The position numbers and the translations under genes were made by a program. The notes beneath the pieces are model-generated. The model was not told where the DNA came from and made no database searches. It saw nothing but the letters and a program-made list of their open reading frames with translations. A stretch of DNA of 58,405 nt from Candidatus Kapaibacterium sp. (GTDB taxonomy: Bacteria > Bacteroidota > Ignavibacteria > Kapaibacteriales > UBA4661): positions 1 to 58,405 of the forward strand of contig RDXM01000093.1 in NCBI GenBank assembly GCA_004292595.1, in the 5' to 3' direction. Below, piece after piece: positions 1 to 58,405 of the stretch; position 1 is the stretch's first letter; each line of letters opens with the position of its first letter.

Positions 1-56
1 CCCCGAAGACGGGTCAAACCGACACTACCTCCTGGCTGAAGCACAATGCCTTATAT

Positions 57-77
57 CCCCATGCCTAAAGGCAGGGG
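57..77 (+). other. Strong hairpin at left edge, candidate IS200/IS605 right end
   Basis: CCCC-A-TGCC, loop TAAA, GGCA-GGGG, then TTTTA. The hairpin has one bulged A and is bracketed by ATGCC (46-50) and GGCAT. A small GC-rich hairpin of this kind is typical of IS200/IS605 right ends and the 3' end of TnpB-associated RNA, but it would also serve as a terminator for a gene lying left of the window. The first 39 bases read in frame 1 as a short peptide ending VKPTLPPG and a stop, which could be the tail of an open reading frame cut by the window. No transposase is visible, so the identity is uncertain. Confidence 0.35.
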
Positions 78-149
78 TTTTACGGCATATCTGATAAAAG
101 CCGTAGAAAACGCTAAAATACACACTTTTGGGGGAATTGAAAAATGAAC

Positions 150-187
150 AAAAAAACAGAGCGACACTTGATTGTACCGCTCTGTTT
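150..187 (-). terminator. Rho-independent terminator of the lipoprotein gene
   Basis: The arms AAACAGAGCG (154-163) and CGCTCTGTTT (178-187) form a 10-bp stem with a 14-nt loop. Read on the minus strand it ends in a run of seven T. It lies about 80 bases past the stop of the minus-strand lipoprotein gene. Confidence 0.75.
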
Positions 188-193
188 GGGTGT

Positions 194-240
194 TGCCACG
201 AATGCCTGAGAGAATCTTGCTTTTCAGGCTTCGTGGGGCA
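194..240. repeat. Imperfect inverted repeat after the lipoprotein gene
   Basis: TGCCACGAATGCCTGA (194-209) pairs with TCAGGCTTCGTGGGGCA (224-240), with one bulge on each side and a 14-nt loop. It lies between the lipoprotein stop and the T-tailed terminator and may protect the mRNA 3' end. No T-run follows directly. Confidence 0.6.
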
Positions 241-269
241 ATTATCGAAATGATGCTTGTGCCGTGATT

Positions 270-1385
270 TTACTGCAAACGAACCCGTAACGCACTGTGC
301 GAATCGGCTTTCAAGACCGCTTTGTCGCTATTGGTGCGCTTGACGTTTGCCACGCTGAGGGCGAGATGTGCTGCGCCTGTTTGCAATGTGCCGAGTTCTG
401 CGCTTGAAAATTCCACACTACTTGTTCCGGCTACAATCGGCTTCACCACTGGCTTCGGAAGCGCACGGATAATTGCTTCGGCTTCGCGGCGTGTTTTTCC
501 TGCCAGTGCCGCAGAATCAGGCACATTGCGCAAGGTGAGAACGCCACCTGTGAATGTACCGATGGGATTCCAGCGCACAGTTACTGCGCTTGAGCGTGAA
601 AGCGCGTCGCCTTCTTTTACGGACGTAAAGGTTGCTTTGCCAGGAATATCAATCGTGGTTTCGCCCAGCGTGTAGCCGCGCACGGTAAAGTTCGCAGTGG
701 CGGGCGCGTCCGAAAGCGTGATAAGCGATGGCGGCATTGTCATTGTCGTCGTAGCGGTGCTGCTTGGCGGCAATGGATAGACAAAAATTGTTTCGGCAAG
801 GCGTGGCGGACGAGCATTTGCATTGGTGCTGTTCGGGCGACCACCGCCAGGAGGCTGATTATTCCTTCCTTCTGGGCGCATTGGCGGCGTAACGAGCTGG
901 TAGATTGCTCCCATAACCGCAACGCTCACACCTTGCACACCGAGTGCGCTGTTGAACCGTGCCGAAGCCGCACCACCGCTTGTCATTGTGCCTTGTGCAT
1001 TCAATCGGCGTGAAACCTCAAGCATTGCTTCGGGACGTATTGCGTTGGAATCACGGTTTGGCGGGGGAGTACCATTCGGACCGCCATTTGGTGAGCCGTT
1101 TGCGCCTCTGCCGTTTGGTCGTCCAGCGAATATATCATCAAGAAGTTCTGTTTGCATATCGTTCAAAATGCCCGTCATATCTGCATTGCCCAGGAGTGCT
1201 GTACTACTATTTGCGCTTGCGCCCATAGAATTGAGTGCGTAGGCGGAGGCGGTGGCAGTTGCGCCATCATCAAGCCCTGCAATAGCCGAAGAGCCTGTGC
1301 CAGAGCAAGCCGTAAAGCCAAAAGAGGCAATAAAAATCCCTGCAACCGCCGCAATGATGCGGTTGCGTACTTGAAAAGTATTCAT
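270..1385 (-). CDS. Secreted lipoprotein with low-complexity Asn/Pro/Gly segment
   Basis: A 371-residue protein of unknown function. I start it at the ATG at 1385 because the next residues form a basic N-terminus, a hydrophobic stretch and a lipobox (FTACSG), and AAGGAT lies just upstream. The longer frame to 1505 would bury that signal. The mature part begins Ser/Ala-rich, then has a low-complexity segment (repeated NG, GP and PPN, about residues 90-115), a helix-like stretch, a second Asn/Pro-rich linker and a C-terminal half that looks like beta sandwich. The lipobox implies membrane anchoring. A T-tailed hairpin follows the stop. No enzyme motif is seen, so the function is unknown. Confidence 0.8.
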   Translation of the reverse strand: MNTFQVRNRIIAAVAGIFIASFGFTACSGTGSSAIAGLDDGATATASAYALNSMGASANSSTALLGNADMTGILNDMQTELLDDIFAGRPNGRGANGSPNGGPNGTPPPNRDSNAIRPEAMLEVSRRLNAQGTMTSGGAASARFNSALGVQGVSVAVMGAIYQLVTPPMRPEGRNNQPPGGGRPNSTNANARPPRLAETIFVYPLPPSSTATTTMTMPPSLITLSDAPATANFTVRGYTLGETTIDIPGKATFTSVKEGDALSRSSAVTVRWNPIGTFTGGVLTLRNVPDSAALAGKTRREAEAIIRALPKPVVKPIVAGTSSVEFSSAELGTLQTGAAHLALSVANVKRTNSDKAVLKADSHSALRVRLQ

Positions 1386-1694
1386 GGTTGTATCCTTAAT
1401 ACGAGGTTGGAAAAGAAGAAAACCGAGGGTAATTGAACCCAAAAAGGTTAAGACCCGTTCATGGATGCGGTGTTTGGCGTTTGGTGGGAGGCTTCCTGCG
1501 TACATTCACCTACTCCCGTGTGTACGCAAAAAGGGGAGAAAACCAACTGGGCGCATCAAAAACATTTAACGGAGGCGGGTGTGTTTCATCAAGGATAGTT
1601 CAAGGGTGTGGGCGTGGAAGAACAACGCCTTAGTAAGAAAAAATGCTTGCTGTATTATACCGTTTTGACTGTATTTTGAATACTTTGATTTGAG

Positions 1695-1714
1695 CAAGGC
1701 AGCATGCTGCCTTG
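1695..1714. repeat. Perfect 20-bp palindrome
   Basis: CAAGGCAGCATGCTGCCTTG is identical to its reverse complement. It is followed by TTTC. It could be a hairpin with a four-base loop or a site for a dimeric protein. Confidence 0.6.
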
Positions 1715-1722
1715 TTTCGGAG

Positions 1723-1776
1723 AATTGAAACTATTCATTTTACAATCGAAATTGAAACTATTCATTTTACAATCGA
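1723..1776. repeat. 27-bp tandem duplication, two exact copies
   Basis: The unit begins AATTGAAACTATTC and ends CAATCGA. Copy 1 is 1723-1749 and copy 2 is 1750-1776, with no mismatch, which implies a recent duplication. Two copies without spacers do not make a CRISPR. Confidence 0.85.
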
Positions 1777-1864
1777 AACGGTATTACATCTTCATTCTGT
1801 GCTGCTGACAAAAGAGAATAACCGAGAAATGTGAAAAAGGTTACAAAAAAGTCCCTCACTGCAT

Positions 1865-1902
1865 AAAAAAACGGAGCAGCCTTGTGTTGTGCTGCTCCGT
1901 TT
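1865..1902 (-). terminator. Rho-independent terminator of the TspO-like gene
   Basis: AAACGGAGCAGC (1869-1880) pairs with GCTGCTCCGTTT (1891-1902) over a 10-nt loop. On the minus strand it is followed by seven T (complement of 1865-1871). It lies downstream of the minus-strand gene ending at 2017. Confidence 0.8.
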
Positions 1903-1903
1903 C

Positions 1904-2008
1904 GTTGGTGCTTCAGATGGAGTCGACCTTTAAGGTGGACTCCATCTCAATTTTTCACATCTCAATTTTTCACTTTTCGATATGCAATTTTTACTCATTT
2001 TTGGTATA
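1904..2008 (+). mobile_element. MITE-like 105-bp repeat, copy A (left end degenerate)
   Basis: This copy matches the family core: a hairpin with arms GATGGAGTCGACC and GGTGGACTCCATC, then TTTTCGATATGCAATTTTTACTCATTTTT in two short runs, ending GGTATA. A 15-bp stretch (ATCTCAATTTTTCAC) is duplicated inside it. The left TATACTAAAAA end is missing and abuts the terminator. Other copies are at 5717, 11295 (inverted) and 52420. Confidence 0.75.
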
Positions 2009-2016
2009 TCCTGCGT

Positions 2017-2814
2017 TTACGCGCCTTGCACACGTTTCCGATGAGAAATCCAGATACTGCGTAAGACCAACATTGCCGTACACACGACTGCTGCCCAAGC
2101 ACTTATTCCCACGGTCGGTACGGCAGAATGCTTCACGCCAATACCAATAAATGCCCAGAGAAGAACACCCACCAACAGCGCATCATTCCTTGTCTCCGTG
2201 ATAATGAGTCCTAGCGCAACAGCCACGACAAGCATAATACTTGTCCAGACTTCGGTAGAAATGCCAAAGCCGCTCCACTGCACGTCGTAGAGAAGAGCCG
2301 TCGCATTGGCAATCGTCGCCACGCAAATCCATCCGAGATAAATGCTAAAAGTGAAGCGCAAGCACCAAAAATCGCTTCCTGTGTAGGTTGTTGTGCCAAT
2401 GCCCAAGCGAATATACACCATCACCAGCGAAAACAACAACCCCAACATAACGAGCATGGTAAGAGGATAATAGCCGTAATGCCAGAGGAAAATCCACGCC
2501 GTATTCATGGCACAACTCAGCATGAACCAAGGAAATATCGCTTGAATGGCAGTATTGGAGCGGTTTCGCGGAAAGAAAGAATACACCACAAACGCAATAA
2601 GCGCAGTGTAGATAACGCTCCAAATCGAAAAGACATATCCGGCTGGGGTAAAATACACGCGAAAACTATCGGAAATGGCTTCGGTAGAGCGATTGTTCAA
2701 CGGAAGCACCACCGCGAGTGTATTGGCAACAAGCGTGATGAGCGTTGCCACTGCAAGCAAGATTGGGCGCATAAAAAGCATGGTTTGTGTTGGTGCATTC
2801 AAGGTATTCTTCAT
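2017..2814 (-). CDS. TspO/MBR-related integral membrane protein
   Basis: A 265-residue, very hydrophobic protein with about eight predicted membrane segments, Trp- and Tyr-rich, ending in a basic tail (SHRKRVQ). The motif FTPAGYVFSIWSVIY near residue 55 matches the second helix of TspO/MBR ('tryptophan-rich sensory protein') relatives. The length and number of spans fit the longer TspO-related branch better than the classic five-helix form of about 160 residues. TspO-type proteins bind porphyrins or similar ligands in membranes; the role of this branch is unsettled. It lies 66 bp downstream of accC on the same strand, so the two may be co-transcribed, and it ends before a good terminator. Confidence 0.7.
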   Translation of the reverse strand: MKNTLNAPTQTMLFMRPILLAVATLITLVANTLAVVLPLNNRSTEAISDSFRVYFTPAGYVFSIWSVIYTALIAFVVYSFFPRNRSNTAIQAIFPWFMLSCAMNTAWIFLWHYGYYPLTMLVMLGLLFSLVMVYIRLGIGTTTYTGSDFWCLRFTFSIYLGWICVATIANATALLYDVQWSGFGISTEVWTSIMLVVAVALGLIITETRNDALLVGVLLWAFIGIGVKHSAVPTVGISAWAAVVCTAMLVLRSIWISHRKRVQGA

Positions 2815-2880
2815 CGTTCATTTTTGAAAAATAGTGTAGGATGTACGGTCTAAAGATGCGAATGGTAAGTATTTGTCTCT

Positions 2881-4344
2881 CTATCGTGCATTATTCGCCC
2901 AAAGGCTTTCCTGAGAAAATTGCGGTGTGCGGCGTGAATCCAAGTGCGCACGGGTATAGGCGGCGGCGGCGGCAATGAGGTTTTGCATTGCGTCGGGGAC
3001 TTGCTTGCGCCACTGCTCCTGCACGAAAAACGTGGAGTAATTGCCAGAACGGAACGGCTCGGAATCAAGCGCGAAGAGGCAAAAAGGAATCGTGGTATTA
3101 AAGCCCGCAAGGTGATAATTCCGCAGCGCGTGGAGCGTTCGCTCAATGGCTTCGTGGCGGTCGTTGCCCCAAACAATGAGCTTTGCTGCCATCGAATCGT
3201 AGTGAATACCGCTCTCGTAGCCCACGTACAGCGCGGATTCATTGCGAATATAATCGGCTTCTGGCAAGGACAAATACGAAATAACGCCAGAATCAGGAAA
3301 GAAATCGTTATAGACATCTTCCACGCAAATACGGCACTCAATCGCATGACCACGCGGCGAGAGGTCGCTTTGCTTCAGCGAAAGCTCTTCGCCCGAAGCA
3401 ATGCGTAGTTGATGCTCGACCAAGTCCACGCCAGTCACCATCTCGGTTACGGGATGTTCTACTTGGAGGCGCGTGTTTACTTCCATAAAGTAAAAATTTC
3501 CTTTGGCATCAAGCAGAAACTCCAGCGTTCCAGCATTGGTGTACTTCGAGGCTTGCACAAGGCGGGAAGCCGCTTCGCCCATAGCGGTGCGGAGTTCGGG
3601 CGTAATGGCGGTCGAGGGCGATTCCTCAATTACTTTCTGATGCCGGCGTTGGATAGAGCATTCGCGCTCAGGGAAATACAGCACCGTTCCATGCGCATCG
3701 GCAAGGATTTGAATTTCAATGTGGCGCGGTTGCACAATATATTTTTCGATAAAAACACGATTGTCGCCAAATGCCGTCAATGCTTCTCCCTGTGCGCCTG
3801 CCAGAGCTGACTCCAAATCTGCTATGTCATACACCACGCGCATTCCCTTGCCACCACCGCCAGCAGCTGCTTTCAAAATCACGGGAACGCCGATTTTTTC
3901 GGCATATTCGCGTACTTCCTCGAAGGACGCAACCGCTCTTGTAGAGCCAGATGCAAAGGGTACATTGGCTGTTTCGGCAAGGGCGCGAGCGGCGGTTTTA
4001 TCGCCAAGCTGCTCAATCGCCTCTGGCGACGGACCGATAAAAACGAGTCCCGCTTCCTTGACGCGCCGCGCAAAGACGTGGTTTTCCGACAAAAAGCCGT
4101 AGCCTGGATGAATTGCTTCCGCGCCTGTTTTGATTGCCGCATCCAGCACTTTTTCCATCACCAAATAGCTTTCGCGGGGCGTAAAACCGCCAATAGCAAC
4201 GGCTTCATCGGCTTCCTGCACGTGCAGCGAGCGTTGGTCGGCATCGGAATAAATTGCAACTGTTTTCACACCCATTTTTTTACACGTGCGAATGATGCGG
4301 AGCGCGATTTCACCGCGATTGGCAATCAAAATTTTTGAGAACAT
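2881..4344 (-). CDS. accC: Biotin carboxylase (acetyl-/propionyl-CoA carboxylase subunit)
   Basis: This enzyme carboxylates the biotin of a carrier protein using ATP and bicarbonate, the first half-reaction of acetyl-CoA or propionyl-CoA carboxylase. I start it at ATG 4344 because the family N-terminus (MFSKILIANRGEIALR) begins there; the frame extends upstream to 4572 but the extra residues are not family-like. Visible are the ATP-grasp glycine loop AAAGGGGKGM (159-168), Lys116, and the catalytic EVNTRLQVEHPVTE (288-301) with Glu288, Asn290 and Arg292 numbered as in E. coli AccC. At 487 residues it is about 35 longer than E. coli AccC, mainly at the C-terminus. There is no accB or carboxyltransferase next door, so the partner (acetyl or propionyl) cannot be decided here. 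Confidence 0.92.
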   Translation of the reverse strand: MFSKILIANRGEIALRIIRTCKKMGVKTVAIYSDADQRSLHVQEADEAVAIGGFTPRESYLVMEKVLDAAIKTGAEAIHPGYGFLSENHVFARRVKEAGLVFIGPSPEAIEQLGDKTAARALAETANVPFASGSTRAVASFEEVREYAEKIGVPVILKAAAGGGGKGMRVVYDIADLESALAGAQGEALTAFGDNRVFIEKYIVQPRHIEIQILADAHGTVLYFPERECSIQRRHQKVIEESPSTAITPELRTAMGEAASRLVQASKYTNAGTLEFLLDAKGNFYFMEVNTRLQVEHPVTEMVTGVDLVEHQLRIASGEELSLKQSDLSPRGHAIECRICVEDVYNDFFPDSGVISYLSLPEADYIRNESALYVGYESGIHYDSMAAKLIVWGNDRHEAIERTLHALRNYHLAGFNTTIPFCLFALDSEPFRSGNYSTFFVQEQWRKQVPDAMQNLIAAAAAYTRAHLDSRRTPQFSQESLWANNAR

Positions 4345-4570
4345 ACAGCAAGCAATAAAGATGAAAAAGAAGGGAAAATTTCGTAAGAATTGTGCCACGA
4401 ATGTACGCAATGGTGCGCATTCGACAAAGAAAAACCTTTGAAAAACTCCTCGCAGAAAACCTGCTGTATGCGCACTCCCGGATGCGCGAGAAATGCTTGC
4501 GCGAATGGTGTGAAAATTGTATCTTGTTTGTCCGCAATCAACACAAGTTCCACTTTTCTTTTGAACAATC

Positions 4571-4666
4571 ATGGGTAAAGGCGATCGCCGCTCTCGTCGC
4601 GGTAAAATCTATGCTGGCTCATATGGCAAGCGTCGTCAGAAAAAAGGCAAAAAGAAAGCTGCCTAA
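4571..4666 (+). CDS. 30S ribosomal protein bTHX
   Basis: A 31-residue, strongly basic protein starting MGKGDRRSRRGKIYAGSYGK and ending in a Lys-rich tail. The start matches the Thermus Thx pattern (MGKGDRR.RRGKI..G.YGK), a small peptide that sits in the 30S head and stabilises rRNA packing. It is short enough to be missed by length-filtered gene calling. It is divergent from accC (226 bp apart). No strong Shine-Dalgarno is seen. An 11-bp hairpin (4751-4795) follows and may end the transcript. The identification rests on near-complete sequence agreement. Confidence 0.93.
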   Translation: MGKGDRRSRRGKIYAGSYGKRRQKKGKKKAA

Positions 4667-4750
4667 GGCACACGCACAGACAAATAGCCCCAAAGCCTCA
4701 TCACAACAGGTTTGATAATAAAGCATTATAGCACGAAAACGTGCACCACG

Positions 4751-4795
4751 ACAAAGCTGTATTTATCCGCATAAAGCGCGTACATACGGCTTTGT
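4751..4795 (+). terminator. Possible terminator of the bTHX gene
   Basis: ACAAAGCTGTA (4751-4761) pairs with TACGGCTTTGT (4785-4795), 11 bp with one G-T pair and a 23-nt loop. It is followed by TGTTG rather than a T-run, so termination is only possible. Confidence 0.4.
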
Positions 4796-4895
4796 TGTTG
4801 ATAAGGCTCTGTCTGCGCATATTTTTCTCCAATCTTCTCCGATATTCTCCACATTCAAGCACTATCGTATTTTCCATTCTCACGTTCAAGACACT

Positions 4896-5690
4896 ATGAT
4901 ACCAGACGTTCAAGACGAACACCTCAAAGCCCGTGTGCATGATTACTGGAACGCCGACCCCTGTGGCACACAATTCACCAATCTCAAGCGTGGCAGCAAA
5001 GAATTTTTCGATGAAGTAGAACGCTTTCGCTATACCATGCAGCCATTCATGGAAAAACTCTGTAAATTCAAAGAGTTTCGCGGCAAAAAGCTCCTCGAAA
5101 TTGGCTGCGGCTTAGGCACCGACACCTTGCAGTTTGCTCGCAATGGGGCTATCACAACGGGCGTAGATTTGACGGAAAATAGTGTTGCTTTTGCCGAACA
5201 GCGTTTCGCGCTCTATGGCCTACCGGGCGAGTTTCGTCCTGCCGATGCCGAGCAGCTGCCCTTTGCCGAAGAAACCTTCGATGTGGTCTATTCTTTTGGT
5301 GTGCTGCACCACACACCGCGCACCCAAACTGCGATTAATGAGGTGCATCGCGTGTTAAAATCCAATGGCGGGCAGATTGTGATTATGCTCTATCACAAGC
5401 AATCGCTCCACGTTTGGCTGGGAACACTGCTCTTTTTTCTCGCGGGATTGCTGAAAGGAAAGTGGCGCACCTACGATGACTGGGTGCGTGTCTATGACGG
5501 CTCGGAAAACCCGCTTGGCAAGGCGTATTCGCGCAGGGAACTACGGGAAATGTTTGGGCAGTTTCGGAATGTGCGCTTTGCAGTGTGCGACCCGCTTCGT
5601 CGGCGTTATCCGCACTTTTTGAACGTCATAAACCAAACGTTCTTTGCTTCGTGGTCAGGATTCTGGATTATGATTTATGCAGAAAAGTAA
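4896..5690 (+). CDS. Class I SAM-dependent methyltransferase
   Basis: A 264-residue soluble enzyme. It has the Rossmann motif I LLEIGCGLGTDTLQFA (66-81), the acidic ribose-binding Asp91 (TGVDLT), a DAEQLPF motif II at 117-123 and the post-motif VLHHTPR typical of methyltransferase family 11. The N-terminal YWNADPCGT segment occurs in a subgroup of uncharacterised methyltransferases. The C-terminal third has a hydrophobic stretch (LGTLLFFLAGLL) that might touch a membrane or a lipid-like substrate. The substrate is unknown. A copy of the MITE-like repeat begins 27 bp after the stop, and the next gene is convergent. Confidence 0.85.
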   Translation: MIPDVQDEHLKARVHDYWNADPCGTQFTNLKRGSKEFFDEVERFRYTMQPFMEKLCKFKEFRGKKLLEIGCGLGTDTLQFARNGAITTGVDLTENSVAFAEQRFALYGLPGEFRPADAEQLPFAEETFDVVYSFGVLHHTPRTQTAINEVHRVLKSNGGQIVIMLYHKQSLHVWLGTLLFFLAGLLKGKWRTYDDWVRVYDGSENPLGKAYSRRELREMFGQFRNVRFAVCDPLRRRYPHFLNVINQTFFASWSGFWIMIYAEK

Positions 5691-5716
5691 GCAGTTGTGG
5701 CTATTTTCTTGGGTGA

Positions 5717-5833
5717 TATATTGAAAAAGGTTTGTTGTTTCAGATGTAGTCCACCTTCAAGGTGGACTACATCTCACCTTCTCCACTTTTCAATATGCAG
5801 TTCAATATGCAGTTTTTACCCATTTTTAGTACA
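5717..5833 (+). mobile_element. MITE-like repeat, copy B
   Basis: This copy is full length plus an internal 12-bp duplication (TTCAATATGCAG twice). It starts TATATTGAAAAAGG and ends TTTTTAGTACA. The central hairpin has a perfect 15-bp stem (GATGTAGTCCACCTT with AAGGTGGACTACATC). It sits between two convergent genes and could act as a bidirectional terminator. Confidence 0.8.
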
Positions 5834-5872
5834 GATATTTCAGATATTTTTCCTATCACCCGAAAAAATATG

Positions 5873-8299
5873 CTAGAGTGCCTTCGCCAGAGGCACCGTA
5901 AATGCGAAGGTTGTGCCTTGTCCCTGTACGCTTTCCACGCGAATTTTCCCTTTATTTTTCTCGACCAATTCCTTGCACAAAATCAGCCCTAAGCCGCTTC
6001 CAGTCTCATCTTCCGTTCCTTTTGTTGTATGCACAATATCAATGCGGAAGAGCTTTTGTGCGTCTTCGTGGCTCATACCTACGCCAGTATCGCGCACTCG
6101 CACTTCAATCATTTTTGTATTGTCGGCAAGCGGAGCGACTTCAATGCTCACTCTACCGCCAGAGGGCGTGAACTTGAGCGCGTTTGAGACAAGATTTTGC
6201 ACCACCGAGCGAATCATATTTTCATCAATAAAAACGGCAACATCTGGTGCAACTTTATTTTCCAGTACCAAGCCTTTCGCCGTTGCTGCCTCGCGCATGA
6301 GCATTTCGACTGAGCCAGAAATCTCAGCCAACAGCATGACGTTGGGTTTGTATTCCATGCGTCCGGTGTGTGCTTGCGCCCATTTGAGCAGATTTTCCAT
6401 GAAGTCATAAACGTTCTGCGTTTGCAGGTGCATTGCGCTTGCAAGCTCGACCAAATCATCGCTCGAAAGGTCGTGAATACCTTCGGAGATGAGTTTAGAA
6501 ATACCAATAAGCGACGAAAAAGGACTGCGTAAATCGTGGGAAATAATCGAAAAGAATTTATCTTTACTGCGGTTGATGTCTTCGAGTTCGCGCTGCTTTT
6601 GCATCATTTCGCCATTCAACTGCAAGAGCAAATCCGACTGCCGTTCTAATGCCTCCCGATGCTCTGCGACAAGCGTGGTGTAGTGCGTCATATTTGCTTC
6701 GGCGTTTTTTCGCTCAGAAATATCTTCGAGCATCCGAATCACGAATAGAGGGCGTTGCTGCTTGTCGCGGACAACCGACGAAGTAAGATTTATCCAAATC
6801 GGCGAGCCATCCTTGCGAATGTACTGCAATTCGAGCGATAAAGAGTTTATCGCGCCCGTCAGGAGTTCGTAGAATAATTCCTCGCTGCGGTCGCGGAAAT
6901 CGGGGTGGACGCAGGTGAGAAAATCTAACTGCACAAGCTCTTCATGCGTGTAGCCAAGCAGCTTTGCGAGGCGTTCATTGTGGCTGATGAGTTTTCCTTG
7001 CGGATTCAACACAGAAATAGCAAGCGGCGCACGGTCGAAAATAGTGCGGAAGCGGGCTTCGCTCTGGCGCAAGGTCTGTTCGGCAAGTTGGCGTTCAAAG
7101 GCAGAAACAAGAATTTCGGCGTTCAAGCGCAGCATACGCACTTCTTCTTTAGTCCAGACACGTTCCTCGCGCACGGCACTGATGCCAAGCATTCCAATCA
7201 CAACCCCGCTAATATGAAGCGGCACTGCCAAGAGCGATTGTGTGCCGACGCTCTCCAGCGCAAGGCGCAAACGCTCGGCTTCGGGCGGAAGCGTGTCCAA
7301 GCGGGCAATTTGAATGGAGCGGAGCTGCTGCAAGCGTTCAAAGCCCCAAGCAAGTTCGTTGAGGTCGATGTGGGAAACGGCAAAGTGTGGCACATCGGGA
7401 GCGCACCAATCGTAGGTGCGATGAAGAATTTCCGCCGTATGCTCAAAATGCGGTGCAAGAAAAACATACACGCGGTCGGTCTTTGTTGTTTGCCCAATCA
7501 GTGCCAGTGCGTTGTTGATGGTATCATCTACGTCTCGAACGCTGGCTTTGGCGAAATCGCGGGAGATACTTGCCGTTACTTTGTCCAAGCTGGTGCGATA
7601 TTCGAGCAAGTCCTGCAAGTCGCGCATAGACTGAAGGTCGTGGAGATAGCCTAAAATCGTGCTTGGCAGCCCGTGTTCGTTGCGTTCCAGCACGTAGCGG
7701 CGGTCGTGAACCCAGCGATACGACGCATCGGCGCATTGCATACGGCACTGTATCTCGAAAAAGGGCGTAAATTCCTCATCAATAAGCGGAATATCTTTTG
7801 AAATACGCTCCATTGCTTGCTCGAACTGCTGGACAACCGTCGCTCGCTCGCTCGGATGCAGCAAGGAATTGACGACGTTGCTGTCGCCTTGCGTAAAACG
7901 TTCTACCGTAAATCCATATCGAATAATAGCTTGATTGACATATACATATCGGTGCTCGGCAACGTCGTACAGATACACAACGTCTGGTAACACGTCGTCA
8001 ATCAAGCGGGCAAGCCATTGGTCTTGAGCAATACGAAGCGCGAGGTCGCCATGTATGCGAGGCTTTCCGCCGCTCAAAGGCACGGGGATGCCAGAGGGCA
8101 GAGATGCTCCTAGTCCGCCTACGCTGAGAAGCTCTTGTAGGCGTTCAAAGGATTCATCGTCTTTGCAAAACTGACGTAACTGCTGAATGTAAGAAGTAGT
8201 CATACTGTCTATCCATCGGCGTTGTGGCGATGCACTGAGGGCAAGCGACGAAGAAATGCTGCCGTGCATGAACCTGCCGAATTGTGGTTGTGAGCGCAT
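5873..8299 (-). CDS. Cytoplasmic PAS-GAF-PAS sensor histidine kinase
   Basis: An 808-residue kinase with no clear membrane span. Domains in order are PAS with PAC (about 95-225), GAF (about 240-405), a second PAS with PAC (about 412-532), a coiled coil (535-580), HisKA with phospho-acceptor His588 in the ISHDLRSPF motif, and HATPase (about 690-805) with N-box NLVSNALKF, G1 box DTGVGM and G2 box GSGLGL. It should autophosphorylate in response to a cytoplasmic signal and pass phosphate to a separate regulator; none is adjacent. The start could instead be Met33 (ATG at 8203), as residues 1-32 look non-conserved. A MITE-like repeat lies beyond its 3' end. Confidence 0.9.
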   Translation of the reverse strand: MRSQPQFGRFMHGSISSSLALSASPQRRWIDSMTTSYIQQLRQFCKDDESFERLQELLSVGGLGASLPSGIPVPLSGGKPRIHGDLALRIAQDQWLARLIDDVLPDVVYLYDVAEHRYVYVNQAIIRYGFTVERFTQGDSNVVNSLLHPSERATVVQQFEQAMERISKDIPLIDEEFTPFFEIQCRMQCADASYRWVHDRRYVLERNEHGLPSTILGYLHDLQSMRDLQDLLEYRTSLDKVTASISRDFAKASVRDVDDTINNALALIGQTTKTDRVYVFLAPHFEHTAEILHRTYDWCAPDVPHFAVSHIDLNELAWGFERLQQLRSIQIARLDTLPPEAERLRLALESVGTQSLLAVPLHISGVVIGMLGISAVREERVWTKEEVRMLRLNAEILVSAFERQLAEQTLRQSEARFRTIFDRAPLAISVLNPQGKLISHNERLAKLLGYTHEELVQLDFLTCVHPDFRDRSEELFYELLTGAINSLSLELQYIRKDGSPIWINLTSSVVRDKQQRPLFVIRMLEDISERKNAEANMTHYTTLVAEHREALERQSDLLLQLNGEMMQKQRELEDINRSKDKFFSIISHDLRSPFSSLIGISKLISEGIHDLSSDDLVELASAMHLQTQNVYDFMENLLKWAQAHTGRMEYKPNVMLLAEISGSVEMLMREAATAKGLVLENKVAPDVAVFIDENMIRSVVQNLVSNALKFTPSGGRVSIEVAPLADNTKMIEVRVRDTGVGMSHEDAQKLFRIDIVHTTKGTEDETGSGLGLILCKELVEKNKGKIRVESVQGQGTTFAFTVPLAKAL

Positions 8300-8524
8300 A
8301 GTGTTGGTTCGCCAAAAAATTCAACGAGAAGGTTCTCTATTAAGTATTCAAAAGAGAACCGTAAAAATACACATTCTGTGAATGGTTTGACGAAAAAAAA
8401 TTGAGTTTAGTGTATATCAATGTGAAATATTACACTGGAGAATGCACAAGAGAAAGGTGCAAAGCCGCTCTCTTGCTTTTATTCCCTCGCAATGCAATAG
8501 CAATAAGTAATATTTCCCCACCTG

Positions 8525-9718
8525 CTAAAAAAGACGCATTTTAGAAAGCTGCCTGAACAGTTCGCGTTCTTTTTCGGTTAATGATTTTGGGATATTGACC
8601 AAGAGTCGTGCATATAAGTCGCCACGCTGCTCTTGCATTGCGTAGCGCGGCATTCCCAAGCCTTTGAGGCGGAGTTTTGTGCCTGTTTGGGATTCTGGTG
8701 CGACCTTCAATTTTACCTTCCCTGAGAAGGTCTGTATTTCGACCTCTCCGCCCAGAATTGCCGTGTAGAGCGGCACATTTACTTCGGTTTCTAAATCATC
8801 TCCTCTGCGTGTGTAGCGGGCATCGGCTTGGATGTTGATTTGAACGTGAATGTCCGAGAGTTTATCCGATGCTTTTCCTGCATTTTTTGCGGTGCTTTGT
8901 GCGGTATCGTTTCCTGTGGTATCGTTTCCTGTGGTATCGTTTCCTGTGGAAGCGTCTGTTGATGCGCTTTGTGTGCTTTGGAGATTTGGATTCGGAATTT
9001 TGAGCTTTTTACCGTGTTCGATACCGGGCTTGATATTGAGCTGTACTTTTTTTCCTTGAACGGTAATTGTTTTCTGCGTTCCAGTAAAGGCTTCCTGCAA
9101 AGTAATATCCAGCATGATTGTTGTGTCCGACTGATTATTTTTGCCAAAGACCGAGCCAAAAATATCAGAAAATCCACCATTACTAGAAAAATTGGGATTA
9201 TTTTTAGTTTTGCTAAAGACATCGCCGAAATCAAACTTCCCGTTGCCAGTATTGCCTCCGCCAAAGCCATTGCCCCCAAACCCGCTTCCGGACGCGCTTC
9301 CCGACGAACTGCCTCCAGCATTGCCAGAAGCTCCCGTGCTATTGCCAGTGCCAGACGAGGCAGAAGCACCGCCGAACCCGCTCCCGAAGCCGCTTCCTGT
9401 GCCTGTGCCTCGTGAAGAAAAGCCATTTGTTCCGCCGGGGCGCGTTGTATTGCGGCGTTGGCTTGCCGAGCCAAAGCCCGTGCCAGAATAGCGATGCCAA
9501 TTCACGCCGTAGCGGTCATATTGGCGACGCTTATCCACGTCGCCCAACACCTCGTAGGCTTCGTTTATTTCCTTAAATTTTCGTTCGGCGTTGTTGTCAT
9601 TCGGATGTGTGTCGGGGTGATATTGCCGCGCAAGACCGCGAAAGGCTTTTTTAATTTCTTCGGCAGTGGCATAGCGCGGTACACCAAGTGTTTGGTAATA
9701 ATCTTTGGAATCCATCAA
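8525..9718 (-). CDS. DnaJ-family co-chaperone (CbpA-like, no zinc finger)
   Basis: A 397-residue J-protein that should stimulate Hsp70 (DnaK) ATPase and deliver clients. The J domain is at 1-68 with HPD at 34-36. A long low-complexity Gly/Ser/Asn/Thr linker (about 80-190) follows, then C-terminal substrate-binding domains I and II ([35 protein letters not shown]). The Cys-rich zinc-finger repeats of classic DnaJ are absent, as in CbpA. Domain I carries an insert of threefold TTGND repeats, encoded by a 15-bp tandem repeat near 8905-8950. The skewed linker composition opens long false frames on both strands. No grpE or dnaK is nearby. Confidence 0.9.
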
Positions 9719-10075
9719 AACCTCTTTGTGCTACAAATTTTGCTACAAGTTGATGTCTATAAACGGAGGTGCTTTAACTTCTCGAAAAATAAGGACAAGC
9801 GCGTATGTTGCTTGGGATAATTGCCGCACCCACAATTTACTGTTGTTTTCGATATTTTGAAAGCAATTTATCGTCGAGTTTCTGACTACGGGCGTAAAGT
9901 ATATGTCAAAACAAAAAGTGTGCAAAAAGCGTGCAAAAAATTGTAAATGCACATTGATATTTGTTTGATATTTGTTTGATATTTGCTGAAGTGCTGCGCG
10001 GGTTGTAAATTGAATGTTCTCATCACCATAATTTGTACGAAAATTCGTCTCACAGTATTTCCTTCGCTCTCCATC
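9719..10075. other. 357-bp divergent spacer
   Basis: This lies between the DnaJ-like gene (minus) and the RND adaptor gene (plus) and should hold both promoters, though I cannot place them. It contains an 11-bp tandem repeat (9954-9986), and nearby the near-repeat GTGTGCAAAAA/GCGTGCAAAAA. No gene is seen. Confidence 0.6.
9954..9986. repeat. 11-bp tandem repeat, three copies
   Basis: The unit TTGATATTTGT occurs three times in a row, the last ending in C. It lies 90 bp upstream of the RND adaptor start. Confidence 0.8.
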
Positions 10076-11212
10076 ATGAAAAAGCGCATCATCACTCTTC
10101 TGGCGGTACTTGGCGTTATCGGCGTATTGGCTGTGCCGAAGCTCTTGCAGCAATCAAAAATATCGGCAGTGCAGGGGGCAAATCCCAATGGCGGACAAAG
10201 CAGCAGCGCAAGCAATCAAGCGGCTTCGGCGGGAAAACAATCTGGACAAAGCACCAGCAAACCCAAGCTCCCACCCATGACCGTGCAAGGCGTGGTCGTG
10301 CATACAGAGAATATAGAGAGCAATCTCAACGTCACGGGGTCGCTCTTAGCGGCGGAAGAAGTCGAGCTGCGAAGCGAGCTTTCGGGCATTGTTACAAAAC
10401 TCATTCTGCGTGAGGGACAATCGGTGCAGAAGGGAAGTATTTTGCTGAAATTGAACGATGCAGAATTACAGGCGCAGTTGCGCAAGCTCCTTTCACGAAA
10501 AAAACTTCTGGAAGAGCAGGAATTTCGCCAACGTGCGCTTTTGGAAATAAAAGGTATCAGCCAAAACGAGTACGATATTGCACTGAATGAAGTACAAGCA
10601 AACAAGGCAGAAATTGACCTTGCGCAGGCGCAAATTGCTCGCACCGAGCTTCGTGCGCCCTTTAGCGGGAGCATCGGGCTGCGCTACGTGAGCGAGGGCG
10701 CGTATATCACGCCGCAGAGCCGTATTGCAACCTTGACAAACGTTTCAATGCTGCGCTTGGATTTTGCTATTCCAGGGCAATACGCTCCGCTTGTGCGGCT
10801 TGGCGACAAGGTTTCCTTTACGCTCCAAGGCACGGATAATCGCTACGAAGCCCGTATTTCTGCCATTGAGCCGCGTATTGACCCAATGACGCGCACCGTG
10901 CAGATTCGCGCTCTGTTTAGCAATAATCGCACACCCAAGCTCTTTCCGGGCGCATTTGCTGAGGTGGCGGTGCATCTGCACGATATTCGCAACGCATTGA
11001 TGATTCCAAGCGAAGCACTTATTCCTGAAATCAAAGGGCAGCGCGTTTTTGTGGCAAAAAATAAAGTGGCAACGCCAGTAGATGTGGAAACGGGCATCCG
11101 CACCGAGCGCAAACTCCAGATTGTAAGCGGCATTCAGGAAGGCGATACCGTTATCACAACTGGGCTTTTGCAAATAAAAGGCGGTGCGAATGTCAATGTA
11201 GAAGTGCAGTGA
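10076..11212 (+). CDS. RND efflux periplasmic adaptor (HlyD/AcrA family)
   Basis: A 378-residue membrane-fusion protein that would link an inner-membrane RND pump to an outer-membrane channel. I start it at ATG 10076, where MKKRIITLLAVLGVIGVLAV gives an N-terminal membrane anchor; the frame extends upstream without family character. A Ser/Gln/Gly linker leads to the lipoyl half-motif (GIVTKLILREGQSVQKG), a coiled-coil hairpin (QLRKLLSRKKLLEEQ to QAQIARTELRAPF), the second lipoyl half (FSGSIGLRYVSEG) and the beta-barrel and membrane-proximal domains. The pump and channel genes normally just downstream are missing: a tandem repeat, a MITE-like repeat and an unrelated oxidase follow instead. Confidence 0.88.
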   Translation: MKKRIITLLAVLGVIGVLAVPKLLQQSKISAVQGANPNGGQSSSASNQAASAGKQSGQSTSKPKLPPMTVQGVVVHTENIESNLNVTGSLLAAEEVELRSELSGIVTKLILREGQSVQKGSILLKLNDAELQAQLRKLLSRKKLLEEQEFRQRALLEIKGISQNEYDIALNEVQANKAEIDLAQAQIARTELRAPFSGSIGLRYVSEGAYITPQSRIATLTNVSMLRLDFAIPGQYAPLVRLGDKVSFTLQGTDNRYEARISAIEPRIDPMTRTVQIRALFSNNRTPKLFPGAFAEVAVHLHDIRNALMIPSEALIPEIKGQRVFVAKNKVATPVDVETGIRTERKLQIVSGIQEGDTVITTGLLQIKGGANVNVEVQ

Positions 11213-11220
11213 ACATGACG

Positions 11221-11248
11221 AATCGCATCGCTGGAATCGCATCGCTGG
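11221..11248. repeat. 14-bp tandem duplication
   Basis: AATCGCATCGCTGG occurs twice exactly (11221-11234 and 11235-11248), followed by AATC. It starts nine bases after the RND adaptor stop. Confidence 0.85.
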
Positions 11249-11294
11249 AATCATGTCGCTTGTTTTTGCCGTCATTCCGACGGAGGTGGCAATC

Positions 11295-11399
11295 TATACT
11301 AAACATGGGTAAAAATTGCATATCAAAAAGTGAAGATGTTGAGATGGAGTCCACCTCAAAGGTGGGCTCCATCTGAAGCAACAAACCTTTTTTAGTATA
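11295..11399 (-). mobile_element. MITE-like repeat, copy C (inverted, complete)
   Basis: Exactly 105 bp. It starts TATACTAAAC and ends TTTAGTATA, inverted relative to the other three copies. The central hairpin arms are GATGGAGTCCACCT and AGGTGGGCTCCATC. The TA at each end may be a target-site duplication, as in IS630/Tc1-type elements. There is no coding capacity, so movement would need a transposase from elsewhere. Confidence 0.85.
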
Positions 11400-11535
11400 G
11401 CTGCTGAGAACGAGAAACGTGAACGCGGTACGACGGATATATTTTGCAACCGTCCTCATTTGTCTGAAAATTTGTCTGAAAGCGCGAGAATAGCTACATT
11501 TGTAGCTGCACGCGCATTTTTTTTACTCGTTGTTT

Positions 11536-11559
11536 TCATTACTTCATTCATTACTTCAG
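11536..11559. repeat. 12-bp tandem duplication in a 5' leader
   Basis: TCATTACTTCAT is followed by TCATTACTTCAG. It lies 13 bp upstream of the GlcD-like start codon. Confidence 0.8.
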
Positions 11560-11572
11560 CTTTCCTACGGCT

Positions 11573-13120
11573 ATGCTCCATAAAACTGACCCCGATGTTA
11601 TCTTTACCTACCTCACCGATGCTTCCAATATGCCGGGCGGAAGTGCCGATGAAATCTATATCCCAGAATCGCCCGACGAACTCCGCGAGGCTCTTCTGCG
11701 CTGCTCCGAAGCAGGAAAGCGCATCACGATTGCTGGAAGTGGCACAGGGCTTGCTGGTGCGCGTGTTCCCTTTGGTGGCGCGGTGATTTCTACCGAGCGT
11801 TTGAACAAAATCCTCTCCATTGACGCAACGAGGCTTCGTGCGGTCGTGCAGCCGGGTGTGCGCCTTTCGGAATTTCAAACGGCGTGCGAAGAACACGGCT
11901 GCCTTTACCCACCCGACCCCACCGAGCGTGCGGCGGCAATGGGCGGAACAGTGGCGTGTAATTCTTCTGGTGCGCGGACGTTCAAATATGGCGCAACGCG
12001 AGCATTTGTCGAAGGTTTGCGGGTGTTTTTGCCCGACGGAGAGGAAGTGCGCCTAGAGCGCGGTACAACCTTTGCCCGCGACGGAAAACTCACCCTCACG
12101 ACCGAAAGCGGGAAAGAACTACACATTGCACTGCCCGCGATTTCCATGCCCGCTATGAAACACGCTGCGGGCTATTTTATCAAGCCAGATATGGATGCCA
12201 TTGACCTTTTTATCGGCTCGGAAGGGACGTTGGGCGCGATTGCGGAAATTACCGTACGCCTTCTGCCGATGCCAGAGCGCATTATTGCTGGCGTGGTCTT
12301 TTTTGATTCTTTGGATGGCGTGATGACATTCGTTGAAGAAGCCCGCCAACGCTCCCAAGAAGAACGCGCTAAAGCAAGCAGCGACAAATCAAGCAGCAAC
12401 GAAGCAAGAAATGACGAGGCTTCGGACGACATTGACCTTGCCACGCTTGGCATAGAATCTCGTGCGCTGGAGTATTTCGACAAACACGCGCTGGAATTTG
12501 TTCACGAGGAATATCCGCGCATTCCTGCTAACGCGGTTGCGGCGGTTTGGTTCGAGCAAGAAGTAACCGACCACACCGAAGAACGCTTACTGGAACTCTG
12601 GTATGACCTCATTTCCCGTACCACAACCCTCATGGACGAATGTTGGTTTGCTATCACCGAAAAAGACCAGGAAGAATTGCGCGAATTTCGCCACGCCGTT
12701 CCCGCAAAAACATATGAGCGCATTCGTGAATTGAAGCAGCGAAAAATCGGTACGGATATGGCTGTGCCAGACAAGCATTTTCGCGCCCTCTATGACTTTT
12801 ATGTCGATGAATTTACGAAAGAAAAACTGGATTATATTATCTTCGGACACATCGGCAATAGCCATGTTCACGCCAATATTTTTACCAATTCGCCAGAAGA
12901 ATTTACCCACGCAAAAACTGTGTATCATCGCTGCGTGATGAAGGCATTGGAGCTGGGCGGCACGATTTCTGCCGAGCATGGCGTTGGGAAAATCAAAGCT
13001 CCGTACTTGCGCGATATGTACGGCAACGAAGCAATCAAGCAGTTTGCCGCGCTCAAGCGTGTGTTCGATACACGTAATCTTTTGGGCATCGGCACGATAT
13101 TTGAAGAAGAGCATTCTTGA
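11573..13120 (+). CDS. FAD-linked oxidase, GlcD / D-lactate dehydrogenase type
   Basis: A 515-residue flavoenzyme that oxidises a D-2-hydroxyacid such as glycolate or D-lactate to the 2-keto acid. The N-terminal PCMH-type FAD domain shows the ITIAGSGTGLAGARVPFGG nucleotide loop (near residues 50-68), the QPGV strand, PDPTE and GGTVACNSSGAR. The C-terminal oxidase cap has GHIGNSHVHANIF and, near the end, ISAEHGVGKIKAPYL, which carry the His and Glu residues that bind metal and substrate. The length fits single-subunit GlcD-like enzymes; no glcE, glcF or Fe-S partner is adjacent. An acidic, Ser-rich insert (about 265-285) is low complexity. The exact substrate cannot be fixed from sequence. Confidence 0.88.
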   Translation: MLHKTDPDVIFTYLTDASNMPGGSADEIYIPESPDELREALLRCSEAGKRITIAGSGTGLAGARVPFGGAVISTERLNKILSIDATRLRAVVQPGVRLSEFQTACEEHGCLYPPDPTERAAAMGGTVACNSSGARTFKYGATRAFVEGLRVFLPDGEEVRLERGTTFARDGKLTLTTESGKELHIALPAISMPAMKHAAGYFIKPDMDAIDLFIGSEGTLGAIAEITVRLLPMPERIIAGVVFFDSLDGVMTFVEEARQRSQEERAKASSDKSSSNEARNDEASDDIDLATLGIESRALEYFDKHALEFVHEEYPRIPANAVAAVWFEQEVTDHTEERLLELWYDLISRTTTLMDECWFAITEKDQEELREFRHAVPAKTYERIRELKQRKIGTDMAVPDKHFRALYDFYVDEFTKEKLDYIIFGHIGNSHVHANIFTNSPEEFTHAKTVYHRCVMKALELGGTISAEHGVGKIKAPYLRDMYGNEAIKQFAALKRVFDTRNLLGIGTIFEEEHS

Positions 13121-13197
13121 ATTGTTTGATGAAAATGCTTGGATGAGGACACGGCAAGGAATGTGCGTGTGCTGCCAACAAAACTGTCGTTACAACC

Positions 13198-14262
13198 ATG
13201 AATATTTGGACTGTGAAAACGATGCCTTTTCGCGTAATCGTGTGTGTGTGCGCACTCTGCGCTGGACTCTTTGCGGTGTCGCGCTTCAGCCTTTCGGCGG
13301 GAAACTCTGCGACGGAAACGGCACAGCGCGAGCAAGACACCACGCTTCGACGCAAGCGTTTACGCGCCCTGACGAATCATCTGGAGTTTGCGCGGATTTG
13401 CGATACGGTGTATGTGGTGGGGAATCGCTATCTCGAAGTGAATTTGCGCACCCAATACGTTACTTTGCGTTTCAGAAATGGTGATTCGCTCCGCATTCCT
13501 ATCTCTACGGGCAATGCGACCATTACCGATGCCATTGCCACCCCGACGGGTATTTTTTCCATTCAAAGCAAGACCCCAGAAGCCTTGTCGCGGCAGTTCG
13601 ACAATACGAAAATGCTGTGGTGGATTGGGTTTAATTACAATGTGGGTTTTCACGGTCTGGAAAAAAATAGCTATTACAAATACTTGGGTGTACGTCCAAG
13701 CTCGCATGGATGCGTGCGCACAGGGCGCGAAGACGTAAAAAAGCTGTATGATATGGTCGACCTCGGCGACCCTGTTATTGTCTATGACACCATTCCAGCG
13801 AGAATCCTTGCTTTTGCCGACACCACGCGCACGCACTTCGACACCACAAGCGCGTTTCGGCTTGGCTCGCGGACAAAAGCGCGTGCAAAGCTGATGAATG
13901 AACGCTTGGAGCTTTTGTATGCTGGCAAACGTCTTGCCGAGCAGCAATTTTCGCTGTACATTCCGCGTCATTATCAACTGCGACCAGGCGGCTATCGCGT
14001 GGGCAGTCGTGATTCACTCATTGCACCGCAAGAATATCCCTCGACCATAGCAGCAGGTTTTACGCGCTCTCCACGCGATGTTTTTGCCGATAATCTTGAC
14101 CATGCGTGGTTTGCCAAAGAACGCGCACTTTTCAAAAAACCTCTCTCTTCTCCAACGGCTGATTCCGTGTCGTCTGTATCATCGGAAACAGACCAAAAGC
14201 GCGTAAAATCTACCTCTACGAAGAAGCCTCGTACAAAAAAAATCATACAAGAGCCTTCCTAA
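13198..14262 (+). CDS. L,D-transpeptidase (YkuD family) with N-terminal signal anchor
   Basis: This enzyme probably makes 3-3 cross-links in peptidoglycan or attaches proteins to it, in the periplasm. A signal or anchor (MPFRVIVCVCALCAGLFAV) begins the 354-residue protein. The YkuD domain spans about 70-200, with His152 in VGFHGLE and the catalytic SSHGCVR (Ser169, His170, Gly171, Cys172, Arg174). The C-terminal extension of about 150 residues is basic, not recognised, and ends in a Lys/Thr/Ser-rich tail. Translation could also start at Met9. It lies 77 bp after the oxidase gene. Confidence 0.9.
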   Translation: MNIWTVKTMPFRVIVCVCALCAGLFAVSRFSLSAGNSATETAQREQDTTLRRKRLRALTNHLEFARICDTVYVVGNRYLEVNLRTQYVTLRFRNGDSLRIPISTGNATITDAIATPTGIFSIQSKTPEALSRQFDNTKMLWWIGFNYNVGFHGLEKNSYYKYLGVRPSSHGCVRTGREDVKKLYDMVDLGDPVIVYDTIPARILAFADTTRTHFDTTSAFRLGSRTKARAKLMNERLELLYAGKRLAEQQFSLYIPRHYQLRPGGYRVGSRDSLIAPQEYPSTIAAGFTRSPRDVFADNLDHAWFAKERALFKKPLSSPTADSVSSVSSETDQKRVKSTSTKKPRTKKIIQEPS

Positions 14263-14432
14263 ATTGTTGGCAAAAATTCCTGTAAGAATGAGAATAACGC
14301 ACGTTCTCTGAAGTATGAATTCTGCATCACAAAAAAAACAGACAGATAATGTTCTATTAAGTGTGATTGTATGCGGTTTCTGGGGTTTTTATCTTCATTT
14401 ATCTTCGTTCATCATTTTTCATCTTTTATATT

Positions 14433-15104
14433 ATGGGCATTGCTTCTCAGATAGTAACGATTCTTCCGTATTGCGCACAAATACTGGCTCTTGCGGTGCC
14501 GCAGATACTCTGGCTGCGTATTGGCTTGCTCGTGGGGTTTGCTTTGGAGTTAGTCTATTGGCTCTACGTCCCAGCAGAGCTTGAATTTATCCATATTGGC
14601 GGAGTATTTGCTTTGTTGCTTGTCAATCTCTTTCAGACGGTGCGGCTTGCGCGTACAAAGAACTTGAGCGAATGGAGCGAGGAAGAACGATATTTACAAT
14701 CCACCGCCTTTCGTGCCTTGCCCAATGAAACCTTCAAAAAGCTGATGGAAATTGCCGAGTGGCGCACCGTGAATAAAGGCGACACCCTCATCAATGAACA
14801 CGACGAGGTGAACGCACTGATGCTCATTTACGACGGCACAGCAACGGTACATCTCGAACACAAGCCCATTACCTACGTGCGCGAGAATAGCTTTATCGGA
14901 GAGATGAGTTTTCTGACGGGAAATCCTGCTTCGGCAACGGTCAAGGCAGCAAGCACTATGCGGATTATTGTGTGGAAAAAGGATAGTTTGTATGAGCTTA
15001 TGGCGCAAGAAAGCGATATTAAAACAGGTCTGCAAACGCTCTTTAGCTACGACCTCGCTGAGAAATTATCGAAGCAAAACATACGACAACCAAAAGAAGA
15101 ATAA
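14433..15104 (+). CDS. Membrane protein with degenerate cNMP-binding domain (Popeye-like layout)
   Basis: A 223-residue protein. I start it at ATG 14433 (MGIASQIVTILPYC). About three membrane segments (residues 1-75) are followed by a cyclic-nucleotide-binding fold (about 100-210). The phosphate-binding cassette reads FIGEMSFLTGNPASATV: the Gly-Glu pair is kept, but the Arg that holds the cyclic phosphate in CRP-type domains is Ala166 (PASAT instead of PRSAT). Three spans followed by an atypical cNMP domain is the layout of Popeye proteins. I infer membrane-bound sensing of something other than, or more weakly than, cAMP. No catalytic or HTH domain is attached. aroA starts 65 bp downstream. 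Confidence 0.75.
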   Translation: MGIASQIVTILPYCAQILALAVPQILWLRIGLLVGFALELVYWLYVPAELEFIHIGGVFALLLVNLFQTVRLARTKNLSEWSEEERYLQSTAFRALPNETFKKLMEIAEWRTVNKGDTLINEHDEVNALMLIYDGTATVHLEHKPITYVRENSFIGEMSFLTGNPASATVKAASTMRIIVWKKDSLYELMAQESDIKTGLQTLFSYDLAEKLSKQNIRQPKEE

Positions 15105-15124
15105 AAAAATACACACAATGCACC

Positions 15125-15150
15125 TTCTTCATCACTTTTCTTCATCACTT
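15125..15150. repeat. 13-bp tandem duplication in the aroA leader
   Basis: TTCTTCATCACTT occurs twice exactly (15125-15137 and 15138-15150), ending 18 bp before the aroA start codon. Confidence 0.8.
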
Positions 15151-15168
15151 TAATCTTCATGCTTACCG

Positions 15169-16485
15169 ATGGAACTCCGCCACATTACCCCGTCCACCTT
15201 TGCTGGAACGCTTTCTGTTCCGCCTTCTAAAAGCCTTACGCATCGTGCCTTGATTATTGCTGCCTTTTCAGCACTGCACGGGCAAAGACCCGCAGTGGTG
15301 CATTCGCCGCTTCGGAGCGATGACACAACGCTCACGCTCTCGGCATTGCAAGCGATGGGGTTTGAGGCAGCGATAAGTGAGCAAGAACGCGCAATCGAGC
15401 GCGTTGAGTTTAGCGGAAAGCGCACGATTGCTCCTTCCTCCGTAACGATTGACATTCACCACTCCGGCACCAGCGCGCGCCTTCTGACCGCCATTGCTGC
15501 GGTGCAGCCACGCAGAGAGGGAACAGGGCATTTTCTCGAAATTGACGGTTCGCCGCGTATGCGCCAGCGTCCCATGCAAGAGCTTATCGCACCATTGCAG
15601 CAGCTTGGCGCAGAAGTGCATTCCAATAATGGCTTTTTGCCTATCCGCATCACGAAATCTCTGACGCATGGCGGTAAGGTATCGGTGAACGCATCGAAAT
15701 CTTCACAGTTTCTTTCGGCACTGCTGCTTATTGCACCGCTTTTGGAAGGTACGACGCAGATTCACTGCGAAGGTGAAATTGCCTCGCAATCATATTCCGA
15801 TATGACCATTGCGCAAATGCGGCAGGCTGGCATTCTGGTTCACGAAGAAGAATATGGCTATCGCATTGAGGGCGGACAGCACTACAAACAGCATGAATAC
15901 ACGGTAGAAGGCGATTATTCTGCCGTTTCCTATCCGCTTGCGGCGGCGGCTCTTTGCGCCAGCGAGGTTACTGTGCGGAATGTGATGCAGCATTCATTGC
16001 AGGGCGACCGCGAAATTATTGATATTCTCCGTGATTTTGGTGCGGATATTCTCTGGTTGCCCGAAGGCGGTGTGCGTGTGCAAGGAAGCAAGGTTTTACG
16101 CGGTGTTGAGCGTGATATGAATACATGTCCTGATATTGTTCCCACCGTTGCCGTCGTTGCTCTTTTTGCCGAAACAAAAAGCGTGTTGCGGAATATCGAG
16201 CATTTGCGCTATAAAGAATCCGACCGCATTGCTGCGGTGATAGAAAATATTGAGCGTTTGGGCGGAAAAGCCTACACCGAAGGGAATGCCTTAGTAATTG
16301 AACCAAGCGCACACGCGCTGCATGGCGCACAGCTTCCTACCTTCGACGACCACCGAATTGCGATGTGCTTTTCGCTTGTCGGCTTGCGTGTGGCAAACGT
16401 GGTCATCGAACATCCTGCCTGCGTAGCGAAATCCTATCCCGAATACTGGCGCGATTTCGAGATGCTGACGCACCACCGCTCATAA
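15169..16485 (+). CDS. aroA: 3-phosphoshikimate 1-carboxyvinyltransferase (EPSP synthase)
   Basis: This enzyme joins shikimate-3-phosphate and phosphoenolpyruvate in the sixth step of the shikimate pathway, in the cytoplasm. The 438-residue sequence has the N-terminal PPSKSLTHRALI substrate loop, SGTSARLLTA in place of the usual NAGTA, the RMRQRPM segment, ASKSSQFLSALLL, the catalytic KESDR and FDDHRIAMCFSL near the C-terminus. Length and motif order are normal. DAHP synthase, the entry step of the same pathway, is also in this window (51162). The gene converges on panC with only 18 bp between stops. Confidence 0.95.
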   Translation: MELRHITPSTFAGTLSVPPSKSLTHRALIIAAFSALHGQRPAVVHSPLRSDDTTLTLSALQAMGFEAAISEQERAIERVEFSGKRTIAPSSVTIDIHHSGTSARLLTAIAAVQPRREGTGHFLEIDGSPRMRQRPMQELIAPLQQLGAEVHSNNGFLPIRITKSLTHGGKVSVNASKSSQFLSALLLIAPLLEGTTQIHCEGEIASQSYSDMTIAQMRQAGILVHEEEYGYRIEGGQHYKQHEYTVEGDYSAVSYPLAAAALCASEVTVRNVMQHSLQGDREIIDILRDFGADILWLPEGGVRVQGSKVLRGVERDMNTCPDIVPTVAVVALFAETKSVLRNIEHLRYKESDRIAAVIENIERLGGKAYTEGNALVIEPSAHALHGAQLPTFDDHRIAMCFSLVGLRVANVVIEHPACVAKSYPEYWRDFEMLTHHRS

Positions 16486-16503
16486 CACCACTCATCATCT
16501 GCC

Positions 16504-17364
16504 TCAGACCGCTCGCACCACCATGTTGTCAATCAAGCGTGTCGAACCAAGCCGAAGCGCAAGAAGCAGCACAATTTCTTGTGTTTCGGCAAATACATCG
16601 GGCTGCTCCAGCGTTTGGGCATCGGCAGCAACGATGTAATCCACACGAAGATGGGGAATACTCATACTCACCACGATAGATTTCATCAGGTCTTCAATCC
16701 TGCTCCGTGTGCGTTCGCCGCTTTCAACCAGGCGTTGTGCTTCTTGCAATGCTTTGTGCAGAACCAGAGCATTGATGCGGTCTTCTGCCGATAAATATAC
16801 ATTCCGCGAACTCATTGCCAAGCCGTCATGCTCACGCAACGTTGGGCAGATGCGTACTTCCAGTGGAAAGGCAAGGTCGCGCACCATTTTTTGCACAACC
16901 ATACATTGCTGATAATCTTTCTGACCAAAAAAGGCAATATCGGGCTGTGTGAGCAAAAAGAGCTTTGCGACAACCGTTGCAACACCGTCGAAATGTGTGG
17001 GGCGAAATTCTCCCTCAAACGGTGCTGTTACGCCGCCAATGCTGATATTCACCGCAAAATCTGGCGTGTACATCTCCTCGACTGTTGGTGTGAAGAGCAT
17101 ATCCGTGCCTGCTTCGCTTGCAATGGCTGTATCCCGCGCCAAATCTCGCGGATAGCGCGATAAATCTTCGGTTGGGGCAAATTGCAGGGGATTGACAAAA
17201 ATAGTAGTAATGACAATATCGCATTCCTCGTGGGCAGCGCGGATAAGCGAGGCGTGTCCAGCGTGGAGATACCCCATCGTCGGCACAACGCCGATGAGCT
17301 TGCTCGAACGCTTGCAATCAAGCGCGATACGTTGCATTTCTGCTGCCGAAGAGATGATGTGCAT
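16504..17364 (-). CDS. panC: Pantothenate synthetase
   Basis: This enzyme condenses pantoate and beta-alanine with ATP, the last step of vitamin B5 synthesis. The 286-residue sequence shows VPTMGYLHAGHASLI (HIGH-type ATP site), FVNPLQFAPTEDLSRYPR, FGQKDYQQ (pantoate site) and REHDGLAMSSRN (KMSKS-like). The length is standard. Its 5' leader is unusual: five full copies and a partial copy of a 14-bp tandem repeat occupy nearly the whole spacer, ending six bases upstream of the start codon, so changes in copy number could alter translation. No panB or panD is nearby. Confidence 0.95.
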   Translation of the reverse strand: MHIISSAAEMQRIALDCKRSSKLIGVVPTMGYLHAGHASLIRAAHEECDIVITTIFVNPLQFAPTEDLSRYPRDLARDTAIASEAGTDMLFTPTVEEMYTPDFAVNISIGGVTAPFEGEFRPTHFDGVATVVAKLFLLTQPDIAFFGQKDYQQCMVVQKMVRDLAFPLEVRICPTLREHDGLAMSSRNVYLSAEDRINALVLHKALQEAQRLVESGERTRSRIEDLMKSIVVSMSIPHLRVDYIVAADAQTLEQPDVFAETQEIVLLLALRLGSTRLIDNMVVRAV

Positions 17365-17370
17365 ACTTTC

Positions 17371-17448
17371 TGATGATGAACGTGTGATGATGAACGTGTG
17401 ATGATGAACGTGTGATGATGAACGTGTGATGATGAACGTGTGATGATA
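17371..17448. repeat. 14-bp tandem repeat, 5.6 copies, in the panC leader
   Basis: The unit TGATGATGAACGTG is repeated exactly five times (17371-17440), then TGATGATA. It fills the spacer between panC and the giant surface-protein gene. On the minus strand it ends six bases from the panC ATG. Confidence 0.95.
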
Positions 17449-17453
17449 GCTTG

Positions 17454-20400
17454 TTAATGTCGCACCGTTACGCGCTCGGTAAGAACTGCGTTTGGCGCAG
17501 TCATCACGAGAAAATATGTGCCAGAGGGAATATCCTGCAATGGCACAGACAGCGCGTATTCACCTGCCTGATGCTCCGATTGTACCAGCGTTTTGACGAC
17601 ATTTCCTAGCACATTGACGAGCGAAATCTCCACAAAACCATCTTCGCGCACGGTGTACTTCAGCGCGGCAGCGTCGTGTGCGGGATTCGGTGCGAGTGCG
17701 GTAAGTCTGTTTGCTTTGGCAGTGGTTGTAAGCCGCTTCCCACCTGCTTGGCAGGCTTGCGCCCTGAAGAGACCATTGCGCACTTCTTCCAAAAATGCTT
17801 GTTTTGTGCCAACGTATCGCCGCAAGGAATCAATGCCCCAACGCACATCTTCGAGTTCAATCGCACTTGTATCTACGTCGCCCGACACCGAAGCGCAGGT
17901 GATGCGGAGAAATACACCCGTGCGACGAAATTCCTCTACCAAGGTTTGGTCGCCGACGCGAGCAAGCGGGAAGTAGGGAATGCTCACGCGGTGCGTACGC
18001 GAGCGTGTGTCGAGGTTGCGCACGGTGTACGCTGCTGCATTTGGTACAAGCGACAACACTTGCGAACTCATGCGCAACGATGCCGAAAACGCAAGCGGCA
18101 AGCCATTGACCTCATTCAACCGAATAATATCCCGTGCTTGCGTAGAATCAAGAAAGTACAGCTCCAACGTCGTGCGCCCGCCCGGCGCGACTGAATCAAG
18201 CCCTCGCGCCGGACGCACTCCCACGCGCATACTCACATCGCCCAAGTTCACGCTTGTTTGCGGACGTTGTTCGCGCACAAAGACCGTGAGCGGTGCCGAC
18301 AGCGTGTCCTTGAATGGTGGCGGGTCAAGTAATATTGTGCCATTGGTTGCAAGCCGCTCCACATCAACGAAGTAGCGGAGTGTGTTGGTGAAATTCCCCG
18401 TGCTGATGGGATTGCAGCGAATAATCACCGCCGTTGTGTCGCTCCCGCCCACGTAGAGCGGACGTTGCGCCGAAAGCTGCTCTACGCTGAAACCTGTGGC
18501 TTTATTCACAAACTCCACACCTGTAACGCTCATGCGCGTTGCGTTGTCGCCGCGATTGAGCAGCAGCGCGATACTTTGCGCCGTTTTTCCAAAGCGAATC
18601 GTGTCCATGTTGATTGGCAAGACTTTCACTGGCGTACCGCGTCCTTGCAGAATATCCGCCAGACGCAAGGTATCTTCTCGCCCAAGAGCATTGATGTAGC
18701 GAATGCTGACGTTTGCTTGTTTTTCGCCAATGCTGCGCGGTGCGAAGCGGAGGCTATCCAAAAGAATCGTTTGCCCTGCACGCAGCGTCAAACCGCGAAT
18801 ATCAAGCGGAATACGGAAACTTATTTCGTTGTCATTACCATCAACATCGCGTAAAAGCAGGTCGTCGCGGGTGAGATTGGTCAGAAACGCCCGTCCGATG
18901 CTGGATTCTCCCAAGACCACATTCCCAAAATTGACCGAACTCATCGAAATAGCCGTCCCAGGCGGCGCAGTAGAGAAGCGACCTGCAAGCGACCAAGGAC
19001 TCGTAATGCCGATGCCGTTGATTGCCTGCACACGCCAGTAGTATTGCACGAGTGGCTGCAAGCCGCTCACCATGCCCGTTACGACGCGCTGCGTGGTGTC
19101 GGCAAAGCGCACCGTTGCTGTGGTGAGAATCTCCGCAAAGTCGCGCCGTTCTGCGATGTGTATGAGATATTCTACGGCATTGTCCACGCGCGTCCATTGC
19201 AAGGTTGGCGCAAAGGCGATAAATTTTGCGTCTTGCTGCGGAAAAACTAGCTCTGGTGCTTGCGTGGGCGGACGCGGCGGCACAGGCAGCACACGCACAG
19301 GGCGTGAAACAAGACGCAGCCTGTCCATAATGGTATTGGTGATGACGCAAACGTAACTGCCCGTGTCGCGTGCGGTGAAGGATTCCAAGCGAAAGGCGAC
19401 CGTTGCTGAGGTTTGGCGGACTTCCACGCCATTTCTGAACCATTGATACTGATTCGCTCGCCCTGTAACGGCAATGCTGATTTCAAAGGGATTGCCAATA
19501 ACGACGCTTGTGTCGCGTGCCGCACCAACACTATCTTGCGGGGCATAAATAAAATTCGGAATAAAGGCATTGTTTTGTAAATCGCCGAATTGCAAACGAT
19601 TTCCTTGCGCAAAGAGCGTCGAAACAATGGACGGCGAAGTAAAGCCGGGAATGCTCGTAAAGCGGTTGAAGGACAGCCCCAGCGTTTGCAGCGAACGGGC
19701 TTGGCGGAATTGCGCCGGAAGCGTTCCCGAAAAACTATTGCTATCCAAAAATATCGTTTGCAAGCTGTCGAGCGTGGCAAGTCCTTGTGGAATCTCGCCC
19801 GTAAACTGGTTGTTGCGCAGTGCGAGAAACTTCAAGCGTCTCAAATTGCCGATGCCGCTTGGCACAGTGCCAGAAAGCTGATTCCGTCCCACATCCAGCG
19901 TTTGGAGGTTCGTCAGACGAGGAATGATGCCGCTCAGATTCGAGCCGCGCAGTTGGTTGTTGTCCAAGCGCAATTCTTCGATATTGCCCAAACTGCCGAT
20001 GGATACTGGCACATCGCCCGTCAGTCTATTGCCGTTTAACCACAAAAACCGGAGACTTGGCGTTGCAAAGGCGCGTGTTTGCTGGTCTTTCGGCAAAGTC
20101 GTTTGCGCGGTTGCAGTTGTCAGATTTGTGCCAAAGCCGCTTGGAATCTCGCCCGTTAGCTCATTGCGGTCGAGATACAGTGCTTGGAGGTTGGTTACAT
20201 TCGTCAGCTCGCTGGGAATTGCTCCCGTCAAACGATTTTCGCCCAGCGTGAGCGAACGCAAGCGTGAAAGCAGCCCCAAGCAGGATGGAATCTCACCTGT
20301 GAAGCCATTTTGCCGCAAATTCACTTCTTCTATGCTGCTCAGTCCGCACAACACCGCAGGAATGCGCCCCGTGAGGCGGTTGCGGTCTGCCACCAGCACC

Positions 20401-23400
20401 CGCAGACGAGAGAGCGCACCAATGCTATCGGGGATGCTGCCCGTCAGTTGGTTGCCGCCCACGCGCACTTCTTCGAGCGATGTCAAACGCTGAATCCATG
20501 CTGGAAACGCGCCCGCAAGAGCATTATCGGTCAAGTCGAGTACGCGCAAGCCCTGTAATTCCGCCAGTGCTTCGGGTATCGTTCCGCGCAGGTTGTTTTC
20601 TGGCAAGCGTATTTGCGTGATGCGATTATTTTCCACCGTAATTCCCGCCCAATCCCGCACGGGGTCTGCCGAGAGCCAGCGATTGGTGGCGCGATTTGTC
20701 CAGCTTGCACCGCCCAAACTATCGTATAAGGTGCGTACAATGGCGGTTTCAAACTCTAATTGCGTCAGCACTTGCAATTCCTGCGGCGATTGCGCCGAGC
20801 CACGCGAGCCAGAAACCCGCACAAAACCTGACGAGCCACTGCCAAGCTGCGCAATGATGACGCTATCGGATTGCACAAAGAAATTCAGTGCAGGTGTTGT
20901 GCCAAAAATAACGGACGAAATGTTGGTCAAGTTGCCGCCACGCAGCGTAAGGGTGCCGCCCGTAACGGTAAACGGCGGCTGAACACTGGTCAAATACGGC
21001 GCGGGAATAACCGTAACGATGATGGAAGAAGTCGTCGCGCCGCCAATCGTGCTGAGTCCGAGTGTTCCTGTTGTTGTGGTTCGTGTGATTCGTACAATAA
21101 GCTCTGTGGAAGAAACCGATTGCACCAATTCCGCTCGCCCGCCACCAATGGTTACTTCGCGGACACCCGTCAAAAATTGTCCGCGAACATTCACCAGCGA
21201 ACCGAAGGTTGCCCGCGTCGGCTCAATGCCGGTGATAAGGGGCTGTGCAGCCGCCACAAGAAACGAGGCTGTCGAGGTAAATGTGCCGTTGGCAGTAGTA
21301 ACAATCACGCTTCCTCGCACGGCTCTTGGGGGAATTGTGCCAACGACAGCGAGTATCTGCGTGGTGGACAGAACGCGCACCTCTCGCGCTGGCACACCAA
21401 CAATCGTTACGATTGCATCGGTGCTAAAATTGCGCCCTGTTATTTCTACAACCGTTCCCGACGTACCGAAACTTGGCGAAAAACCTGTTATGCTGACAAA
21501 TGGCTGCACTTCAAAATTTGTGCGCGAAATAGCAATGCCGCCGGGCGTTTCGAGGCGCACAAGCGCATTCGTTACGCCAATAGGAACTTGCACACTTGCT
21601 TGTGTTTGCGATATCACCTGCAAATTTGCTCCGGTGAGCGCACCAAAGGTTGCACGAGTAGCATAGATGAAATGGTCGCCCGTCAGCAGCACCGTTGTCC
21701 CACCAACTGCCTCCGTAATCGGCGCACCGCGCTCGTCGGTAACGGCGTTAAAAATTGGCGGTGGCGTGAAGAAAAATATTGTGGCGGATGTGGCACGTCC
21801 GGCGGGAGTTACAATCGTGATAGTGCCTGTTGTACCACGACCAAGCACGATACTGACGGTGGTTGAGCTGTTCACGGTGTACGATTCTACGCGGACTCCA
21901 CCGACAAAGACCGTATCAACAACGCTGAGGTTTGCGCCCGTAATGCGCACAATTCCTCGCACTGGTCCAGCATTTGGCGTAAAGAGTGAAATGCTCGGAA
22001 CGCCATACCACGCAAAACTGCTTGTTGTTGTTGCAACGCCTCCTGCTGTGCCGATGCGGATTGCGCCCGTTATGTCTTGATTCGGACACCGCACCTGAAG
22101 CAGGGAATCAGTGCGCCTCAGCACGGGCAGCAACACGCCGCCAATGCTGACTGTTGCTGCGCTGGCAATATACCGACCGCGAATGGTAACGAGTGTGTTA
22201 TTGCCGCCTTGCGTTGGCGTAACGCCCGTAATGACGGGCGCGGGCGCGTAGGCGAAGGTTGTGGGAGAAAAGGCAGTGCCGCCCAGCGCAACGACGCTCA
22301 CCAGTCCTGTTGCTCCAGCGCCAACAACGGCGCGGATTTGAGACGGGCTTATTTCTTGAAAACTTGTGGCGGGAATTGTTCCGAAAAAGACTTGGCGAAC
22401 CTGTGTCAGATTTGAACCCGTGATGGTTGCTGTTGTTCCCATTGTACCAGTATTCGGCTCAACGCGAGCAATAGTCGGCACCGGAGCAGAATTAGACACG
22501 GCAAAAAAGCGTGGATTCAGACCAGTAACCGTAAAAAAATCACTGGATAAAAACGTGCTGATAAGCTGCGCACCAAGCAACTGATACGGTGCATTTTGCA
22601 CACTATTGGCGATGGCAAATTGGTTTGTTCCGACAAAAGGCGGCTCGACGCGCTCAGTCGTGATGCGGGCGCGAGTGTAATCGCCGACTGTGCCTTGGTC
22701 AATGCGCCAAAAGTATGGCTCGAGGGATTGGATTCCTGCCGAAACTGTGCTGGTTGTGATGGTGTTGTATGCCTCTACTTCCAGCATTGGTGCGCCTGCG
22801 CCTGTTGTTGCGTCGTTAATGCTCAAAGGATAATACACGCCGCCCTTGCCGACGGGAAAGGTTACGGGAAAAGCAATCGTGGCAGACGACGGAATGCGCC
22901 GCCGCAAAGCACATTGCACAAACGAGCGAACAGAACCACCGACCAAGCCAGTGAGATTATTCAAGGTAAGACGAAAATTGCCCGCAGCTCTGATATTTCC
23001 TTGTTGCAAGGATAATATGCCCGTATTACTGAAGGGAACATCTGTCCCCAAGACGAGTGTTTGTGCGGGTCTGTCCATTGTCAGACCGTTCAGCGCGAAG
23101 GCAGAATTCCAGCGAAAATTGCCAGAGAGCGCGTTGGTATTTGCGCCGCCAATCGTGATGCGCCCGCCGCCATTGGCATCGTCGCTGAAGGCAGCATCGG
23201 TGGTCATGTCCACGGGACCATTCAATATCAAGGTAAATGAGCCAATATCTAGCTTGGAAGCGAGCCGTAGCGTGGCTTGCAGCGTGAGTGCGCCACTCAT
23301 CGAAACAGTACCGTTGGGATTGTTCAATTCCACCGAACCCAGCATTGTTGCTGGTACTTCGGCGGTTGTCAGTGCCCGCGCTACATTCGAGCCAACGTAT

Positions 23401-24233
23401 ACAAAGCGAGCATTCGCGCCCGCGTAGGTGGTCGAGTTTGCTGTGCCGCTAATGCTGGCATTGCCCTCGCAGCGCACTGTTCCGCCATTGGCAACGGAGA
23501 TACTCCCAGTGTTATTCAGGGTAAAATTGCCGCCCGTGAGCAAGAGCGTATTGGTCGCGCCAATGGCGATAGAGCCAGAATTTGTGCCGCCTGTGTTGTT
23601 GATAGTCAGCGTTGTTGTTCCTGTGGTAACGCGCAAAGTTCCAGCGAGCGTAGAAAGCGTGAGAAGGCGCAGATTCGTGCCGAGGTCAAGGAAGCCTCCT
23701 GTGCGGTTGAGTTGCAGCGTGTTGAGTTCTTCCGTGCCAGCAGCGAAGCGGAGTGCGCCGGAGATTGTTCCTGCGGCATTCACGAACATATTTGAGGCAA
23801 GCGTCCCGCCCCACGAACCGTTCAAAATAAGCGGACCGTCGAAACTAGCGGTTTGCCCACCGAGGTTAATCGTTGCGTTGGTTTGTAATTCTAAGGTAAC
23901 ATTTGCACCGATAAACCATCCTGCACCGAGCGTTGCTGTGCGTCCAGCAGGAAAAACAAACACATCGGTCGCGGAAAAAAAGTTTGGAGCTGCCGTGCCG
24001 CCGCCTGTCAAGACGGTGTTCCAGTTTGCGGGATTTGAAGGGTCGCTGGACTGGTAAAAATAGGTTGCTGCTCGGAGCGATGGCGCACCAATGCTGCTAT
24101 TTAGCAGCAGCAAACAGGCGCAGCAGAGCAGAAGCACGTGAGTATGCTTGCTTGCCTTGTGCAAGGGCTTCAAACAACGATACTTGTCATTGTGCAGTCG
24201 TGAGAGCGCATGAGAACGTTCAAGGATACGCAT
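17454..24233 (-). CDS. Giant mosaic cell-surface protein with T9SS sorting tail
   Basis: About 2,259 residues. I start it at ATG 24233 (MRILERSH); an in-frame ATG at 24281 would only lengthen the leader. Using the longer numbering, the regions are: signal sequence (VLLLCCACLLLL); beta-rich, filamentous-adhesin-like repeats to about 600; a run of IPT/TIG Ig-like repeats (about 604-1110, each with a pattern like ITGSNL); leucine-rich repeats (about 1174-1574); an Ig-like domain (to about 1665); a fibronectin-III-like domain (about 1677-1770); HYDIN/choice-of-anchor-type segments; and a C-terminal Por_Secre tail (PNPAHDAAALKY to the end) that directs T9SS export. It is probably surface-attached and binds carbohydrate, protein or other cells. 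No catalytic domain is seen. It ends six bases before the panC leader repeats. Confidence 0.9.
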   Translation of the reverse strand: MRILERSHALSRLHNDKYRCLKPLHKASKHTHVLLLCCACLLLLNSSIGAPSLRAATYFYQSSDPSNPANWNTVLTGGGTAAPNFFSATDVFVFPAGRTATLGAGWFIGANVTLELQTNATINLGGQTASFDGPLILNGSWGGTLASNMFVNAAGTISGALRFAAGTEELNTLQLNRTGGFLDLGTNLRLLTLSTLAGTLRVTTGTTTLTINNTGGTNSGSIAIGATNTLLLTGGNFTLNNTGSISVANGGTVRCEGNASISGTANSTTYAGANARFVYVGSNVARALTTAEVPATMLGSVELNNPNGTVSMSGALTLQATLRLASKLDIGSFTLILNGPVDMTTDAAFSDDANGGGRITIGGANTNALSGNFRWNSAFALNGLTMDRPAQTLVLGTDVPFSNTGILSLQQGNIRAAGNFRLTLNNLTGLVGGSVRSFVQCALRRRIPSSATIAFPVTFPVGKGGVYYPLSINDATTGAGAPMLEVEAYNTITTSTVSAGIQSLEPYFWRIDQGTVGDYTRARITTERVEPPFVGTNQFAIANSVQNAPYQLLGAQLISTFLSSDFFTVTGLNPRFFAVSNSAPVPTIARVEPNTGTMGTTATITGSNLTQVRQVFFGTIPATSFQEISPSQIRAVVGAGATGLVSVVALGGTAFSPTTFAYAPAPVITGVTPTQGGNNTLVTIRGRYIASAATVSIGGVLLPVLRRTDSLLQVRCPNQDITGAIRIGTAGGVATTTSSFAWYGVPSISLFTPNAGPVRGIVRITGANLSVVDTVFVGGVRVESYTVNSSTTVSIVLGRGTTGTITIVTPAGRATSATIFFFTPPPIFNAVTDERGAPITEAVGGTTVLLTGDHFIYATRATFGALTGANLQVISQTQASVQVPIGVTNALVRLETPGGIAISRTNFEVQPFVSITGFSPSFGTSGTVVEITGRNFSTDAIVTIVGVPAREVRVLSTTQILAVVGTIPPRAVRGSVIVTTANGTFTSTASFLVAAAQPLITGIEPTRATFGSLVNVRGQFLTGVREVTIGGGRAELVQSVSSTELIVRITRTTTTGTLGLSTIGGATTSSIIVTVIPAPYLTSVQPPFTVTGGTLTLRGGNLTNISSVIFGTTPALNFFVQSDSVIIAQLGSGSSGFVRVSGSRGSAQSPQELQVLTQLEFETAIVRTLYDSLGGASWTNRATNRWLSADPVRDWAGITVENNRITQIRLPENNLRGTIPEALAELQGLRVLDLTDNALAGAFPAWIQRLTSLEEVRVGGNQLTGSIPDSIGALSRLRVLVADRNRLTGRIPAVLCGLSSIEEVNLRQNGFTGEIPSCLGLLSRLRSLTLGENRLTGAIPSELTNVTNLQALYLDRNELTGEIPSGFGTNLTTATAQTTLPKDQQTRAFATPSLRFLWLNGNRLTGDVPVSIGSLGNIEELRLDNNQLRGSNLSGIIPRLTNLQTLDVGRNQLSGTVPSGIGNLRRLKFLALRNNQFTGEIPQGLATLDSLQTIFLDSNSFSGTLPAQFRQARSLQTLGLSFNRFTSIPGFTSPSIVSTLFAQGNRLQFGDLQNNAFIPNFIYAPQDSVGAARDTSVVIGNPFEISIAVTGRANQYQWFRNGVEVRQTSATVAFRLESFTARDTGSYVCVITNTIMDRLRLVSRPVRVLPVPPRPPTQAPELVFPQQDAKFIAFAPTLQWTRVDNAVEYLIHIAERRDFAEILTTATVRFADTTQRVVTGMVSGLQPLVQYYWRVQAINGIGITSPWSLAGRFSTAPPGTAISMSSVNFGNVVLGESSIGRAFLTNLTRDDLLLRDVDGNDNEISFRIPLDIRGLTLRAGQTILLDSLRFAPRSIGEKQANVSIRYINALGREDTLRLADILQGRGTPVKVLPINMDTIRFGKTAQSIALLLNRGDNATRMSVTGVEFVNKATGFSVEQLSAQRPLYVGGSDTTAVIIRCNPISTGNFTNTLRYFVDVERLATNGTILLDPPPFKDTLSAPLTVFVREQRPQTSVNLGDVSMRVGVRPARGLDSVAPGGRTTLELYFLDSTQARDIIRLNEVNGLPLAFSASLRMSSQVLSLVPNAAAYTVRNLDTRSRTHRVSIPYFPLARVGDQTLVEEFRRTGVFLRITCASVSGDVDTSAIELEDVRWGIDSLRRYVGTKQAFLEEVRNGLFRAQACQAGGKRLTTTAKANRLTALAPNPAHDAAALKYTVREDGFVEISLVNVLGNVVKTLVQSEHQAGEYALSVPLQDIPSGTYFLVMTAPNAVLTERVTVRH

Positions 24234-24759
24234 AATTTTCTTGAGAAAAACCAAAAAGAAGATGAAAAATGAAAATATCATTGAACAGCATTACGCCAAA
24301 ATGAGACAACATCTGCCTGTGTTTGTGCGAAGTGTTGTGCGTTGTACAAAGGTGTATTCAAAGGTATATTCGAGAATCTTCCCGCGCTAAAATTACAAAA
24401 GAAATTGCCAGGAAGCAAGATTGTATGCCACTTTTACGTTGAGTGAACAAGAAAGCATCCTACCAATACGCCACGAAAATATACCACTGCCACCAAGCAC
24501 AGATGATAACTAATGCAAAAATCGTACCGTTTGCTTGGCAGTGCGGCGAAGAAAACGTGCGTGGTGCTAAATTCATGCGGTAGCCTTGATTTTTCTCCCT
24601 TCAGGCTTGCACACCTCCCGAAAGCTCTGTATTTTTGCGTGTAACTTGTTTTCATGCTCTGTTGCAGTATTTTTAACTCAATAGCAGCGACAACATCTTG
24701 CTTTTGTAGTTCATGGTGGGTTTTCGCTCATCTGATTTTGTCCATCTGTTTTTGCTTCT
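24234..24759. other. Divergent spacer of about 526 bp
   Basis: This lies between the giant T9SS protein (minus) and the second T9SS protein (plus). It should carry both promoters, but I see no convincing promoter, hairpin or repeat. The short open frames here have no protein-like features. Confidence 0.5.
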
Positions 24760-25956
24760 ATGAATTTTTTTACCGTGTTTCGGTTGAATCAAACGCTCAT
24801 TCAACGTTCTGCATTTCTTTGGTGCCATTGTGTTGGACTCTTCTGCGCTCTTTTTTATCTGCCGAGCATTGCACAAACCACCACCAGCGCAAGTATTCAA
24901 AGCTCAAGCAGCGTTGTTTCGTTGAATCCTTCCAATGTCATCATGGAGCGACGCGGTTTCTCGACGGCATTCCCTATGACCGTGCCGCCGCCAACCTACA
25001 TCACCGTCCAGCGCACCAATGCCACAGGAGCAGCAGTAGTGCTGCTTTCGGCGGACTATCGCACGGCATCTGGCACAGTGCTGACGAATGCTCAATTACA
25101 AGTGGATTTGGGCGCACACCAGCTTTCGATTGATAATTCAGGGCTTGGTGCGAATGTTCTCTTTTTTGAACCTGGTCAAACACTTGGGCATTTGGTGTTT
25201 TATCCGACGCGCGTCAATTTTCAAAAAAATGAAGACCGTATTTTGACCGTGAAAGTGCTTCCTGCGCGGCGCGGTTTCGGGCAACCCTACACGATTGAAA
25301 GCACACTCGGCACTATTACGCTCACCTTGCGCGACAACCAAAGCGGCTCATCGCAGCCGTTCTTGCTGAACGCCGTACAAAATACCTCCATGACCAATGG
25401 CTCGCTCACCTTGTTGGAACTAGAATCGCCCGGCTTTCGCGGTGATGGCTTTCCAGAGCGCGTTTTTGTGAACGAAAACGGCTCGCCGCTCACGTATTCG
25501 ACCGCCTCGCTGAATCCCGATATTGTTCGTGCCGAAGTTGTGCCAGCGCAAGCTCGCCAGAATAATCTGAGTGGATTGCGCCTTACTGCCGTCAGCACGG
25601 GCAAAGCAAGTATTATGGTTGTTGCGGTGGACGATAAACGCCGCGCTGCAACGACTTTTTTTGATGTCAATGTCCAAGTTGCCGTGCCGCAAGTAGCAAC
25701 TTCCGTGCGCAATGCCGCATCGCATCTTGCTTCTGTGGTTTGTTCGCCCAATCCCGCACACGATGTACTCTTGGTGAGCGGTATTCCGACGCACGCCGAA
25801 TGCCGCATCATTACGAGCGTGGGGCAAGAGCGTTTGCATTGGACGGCGGAAAACGCAAGCGAAATAATTTCACTCAAAGAATTGCCACACGGCGCGTATT
25901 TCCTTGTGGTTGAGCATTTGGGTAAACGCAGCATCACACCAGTTTTGCATCAGTAG
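24760..25956 (+). CDS. Secreted protein with Calx-beta-like domain and T9SS sorting tail
   Basis: A 398-residue exported protein. The signal peptide ends near LPSIAQ (residue 39). A middle domain (about 60-190) has the FEPGQT..HLVFYPTRV and TLTLRDN patterns of Calx-beta-type sandwiches, followed by a second beta domain containing RVFVNENGSPLTYS (about 200-310). The C-terminus (SPNPAHDVLLVSGIP to LPHGAYFLVVE) is a Por_Secre tail that sends it through T9SS. It is divergent from the giant T9SS protein and may act with it at the surface, which is inference. No catalytic residues are recognised. The S9 peptidase gene starts 92 bp downstream. Confidence 0.82.
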   Translation: MNFFTVFRLNQTLIQRSAFLWCHCVGLFCALFYLPSIAQTTTSASIQSSSSVVSLNPSNVIMERRGFSTAFPMTVPPPTYITVQRTNATGAAVVLLSADYRTASGTVLTNAQLQVDLGAHQLSIDNSGLGANVLFFEPGQTLGHLVFYPTRVNFQKNEDRILTVKVLPARRGFGQPYTIESTLGTITLTLRDNQSGSSQPFLLNAVQNTSMTNGSLTLLELESPGFRGDGFPERVFVNENGSPLTYSTASLNPDIVRAEVVPAQARQNNLSGLRLTAVSTGKASIMVVAVDDKRRAATTFFDVNVQVAVPQVATSVRNAASHLASVVCSPNPAHDVLLVSGIPTHAECRIITSVGQERLHWTAENASEIISLKELPHGAYFLVVEHLGKRSITPVLHQ

Positions 25957-26048
25957 CATCAGCGAGGGGCGAAGAACGCAAGGTTTTTCGCCCTTTGCAT
26001 TTCGTGTACTTCTCTTCATCCCTCCTTCCTCAAATTTTTTCCTTTCAT

Positions 26049-27887
26049 ATGAACACCGCAGCACCGCTTCTTCCGCTTCGTGATTTTTTTCGTAACCCTG
26101 ATAAATCGAATTATCAAATCTCGCCGAGCGGGATGTTTATTTCGTGGCTACAACCCTTTGAAAACCGCATGAACATTGTCGTTCAAGACCGCCGCGATGA
26201 GCGTACCTTTCGCCTGACGCATGAAACCGAGCGCGATATTGCGGGCTATTTTTGGAAAACGGATAATTGCGTTGTGTATGTGAAAGATTTTGGTGGTGAT
26301 GAAAACTATCATGTTGTGGCGGTGAACGTGAGCGGCGAGAATTTGCGCGACCTCACGCCCTTCGACGGTGTGCGAGCGCAAATTATTGACGCACTCGAAG
26401 ACCACGATGATTATATGCTCATCAGTCTGAACAAGCGCAATCCAGAACTATTCGATGTTTATCGCTTGCATTTGCCAAGCGGCACATTAGAAATAATTGC
26501 CGAAAATCCAGGAAACATCACGGGTTGGATGACCGACCATGACGGCAAACTCCGCATCGCAATAGCGACCGACGGCGTAGAAACAACGCTGCTGCACCGC
26601 AAAACCGAGCAGGACGCTTTCGCGCCTGTTCTGACCACGAATTTCAAGGAAAGCATTGAGCCGATGTTTTTTAGTTTTAATAATACCGACATCTATGCCG
26701 CATCAAATCTAGGGCGCGACAAAAGTGCGGTTGTGCGATTCAGCCTCGAAACTGCCAAAGAAAATGATGTACTGTTCGAGCATGACGACGTAGATGCGAC
26801 AACGCTCTCCTATTCCCGCAAACGCAAGGTTCTCACGGCGATTGCCTACACTACGTGGAAGCGCGAGCGGGTATTTTTGGACAAAACGGCAAAATCGCTC
26901 TATCAGCGCGTCGCGGCTCGCTTGCACGGCTACGAGGTAACGATTCACGACATGAACAAAAACGAAGATATGATGATTGTTCGCACCTACAGCGACCGTT
27001 CGCTGGGCGCGTATTATCTCTTCGATTTGAACAAAGACCGCCTCACGAAATTGAGCGACATCAGCCCGTGGCTGAACGAAAAAGACCTTGCCGAAATGAA
27101 GCCCGTAAAGTTCCAGAGCCGCGACGGACTCACGCTTCATGGCTACTTGACGCTACCGAAATTGCCAAAATATCAGCAAGCGCGGAACTTGCCCGTAATT
27201 GTCAATCCACACGGCGGACCCTGGGTGCGCGACGCATGGGGCTACAATCCCGAAATTCAATTCCTTGCCAATCGTGGCTATGCGGTCTTGCAGGTGAATT
27301 ATCGTGGTTCGACGGGCTACGGACGCACCTTCTGGGAAAAGGGTTTCAAGCAATGGGGACGCGCCATGCAGAATGACATCAGCGACGGCGTGGAATGGCT
27401 CATTGACGAAGGTATCGCCGACCCCAAGCGCGTGGCGATTTATGGCGGCAGCTACGGTGGTTATGCGGTATTGGCGGGATTAGCGTTTACGCCAGAACTG
27501 TATGCTTGCGGCGTGGATTATGTTGGCGTAAGCAATTTATTTACCTTCATGCAAACCATTCCGCCGTACTGGAAGCCCTATTTGGCAATGATGCACGAAA
27601 TGGTAGGCAATCCCAAAACGGACGCAGAGCAGTTCCGAGCGACCTCGCCCGTCTTTCATGTAGAGCGCATCAAAGCCCCCTTGCTTGTGGCGCAGGGCGC
27701 GAAAGACCCACGTGTGAACATTGAAGAATCGAATCAAATCGTGGAAGCCTTGAAACGGCGCGGGATTGACGTGCCATATTTGGTGAAAGACAACGAAGGA
27801 CACGGCTTTCGTAATGAGGAAAATCGCTTTGAATTTTACGAAACAATGGAAACATTTTTGGCAAAATATCTTGCCGAACAGGAATAA
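26049..27887 (+). CDS. S9-family prolyl-oligopeptidase-like serine peptidase
   Basis: A 612-residue enzyme that cleaves short peptides, probably acylaminoacyl- or dipeptidyl-type. I start it at ATG 26049 (MNTAAPLLPLRDFFRNPDK). The N-terminal two thirds form the beta-propeller gate (about 20-350) and the C-terminal alpha/beta hydrolase domain carries the triad Ser468 (YGGSYGG), Asp553 (GAKDPR) and His585 (NEGHGF). NPHGGPWVR supplies the oxyanion region. No signal peptide is seen, so it is likely cytoplasmic. It follows the T9SS protein gene and precedes a DUF2490 gene on the same strand. Confidence 0.93.
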   Translation: MNTAAPLLPLRDFFRNPDKSNYQISPSGMFISWLQPFENRMNIVVQDRRDERTFRLTHETERDIAGYFWKTDNCVVYVKDFGGDENYHVVAVNVSGENLRDLTPFDGVRAQIIDALEDHDDYMLISLNKRNPELFDVYRLHLPSGTLEIIAENPGNITGWMTDHDGKLRIAIATDGVETTLLHRKTEQDAFAPVLTTNFKESIEPMFFSFNNTDIYAASNLGRDKSAVVRFSLETAKENDVLFEHDDVDATTLSYSRKRKVLTAIAYTTWKRERVFLDKTAKSLYQRVAARLHGYEVTIHDMNKNEDMMIVRTYSDRSLGAYYLFDLNKDRLTKLSDISPWLNEKDLAEMKPVKFQSRDGLTLHGYLTLPKLPKYQQARNLPVIVNPHGGPWVRDAWGYNPEIQFLANRGYAVLQVNYRGSTGYGRTFWEKGFKQWGRAMQNDISDGVEWLIDEGIADPKRVAIYGGSYGGYAVLAGLAFTPELYACGVDYVGVSNLFTFMQTIPPYWKPYLAMMHEMVGNPKTDAEQFRATSPVFHVERIKAPLLVAQGAKDPRVNIEESNQIVEALKRRGIDVPYLVKDNEGHGFRNEENRFEFYETMETFLAKYLAEQE

Positions 27888-27961
27888 AAACTTAATACTT
27901 ACGGCTTCGGTAGTGCAGATACTCGTGTCCACATCTCTTGCGCCGTCTTTTAAACCAGATT

Positions 27962-28738
27962 ATGCTCAAACACCGCATACTTCCGTGCTTTTTGGCAAGC
28001 CTCGTGTGCTTGTTTGTACAAATCACTCCAAGCACCGCACAAACACTGCGTCCGCAAGAAACAGCCGCACAAACACACGCTTGGCTGCATTACTTCGGAA
28101 CGCATCGTTTTACCAAGGAATGGAGCGTTCATACGGAAGTGCAGGTGCGTCGCGCAGACTTCCTTGCTTCGTGGCAACAGCTCTTGCTACGCACGGGTAT
28201 CAACTATCATTTGACCGACAACGTTACGCTGACGGCTGGCTATTGCTACGTTGGGACGCATCCATATGGGACGCAGCCTATTCGCGCTTTTCGCCCTGAG
28301 CATCGCCCTTGGGAGCAAGTATTGGTGCGGCATTTCGAGGGGAATGTAGAATTTCAACACCGCTTTCGTTTGGAGCAACGTTTCTTGGGCGATTTTGAAG
28401 CCACACCCACGCAAGCCGCAAGTGGAGAGGACTACCAAAACCGTATGCGCTATCGCTGCCTTTTCACGTTGCCCTTGGAAGGCGACAGAGTCCGTGCAAA
28501 TACGTGGTTTGTGAATGTGTACGATGAAATTTTTATCAGTTTTGGTGAAACAGTGCGTTCCAATGTCTTTGACCAAAATCGCCTCGGTGCGAATCTTGGT
28601 TTTCAGTTTTTGCCGAATGCCAACGTGCAACTTGGTTTTATGAATCAAACGATTCAGAAAGCCAATGGGTATCAGTTCGAGAGCAATAATACGCTGATGT
28701 TTTTTCTCTTTTACAATCTTGATTTTCGTAAACAGTAG
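27962..28738 (+). CDS. DUF2490 outer-membrane protein
   Basis: A 258-residue exported protein. I start it at ATG 27962 (MLKHRILPCFLASLVCLFV), giving a clear signal peptide cut after PSTAQ. The rest alternates hydrophobic and polar residues like a small beta-barrel, with the family features HAWLHYFGTHRFTKEWSVH near the start, FQHRFRLEQRF in the middle and a final strand ending FFLFYNLDFRKQ. DUF2490 proteins are common in Bacteroidota, and their function is not established. It lies 74 bp after the peptidase and converges on the response regulator with an 8-bp gap. Confidence 0.8.
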   Translation: MLKHRILPCFLASLVCLFVQITPSTAQTLRPQETAAQTHAWLHYFGTHRFTKEWSVHTEVQVRRADFLASWQQLLLRTGINYHLTDNVTLTAGYCYVGTHPYGTQPIRAFRPEHRPWEQVLVRHFEGNVEFQHRFRLEQRFLGDFEATPTQAASGEDYQNRMRYRCLFTLPLEGDRVRANTWFVNVYDEIFISFGETVRSNVFDQNRLGANLGFQFLPNANVQLGFMNQTIQKANGYQFESNNTLMFFLFYNLDFRKQ

Positions 28739-28746
28739 TAACGCTG

Positions 28747-29439
28747 CTACTTTGCAAATTTACTGAGCATCTCCGAGCGAGATTGCACCTGTACTTTGCG
28801 GTAAATATTGCGAATATGTGTGCGAATCGTGGCATGGCTCAGAAAGATTGTATCGGCGATTTCTTGGTACGACATCCCCTGAGCAAGAAATTCAATAATT
28901 TCTTGCTCTCGTTTGCCAAGGCTGTATTCATGCGCTTCGTGGGCGGAAACGGTGATTGCAGACTGCGCGATGTTCTGGGTCTGTGCGGTCTGCGCTCTGG
29001 CAATTTCCTGAAATGCTTTCAGCACTTTTCGCGCAATTTGGCTCGACATCGGCGAACCCCCACCGTGTAATTCAACGATTGCGGCAAGTAATTCGGCAGG
29101 TGGTATGCTTTTTATGACATACCCTGTTGCTCCAGCGAGAATGGACTGGTAAATATTTTCGTGGTCTTCAAACACCGTCATCATCATAATTTGCGCGGTC
29201 GTTCCTTGCTCGGCGAGACGTTTCATGCACTCAATTCCTGATATTCCTGGCAGAGCAATATCCATGAGAATAACATCAGCACCGAGGCGTGGCAGCATCT
29301 CCAGTGCTTCTTCCGCACTTGAAAAAGCTCCCACACACGTAAAATTGGGACTGCTGCCGATGAGAAATTCTAGCCCCATGCGAATTTTCGTACTGTCCTC
29401 AACGATGGCAACGTTGATTGATGATGAATTGATTGACAT
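28747..29439 (-). CDS. NarL/FixJ-family response regulator
   Basis: A 230-residue transcription regulator. I start it at ATG 29439 (MSINSSSINVAIVEDS). The receiver domain (9-125) has the acidic pair Glu14-Asp15, phospho-acceptor Asp60 (VILMDIALPG) and the conserved Lys in YVIKSIPP. A linker leads to a LuxR-type HTH (about 165-228: GKREQEIIEFLAQGMSYQEI, then a recognition helix with SHATIRTHI). It lies 74 bp downstream of susD on the same strand, so it may be the last gene of the susC-lipoprotein-susD unit. Its class is the usual partner of HisKA_3 kinases, one of which is divergent from susC (36199). I infer that they are a pair. Confidence 0.9.
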   Translation of the reverse strand: MSINSSSINVAIVEDSTKIRMGLEFLIGSSPNFTCVGAFSSAEEALEMLPRLGADVILMDIALPGISGIECMKRLAEQGTTAQIMMMTVFEDHENIYQSILAGATGYVIKSIPPAELLAAIVELHGGGSPMSSQIARKVLKAFQEIARAQTAQTQNIAQSAITVSAHEAHEYSLGKREQEIIEFLAQGMSYQEIADTIFLSHATIRTHIRNIYRKVQVQSRSEMLSKFAK

Positions 29440-29513
29440 TGAGTTCTTCCAAAAAATATGTCCTAGATTCAGAAAAATGTTCCCACGACGAGCAAGCACT
29501 CGCATCAACAAGA

Positions 29514-31025
29514 CTACTTATCCCACCAAACAGGCGCAGTCATGCGCTCATACCCCGCGCCCGCACGTTGCACGGCGGCATCCACATTGGTTTTGTTGAA
29601 GGTAAATTCTGAGGGCGGATAGAGCAAGCGCACAGGAAATGCGCCACCCGTGACGTTTCCACGCGGGCTGGCAGGTTTCAGGCGCGGGAAGCCCGTTCTG
29701 CGGTATTCGGCGTAGGGTTCGTAGCCGTCGAGGAAGAGCGCAAGCCACTTCTGGGTGTGAATCTGCTCCAATGCTTTGCTCTGCGTGAACACCACCTCCG
29801 CGCCGCGTAAATATGCGTCTTGCGCACTTGCGGAAATTACTGGCGGGTTCTCTGGATAAACGCTGTATTGCGCGAGTGCCGACCGAACACCGCGCTCGTA
29901 GTGGGTTTGCGCCGATTGCGTTCCCGTCCAGCCCTTCACTGCTGCTTCTGCTTGCAAAAATTCTGCCTCCGCCGCACAGAGTATCATGTTCACGCCAGAA
30001 AAATCCTCCGGAGCGAAGTGTTTGCTGGGGCGCGAGGCGCGTTTGTTGCTGTCGAGCGTTTTCTTTTCTTCAAAGTACAATCCATTCGGCAAACCGACGG
30101 CGGGCATTTTGTCAGAAAAAATCTGCAAACGCGGGTCATTGCTTGCTTTCATGCGCTCGACGAGCGTTTCACTCAGCGTAAACAAATCTTCCGTTACCGC
30201 AAACGGCGTGAGCGTATTGCGATACCAAAAGCTGGACGCAATAAAATTCGTGTACGCATTATCGCTGTTCGAGCGCAAAAGCCCGCCACGCAATGCCTCC
30301 TCGCCATGCTGCCGCGCAAGTGCTGGTGCGACGGTGGAAATTCGCATCGCCAAACGCAAACGCAGTGTATTGGCAAAGCGTCGCCATTTATCCAAATCTC
30401 CCTGAAACACCGCATCATTGCTCATTACGCGCTTGCTGCCGTCAAACGCCGCCGCCGCTTCTTTCAATTCCTTCAGCATATCGGTATAGATTGCCTCTTG
30501 CGTATCGTATTTGGGAGCGAGCGTCGTGCCTGGAAGGCTGCCTTTGCCTGCTTCGGTGTACGGCACATCGCCGAAAAGGTCGGTAATACGCTGCATCTGG
30601 ACGACGCGCAAAATTCTGGCTGCCGAGTGAACATTCACAAAGTCAGCATTCGTGCGGCTTTGCTCAATAATTTCCTCTGCAATGCGCAAGGGACTGTGCA
30701 TATTGTAAAATCCCGCAAAGAGAAACTGCCATACGTCGCGGTCTGTGGCGGTCGGCGTTGGGCGAAACACATCGAACTCCGTGTGATAGACGGGCGCGAG
30801 ATGCTGCACCACGCACGAAAGTGTGCCATATTGCACCGAAAAACCTTGCAAGGACTCGCCCGCCAAGCGTTGCTGGCAGTTTGCGAGCAGCAAATGCGGG
30901 TCTGCGCTTGTGGCGCGTGTGGGATTGATGTTCACGTCCTCAAGTCGCTCGGAGCAAGCATTGATGCTGAGTGCGAGGAGGATTGTGAGAAGTATTGTGG
31001 TCAGAAGAAGGATGTTTTTTTTCAT
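29514..31025 (-). CDS. SusD/RagB-like nutrient-binding lipoprotein
   Basis: A 503-residue outer-membrane surface lipoprotein that should cap a SusC channel and capture substrate. I start it at ATG 31025. The signal and lipobox (ALSINACSE, Cys24) are followed by the typical LEDVNINPTRATSADPHLLL opening and helical TPR-like SusD fold, and a C-terminal segment with LKPASPRGNVTG and WWDK. It fits the SusD-like_2 branch (PF12771), often tied to peptides or non-starch ligands rather than starch, which is general knowledge and not shown here. Unusually, an unrelated lipoprotein gene separates it from susC. Confidence 0.9.
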   Translation of the reverse strand: MKKNILLLTTILLTILLALSINACSERLEDVNINPTRATSADPHLLLANCQQRLAGESLQGFSVQYGTLSCVVQHLAPVYHTEFDVFRPTPTATDRDVWQFLFAGFYNMHSPLRIAEEIIEQSRTNADFVNVHSAARILRVVQMQRITDLFGDVPYTEAGKGSLPGTTLAPKYDTQEAIYTDMLKELKEAAAAFDGSKRVMSNDAVFQGDLDKWRRFANTLRLRLAMRISTVAPALARQHGEEALRGGLLRSNSDNAYTNFIASSFWYRNTLTPFAVTEDLFTLSETLVERMKASNDPRLQIFSDKMPAVGLPNGLYFEEKKTLDSNKRASRPSKHFAPEDFSGVNMILCAAEAEFLQAEAAVKGWTGTQSAQTHYERGVRSALAQYSVYPENPPVISASAQDAYLRGAEVVFTQSKALEQIHTQKWLALFLDGYEPYAEYRRTGFPRLKPASPRGNVTGGAFPVRLLYPPSEFTFNKTNVDAAVQRAGAGYERMTAPVWWDK

Positions 31026-31197
31026 GGTAAAAGTAGATTGAGAGTAATTGTTGTAGTATTCCCACCCAAGCAACTGTTCTTACAAGGGCAGTAGCCGTAT
31101 GGCGGGTGTTTGCAAGCGAAATAGTTTCCATGCAAGAAAATTATCACCTCAAAAAATGCCGAAATTTCTTGATGGAAAGAGGCTTCGATGTTGTTTG

Positions 31198-32310
31198 TTA
31201 TTTTCCATAAAAACTCAAAACAGTATCTCCGAGCCGCTTGTAATCAGCATTTTGACTTAAATGAAAATAATACCAAAAACTAAAAAGGGTATCTTTCCAA
31301 GCAATTTCTTTTTCCTGCCCCAAAAAACTTTCCCCACCGTCGAAAACCCGTGCATTACCTACTGTTGAAATTTCTCCGTTTGCCAGAGTGCGTGAGCGTT
31401 GCCACGATGTGCCACAAGCGAGAGCATTCCACAAGCGAGATTTGATGGTACTTTGCGCTGGTAACAACATAAAAATATTCCACCCCAGCGACAGCGCAAC
31501 ACCTTGATAGCTCGAGTCGTATCCGTTGCCTTCTTTGAAGTAGCCAGGTTCTTGTTGCAAAGCCAGCGCTCGCTGGATGAAATCCTCTGCAACGCTCTCT
31601 GATACTGCATTCCCGATATATGCTCCAACACCCAAATATGCCAGCGCGTCGAAAAAAAGCCTATTGGGAGCAGCACCGTCGTAGCGTTTCAAAACATCGC
31701 TTTGATTCAGCAAATACTTCAATGCCGCTTCAAACTTGGGTTTGAGGCGTTCAATCCGTTCTCGATACGGCTTTGCTTCTGGAGAAGTACGAAACCATGC
31801 AGATTCCTGCATCGCAGAAAGCGAAAGCCCAAGCGACGACATGAAAAATGCTGTACCGCTCGTCAAATCTGCCTCTGTCGCGGTCATACCTGCTAAGGAT
31901 GATGGGACAATAAGTTGGAAATCACCTTCAGTTTTTTGGAAGGAAAAGGAGTATTCAATTGCTCGTACCGCTTTTTCCAATTCTGTGGGGCTTTGTGCAA
32001 GAATGGCGTACGTAGTGAGCGTAGAAATGCCCATTTGAAAGCGAACATGGAAATATGAGGCGATGTTTCTCGACAATGCTCCACTCGCATTCGGCTGATT
32101 CGCATACGCTAGACGGCGCATATTATCAAGACCAATAGCAAGGTGAACGGCATTCAACGTGAGTGCTACTTTCTGAGAATCAACTGTGCATTTGGTAAAT
32201 GCTTGCGTTTGAGTGTTTGAATTACACGACAAAAAAATACAGTGTATTGTGAAGAAAAAAGCACAAAAAGCAAGGTTTGATACGAGTTGGACAGAGAAAC
32301 GAAAAAACAT
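31198..32310 (-). CDS. Unknown lipoprotein between susC and susD
   Basis: A 370-residue protein I do not recognise. A signal with lipobox (IFLSCNSN) predicts membrane anchoring. The rest is mostly helical with repeated helix pairs, aromatic patches and motifs such as GDFQL, GYDSSYQG, DGGESF and WYYFHL, which suggest an alpha/alpha-toroid fold as in some glycoside hydrolases and polysaccharide lyases. That is inference from pattern only; I can assign no catalytic pair. The DNA is clearly more A+T-rich than susC and susD, hinting at separate acquisition. A REP-like repeat lies in the spacer to susC. Position suggests a third component of the uptake module. Confidence 0.7.
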   Translation of the reverse strand: MFFRFSVQLVSNLAFCAFFFTIHCIFLSCNSNTQTQAFTKCTVDSQKVALTLNAVHLAIGLDNMRRLAYANQPNASGALSRNIASYFHVRFQMGISTLTTYAILAQSPTELEKAVRAIEYSFSFQKTEGDFQLIVPSSLAGMTATEADLTSGTAFFMSSLGLSLSAMQESAWFRTSPEAKPYRERIERLKPKFEAALKYLLNQSDVLKRYDGAAPNRLFFDALAYLGVGAYIGNAVSESVAEDFIQRALALQQEPGYFKEGNGYDSSYQGVALSLGWNIFMLLPAQSTIKSRLWNALACGTSWQRSRTLANGEISTVGNARVFDGGESFLGQEKEIAWKDTLFSFWYYFHLSQNADYKRLGDTVLSFYGK

Positions 32311-32630
32311 AATTACTCGTTGTTATTGGTGAAAAAGCGTTGGTAAATATACCATTTCTTTTAGGAGTAAATGTACGAGTACAAAAATTGTAATCAATTG
32401 AATGGTCTGGGACTAGCTCTGTATCGAAAAACCTTTGCAGACCGATTAAGTATAAGGAACGGTTAAAAAATAAAGTGTCATTTTCTTTAGGCTTCAGTGG
32501 CACAGACATTCCTGTCTGTGATTCCTGATGTGGCTTTGAAGACTCACAGACAGGAATGTCTGTGCCACCAATGAAGAGAATTCGTGCATTTATTTTCTCA
32601 CCGTCCCTAAGCCTTTGAATCCATACAACC
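32311..32630. other. 320-bp spacer between susC and the unknown lipoprotein
   Basis: This A+T-rich spacer contains the REP-like nested palindrome R1 (32497-32568). It may separate the two genes transcriptionally. No gene is seen. Confidence 0.6.
32497..32568. repeat. REP-like nested palindrome, copy R1
   Basis: The outer arms GTGGCACAGACATTCCTGTCTGTG and their reverse complement are separated by about 24 bases. Each arm is itself a palindrome (CAGACA-TTCC-TGTCTG). Flanking CTTCA and TGAAG extend the pairing to about 32492-32577. In this copy the arm reads ATTCC with GGAAT opposite; copies R2 and R3 have ATTCT with AGAAT, a paired change. Confidence 0.9.
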
Positions 32631-35600
32631 TCAAAATTTCACATTCACATTCACGCCCACGCTCCGCGCCGTCGGGTACGCGCCCATTTCCAAGCCTTGC
32701 CCGTTTGCGTTGGTATAGCTTGTTTGCGGGTCAATTCCAGGAACGAAATTCAGCAAAAACGCCACGTTCCGCGCCACAACCGACACCGCCAGCCCACGCA
32801 CAATTCCCCCGAAGGCTGATGAAACCTGCTCTTCAGGCACTGCATAGCCCAAACGCACCTCGCGCAATTTCACAAAACTTGCATCATAAATAAACGGCTC
32901 TGCCGCTTGCGCAATGACGGGATAGTACGCGGAGGCGCGTAAACGCTTGGTATTTGGCTGACCATTTTCCAACACGCCTTCCGAGAGAACGCCGTCTTCG
33001 CGCCCTTTCAGCGTTTGTTTGTGATTGCCAACGTCGGTTTGAACGGCATTCGAGTAGGAAAACATCTGCCCGCCAAAGCGGAAATCAATGAGTGCGCTGA
33101 GGTTGAAGTTCTGCCATGCAAAGGTATTGGTGAAGCCGCCCAAGAGCGTGGGAGTCGAGTTCCCAAGCGGGATGTAGTTGTTTGTCAGAAGCGGCACACC
33201 GTTTTCATTGTGCAAAATACGCCCTTGTGCATCGCGCCGAAAACCCGTGCCTTGCAACACGCCGTAGGGCTGATTCACCGTCGCCACAACGTTTGCAAGA
33301 TTGCGCCCTTCCTCCAACAGCAAGGTTTCAAGCCCTGGCGAGAGCGACGCAACTAGATTCCAATTCCGCGCCAGATTCGCGCTCACGTCCCACCGCACTT
33401 TGCTCGGAAGCCGCCCTGCAAGCGGTGTTGCGGTCAGCACGATTTCAATGCCTTCGTTGCGCATCTCGCCAACGTTGATGATTGCTTGCCTGAAGCCAGT
33501 GGTGTAAGAAACGTCGGTGGGCAAAATTTGGTCGAAAACGCGCTGCGAATACCACGTAACGTCAATTCCCAAACGATTCTCCGCAAAGCGAGCGTCTATG
33601 CCGAGTTCGAGCGTGTTCGAGCGCGTTGGGCGCAAACTCGAAAGCGGCACCACAAAACTCGACGCACGAGCAATGGTGATGCTTCCACGCGGTTGGTTCG
33701 CGGTTTGGTCAATACCGTAGGTTTGCGTGAGTTGGTAGGGGTCGGTGTCGCTGCCGACGAGCGCGTAGGAAGCGCGAAGTTTTGCGAAGGAAATAGCCTC
33801 TGGAAGCCGCATCAATTCTGAAAGAACGATGCTCGTGTTCACCGATGGATAAAAGTAGGAATTGTTCGAGGCGGGCAATGTGGACGACCAATCGTTTCGC
33901 GCTGTAACTTCGGCGAAAAGCCAGTTATCATGCGCTAACTGGGCTGTTCCGAAGGCAGACAAAATGCGTTTGCGGGACAAATCGTAATAAACATCGCGGT
34001 TTTTCACATTGCCAACGTTCACAATGTTTGGCAAAATAAATTCGTAACCGTTTACATAATTCCCTTCAAAGCGACTGTTCATCAGGTTTCCACCCAATGT
34101 AAAGGTCAGGCTTGTTTTTTCGGCAAGCGATTTGGTGTACGTCAAAAGCGCGTCAGCATTAATTTCTTCGTAGGTTGAGCGGGAATCGTACATCGCGCCC
34201 GTCGGATTGTACGGCGTTCCCGTGCTTTCGATGAAGGAATTATTGCGAGCAAGCGCGTCGCGTCCAGCACGGACTTGCAGCGTGAGTTCGTCGGTGATGG
34301 TATAGCGCACGAGAGCAGATGCAATCAGGCGTTCAACGCTTTGGCGGGCAAAATGTTCATTTATCAAAAAATACGGATTTGGATTGTACGCATCGCTTGT
34401 AAAGCTGACCACCTCTCCGTTTGGAGCGCGGTGCGCACGAATCATCTCATTGCTGATGCTCCGCGCCATGTACATAAAGCTGCGTCCAGGATTGGCGAGG
34501 TCGGCAAGGGCGGTGCGGTTTGAGGATTCGTTCACGTAATTCGCCTTCGCCTCAAGTTTGATGCGGTCTCCAAGCAATGCGCCGCCAGTAAGCGTAAAAG
34601 TGCTACGATTCAAAAAACTATTCGGAATCATGCCGCTATTGTCCATGTTCGAGGCGGAAAAGCGCACCGTTGCTGATTCTGTGCCGCCTGAGAGCGAAAC
34701 CGTATTTGTCAGCGTTCTGCCTGTTTGGTAAAAATTCGCAATGGTATTCGGCTGCGGAAGCAAGGGACGGCGCACTCCGTCGAAAAATTCTACCATTTGC
34801 CCCGTCATTTTGCTACCCCAAGAAACCGTGCCTGCATCCAGCGCGTCTGCTCGTGTTGCGGGCGTGAAGCCGCCGTAGCCGTGTCCGTATTCGTTTTGCA
34901 AATCGGGCAAAATGAGCGGCGTTTCAAAGCTGAGATTGCCGTTGTACTCAATACCTACGCCGTTTTTAGAGAATGCGCCTTTTTTCGTGGTAATCAAAAT
35001 CACGCCATTTTGCGCCCGCGAACCATAAAGCGCGGAAGCCGCCGCACCGCTTAGAATGGACATCGAAGCCACATCGTCGGGGTTGATATGCTGAATGCCA
35101 TCGCCCCAATCCACGCCGCCGTACTTGCCTGGCTGCGAGCCGCTTGAATTGTCAATCGGAATGCCGTCCACAACGTACAAGGGCTGGTTGTTTTGATACG
35201 CGCCGAGCAGCTTCACACCGCGCAAAATCACGCGCGTCGAAGAGCCGACAGCTCCAGCATTGATGTTTACTTGCGCTCCTGCGACTTTTCCCACGAGTGC
35301 CGCAGAAATGTTCGTTTCGCGGGCTTCGGAAAATTCTTGCCCTTGTACCTCAGAAACCGCATAACCAAGCGTCTTTTGAGCTTTTTCAATGCCAATCGCC
35401 GTTACCACAACGGCATCGGTACGAGCGGGGTCGAGGTCGAGAAGGATTTCCTTCACCGAAATCCCATTTTGCGCGTTTTCTGACGATGTTTCGCCAAAAG
35501 AATCAATGCGGAGAGTTTTCGTTTTGAACCCAATGTATAATACCTCCAATGCCGCTTGAGAACTTGTATTTGCGGGGATTTGCAAGCGAAACGCGCCATC

Positions 35601-35813
35601 TACGCCCGTGATTGCACCGAGAACCGTTCCGCGCAGCATCACCCGCGCACCCAAAAGCGGTTGCTTGGTTGCGGCTTCGCGCACAACACCAGTAATGGAG
35701 CGGCTTGTGGAAGAATTTACCAAAGATTGTGTTTGCGAAAAAAGAGGCGAAATGCACCGCCCTCCATTCGAGACTACCCAAAAAAACACCAGCACAAGAA
35801 ACAACCGTTTCAT
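32631..35813 (-). CDS. SusC/RagA-type TonB-linked outer-membrane transporter
   Basis: A 1,060-residue TonB-dependent importer, the channel partner of SusD. I start it at ATG 35813 (MKRLFLVLVFFWVVS) because GAGGT lies just upstream and the signal peptide begins there; a GTG at 35825 is less likely. After the signal come a CarboxypepD-like domain (about 38-115; ITGVVREAATKQPLLGARV), the plug (about 130-250) with the SusC signature NNQPLYVVDGIPIDN, LRGVKLLG and ALYGSRAQNGVILITTKKG, then a 22-strand-type barrel. No STN signalling domain is seen. It is divergent from the propeller kinase (386 bp). The substrate is unknown. Confidence 0.95.
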   Translation of the reverse strand: MKRLFLVLVFFWVVSNGGRCISPLFSQTQSLVNSSTSRSITGVVREAATKQPLLGARVMLRGTVLGAITGVDGAFRLQIPANTSSQAALEVLYIGFKTKTLRIDSFGETSSENAQNGISVKEILLDLDPARTDAVVVTAIGIEKAQKTLGYAVSEVQGQEFSEARETNISAALVGKVAGAQVNINAGAVGSSTRVILRGVKLLGAYQNNQPLYVVDGIPIDNSSGSQPGKYGGVDWGDGIQHINPDDVASMSILSGAAASALYGSRAQNGVILITTKKGAFSKNGVGIEYNGNLSFETPLILPDLQNEYGHGYGGFTPATRADALDAGTVSWGSKMTGQMVEFFDGVRRPLLPQPNTIANFYQTGRTLTNTVSLSGGTESATVRFSASNMDNSGMIPNSFLNRSTFTLTGGALLGDRIKLEAKANYVNESSNRTALADLANPGRSFMYMARSISNEMIRAHRAPNGEVVSFTSDAYNPNPYFLINEHFARQSVERLIASALVRYTITDELTLQVRAGRDALARNNSFIESTGTPYNPTGAMYDSRSTYEEINADALLTYTKSLAEKTSLTFTLGGNLMNSRFEGNYVNGYEFILPNIVNVGNVKNRDVYYDLSRKRILSAFGTAQLAHDNWLFAEVTARNDWSSTLPASNNSYFYPSVNTSIVLSELMRLPEAISFAKLRASYALVGSDTDPYQLTQTYGIDQTANQPRGSITIARASSFVVPLSSLRPTRSNTLELGIDARFAENRLGIDVTWYSQRVFDQILPTDVSYTTGFRQAIINVGEMRNEGIEIVLTATPLAGRLPSKVRWDVSANLARNWNLVASLSPGLETLLLEEGRNLANVVATVNQPYGVLQGTGFRRDAQGRILHNENGVPLLTNNYIPLGNSTPTLLGGFTNTFAWQNFNLSALIDFRFGGQMFSYSNAVQTDVGNHKQTLKGREDGVLSEGVLENGQPNTKRLRASAYYPVIAQAAEPFIYDASFVKLREVRLGYAVPEEQVSSAFGGIVRGLAVSVVARNVAFLLNFVPGIDPQTSYTNANGQGLEMGAYPTARSVGVNVNVKF

Positions 35814-36198
35814 AGACAACCTCACAAAAAAACGTGGACACAGTCTGCTCTAAGCGGTATCAAAGCCAGGTTTTAGTTTGAAAATATGCACTGAACATAC
35901 TGGCACAGCCGAACTTTGAAAGCGCGAAACCGCAGACACGGTGAAATGATGAATTTTTCCTAGAGAGAGTCCCTAGAGAGAATCAGCACGAAAATAGAAT
36001 TTTTTGTTGAGGATGCAAGCAAAAACGTGTATCTTTTCGCCCAGAATAGAAAAAAATGAGTAGTTTGTAAGTAGTAATGTATCAAAGTGTTATGCTATTC
36101 TACGAAATGTATCGTTGTTTATCAATGGTTTGTACGCAATTTCTGAGTAGTCATTTGTGTTGCTCTCTTTTCAGTGTCGCTCTTCTTTGGTTTGAGGT
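35814..36198. other. 385-bp divergent regulatory spacer, susC / propeller kinase
   Basis: This is expected to hold the promoters of the susC unit and of the kinase, and perhaps the operator of the NarL-type regulator. I see a 12-bp imperfect tandem repeat (TCCTAGAGAGAG/TCCCTAGAGAGA, about 35958-35981) but no clear promoter or inverted operator. Confidence 0.5.
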
Positions 36199-39100
36199 AT
36201 GATTGTATTCCGTATTCCTTTGGTTTTTATTTTTTTGATGACGCTGCAAAGCCTCATCATTCCTTGTGCTGCGCAAAATCTTTCGCAAAATCTCACACAA
36301 AATGCTCTCAAAAACCCCTTCCCACCACGCTTTGACCGCATCACCAGCAAACACGGGCTTTCCAGCAACAGCATCACGTGTTTTGTGCAGGACAAACGCG
36401 GTTTTTTGTGGATTGGAACGCATCACGGGCTGAACCGTTTCGACGGCTATCGCTGCAAAACATTCTTTGCAAACCCCGCAAAACCTCATGCTTTGATAAA
36501 CGACGACATCATGGACATCCTCGAAGACCGCACAGGAACGCTCTGGGTGGCGACGCACAATAGCGGTGTTGCGGCGTTTCAGGCAGCAACTGAGACATTT
36601 ACGCACTTTCGGCACAATCCCGCCGACCCACGTAGCCTCAGCGACGACAACGTTCACGCACTCACGCTTGATTCTACGGGCTGTCTGTGGGTTTGCACCT
36701 ACAATGGCGGCTTGAATCGTTTCGATGCTGAAACTCGCACCTTTGCTTGCTTGAAGGGGAAATTTCGCGGCGGTGAATGCGGCACAAACGAGTGTTCGCT
36801 CACGGTCGTCGCAACGGCGCGGGATGGCGCGTTGTGGGCGACTTCCGAAGGCGGCGGCACGTACCGCATTACCTTTCCCAAACCTGCAAATTCTCAACAA
36901 CAATTCTCCCTGAACAGCGCATCAATACAAGCCTTTGCGCACGCTTCTACTTCGACAATCAATATGACATCGAACTTTACTTCCGCGCTCGCGCCATGCG
37001 CTGGAAGCGGCGTGTGGAGCGGCTCATGGGGCGGTGGCATTGCGCAAATTTTTCCCAAAGATGAGGGCGGAATACGGCGCGTTGTTCGGAGCAATGAAAG
37101 CCCGAATGCCGCACAGAAACTGAGTGGAAACGGCTTGTCGCACAATACTATCAGCGCACTTTTTTGTGAAGCCGATGGTACGCTCTGGATAGGCACGTGG
37201 GGCGGCGGCTTAGTGCGCTACAAGCCCAATGCTTCGCCTGAACACGAGGAGTGGAGCGAGGAATGGACAATATTCCAGCATGACGAGACACATCCCGAAC
37301 CGCTTGGCAGCAACTTCATTACCGCCATTTACCGCGACCGCAATGGTATTTTGTGGATTGGCACCGAGAACGCGGGCGTGTCGGTGTGGAATCCCCACAA
37401 GCCGCAATTTACCGTGCTTAGGAGCAATTCTTCTGTGCAAAATTTGCCTCAAAACCAGCAAACATCAAGCCTGTATTTGCGAGACAACATGATTACTGCT
37501 CTCGGCGGCAGTAGTGGTGCGGGTGTCTGGATTGGCACAATGAATGCGGGTTTGCAGCATTTTAATCCCACAAGCCGCATTGTTACTCATTTCCCAAGCA
37601 ATCTTGCCAAGCCTAATGCTCTCAGCCACCGCTTTATCGAAGCACTTGCCGATGATGGCAAGGGAACGCTTTGGATTGGGAATGATAGCGGCGGCGTGAG
37701 CATGGTGCAATACGCTCCAACGCCCGATAAAATCAAGGCGCACAAAACCTTTCACCCGCGTTCGTGGCGCATAAAAACGACGAATCCTCGCCAATATTTG
37801 GAAACACCTGGACTTGTTGAGGCAATTTTGCTGGATTCAGTGCAAACATCTTTAGGTGAAAAGCAGCCACAACCCGCTCTCTGGCTTGCTCTCACAGGCA
37901 CAGGCTTGATTCGCTCGGCAATGTTTCGGGATTCAGCAACGGCATTTATTCCACCAGCAATTCTACGAAAAAACAAGACCGGACCTGCTTCCACGCGGAT
38001 TATGGCAATGGTACGCGATACCGACGGCGCATTTTGGCTCGCAACCGACACGGCAGGTTTAGATAGGTTTTACCCCGAAAGCAGCACTGTTACTCACTTT
38101 CGGCACCGTGCGAGTGACAGCACCTCTCTCAGCAGCGACCAAGTGTCGTGCTTGCTCAAAGCAAGCAATGGTGCGCTGTTTGCGGGAACGGGATTGGGTT
38201 TGAACCGTTTAGATTTGCCGCTCCCGCAAGGTTCTGATTCTGGTAAAATTGCTCAAACACAAGCATTCACGCGCTTTACCGTCGAGGACGGTTTGCCAGA
38301 TAACGGCATTAATTCGATGCTCGAAGATGCGCAGGGACGGCTTTGGATTGGTACAAATAAAGGCTTGTGCAGAGTGAGTTTTCCAACGCCGACGACGCTC
38401 CAAGTCCGCGTCTTTACTGAGGCGGACGGCATTGCTGGCAACGAGCATACACGCGCTGCCTACCGCGCCCCAGACGGCACGATGTACTTTGGCACATCAA
38501 GCGGACTGACGATTTTTCATCCCGATTCGATTCGTGAAAATCCGAATCCGACACGCCTCGCGCTCACGGGTTTGAGGAAATTTAACCGCCCCGTTCAACT
38601 CGACTCCAGCGCAGCATTTATGCGGGTTTTGCCGCTTTCATATTTGGAAAATATCATCACGGTTGAGTTTGCCGCGCTGGGATTTACGGTGGTGGAAAAT
38701 CAGCAATATTCCTACAAAATGGACGGTTTCGACCGCGATTGGATTGCCGCCGGAACAAGCAGGGAAGCCACGTACACGAATCTTCGCGGCGGCGAGTATC
38801 TATTCCGCGTCCGCGCTTTGCAGGGTGACGGCTCCTGGAGCAGTGAGGAAGCGCGACTCACGATTGCCGTAACGCCGCCCTTCTGGGAAACGGCGTGGTT
38901 TCTGACCTTGCTGGCAGTGAGTGTTTTGGGCGGCGTGGTCGCGCTCACGTCCTTTGTGGCGCGGCAACGCTTGGCGGTGCGGGTGCAAGAATTGGAGCGG
39001 GAGCGGGCAATTCAGCAAGAGCGCGAGCGAGAACGGGAGCGGATTTCGGCGGATATTCACGATGAAATTGGCTCTGGACTAACGCATATTGCCATTCTCA

Positions 39101-39678
39101 GCGAAGTTATCAAACAACAAACCTCCGAAGAAATGCCCGCGCGGATGCACGTGGACACGCTCTCGGAAACGGCGCAAGACGTGGTGAAATCTATCGGCAA
39201 TATCGTCTGGGCACTCAATCCCGACCACGACGAACTTCCCCATTTCCTCGCCTACACCCGTGAGTATTCTTCAACATTTCTGCGCAGCGCGGGCATTCGC
39301 TATGCCATTCGTTTTTCCGACGAAGCCCCGCCATACCGCTTGAAATCTCTCATTCGGCGGAATTTATTTTTGATTGTGAAAGAATCGTTGAATAACATTG
39401 TCAAATACGCAGATGCGAACAATGTGGAAATCATCTTTTCCTTTCCAGAAGAGACTGCTCCGCAGACAAGCAATGAAGCGGCAAGCAAGGCGATTGAATG
39501 CAAACTCATTGTGCGCGACGATGGTTGCGGAATGTCGTCGCTGGAAGGGCGGAAATTCGGACACGGCATGAAAACCATGCGTCGGCGAGCGGAGGAAATC
39601 GGAGGCGCATTTGTGCTGGAAAGCGAACTTGGCAAAGGGACGGTTATTACGGTAACCTTTGCGCTGGAAAGTGCGTGA
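36199..39678 (+). CDS. Propeller (reg_prop/Y_Y_Y) sensor histidine kinase, HisKA_3 type
   Basis: A 1,159-residue inner-membrane sensor. A signal sequence (to about PCAAQ) exports a large periplasmic region of two-component-regulator propeller repeats (about 35-800) with many LWIGT..GGL-type motifs, followed by a Y_Y_Y domain (about 825-890; YSYKMDGFDRDW, LRGGEYLFRVRAL). One membrane helix (about 895-920) leads to a short coiled coil, a HisKA_3 dimerisation domain with His954 (ADIHDEIGSGLTHIA) and a HATPase (N-box VKESLNNIVKYA, GHGMKTM). This is the input half of Bacteroides hybrid sensors, but with no receiver or AraC domain. It is divergent from susC. The NarL regulator past susD is the likely partner. 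Confidence 0.93.
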   Translation: MIVFRIPLVFIFLMTLQSLIIPCAAQNLSQNLTQNALKNPFPPRFDRITSKHGLSSNSITCFVQDKRGFLWIGTHHGLNRFDGYRCKTFFANPAKPHALINDDIMDILEDRTGTLWVATHNSGVAAFQAATETFTHFRHNPADPRSLSDDNVHALTLDSTGCLWVCTYNGGLNRFDAETRTFACLKGKFRGGECGTNECSLTVVATARDGALWATSEGGGTYRITFPKPANSQQQFSLNSASIQAFAHASTSTINMTSNFTSALAPCAGSGVWSGSWGGGIAQIFPKDEGGIRRVVRSNESPNAAQKLSGNGLSHNTISALFCEADGTLWIGTWGGGLVRYKPNASPEHEEWSEEWTIFQHDETHPEPLGSNFITAIYRDRNGILWIGTENAGVSVWNPHKPQFTVLRSNSSVQNLPQNQQTSSLYLRDNMITALGGSSGAGVWIGTMNAGLQHFNPTSRIVTHFPSNLAKPNALSHRFIEALADDGKGTLWIGNDSGGVSMVQYAPTPDKIKAHKTFHPRSWRIKTTNPRQYLETPGLVEAILLDSVQTSLGEKQPQPALWLALTGTGLIRSAMFRDSATAFIPPAILRKNKTGPASTRIMAMVRDTDGAFWLATDTAGLDRFYPESSTVTHFRHRASDSTSLSSDQVSCLLKASNGALFAGTGLGLNRLDLPLPQGSDSGKIAQTQAFTRFTVEDGLPDNGINSMLEDAQGRLWIGTNKGLCRVSFPTPTTLQVRVFTEADGIAGNEHTRAAYRAPDGTMYFGTSSGLTIFHPDSIRENPNPTRLALTGLRKFNRPVQLDSSAAFMRVLPLSYLENIITVEFAALGFTVVENQQYSYKMDGFDRDWIAAGTSREATYTNLRGGEYLFRVRALQGDGSWSSEEARLTIAVTPPFWETAWFLTLLAVSVLGGVVALTSFVARQRLAVRVQELERERAIQQERERERERISADIHDEIGSGLTHIAILSEVIKQQTSEEMPARMHVDTLSETAQDVVKSIGNIVWALNPDHDELPHFLAYTREYSSTFLRSAGIRYAIRFSDEAPPYRLKSLIRRNLFLIVKESLNNIVKYADANNVEIIFSFPEETAPQTSNEAASKAIECKLIVRDDGCGMSSLEGRKFGHGMKTMRRRAEEIGGAFVLESELGKGTVITVTFALESA

Positions 39679-39695
39679 ATGTGTGAATGCGTGAA

Positions 39696-40190
39696 TCACG
39701 CAAAACTTGCCACAACAATCTCTACAAGCCTCTCCAAACCTTGCTTGTCGTCGTCATCGAAGCGGCTATACACGGGGCTGTCAATATCCAACACGCCCAA
39801 CAGTGCGCCATTGTGCAGGAGCGGTATGACAATTTCCGAGCGCGATGCAGCATCGCACGCAATATGACCCGGAAACGCCTCGACATCTTCCACCAAAACC
39901 GTTGCACGCCGCTCTACGGCTGCGCCGCAGACACCGCGCCCTGAAGCAATACGCACACACGCTGGTTTGCCATGAAAAGGACCAAGCACAAGTTCATTTG
40001 CGCTTTCTTTCCACAAGTAAAAGCCTGACCAATTTACCTGAGCAAATGAATGATAGAGCAGTGATGCGACGTTGGCGAGATTGGCAATCATATCGCGCTC
40101 GCCATCAAGCAAATGCTCGGTTTGAGTATGCAATTCTTTGTAAAACGAGGGTTTATCAAGGGCGGTAAAGGATTCGTCGAGTTGAAACAT
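39696..40190 (-). CDS. msrC: Free methionine-(R)-sulfoxide reductase (GAF domain)
   Basis: This enzyme reduces free L-methionine-(R)-sulfoxide with thioredoxin-type electrons, a repair and antioxidant role in the cytoplasm. The 164-residue single GAF domain carries the three family cysteines Cys78 (PACVR), Cys88 (GRGVCGAA) and Cys112 (HIACDAASRSEIVIP), with the same spacing (10 and 24) as Cys84, Cys94 and Cys118 of the E. coli enzyme. VNWSGFYLW and VLDIDSP are also typical. It converges on the propeller kinase with a 17-bp gap containing a GTGAATG(T/C) near-repeat, and is divergent from the TonB receptor. Confidence 0.92.
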   Translation of the reverse strand: MFQLDESFTALDKPSFYKELHTQTEHLLDGERDMIANLANVASLLYHSFAQVNWSGFYLWKESANELVLGPFHGKPACVRIASGRGVCGAAVERRATVLVEDVEAFPGHIACDAASRSEIVIPLLHNGALLGVLDIDSPVYSRFDDDDKQGLERLVEIVVASFA

Positions 40191-40416
40191 GATGTGGTAG
40201 AAGAACGGTGAAGAAAAAATTGTGTGTCATAAAACGCCACTACAAACATACGCTCTTTTTCCTGTTTTCTGCAATGATATTTCCAGCACTTCATCGCTCG
40301 CTCCTGCTGTTCATCCCCCCATTCCTGCAACTCATCGAAAGCCCTGCAACACCTTCCAAAACCGCTCCGTATCTTGCATATAGACAAAATACTTCAAATG
40401 GTTTTCGGAGAGAACT

Positions 40417-42639
40417 ATGCGCACAATACTACAACTTTTGGCGATAACCTCATTATTCATTGTAAATGGGCTTCATGCCCAGCCCACAAAGCGCACCATT
40501 ACTGGTGTTGTGCTGAATGAGAGCGGCGACTCGCTTGGCTACATCAGCGTCAAAGTGAAAGGAACGAAAGCGGGCGGTGTGTCAAATTCCAAAGGCATAT
40601 TTACGATTGCAACCGACCTCAAAGGCGCACAAAATCAGGGCGTAACGCTGGCAATCAAGAACCTTGCTTACGAGCCGTTTGAACAAGAAATCATGCTTGA
40701 TGGCGACACAACCCGCATCACGATTCAACTTCTGACCAAAGTCGTAAATTTGAAAGGCGCAACGGTTTCAGCAAGCGCGTTTACCTCAGGCGAAGTGGAA
40801 GGCGTAACCTTAAAACCGCTTGAAATCTTGACCACACCCGGCGCGGCAGCTGATATTTTCCGCGCCTTGCAGACCTTTCCGGGCGTTACTTCGCCAGACG
40901 AAGGCTCTGGGCTGATTGTGCGCGGCGGCGACCTCACCGAAACCGTTACGCTCATTGACCAAGCCAGTGTTGCTGCGCCCTACCGCGCACAAGCACCGAA
41001 TGGCGGTACGTTTGGCTTTATTCCGCCCTTTTTCGTGAGCGGCACCTTCTTCTCAAGCGGCGGTATGCCTGCTCGCTACGGGAACGCGCTCTCTGGCGTG
41101 GTCGCGCTGGAAAGCCAAAGTATGCCGACGGGAAATCAATTCAATGGAACGCTTTCGACGGGCGGTATTTCGCTGGGAATCGCATCAGAGCTTGTTCCGG
41201 GAACGCTTGGCATTCGCGCATCGGGTAATTACACCAACACCGATATTTTGTTCCGCTTAAACGGTTTGCGCGAAATTTTCACCGAGCCGCCGACCGCGAT
41301 TGATGCAAACGTGAGCCTTGTCTGGAAGTATTCGCCGACAGGCAAAATCAAGTTCTTCAACTACGGTTCGCAAAATGGAATGCAGACATTTTATGGTTTC
41401 GGCAGTGAGCGCAATCCCTTCAAAACCGCACAAATAAACACCTTGCACAACATTCAACTGACGGATATTTGGCAAGATTGGGTGATAAAATCCAGCATTT
41501 CTGCTAATAACGTTCAGACGAATTATTCTCAAGCAGATTTCGGCATAGAATCCAAGCAAATAAACCTCAAAACCCGCACCGATGCTGAGAAAGACATTTC
41601 CGATTGGGTGCGCGTGCTGGTGGGCGTGGAAGCGGAATACGACGATCTGACGGCAACGAAAGTCGTGTCGGAAGGCGGCAAAAACACACGCTTTTCCTCG
41701 CGTGGCGACGGTTTGCGAATTGGCGGTTATGGAGAAGTGGAGTGGAAACTAACACGGAATTTACTGGCGGGATTAGGCGCGAGAACCGATTACCACACGC
41801 TTTCGCGGAATTTGGTCTTCGACCCGCGTGTTTCCTTGAAGTATGTGTTTTCATCCAGTTTTAATCTCCGCGCTGCATGGGGGATTTTTCACCAATTCGG
41901 TCGCCCCGACCAGCTTAATACCGCGCTTGGCGGCAATCCTGACCTCAAAGCGCAACAGGCAACGCACTACATCTTGGGCGCAGAATACACCGAAGGCGAT
42001 GCGCAAATCCGCGCCGAGGCATATCAAAAAACCTACGCAAACCTGATTCTACCGACCACGAGCGGCATTCCGCAAAATCTCGGTTATGGCTATGCACGTG
42101 GGCTGGACTTCTTCGCAAAATATGGTGAATATCTCAAAACCGATTTCAACGGATGGCTCTCCTACTCGTTTTTGGAGACGAATCGCTTGCAAGCACGCCG
42201 CACGGAACAAGGAATCATCTACGAAGAAGGTGCAACACCGTTTGACATTCGGCATAATATCGTGCTTGTGGGCAAAGTGCGTATCTGGGAAGGACTCAGC
42301 GTCGGCACAACAGCGCGGTATTCAACAGGACGAGCAACGACACCGATTGTAGGCGGAATGAGGCGCGTGGAAAGCGGTTTTACGTGGTTCGAGCCGATAG
42401 ACGGGAACGTAGGCACAGAGCGGCTTCCCGACCAAATGCGCTTCGACGTAGATATTTCCTACTTTTTGCCTCTGAACGATAAAGCATTTATGGTAATGTT
42501 TGCTTCACTTTCCAATGCCACAGGACGCGCAAACGTGCTTGGTTACACGTATTCCGCCGATTATTCCCAGCGCGAAGCAAATGTGAGTGTGAATAGGCAG
42601 TTTGTGTTTATCGGCGCGACAGCAACGGTGAGATTTTGA
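40417..42639 (+). CDS. TonB-dependent receptor with CarboxypepD-like N-terminal domain
   Basis: A 740-residue outer-membrane transporter. GGAGAG lies four bases upstream of ATG 40417. The signal peptide ends near LHAQP (23). A CarboxypepD-like domain (about 25-105; ITGVVLNESGDSLGYISVKV) is followed by a plug (about 125-230; AADIFRALQTFPGVTSPDEG, IVRGGDLTETVTLID) and a beta-barrel with RAAWGIFHQFGRPDQLN and a C-terminal strand ending in Phe. It lacks the SusC signature, and no SusD gene follows, so it belongs to the ordinary TonB receptor branch; the ligand is unknown. It heads a co-directional run of four genes with gaps of 58, 75 and 38 bp. Confidence 0.92.
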   Translation: MRTILQLLAITSLFIVNGLHAQPTKRTITGVVLNESGDSLGYISVKVKGTKAGGVSNSKGIFTIATDLKGAQNQGVTLAIKNLAYEPFEQEIMLDGDTTRITIQLLTKVVNLKGATVSASAFTSGEVEGVTLKPLEILTTPGAAADIFRALQTFPGVTSPDEGSGLIVRGGDLTETVTLIDQASVAAPYRAQAPNGGTFGFIPPFFVSGTFFSSGGMPARYGNALSGVVALESQSMPTGNQFNGTLSTGGISLGIASELVPGTLGIRASGNYTNTDILFRLNGLREIFTEPPTAIDANVSLVWKYSPTGKIKFFNYGSQNGMQTFYGFGSERNPFKTAQINTLHNIQLTDIWQDWVIKSSISANNVQTNYSQADFGIESKQINLKTRTDAEKDISDWVRVLVGVEAEYDDLTATKVVSEGGKNTRFSSRGDGLRIGGYGEVEWKLTRNLLAGLGARTDYHTLSRNLVFDPRVSLKYVFSSSFNLRAAWGIFHQFGRPDQLNTALGGNPDLKAQQATHYILGAEYTEGDAQIRAEAYQKTYANLILPTTSGIPQNLGYGYARGLDFFAKYGEYLKTDFNGWLSYSFLETNRLQARRTEQGIIYEEGATPFDIRHNIVLVGKVRIWEGLSVGTTARYSTGRATTPIVGGMRRVESGFTWFEPIDGNVGTERLPDQMRFDVDISYFLPLNDKAFMVMFASLSNATGRANVLGYTYSADYSQREANVSVNRQFVFIGATATVRF

Positions 42640-42697
42640 CGGCATAATTGAGAGGAACTGCAACTATCAACTTTTTTTCACCACAAATATCGTTGTT

Positions 42698-44110
42698 ATG
42701 TACAAACTCTTCTTCGTTCTTGTCGTTTTTGCCCTTGGCGGCAGCAGCAATCTGTGGTCTCAGTCGCCTCAACAGGCGGACACGACGGCTTGCATCATTG
42801 ATATTCCGCTTGTTGATGTTCCGTATCTTGGCTTGGCGGCGCAAACAGTGAGTAATAAAGCGGCTTCTGAACTGAATGCACTTGATTTTTTGTCAAGTTA
42901 TGCGAATCCAAGCATGAAGCAATCGCTTTCTTTGTCTGGTGGTATCTATGGTGCGGGAAATTGGGCAATCAAAAAGCTCATTTCCACGAACGACGAATTT
43001 TTGGATATTCTTTTGCGCAACAGTGCTGCTGGATTGTTAGGGTTGGCAATGTTTTATGCACCTGGCGGAAATGCGTGGTTGCATGAGGAATATCACCGCG
43101 CCGTGATGACACGGAATCTGATGAATAGTTTCAACGAAATGAATACGTTCCCGTTCGGACGCGAAGCCGTGTCGGTAAAAAATGTCCGCGATGAGGATTT
43201 GATTCGGCTCAAAAACACCGCGAATACTGAGTTTGTACGCTTGATGGCGGCTGGAATTGAAGGGCAATATCATCAAAACCAAATGCTGCAAAAACAAAAT
43301 TTCTTCTACCGTCAGGATTTACCGCACATCCCGCTCTATTGGATAAACACGATGAGTTCAATGTTTTACGTTTTGTCCTCGTCGTCGGGGGAAGCAATGA
43401 ACGGTTTGATTGACCGTGCGCACGTCCGCGAGGGTAGAAACATAGCGGAGCGAGATTTTACGGGACCTGATTTTACGGCATGGGCAGATGCTCTTGTGAA
43501 TCCCGAAAAACGCTACGAAGCCCGTGGGATGCACCCTTCCGGCGTTGGTATTCAGCGGTACGTGCGACCAAGCGACCTTAGCACAGAAGCCCGTGAATAC
43601 TTGCAAACGCAAGGCGTATTGCAGTTTCTGAATATTCTTTCGCCGCATCTTGTGGGCTTTTCTGCCATCAGAATTGACAGCACACGCGATGGCATCTACT
43701 ACGGAAACGCGGCACTGCGCCACTTGCTTACGCCGTTTGGCTTTGATGTGGCACTGGATATTTTCTTTCAAGCACCCGATGTGAATGTTTTTTTCTCCAT
43801 GCACAACTACTTCAACCGCAACGCATATTTTGTTGGTATTCAGACGGAAGTGATTGATTATCCTGTTTTTAACGGCAATGCTCTGGCGAGTGTTCGTGCG
43901 CACCTGTGGGTGCAGCCGGAAAATCAATCCTTTCGTACAACGACAGGACAGCTTGGAGGCTTGGCGGGCGGGCGATTGGTGTGGTTGTTGGGAAAAAATA
44001 TTCAACCGTTTATTGACGTAGAAGCGAAGTCGGCGGGTTGGGTGATGGGGAACGAATTTTTAGGCAGTAATCTTGGCGTTTCGCTGGGATTGCGGATGAT
44101 GTTTCGATAG
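42698..44110 (+). CDS. Unrecognised envelope protein with HExxH motif
   Basis: A 470-residue protein. The signal peptide runs to about LWSQS (22). A hydrophobic segment (LLGLAMFYAPGG) is followed at once by HEEYH (129-133), the HExxH zinc-protease pattern, within NAWLHEEYHRAVMTRN. A later EGQYH (near residue 191) could supply a further metal ligand. The C-terminal third looks like antiparallel beta strands and ends LGVSLGLRMMF plus Arg, like an outer-membrane barrel. I do not recognise the family. It may be an outer-membrane metalloprotease or a barrel with a chance motif. It lies between a TonB receptor and a TPR protein in an apparent operon. Confidence 0.7.
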   Translation: MYKLFFVLVVFALGGSSNLWSQSPQQADTTACIIDIPLVDVPYLGLAAQTVSNKAASELNALDFLSSYANPSMKQSLSLSGGIYGAGNWAIKKLISTNDEFLDILLRNSAAGLLGLAMFYAPGGNAWLHEEYHRAVMTRNLMNSFNEMNTFPFGREAVSVKNVRDEDLIRLKNTANTEFVRLMAAGIEGQYHQNQMLQKQNFFYRQDLPHIPLYWINTMSSMFYVLSSSSGEAMNGLIDRAHVREGRNIAERDFTGPDFTAWADALVNPEKRYEARGMHPSGVGIQRYVRPSDLSTEAREYLQTQGVLQFLNILSPHLVGFSAIRIDSTRDGIYYGNAALRHLLTPFGFDVALDIFFQAPDVNVFFSMHNYFNRNAYFVGIQTEVIDYPVFNGNALASVRAHLWVQPENQSFRTTTGQLGGLAGGRLVWLLGKNIQPFIDVEAKSAGWVMGNEFLGSNLGVSLGLRMMFR

Positions 44111-44185
44111 ACTGTTCGATAATTAAGGAATAAATATCTCTTCACAAATTTCATTATTTTTTTCTCACTTTTCGGAGTTTTTATT

Positions 44186-44950
44186 ATGCATACTACCCTC
44201 GCAACCCTAGCATTGATGCTGCTTACAAGCATTTCTCTCTTTGCTCAAACCGACGACGCGGTGCTAAAGGCAAAAGAAGCTGTTCAAAAAGCCGCCGTTA
44301 TGGGCGAAACAGCCGCCCTCAAAGCCGCACGAGAACTGGCTCAAGCTGCTGCCACCCAAACCATCGAGCCAAGCAAAAAAGCTGCTGCACTCTATTTTAT
44401 TGGCTATGCAAATTACAGCCTCGTAAACCTTCCAAGCGAGAAGGAATCAAAGGAACAGAACACTGATGCTGGAGTTGCCGCGCTGGAAGAAGCGGTGAAA
44501 CTAGAACCCGCCTTTGCCGATGCACACGGGCTTTTGGGCAGTCTCTACGGACAAAAGGCTGCAGGCGGCATGATGGCTGGTATGAAGTATGGTCAAAAAT
44601 CAACGGCTTCCTTGGAACGCGCCTCGCTCCTTTCCCCAGAGAACCCAAGAATCCTCATGCTTCGGGGTATTGGTTTGTATTACACGCCAGCAATGTGGGG
44701 CGGCGACAAACAAAAAGCACTCACAAATCTGCAACGCGCTTGTGAATGTGCCGAAAAAGGTGCTTGTGCAGCGAAGGAAGCAACCATGCCCGATTGGGGA
44801 CACGCCGACGTTTTTGCAACGAAGGGAATGATGTTCGCCGACCAAGACGACAAGGAAAATGCCAAAGCCGCTTACGACCGTGCCGTGCAGCTTCAGCCGA
44901 ATTATTCTTGGGTGAAAAACGTGCTACTGCCGAAACTGAGCGCGAAGTAG
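44186..44950 (+). CDS. Secreted TPR-repeat protein
   Basis: A 254-residue periplasmic or surface protein. The signal peptide (ATLALMLLTSISLFA) ends near FAQTDD (21-26). The remainder is helical, Ala/Lys-rich, with tetratricopeptide-like units: GVAALEEAVKLEPAFADAHG (about 92-111), a second after SLERASLLSPENPRILMLRG and a third AAYDRAVQLQPNYSWV near the end. Two Cys pairs in CECAEKGAC may bond or bind metal. TPR units mediate protein contacts; the partner is not evident. It lies 75 bp after the HExxH protein and 38 bp before the LytS-type kinase, probably in one operon. Confidence 0.8.
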   Translation: MHTTLATLALMLLTSISLFAQTDDAVLKAKEAVQKAAVMGETAALKAARELAQAAATQTIEPSKKAAALYFIGYANYSLVNLPSEKESKEQNTDAGVAALEEAVKLEPAFADAHGLLGSLYGQKAAGGMMAGMKYGQKSTASLERASLLSPENPRILMLRGIGLYYTPAMWGGDKQKALTNLQRACECAEKGACAAKEATMPDWGHADVFATKGMMFADQDDKENAKAAYDRAVQLQPNYSWVKNVLLPKLSAK

Positions 44951-44988
44951 TTGTATTCACGTATCACAATTTTTCCGTAGTTTTCCGC

Positions 44989-46038
44989 ATGATGACCAAA
45001 CGCTCCATATTCTTTCTCTGGCTCGTGCTGATGCTCTATGCAGCAGTTCAGGCATCTCTTGTTGCAAACTCAGGTTCTGTGCCATTTGTGGGTGTTTTCC
45101 TGTACAATCTCATTGCCGAAAATTTCCGTTTACTCAGTATCTGGGCGATGTTGTGCTTTGCGGGGCGATATGTGCAACAGTGGCATATTGGCAAGCAAAT
45201 TCTCGTCTATGCCGCATGGGTACTTGCTACTTCGCTCATGCTTATTGGCGCAAATTTGAGTATTGTTTTTGTTGGCGGGCGGGATTCCGCCTTTCTGAAC
45301 ATTTGGAACAACAAACATTGGATTCTCTTACAAAACGTGCTTGAAAATGGGCTTATCATTGCAGGATTTGTCGTAGCGCGGTACAGGCGGGAAATCGGCG
45401 AGCAGAAAGAGCGCGAGCGCGAGTTGCGTTTGTTGAATACCCAAATGGAGCTTGCTGCCTTGCGTGCGCAGTTGAATCCGCATTTTCTCTTCAATGCCTT
45501 GAACGTGGTGAATGCGCTCGTCGGTGTGCAGCCCGACGAGGCACGGCGCGTTTTGGAGATGCTTTCGGATTTGCTGCGCTACACGCTGGAAAGCGACAAG
45601 CGAGAAATGGTCAGGCTTCAGGAAGAATTAGATTTTGTGCAGAAGTATCTTGCGCTTGAGCAAGCTCGCTTCGGGAAACGCCTTCAATACCGCATCGAAG
45701 CTGATGAAACCTTGCTTGATGCGCTTATTCCGCCCATGCTCTTGCAGCCGCTTGTGGAAAATGCCGTTAAGCACGGAATTTCTCCGAAAGCAAGCGGCGG
45801 CAAGGTTTCGGTGAGCATTGCGCCAGAGCAAGGAGGAAAAAGGCTTGTAGTAGAAATATGCGATAATGGCATAGGGCTTCAACACAGCATGAATACTCAT
45901 TCCACTGGCATTGGGCTGGTAAATATTGCGTCGCGTTTAGAAAAACTTTTTGGCGGTTCTGCTGCGTTCACGATGCGAAACAATGGTACTGATACTGGCG
46001 GTGGCGTAACAGTAAGCCTTGTTTTGCCAATCGCATAG
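44989..46038 (+). CDS. LytS/YehU-type sensor histidine kinase
   Basis: A 349-residue inner-membrane kinase. I start it at ATG 44989 (a second ATG follows directly), because four hydrophobic segments (about residues 5-140) begin there; the longer open frame overlaps the TPR gene and is not protein-like. A short coiled coil leads to the His_kinase domain with phospho-acceptor His165 in QLNPHFLFNALN, DLLRYTLE, QPLVENAVKHGI (N-box) and CDNGIGL (G-box). Such kinases normally sit next to a LytTR response regulator; none is here, so its target lies elsewhere. It is the last gene of the TonB receptor run and converges on the next kinase. Confidence 0.9.
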   Translation: MMTKRSIFFLWLVLMLYAAVQASLVANSGSVPFVGVFLYNLIAENFRLLSIWAMLCFAGRYVQQWHIGKQILVYAAWVLATSLMLIGANLSIVFVGGRDSAFLNIWNNKHWILLQNVLENGLIIAGFVVARYRREIGEQKERERELRLLNTQMELAALRAQLNPHFLFNALNVVNALVGVQPDEARRVLEMLSDLLRYTLESDKREMVRLQEELDFVQKYLALEQARFGKRLQYRIEADETLLDALIPPMLLQPLVENAVKHGISPKASGGKVSVSIAPEQGGKRLVVEICDNGIGLQHSMNTHSTGIGLVNIASRLEKLFGGSAAFTMRNNGTDTGGGVTVSLVLPIA

Positions 46039-46076
46039 ACGTGAGACGTTGTGTTGTCGTACGTCGTGGTGCAGAG

Positions 46077-47060
46077 TTACTCTTCTTCGACCACAGCGTT
46101 CCAGTGAAAACACGCATAAAATGTTTCATCTTTGACCGTTGCCGAGATATAGCGTCGGTCAATGGCTTCGGCAGCAGAAATCCCAAAACTTGCGCCCACA
46201 ATATCGGCACAATTCGACAGACCGATGCCATTGCCATCGCTGGTGATGCCACCTTGAAATAGTCGGGAAAGATTGTTGCCTGTACTTTCCTGAAGCCACG
46301 CTACACTTTCACTTTTCATGGTATTTTCAATGACCCAGCGCAAAATATTCCCAACAGGAAAAATGGTGATGATGATAGTGTCCTCTTTGGAGAAACGGAG
46401 GGCATTATTGACGAAATTATACACAACGCGGTCGAGCGCGGAAGCCTCGAGGCAGCACGTGGTAACATTGCCTTCGTAGTAGCATTGCACCTTCACGGTG
46501 ATGGTGCGGTCGTTGTGGCGGTATTCAAAATTATTCCATTTTTTGACGTAATCGTAGATGGAGTGAATACGAATGCGCTCATCGGCAGCGCGGGTAATCA
46601 CGTCGATATTATGCACGGCATTGCGCATCATTTTGGCTTGGTCGCGGGCAAGAAACACGAAACTGCGCATATGCTCAACTTCGTGGTACAAGTTGAATCG
46701 TTTAATTTTATTTGCATGACTCACCATAGACATTAATGCTCCACCGCGAATGTCGTGGATGATTTTTTTGATGTGTAGCGAGGGATATTCTGCGATACTG
46801 CCCAACTCTCTGGCGATACTCAAAAAATCTTCTGAAACAAACCAATCCGTATCTGCTTGAAGAATAGAATAGTTTGGCGATTCTTTCATGTACAACCACA
46901 CATCATATACGGATTTAATGTGCTGATATATCGTAAGTAGTGCTTGTTGGTCTTGTGCCGAAAACTCCTGCAAGGAAGCACTGAAGCCAGTACCATCATA
47001 GCGTGCTGCTTGCTTGTTTTTCAGGTTTGTTGGGGCGAGGGAAAGATATTTTTGTTCCAT
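46077..47060 (-). CDS. Soluble histidine kinase with divergent H-box
   Basis: A 327-residue cytoplasmic protein. I start it at ATG 47060 (MEQKYLSLAP). No membrane span or known sensor domain is seen in the first 95 residues. The probable phospho-acceptor is His102 in IIHDIRGGALMS, an unusual H-box, followed by a long helical dimerisation region. The HATPase domain (about 200-325) has N-box NFVNNALRF and G-box SDGNGIGLSN. It probably takes its input from a partner protein. It follows, on the same strand after 213 bp, a stand-alone HTH protein and a receiver-like regulator, so the three may form one circuit. Tandem repeats lie in its leader. Confidence 0.82.
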   Translation of the reverse strand: MEQKYLSLAPTNLKNKQAARYDGTGFSASLQEFSAQDQQALLTIYQHIKSVYDVWLYMKESPNYSILQADTDWFVSEDFLSIARELGSIAEYPSLHIKKIIHDIRGGALMSMVSHANKIKRFNLYHEVEHMRSFVFLARDQAKMMRNAVHNIDVITRAADERIRIHSIYDYVKKWNNFEYRHNDRTITVKVQCYYEGNVTTCCLEASALDRVVYNFVNNALRFSKEDTIIITIFPVGNILRWVIENTMKSESVAWLQESTGNNLSRLFQGGITSDGNGIGLSNCADIVGASFGISAAEAIDRRYISATVKDETFYACFHWNAVVEEE

Positions 47061-47144
47061 GATGTGGTTGAATGCGGAAGAGTGAAGAAAGCGTCGTACC
47101 ACAGCCTAAACACTAGAAAAGCGTTTTTCGTTTGCTGAAATGTG

Positions 47145-47243
47145 GAAATAATGCAGAAATAATGCAGAAATATTGTAAAAAATGAGAAATAACGCAGACC
47201 TTGGAATATCATCTGCAAAAGGTTTGTTCTGCAAAAGGTTTGT
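47145..47243. repeat. Two short tandem repeats in a kinase leader
   Basis: GAAATAATGCA is repeated twice plus a part copy (47145-47173), and TCTGCAAAAGGTTTGT is repeated twice exactly (47212-47243). Both lie in the 213-bp spacer between the HTH gene and the soluble kinase gene. Confidence 0.8.
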
Positions 47244-47273
47244 ATGAAATACAAATTTTTCTACGTCAGTTCG

Positions 47274-47573
47274 TTAAACAACGCTTTGTATTGATTGCAT
47301 TGACTCTACGTCATCTCCCTTCAATTCTAGCAGGAAATCAGCAAGATTTTTAGAAGTATCAAGCCCCAGCTTGCGACGAATCCGAAAACGATGATTTTCT
47401 ACCGTGCGCAAGGAACAGTGCAAACGCTCTGCTATTTCGCTTGAATACAAGCCTTCCCGAACAAAAACAGCAACAATGAGTTCTTGGCGCGTGATACATG
47501 GAGAGCATTGTCGCAAACTGTGTACAAATATAGGATACTTCAATAGCATTTGAATATACAGTGTAGATTTCAT
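47274..47573 (-). CDS. Stand-alone LuxR-type HTH protein
   Basis: A 99-residue protein that is essentially one GerE/LuxR DNA-binding domain (about 27-88): ITRQELIVAVFVREGLYSSE, then IAERLHCSLRTVENHRFRIR as the scaffold and recognition helices. There is no receiver or ligand domain. Its ATG overlaps the stop of the upstream regulator by four bases (ATGA at 47570-47573), which indicates translational coupling. It might act as a DNA-binding partner or competitor of the upstream protein; that is inference. The short N-terminal arm (1-26) has no recognised motif. Confidence 0.82.
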   Translation of the reverse strand: MKSTLYIQMLLKYPIFVHSLRQCSPCITRQELIVAVFVREGLYSSEIAERLHCSLRTVENHRFRIRRKLGLDTSKNLADFLLELKGDDVESMQSIQSVV

Positions 47574-48253
47574 GCGGCTTTCTCCCTATACAGCATTGGC
47601 GAAGCACGTGATATGTTTGATTCGCTGTATCGCTCGTTCTGCAATCGCCTTGGCAGTTCTCGGTGCAATGCTTGAATGCGCCGCAAAAGCAAAAAAGTAT
47701 GCGCTTTCACATCGTTTGATGTGTATGCACACTGTTCTGCAATGTCGTTGGTGGTGTAGCCGTGCGCGAAAAGCTGCAACAGATAAAGGTCGGCATCAAG
47801 CAGATTCGCAATGCTTTCTCTCTGTTTGCCAGAGAAATGCAGAAGATGATGCAAAAGAACGTGCGCATTTGGAGCAGATATTTCTACTCGTGCAGAAGCA
47901 AGATTCAGAATCATCTCCTGCAACACCAGTAGCGAAGAACTTTTCGGGAGATAACCCATCGCACCAGATTCGATAGACTCTGCAAGAAGTTCATCGGATT
48001 CGGTATTTTTCAAGAGCAGTATTGGCGGGGCTTTGCAGGAAAGTTGGCGTATGTATGCGGCGGCATCAGGCACATCAGGCAGGTCGAGTGCAGTCAGCAC
48101 AACATCAGGCTGCACATCGGGCAACGCAGCAAGGGCGGATGCGGCATTAGGAAACATTGCGAGGCAGTCTATTTGAGGCATCGCATTGAAAAGCAAAAAC
48201 AAACCGTTTCGCAGCTCCACACGAGATTCTATCAAGACAATACGGTATTGCAT
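47570..48253 (-). CDS. Response-regulator-like protein with inactivated receiver site
   Basis: A 227-residue protein. I start it at ATG 48253 (MQYRIVLIESRVELRNG). It has the layout of a NarL-type regulator: a receiver fold (2-120), linker and a divergent HTH (about 155-196; GYTTNDIAEQCAYTSNDVKA). The receiver chemistry is damaged: the acidic pair is Glu9-Ser10 and the phospho-acceptor position, aligned on DVVLTALDLPD, is Ala55, with an Asp two residues later. Lys104 (YLPKSS) is kept. It is therefore probably not phosphorylated in the normal way and may be an atypical regulator. It is translationally coupled to the HTH protein downstream. Confidence 0.82.
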   Translation of the reverse strand: MQYRIVLIESRVELRNGLFLLFNAMPQIDCLAMFPNAASALAALPDVQPDVVLTALDLPDVPDAAAYIRQLSCKAPPILLLKNTESDELLAESIESGAMGYLPKSSSLLVLQEMILNLASARVEISAPNAHVLLHHLLHFSGKQRESIANLLDADLYLLQLFAHGYTTNDIAEQCAYTSNDVKAHTFLLLRRIQALHRELPRRLQNERYSESNISRASPMLYREKAA

Positions 48254-48496
48254 AGCGCACAAAAAGCTATTACATAAACGTTCTTCGTGAATGCGCATGG
48301 GAGCCTATCGCCAAACTCAAATGCACTAGTGAAGAACAAAGAATAATAGCAAATCTAGCATTTTACCGAGCAGGATAAAATCGTATAAACGTTGTATTAT
48401 GAGTAGTTTAGCAGGAGTAGTGTTTTTTAAAGAGAAATGCAAGCGTAATTTCGTCGTATTGTTGAGGTACTGGCACAAGCATCATCTACTTATCTG

Positions 48497-48538
48497 GAAG
48501 TACATTTCAAGAAGTACATTTCAAGAAGTATATTTCAT
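48497..48538. repeat. 14-bp tandem repeat, three copies
   Basis: GAAGTACATTTCAA occurs twice exactly, then GAAGTATATTTCAT. It abuts the terminator hairpin that follows the tRNA gene. Confidence 0.85.
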
Positions 48539-48540
48539 GC

Positions 48541-48579
48541 AAAAAGCCGCTTCAAACATTCGTTTGAAGCGGCTTTTTT
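48541..48579 (-). terminator. Strong, probably bidirectional terminator after tRNA-Pro
   Basis: A perfect 17-bp stem (AAAAAGCCGCTTCAAAC, 48541-48557, with its complement at 48562-48578) has the four-base loop ATTC and T-runs on either strand. It lies 24 bases past the tRNA 3' end. Confidence 0.9.
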
Positions 48580-48602
48580 GTTACATCTACCGAAATATGC
48601 TG

Positions 48603-48676
48603 TCGGGGCGACTAGATTCGAACTAGCGGCTTCCAGCTCCCAAAGCTGGCACTCTACCGGGCTGAGTTACACCCCG
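48603..48676 (-). tRNA. tRNA-Pro (anticodon TGG)
   Basis: A 74-nt cloverleaf. The acceptor arm CGGGGTG pairs with CGCCCCG, the D stem is ACTC/GAGT and the anticodon stem CCAGC/GCTGG encloses loop TTTGGGA with anticodon TGG, reading CCA and probably other Pro codons. The variable loop has five bases, the T arm contains TTCGAAT and the discriminator base is A73. The 3' CCA is not encoded (CAG follows). It lies downstream of glmS on the same strand, about 200 bp away. Confidence 0.95.
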
Positions 48677-48873
48677 AACCGTGATAAAACTTTGATATTC
48701 AAGCAAACGTTTTATCCGAAGCTGTTTTGTTGAGCATTTTACTTTTTTGTAATTGTGCTGTTTGAAACAGAGGACTAAAATACAGCTTTTTTTTACACTT
48801 TCCAAATATTAATTACAAATAAAAGTACAAATCCAGTAGTGGTGCGCTTTTTAACGCTTTTTTTTGTGCGGCA

Positions 48874-50703
48874 TTACTCAACCGTTACACTTTTTGCCAA
48901 ATTACGCGGCATATCCACATTGCAACCGCGCTCGACCGCCACATAATACGCCAAAAGCTGCAATGGAATCACTGACAGCACAGGCGTAAGCATGGGCAAG
49001 GTGTTGGGAATGGTAATCACGTGTTCGGCGAACTCGGCAATGCGCGTATCGCCTTCGCTGGCAATGGCAATGATTTTGCCGTTGCGGGCGCGTACTTCCT
49101 GAATGTTCGAGAGAACTTTATCGTAAATTTCATCCTGCGTGGCAATGCACACAACGGGCATATTTTCGTCAATAAGCGCGATTGGTCCATGCTTCATTTC
49201 CGCAGCTGGATAACCTTCGGCGTGAATGTACGAAATCTCCTTCAGCTTTAATGCGCCTTCCAGAGCAACGGGGAAATGATAGCCGCGTCCCAAGTACAAG
49301 AAATTCTGTGCCTGCGCGTATTTTTTTGCAATCGTTTGAATTTGCGAAGAATGGTCGAGAATAGCTTGAATCTGCTCTGGAACCCGCTCTATTGCTTGCG
49401 CAATTTCCATTCCCTCGCGCTGCGACAATCGCCGCGTTCTGCCCAAATACAGCGCGACCAGCATAATTGCTGCAAGCTGCGATGTAAACGCCTTCGTCGA
49501 AGCCACGCCGATTTCTGGTCCTGCGTGCAGATAAATTCCCGCATCGGTTTCGCGGGCAATCGAACTGCCCACAACATTGACCAAACCTATCGCCGTCGCA
49601 CCTTTCAACTTTGCTTCTTTGATTGCCGCAAGTGTGTCTGCCGTTTCACCGCTTTGGGAAATGGCAATCACAATATCGTCGGGCGTAATGACGGGATTGC
49701 GGTAGCGAAATTCTGATGCGTACTCCACTTCAACGGGAATACCCGCAAGCTGCTCAATCATGTATTCGCCCACGAGTGCCGAATGCCACGACGTTCCACA
49801 CGCCGTGAAAATAATGCGCTGGGCGCGGCGGAGCTTGTCCAGCACGGGATTCAAGCCGCCAAGCCGCACTGTTCCTTCGTGCGCGAGCAATCGTCCGCGA
49901 AAACAGTCTTTGAAGGTGCGTGGTTGCTCGTGGATTTCCTTCAGCATAAAGTGGTCGAAACCGCCTTTTTCAATACTTTCGAGGTCAAATTCTACCTCGT
50001 GGATAATGCTGTCGGTCGTTTCGTTGTCAATCGTTTTTGTGGTATAGCCATCTTTGGTAAGAATAGCCATTTCATCGTCTTGCAAGTAAATGACGTTGCG
50101 CGTGTGCTGCAAAATTGCCGAAGCGTCGGAGGCAAGAAAGTTTTCGCCCTCGCCCACACCCACCAAAAGCGGGCTTCCGCGCCGCGCACCAATCAGCACA
50201 TCTGGCTCCAGCGTCGAAACAACGGCAATGCCAAACGCGCCTTCGACTTCGCACAACGCAAGACGCACTGCCTCTTCCAAGTTTTTTGTCTTGGTGTAGA
50301 AGGAATGAATAAACATTGTCAAAACTTCCGTGTCGGTCTCGGAACGAAAGACGTAGCCTTGCTTTTGAAGGCGTTGCTTGATAGCCGCGTAATTTTCAAT
50401 AATGCCGTTATGCACAAGCGCAATCGTGTTTTCCATATCCGTATGCGGGTGCGCGTTCACGTCGTTGGGTGCGCCGTGCGTTGCCCAGCGCGTATGCCCG
50501 ATACCGAGCGAACCGCGTAACTGGGCGGCTTTGACCGCTTTTTCTAATTCCACAACCTTGCCCGCTTTTTTGCAGACCGTGAGCGAACCATTGGCAAGCG
50601 CGATACCTGCCGAGTCGTAACCCCTGTATTCAAGCCGCTTCAAACCGGTAAGAATAACCGATGTCGCATTTTTACTGCCGATATAACCAACAATTCCACA
50701 CAT
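48874..50703 (-). CDS. glmS: Glutamine-fructose-6-phosphate aminotransferase (isomerising)
   Basis: This enzyme makes glucosamine-6-phosphate from fructose-6-phosphate and glutamine, the first committed step to UDP-GlcNAc for peptidoglycan and lipopolysaccharide. I start it at ATG 50703 (MCGIVGYIGSKNA) because the N-terminal Cys must be exposed as the glutaminase nucleophile; the frame extends 61 codons upstream without support. The 609 residues comprise the glutaminase domain (1-220, with GHTRWATHG), and two SIS domains (CGTSWHSALVGEY, SQSGETADTLAA, RGYHFPVALEGALKLKE), ending NLAKSVTVE. The length is standard. No ribozyme-like leader is seen. Confidence 0.97.
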   Translation of the reverse strand: MCGIVGYIGSKNATSVILTGLKRLEYRGYDSAGIALANGSLTVCKKAGKVVELEKAVKAAQLRGSLGIGHTRWATHGAPNDVNAHPHTDMENTIALVHNGIIENYAAIKQRLQKQGYVFRSETDTEVLTMFIHSFYTKTKNLEEAVRLALCEVEGAFGIAVVSTLEPDVLIGARRGSPLLVGVGEGENFLASDASAILQHTRNVIYLQDDEMAILTKDGYTTKTIDNETTDSIIHEVEFDLESIEKGGFDHFMLKEIHEQPRTFKDCFRGRLLAHEGTVRLGGLNPVLDKLRRAQRIIFTACGTSWHSALVGEYMIEQLAGIPVEVEYASEFRYRNPVITPDDIVIAISQSGETADTLAAIKEAKLKGATAIGLVNVVGSSIARETDAGIYLHAGPEIGVASTKAFTSQLAAIMLVALYLGRTRRLSQREGMEIAQAIERVPEQIQAILDHSSQIQTIAKKYAQAQNFLYLGRGYHFPVALEGALKLKEISYIHAEGYPAAEMKHGPIALIDENMPVVCIATQDEIYDKVLSNIQEVRARNGKIIAIASEGDTRIAEFAEHVITIPNTLPMLTPVLSVIPLQLLAYYVAVERGCNVDMPRNLAKSVTVE

Positions 50704-51161
50704 CTGAAAACCTCGTTGCTTGTGAAAAATTTGAGAAGAAGCATTGCTGCTTGTGTTCAAGGTACTTTTTTGAAAACAAAGCCGAACAAAGACACGTAAT
50801 TTACGGAAAATACTCCGCATTTTAGCAAAATGATATAACGACGCACGGAACGTGATACCACATAAGATTTTATCGCATCTGCGCATTTTTTTGATTGCGT
50901 GTTTTCTAAAAACTCCGTAGCTTTTCGGCGTACGTTGTTATCATATCTGTCTCAGTATCATACAAAAAAATTTTTCAATAGTGGCACAGACATTCTTGTC
51001 TGTGAGTGTTGGAGCGAGGTTCAAGCGAAAAACACAGACAAGAATGTCTGTGCCACTGAAGCCTAATTCTATACGCTCTACAAGGGTTTTGTATGGTACT
51101 TAGCGTATCTGTCCCATTTTTCCCTCAATCGCGCTTTAATGCTTGATTTTTTCATATAACT
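50704..51161. other. 458-bp divergent spacer with REP-like repeat
   Basis: This lies between glmS (minus) and the DAHP synthase gene (plus). It contains REP-like copy R2 (50981-51056). I see no glmS ribozyme, attenuator or small gene. Confidence 0.6.
50981..51056. repeat. REP-like nested palindrome, copy R2
   Basis: The arms GTGGCACAGACATTCTTGTC/TGTG and their reverse complement lie around a spacer of about 28 bases, and each arm is itself palindromic. It is followed by TGAAGCC as in the other copies. Confidence 0.9.
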
Positions 51162-52172
51162 ATGATTCTCCAACTCGAACCCAAACTCGCCGAGCCTTCC
51201 ACCGACGCGCTTCTCGCCGCCGTGAAAAATATCGGCTACCAACCAACGCAGGTAACAACGCAGTTTGGAAGCTATGTTGTGTGTGTTGGCAAGAAAGATT
51301 TTGATATTCGGACGCTCGGCAGCCTCGACGGTGTGCGCGATGTCCACTACGTTTCGGACGAATATCAACTTGTGTCGCGGAAATGGAAAGTCGAGCGGAC
51401 GTGCATTGACCTTGGCGACGGCGTAAAACTTGGCAATGGGCATTTTCAAATCATGGCGGGACCGTGTTCGATTGAAAGCGAAAAGCAAGTGGAAAGCGTT
51501 GCCAAACACTTGAAATCATGCGGCGTTCGAGTGATGCGTGGTGGCGTTTTTAAGCCACGCAGTTCGCCATACAGCTTTCGCGGAATGGGCATTGACGGCT
51601 TGAAAATGTTTGCCACCATTTGCCGCGAACATGGAATAAAAATCATCACCGAAGTCATGGAAGCAGCGCAAATAGAGGCGATGTATGAATACATTGATGT
51701 TTATCAAGTTGGTGCGCGAAACAGCCAGAATTTTAATTTGCTCGATGAACTTGGCAAAGTGGATAAACCCGTGATGATTAAGCGCGGTATTTCTGGCACG
51801 ATTGAAGAATTGCTGTTTGCCGCAGAATACGTGTTTTCTGGCGGCAACGAGCGTCTGCTCCTTTGCGAGCGCGGCATCCGCACCTACGAGCGAGCGAGCC
51901 GTAACACCTTCGACATCAACGCTATTCCCATTCTCCGCGACAAGACGCATCTGCCCGTGATTGTTGATCCTTCGCACGCCATTGGTTTGCGCGAGTTTGT
52001 CGAGCCAGTCGCGCTTGCAGGCGTGATTGCGGGCGCAGATGGTGTGATTGTCGAAATCCACGAATCGCCCGAAGATGCTGCCTCCGATGGCGCACAAACA
52101 CTAAATTACGAAGAATCGGCGCGGCTCTTCCGCAAAGTTCGTGCTGTGCTGAATCTACAAGAAACATGGTAA
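51162..52172 (+). CDS. aroF: 3-deoxy-7-phosphoheptulonate (DAHP) synthase, type I-beta
   Basis: This enzyme condenses phosphoenolpyruvate and erythrose-4-phosphate, the entry step of the shikimate pathway that aroA (15169) continues. Of the 336 residues, 1-75 form a ferredoxin-like N-terminal domain (VAAVKNIGYQPTQ-like ACT-type fold) that in related enzymes allows allosteric control by an aromatic amino acid. The barrel has MAGPCSIES, RGGVFKPRSSPYSFRG, ITEVME, YQVGARNSQNFNLL, KRGISGTIEE, LLCERGIRTYE and VDPSHAIG, including the metal-binding Cys, His and Glu residues of the family. It is divergent from glmS. MITE-like copy D follows. Confidence 0.95.
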   Translation: MILQLEPKLAEPSTDALLAAVKNIGYQPTQVTTQFGSYVVCVGKKDFDIRTLGSLDGVRDVHYVSDEYQLVSRKWKVERTCIDLGDGVKLGNGHFQIMAGPCSIESEKQVESVAKHLKSCGVRVMRGGVFKPRSSPYSFRGMGIDGLKMFATICREHGIKIITEVMEAAQIEAMYEYIDVYQVGARNSQNFNLLDELGKVDKPVMIKRGISGTIEELLFAAEYVFSGGNERLLLCERGIRTYERASRNTFDINAIPILRDKTHLPVIVDPSHAIGLREFVEPVALAGVIAGADGVIVEIHESPEDAASDGAQTLNYEESARLFRKVRAVLNLQETW

Positions 52173-52598
52173 TGCCCAAAGCCTAGATACTATGCGCTGT
52201 GCAGGGCATTTCTTTGATAACGTTACTGATAATTTTACAATACGACAAGCAAGACAAATTCCGACAGGTTTGAACATCAAGCGCGTATAGGTTTGAGATA
52301 AAAATTTGAAAATAAAGAGCATAGCTCATATTGCTCTTTCGTGCTGCCCCGTTTCCTTTGATGACGTGTGATAACGTGCTGTTTGTATGGTATTCTACCT
52401 GTTTCGGCTCTCGCATAACTATACTAAAAAAGGCTTGTTGCTTCAGATGTAGTCCACCTCAAAGATGGACTACATCTCAATTCCTTCACTTTTTGGTATG
52501 CAATTTTTACCCGCTTTTAGTATATTCCGTCGTGCTACCGATTTTTCGTTCTTTTTACCATTTCATTTTTTTTACCAATGTATTTTGGAGTTTGCTTT
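52173..52598. other. 426-bp spacer with MITE-like element
   Basis: No gene is seen. It contains complete MITE-like copy D (52420-52524), whose right end lies 74 bp upstream of the DUF3078 start codon and may bring part of that gene's leader. Confidence 0.65.
52420..52524 (+). mobile_element. MITE-like repeat, copy D (complete)
   Basis: Exactly 105 bp. It starts TATACTAAAAAAGG and ends CTTTTAGTATA. The central hairpin arms are GATGTAGTCCACCT and AGATGGACTACATC. It is the reference copy with both ends intact and has the same length as copy C. Confidence 0.88.
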
Positions 52599-53513
52599 AT
52601 GAAAAGTTTTTTCCAATCTCTGCTTTGCGCTGTGCTGTTCTGTGTGTGCATGAGCCAATCAACATTTGCGCAACTTGGTGCTGACGCAATTCGCGGTGCT
52701 GCCCCCGTGCTTGATACCACCAACAAATGGACAGTCAAAGGTAGTTTTGGCTTGAATGCTGCTGGTTTGTACATTTCGCAATGGCTGGGTGGCGGTCAGA
52801 ATAACGTGAATATTTTGGGATTATTTGCCGTGTCTGCTAATTATCACAGCAGCACGTTTTCGTGGGACAATGCTCTGGAGCTTGGCTACGGACGCACGTT
52901 CTTGGGCAATAATCTGGAAAATAATCGCAAAAGCGATGACCGTATTATTCTCCTCTCGAAGGCTGCCGTGCCGATTGCACCTGCTCTGCGTGGTATTGCG
53001 CTTGTGGATTTCCGCACCCAATTCGATAGAGGCGTGGACTATTCCAAACCCACAACCCCGCTTATTTCCAATCTCTTCGCCCCTGCCTTTCTTGTGGGTG
53101 CGGTCGGCGCAGAGTGGAAGCCAACCGATAATTTCAACATTCTTGTCGCGCCGCTCACTGGTCGTATGGTGATTGTGGGCGATGCCGAGCTTTCTCGCGC
53201 AGGTGCATTCGGCGTTACGCCCGGAAGCACTAGCCGTGCGGACGTGGGCGCACTCATCAATGCTCAATACAAGCAAGAATTGGTGAAAGATGTTACCTTC
53301 CAAACGCGGTGGAATTTCTTCGCACCGTATTCCAATATTTCGCAAGTGGTGATTCAAGGCGAAGCATTGCTTGTGGCGAAATTCTGGCAATACTTCAACG
53401 TCAGCATTGCTGCGGATTATCTCTACGACCCCAGAATTCTTTTGCCCGAAACACGCATCGCGGCACAGCAATTCCGCCTTGTGCCAGCATTTGGTTTTAG
53501 CTATCCGTTTTAA
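52599..53513 (+). CDS. DUF3078 outer-membrane protein
   Basis: A 304-residue exported protein. I start it at ATG 52599 (MKSFFQSLLCAVLFCVC) because GGAG lies eight bases upstream (52587-52590) and the signal peptide, ending at TFAQ, begins there. The mature part opens with KGSFGLNAAGLYISQWLGGG, matching the DUF3078 pattern of conserved Trp and Gly residues, and continues as amphipathic strands with a C-terminal FGFSYPF suited to barrel insertion. DUF3078 proteins are widespread in Bacteroidota; no function is established. Confidence 0.82.
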   Translation: MKSFFQSLLCAVLFCVCMSQSTFAQLGADAIRGAAPVLDTTNKWTVKGSFGLNAAGLYISQWLGGGQNNVNILGLFAVSANYHSSTFSWDNALELGYGRTFLGNNLENNRKSDDRIILLSKAAVPIAPALRGIALVDFRTQFDRGVDYSKPTTPLISNLFAPAFLVGAVGAEWKPTDNFNILVAPLTGRMVIVGDAELSRAGAFGVTPGSTSRADVGALINAQYKQELVKDVTFQTRWNFFAPYSNISQVVIQGEALLVAKFWQYFNVSIAADYLYDPRILLPETRIAAQQFRLVPAFGFSYPF

Positions 53514-53677
53514 GAACACTTTTTACTGACTCTCATTCATCTCCGTGCTGAAGATGAGAGCCTCAAGACCGCAGATATACACGCTTGTATGCTTATTTTT
53601 TCATTACGTGCAACACACAATCACGCCAAAGCATAGTATATGCTTGGTACTTTTATTATACTTTTTAGGACTTTGCT

Positions 53678-54085
53678 ATGGGAATGGTACAGGAATTTAA
53701 AGATTTTGCCATGAAAGGCAATGTTGTCGATCTCGCTGTTGGTGTTATCATCGGCGGGGCATTTGGTAAAATCGTGTCGTCGTTGGTGGATGATGTTATC
53801 ATGCCGCCGATTGGGTTAGCGTTGGGCGGAGTCAATTTCAAAGACCTCGCACTGACCTTGAAAGCAGCATCCGCCGACGGCAAAACAGCTGCCGTTTTGC
53901 TCAAGTATGGTAATTTCATCCAAGTAACCTTTGATTTCGTCATCCTTGCGCTGGTGATTTTTATGATGGTCAAGGCAATCAATAGTATGAAGAAAGCCGA
54001 AGCTGCTGCGCCACCGCCACCACCGCCAGGACCGACCACCGAAGAGAAATTGCTGATGGAAATTCGTGATGCCTTGAGAAAATAA
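53678..54085 (+). CDS. mscL: Large-conductance mechanosensitive channel
   Basis: A 135-residue inner-membrane channel that opens under membrane tension to release solutes during hypo-osmotic shock. It has the amphipathic N-terminal helix ([19 protein letters not shown]), TM1 with the pore-lining [19 protein letters not shown], the PPIG turn, a periplasmic loop, TM2 ([16 protein letters not shown]), a Pro-rich linker (APPPPPPG) and the C-terminal bundle helix ([12 protein letters not shown]). Length is normal. AGGAC lies upstream of the start. A good terminator follows the stop. Confidence 0.97.
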
Positions 54086-54106
54086 CGCACCGTGAGTAAA
54101 CACAAA

Positions 54107-54147
54107 AGCGTAGAAGTAAGATAACATCTTGCTTCTGCGCTTTTTTT
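54107..54147 (+). terminator. Rho-independent terminator of mscL
   Basis: AGCGTAGAAGTAAGAT (54107-54122) pairs with ATCTTGCTTCTGCGCT (54126-54141), with two wobble or mismatch positions, followed by a run of T. It lies 21 bases after the mscL stop. Confidence 0.85.
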
Positions 54148-54303
54148 GTTTATTTTTCTGCGTCGTAGGTTTCCGTGAAAAATCGTTGCACTGCTCTTAA
54201 ACTTTTTGCAGATTCGCACACGAACGTTGATACAATTTTGAGATAATAGACATTATGTAGATTAAGCTCTTTGACGTTGGAAGTAGCGTACATACTGGCT
54301 TCA

Positions 54304-54379
54304 GTGGCACAGACATTCTTGTCTGTGTTTGTCGCCTAAAACCCGCACCAACACTCACAGACAAGAATGTCTGTGCCAC
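54304..54379. repeat. REP-like nested palindrome, copy R3
   Basis: The same arms as R2 (ATTCT with AGAAT opposite) lie around a spacer of about 28 bases. It is preceded by CTTCA, as in R1. Confidence 0.9.
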
Positions 54380-54419
54380 TATTAAAGAACAAAAATCACT
54401 AATCCATATAATGTCTAAT

Positions 54420-54455
54420 GTTTTGATGAAAGTTTTGATAGAAGTTTTGATGAAA
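54420..54455. repeat. 12-bp tandem repeat at the propeller-MCP gene start
   Basis: GTTTTGATGAAA, GTTTTGATAGAA and GTTTTGATGAAA are consecutive. If translation began at 54411 they would be in frame and encode [12 protein letters not shown]. Confidence 0.8.
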
Positions 54456-54500
54456 GGTGAAATAAACGTGTGTGGAAATTTCGCAATTACGGGCTATTCT

Positions 54501-57500
54501 ATGAAAGATACATACCGCTTCGCGGCAAAACATAACGCTACTACCAGGGGAAAAACAGTATTACTGCTTTGTACAACGATACTCTTCCACGCTTTGCCTA
54601 TGCTTTTTTTGCCTGTACTTGCTCTGCCCACATTCGCCCAAGACCAAGGTACTGCGCCAAATCCACGCAAAGCAATCACCCAATACCACCACGATACATG
54701 GACACGCGACGAAGGCTTGCCTTCTAACAGCATTCTCACGGTCTTTCAGGCTGCCGACGGCTATATTTGGTTTGGCACATTCGATGGTTTGGTGCGCTTT
54801 AGCGGCGCGGACTTTACCGTATTCAGCAAAGCCGTATCGGAAGGCATCAAAAACAATGGTATTTGGTGCATTGCAGAAACAAAACATGGCACAAAGCAAG
54901 GAAATACGCCACACACAGGAACTGACCATTCGACGCTCTGGATAGGCACAAACGGCGGTGGATTGCTGCGCTACGAACAAGGAACATTCACAACCTTTGG
55001 CGTAAAAGAAGGGCTGCCGAGCGATGTGGTGCTGTCGCTTGCGGCGAATCCCACCGATGGAACGCTCTGGATTGGCACACGCAAAGGCGTGTGTATGCTG
55101 CGAGACGGCAAAATTACTGCTTTTGGCAAAGAGCAGGGCTTTCCCGTTGCGCCCATTAACAGCCTGCTTGTCGAGAATCGCGCCAGTGATAATGCTACTG
55201 CTGCACTTCTCTGGATTGGCTCGGCGCAAGGGTTGTTCGCAGCACGCGAAGGCAAAATTACATCCGTGTTTCAGGGTATTCCGCTTGCTGATTCTTTGCT
55301 CAAAACGCCCATCAAAGCACTTTTCCACGATTCCCGCACAACGCTCTGGATTGGTACGCTTGGCAAGGGCGTATTTGTTGCGCCCGACGGCATCAATACT
55401 CGCTCGCTCACACAACTCACCACCGCAAATGGTCTCTTGGACAATCGCGTTCAAGCCTTCGCCGAAGACGCTGCCGGAACGCTCTGGATTGGCTCTATGG
55501 GCGGGCTTTCACGCAAACGCTCTTCCTCAAACACGAGCATTGATGCGGTGTTCGACAATTACACCAAAAAAGACGGTTTGACCGATAATCAAGTGTGGTC
55601 GCTGATGACCGACAAAGAAGGCAGTCTTTGGGTTGGGACGTATCGTGGTGGATTAAATCGCTTCAAAAACGGGAAATTCCTCACCTACACCGCTCAAGAA
55701 GGCTTAGTGGACGACTACACCTACAGCATCCACGAAGCGCGAAATGGCGACCTCTGGATTGCAACAGCCGAAGGCGCAAGCCGCTTCACGCCTAGTGTTG
55801 GCGGCTCTTCTTCTTCCCAATTTTCTTTTGCCAATTTTTCCAAAGCAAACGGTCTGCCCGACAACATGGTGCGCACCGTTACGAGCAGCCCTGACGGCGC
55901 GACGGTCTGGCTGGGAACGTATCAAGGGCTGTGCCGCTTGCAGAATGGAAAGATTACGACGTTTTCCACCGCACAAGGATTGCCTGAAAATCGCATCAGA
56001 ACGCTCTTTTTGGCAGAAGACGGTATGCTGTGGATTGGCACAAATGCTGGGCTTGCAACCATGCAGAGCGATTCTATCCGCGTTCTGACTGATAAAAAAG
56101 GCATTTTGAAAGGAACGTCAATTATCGGCATTGTTCGTGGGAAGGGCGCGTCGTTGCTGCTTTCCACCGAAGGCAAAGGCTGGTGCAGATGGGAAAATGG
56201 CGCAATGACGGAGCATCTAACCACAAAGCAAGGTCTCGCCTCCGATGTCGTGATGAGTTCCTACGAAGATGCCGACGGAACGGTGTGGATTGCGACCAAT
56301 GCGGGATTTTTTCGCTGGAAGAACAAGGTTTTAACGGCATTCACACTCAAAGACGGCTTGCAAAGCGAGTCCGTGTACAACATTCTCGAAGACGAGCAAG
56401 GAATATTCTGGCTCGGTGGCAATGATGGCATTCAACGTATCGCCAAAAAAGAGATGAATGCGCTTGCCGACGCGAAGGCGCAGAAGCAAGGAATACAGGC
56501 ACTTCACGCGCAACTTTTCGGACGCTGGGACGGCATGAAAAGCAGCCAAGTAAGCGCACCATCGCTTGCCTGCAAGACGCGAAGCGGTTTTCTCTGGGTG
56601 CCGACCCTGCGCGGCATTGTTGGCATTGACCCAAAAAATCTTCAACTCAACACGCTCCCGCCGCCAGTGAAGATTGAACGCTGCATGACCGAGCGCGACA
56701 CAGCCAATCTTTTCGCGCCCGTCCGCTTTTCGGCAGGAACACAGCGTTTCACAATTTCCTACACGGCACTCAGTTATCTTGCGCCGTCGCGGGTGCAGTT
56801 TCGCGTGAAGTTGGATGGCGCAGATGAAGATTGGCAAAATGTTGGAACCCGCCGCGAGGCAGTCTATATGAATCTTGCGCCCGGAACCTACACGTTTCGT
56901 GTTCGCGCAAGCAATAATGACGGGCTTTGGAACGATGAAGGTGCGTCGTTTACCTTTGAATTGAAGCCGTATTTTTATCAAACGTGGTGGTTTCGCGGTG
57001 TGGTGCTGCTTTGCGTGATTGCGCTTGGGTTTGTGGGAGTGCGCTACCGCGAGAGACAAGCATTGAAGCGCGAAGCAGAACTTTTAGCACTCGTGGAAGC
57101 TCGCACACGAGAAATCACCTCCGAAAAAGACCGCACCGAGCAAGCACTGGCAGAAGCCGAGCAGCTACGCCATTCGGCAGAGGCATTGCAACAAAGCTCG
57201 GAAGCGCGGCGCAGCTATCTTTCGGAAAATGTGCAATATATTTTGCAGGCATTGGATGAAGTTTCGCAAGGAAATTTATCTGTTCGCCTAGAAGCAAGCA
57301 ACGACGGGCATTCTGGCGAGACTGGCGATTTTGGCGCAACGACGCTCGCACACGACAAGTACGACTCGGCATATCAGGATATTCGAGAACTCTACGACGG
57401 TATCAATCGAACAATAGGAATGATGCGCTCTGTGGTTGGTGGTGTGGCAAATGCGGCATCAGAAGTAGCCTCGTCGGGCGAGAATATTCGTCGCTCTGCG

Positions 57501-58280
57501 CTCTCGCTGGCATCCTTTGCCGAGCAGCAATCAAACAATGCGGGCGATGTGGCAGCAATGATGCGCTTGAGCGTACGGGAAATTTCAGAAAATGCTTCTA
57601 CCGTACAAGCCTCATTATTGCTTGCCTACGAGGAACGGAAAATTGCGCAAGAAGGCGGCGTGATTGTGAACCAAACAGTGCAAAAAATCCACGATATTGC
57701 GCGTTTGGTGGATGTTTCTTCTACTAATGTTGCCGAACTTGCCTCATTGAGCGACCGCATTAGCGACATCACCGAAACGATTCAAACGATTGCCGACCAA
57801 ACGAACCTGCTTGCGCTGAATGCCGCGATTGAAGCCGCCCGCGCAGGCGAGCAAGGACGCGGCTTTGCGGTTGTTGCCGATGAAGTGCGCAAACTCGCCG
57901 AAAGCACAGCCACAGCAACAAAAGAAATTAGCGCGACGGTGCGGGTCATTCAGAAAGAAATTGCTTCGGCGGTGCGCTCCTTGGGCGAAGGAGCAAAGCA
58001 AATGGACGAAGGCGTACATCTTGCAGAAAAAACCCGCACAACGCTTCAGAACGTGGTTTCGAGCGCCAACGACAATGCACAGCAAATGAGCCGCATCTCG
58101 GAAATGAGCCGTGCGCAAACCGAAAAAAGCACCGAAAGCCTCCACAACATAGAATCCATGCACACCGCCACGCAACGCGCTGCCGCCGGAATTGCGGAGA
58201 TTGCCGAAGCAGCCGAGAAATTACGCCGCTTGACGGGCGTTATGCAGGAACAGGTTGCGCGGTTTTCTTTGGATGAATAG
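54501..58280 (+). CDS. Propeller (reg_prop/Y_Y_Y) sensor fused to methyl-accepting chemotaxis domain
   Basis: About 1,259 residues from ATG 54501 (MKDTYRF); an in-frame ATG at 54411 is possible. A signal-anchor (about 16-40, ending LPTFAQ) exports a propeller region with some dozen repeats of the type LWIGT.GGL (about 50-720), followed by a Y_Y_Y domain (about 750-825; [27 protein letters not shown]). One membrane helix (about 828-848) leads to a coiled coil, a HAMP-like segment ([11 protein letters not shown]) and a full MCP signalling domain (about 980-1240) with the conserved tip [20 protein letters not shown] and [13 protein letters not shown]. It should control a CheA/CheW kinase from a periplasmic ligand. 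No che genes are in the window. Confidence 0.92.
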
Positions 58281-58405
58281 AGCCAGAATATTACGATATG
58301 ATGTTTAACGATATGAATTTTGATAAAACTGTATAGAAATATCAAGATTCTTTATGCAAAAGTAATCTTTTGCACTGGCAGAACCGCACTGCCTCTATCG
58401 AGTAG

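Follow-up and report, generated by a model that had tools for sequence, protein, structure and literature searches.

A chemoreceptor with an HTCS-type double-propeller sensor in a Candidatus Kapaibacterium genome

The DNA analysed here, which we call the window, is a stretch of 58,405 nucleotides from Candidatus Kapaibacterium sp. (assembly GCA_004292595.1, contig RDXM01000093.1). It makes up the whole of contig C4 of genome G000, an assembly of 4.6 Mb in 199 contigs that is 96.5% complete. Close to its right-hand edge, an open reading frame of 1289 amino acids runs stop-free on the forward strand from 54411 to 58280. The gene itself (54501..58280, +) likely starts at Met31 (54501), just upstream of a stretch with the hydropathy of a signal peptide, and it ends 125 bases before the end of the contig.

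The product of this gene, hereafter propeller-MCP, consists of a series of modules that are all encoded on the forward strand. The signal-peptide-like N-terminus (54501..54638; hydropathy peak at residues 48-76) is followed by two Reg_prop propellers, the first at about residues 86-422 (54666..55676) and the second at about residues 422-742 (55674..56636). Next come a Y_Y_Y domain at residues 789-850 (56775..56960; PF07495, 3.5e-15), a single transmembrane helix at about residues 857-879 (56979..57047; hydropathy up to 2.07), a cytoplasmic coiled linker (57048..57215), a HAMP-like segment with a 22-residue insert (57216..57446) and an MCP signalling hairpin (57447..58265) whose tip lies at about 57804-57857. 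In the Pfam search, Reg_prop (2.5e-47, nine stretches), Y_Y_Y and MCPsignal (1.8e-41, residues 1073-1252) all pass the curated cut-offs, and none of the HisKA, HATPase, receiver or DNA-binding output families is matched at E values up to 1. Hydropathy exceeds 1.6 only in the signal-like stretch and in the helix, as expected of an extracytoplasmic sensor with a membrane anchor. The first-pass annotation had read propeller, Y_Y_Y, one helix and MCP hairpin on a single protein, and the Pfam search and hydropathy bear this out. The hairpin is also intact as it had claimed, with the MCPsignal match in place and the CheA/CheW-binding tip kept in alignments.

The proximity of the gene to the contig end could suggest that a propeller kinase was fused to an MCP by a frameshift or an assembly error. 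This explanation is practically negligible, since the same junction occurs in G005, G006 and G007, which match separately named assemblies; a frameshift or join between the Y_Y_Y and MCP parts, named beforehand as what would overturn the finding, is excluded by junction identities of 88% in G005 and 70% in G006 and G007. Nor would an assembly join account for the presence of propeller-MCP in nine of ten genomes of the family. These comprise all eight members of the genus, G000 included, each with at least one copy whose MCP part was checked, and G009, whose copy runs off a contig end; the tenth, G008 (70% complete), yielded none. Orthologs of the window gene itself are found in G005 (88% identity), G006 and G007 (70%), G002 (69%, truncated) and G001 (in two pieces on separate contigs). 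In the 51 of the 61 genomes searched that lie outside the genus, G009 and G008, there were sensor-only matches in six and no spanning match. Judged from its sequence, propeller-MCP is a real, intact and conserved chemoreceptor with an HTCS-type sensor.

The double propeller and Y_Y_Y sensor characteristic of HTCS is recognised by Pfam, by sequence and by fold. A structural model of residues 80-860, built from 13 sequences, reached a mean pLDDT of 85.8; single-propeller chains align to model residues ~7-343, corresponding to the first propeller, and ~343-663, corresponding to the second. The top Foldseek match of the model is BT4663 (4a2m/4a2l, E 4.8e-45), a heparin/heparan-sulphate sensing hybrid two-component system, and the match covers nearly the full length of the sensor. 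VIA-align likewise places 4a2l first (Z 37.1, 692 aligned residues, rmsd 3.9), followed by 4a2m and 3v9f (Z 33.7), and a sequence search with the sensor retrieves 4a2l at 2.8e-49. According to the sections consulted of PMC3243724, the HTCS sensor domain has about 800 amino acids with two predicted seven-bladed propellers plus YYY, and direct binding of linear oligosaccharides was seen for all four Bacteroides HTCS sensors examined.

It had been supposed that the cell may steer by the same ligands it digests. The neighbours of propeller-MCP in G000 are mscL, a DUF3078 gene and a DAHP synthase gene, and neither a CAZyme nor SusD adjoins it. The order glmS-like gene, DAHP synthase, DUF3078, mscL is common to G005 and, in the stretches compared, not to G006 or G007. 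No carbohydrate-active enzyme or SusD was found among the scanned neighbours of the copies in G006, G007, G122, G063 and G1066 (10 proteins) or of the two G000 paralogs on contigs C185 and C159 (9 proteins). A positional link to glycan genes is unsupported; one of the scanned neighbours, adjoining the G007 copy, is a TonB-dependent receptor. A SusD-like gene does occur about 23 kb away; together with TonB plug and LuxR-type genes it adjoins the propeller kinase that starts at 36199, not propeller-MCP, and the supposition about digested ligands is not supported in the form first given. Across 28747-39678 the window carries genes for a LuxR-type response regulator, a SusD-like protein and a TonB plug protein next to the propeller kinase; this cluster probably serves glycan use and has a sensor of its own. 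Elsewhere in the window, 17454-24281 encodes a protein of 2275 amino acids with TIG and leucine-rich repeats and a Por_Secre_tail, likely a type IX cargo. A ribonucleotide reductase with an intein adjoins the G063 copy (L123:3549-6515).

A HAMP domain between membrane and hairpin is usual in MCPs, though not universal. The HAMP-like segment noticed at first sight in propeller-MCP aligns, apart from its insert, to the HAMP domain of the C185 paralog (2.1e-7), and it gives no Pfam HAMP match even at E values up to 1. The propeller-MCP of G1066 has a recognised HAMP (9.7e-7). At its start, the linker that precedes this segment resembles the linkers that follow the membrane helix in other G000 propeller proteins. 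A linker profile made from 20 propeller proteins not known as MCPs, with L012, which ends at a contig edge, included as non-MCP, matched the window protein weakly in a search of eight sequences (best domain 5.5e-5, full sequence 0.0017) and left G1066 and G063 unmatched. This match suggests that, in the window's genus, the sensor arrived together with the membrane helix behind it and the first part of the coiled linker.

Compared with chains of E. coli MCP I (Tsr), the hairpin has 14 extra residues per arm, and no such gaps appear against the aromatic-acid receptor 6s18. With Tsr taken to be 36H, the window hairpin is assigned to 40H. Both lengths coexist in G000: among 15 hand-picked hairpins, five (one of them L145, which is the MCP encoded in the C132 che cluster) are 14 residues shorter in each arm and differ at the tip, while the window protein and its C185 and C159 paralogs belong to the long class. 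A genome from the same order has, at L116:280-9744, two MCP ORFs in tandem (1515 and 1547 amino acids), the longer with six HAMP_2 stretches and several PAS domains.

G000 encodes at least 26 propeller ORFs, counted over 150 of 348 candidates. Their outputs are MCP in three cases (C4, C185 and C159), kinases in 15 (12 with HATPase_c, one with HisKA_3 and two of the His_kinase or LytS type), SpoIIE in three and cyclases in three (the one on C102 assigned by reading the sequence); one has no output match and one ends at a contig edge. The HisKA_3 case is the neighbouring propeller kinase (36199..39678, +), which combines Reg_prop, Y_Y_Y, HisKA_3 and HATPase_c and was used for comparison. The sensor tree, built on 55 rows (20 MCP and 35 non-MCP, with L012 again counted as non-MCP), requires five changes of the MCP label, of which at least two are forced by starred branches. 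It excludes duplicates, cut ORFs, L029 (which lacks a Y_Y_Y match), L047 and the hits L071-L077 from named genomes. The AU test rejects a single clade of all MCP types on this tree (p 3e-81). It also rejects the window group with C159 (p 0.001) and does not reject the window and C185 groups together (p 0.347); the test assumes groups named beforehand, which holds for the all-MCP group, the smaller ones having been named once the tree was seen. On the hairpin tree, one clade of all propeller receptors is not rejected (p 0.219), nor are the window and C185 groups together (p 0.381), and a tree constrained to unite the window group and C159 scores 3 units better still. The hairpin trees omit sequences with off-pattern tips (G1066 and L163, L171 and L172 of G000), the cut L040 and a fragment in L099, and the AU run also omits three long-branched rows; all trees come from a quick search without a mixture model. 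Because the sensor tree does not unite the MCP types, outputs were exchanged more than once, and the MCP-bearing sensors have more than one origin. As for the hairpins, one may have been passed between sensors, or several may have been captured. The first-pass annotation had presented the 36199 kinase and propeller-MCP as a pair illustrating output exchange. Exchange is indeed seen over the wider set, but not for this pair: a 100% split separates the sensors of the two, 36199 belonging to the other deep sensor clade. It is not a close sister and is rejected as the direct exchange partner.

How widespread the architecture is was surveyed with a profile running from Y_Y_Y through MCP, scoring the best three candidates per genome in Bacteroidota and Pseudomonadota and the best five in Acidobacteriota, so that counts are lower bounds, at a threshold of 1e-60 under which a divergent case like that of Treponema would fall. 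Among the matches listed, spanning ones occur in at least 8 of 395 Bacteroidota genomes, four of them of the window's genus (G000, G003, G005, G007) and the others being G122, G063, G068 and G204; Pfam confirms Reg_prop, Y_Y_Y and MCPsignal in G122, G063 and G204. The phyla of a Duganella and a Pyrinomonadaceae genome, taken to be Pseudomonadota and Acidobacteriota, gave 0 of 398 and at least 1 of 297 (G1066), respectively, within the best candidates scored. In six control genomes, none of the matches listed down to E 1e-20 spans both parts. Only one place in 72,556 plasmid records has at least 80% query coverage, on pTS2 of Treponema saccharophilum, where the 1173-aa WP_002704105.1 has all three families confirmed by Pfam. 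An MCP match starting at 76489 occurs both on contig 2 of G068 and on plasmid NC_013502.1; from this shared match G068 is probably Rhodothermus marinus DSM 4252, which would then carry the same architecture.

It could be argued that propeller-MCP is an ordinary member of a common, already described architecture. Several lineages carry it, RefSeq names the Treponema copy as a propeller protein, and the propeller input is in print with another output, on GGDEF proteins in Xanthomonas (PMC6637768, in the part consulted). The low counts above, with half of the Bacteroidota cases in one genus, and the lack of any describing paper in the literature searched make this improbable. In the portions of PMC6637768 and PMC8463545 that were covered, what joins Reg_prop and chemotaxis is GGDEF proteins and hybrid kinases with propeller input, with no chemoreceptor among them; a reference in the latter concerns an Azospirillum brasilense hybrid two-component protein with a role in chemotaxis. 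Neither "Reg_prop" nor "propeller" occurs in PMC11237719 or PMC6321045, nor in the portion consulted of the main text of PMC8547431. Both halves of propeller-MCP are thus of known kinds, and their combination is rare in our surveys and undescribed as far as searched, not the common and described architecture that the first-pass annotation had named as grounds for refutation.

Genes of a CheA pathway are present in the genome. G000 has 46 MCPsignal matches and five CheW-domain matches, the latter read as two CheA (683 and 840 amino acids), two CheW (one in the C2 cluster) and one CheV, all read from sequence, which answers the earlier suggestion to look for cheA and cheW elsewhere in the genome. 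CheR, CheB and CheY were read from ORFs of the che clusters, and a domain scan found a CheZ-like phosphatase. The C132 cluster contains a protein with Hpt and receiver domains, and an NtrC-like regulator, read from its ORF, precedes the C2 cluster. Also in the C132 cluster (L034:2408-4715), a receiver protein of 411 aa lies beside a CheB; the C-terminal half of this protein reads as CheD-like. Because L145 of the C132 cluster is of the short class and the window hairpin is long, propeller-MCP most likely works with the CheA of the C2 cluster.

SprA, the sole gliding gene checked, is present in all eight genomes of the genus. As it also has a role in type IX secretion in the absence of gliding, its presence is compatible with gliding without proving it. 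No match to flagellin or PilT was found in G000, and none to FliG in any of the eight genus genomes. Of the movements first envisaged, swimming and PilT-driven twitching are therefore not supported, and gliding is retained as possible in the window's genus. These absences, together with the Hpt-receiver protein and the NtrC-like regulator, would also fit a receptor feeding a CheA pathway with a non-movement output such as gene expression, development or a second messenger. We give that alternative a lesser though real chance, since 46 MCPsignal matches and a CheZ-like phosphatase look, in our judgement, more taxis-like, and SprA is compatible with gliding.

We consider it very likely, as a whole, that propeller-MCP is a transmembrane chemoreceptor in which a BT4663-like sensor acts through a 40H hairpin and CheA on gliding or some other surface behaviour. 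A ligand in the periplasm, most plausibly some oligosaccharide, would alter the propeller/Y_Y_Y dimer. The change would cross the membrane along the single helix, run on through a short coiled linker similar to the one in the propeller kinases, and then pass through the degenerate HAMP-like stretch to the hairpin. The latter, arrayed with CheW, would modulate CheA activity, most likely that of the C2 cluster, and CheA would in turn act through CheY-type regulators. Gliding or another surface behaviour is proposed as the endpoint because no flagellum or PilT was found.

Propeller glycan sensing is thought of as gene regulation, and few chemoreceptors are known for such ligands. Propeller-MCP would couple glycan-type sensing to taxis, so that the cell may steer by signals that usually switch genes. 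A broader generalisation, which we offer as speculation and would not yet favour, is that "HTCS-type MCPs" form a dispersed, repeatedly assembled set of polysaccharide-sensing chemoreceptors that steer glycan-eating bacteria, here through CheA-controlled gliding, with the same sensor fold in one cell also placed on kinases, phosphatases and cyclases. In G000 a single sensor fold serves at least four output types, namely kinase, phosphatase, cyclase and chemoreceptor, which makes this genome a natural set for studying transmembrane signalling under output exchange. The architecture can be tested, since it occurs in cultured bacteria, namely Treponema saccharophilum and, probably, Rhodothermus marinus.

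Among proteins on record, WP_002704105.1 of T. saccharophilum likewise unites Reg_prop, Y_Y_Y and MCPsignal on one chain, but it shares only 24.8% identity, belongs to a spirochaete and is annotated in RefSeq as a propeller protein only. With E. coli MCP I (Tsr, 36H) and the aromatic-acid receptor 6s18, propeller-MCP has in common the MCP hairpin and its conserved tip. Unlike in usual MCPs, HAMP is unrecognised, a coiled linker separates the membrane from the HAMP-like stretch, and the ligand-binding part has about 780 residues; in the part consulted of PMC8547431, three size ranges between 60 and 299 amino acids take in all except 8% of the 72,480 putative ligand-binding domains. BT4663 and the other Bacteroides HTCS sensors (4a2l/4a2m, 3v9f, 3ott) share with it the periplasmic double propeller, the Y_Y_Y domain and the single membrane helix (PMC3243724, sections consulted). 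Linkage to a polysaccharide-use locus, usual for HTCS although not defining, is absent, as propeller-MCP does not lie beside a SusC/D locus in G000. The output also differs from that of the Bacteroides HTCS, as propeller-MCP has an MCP hairpin in place of the kinase and regulator.
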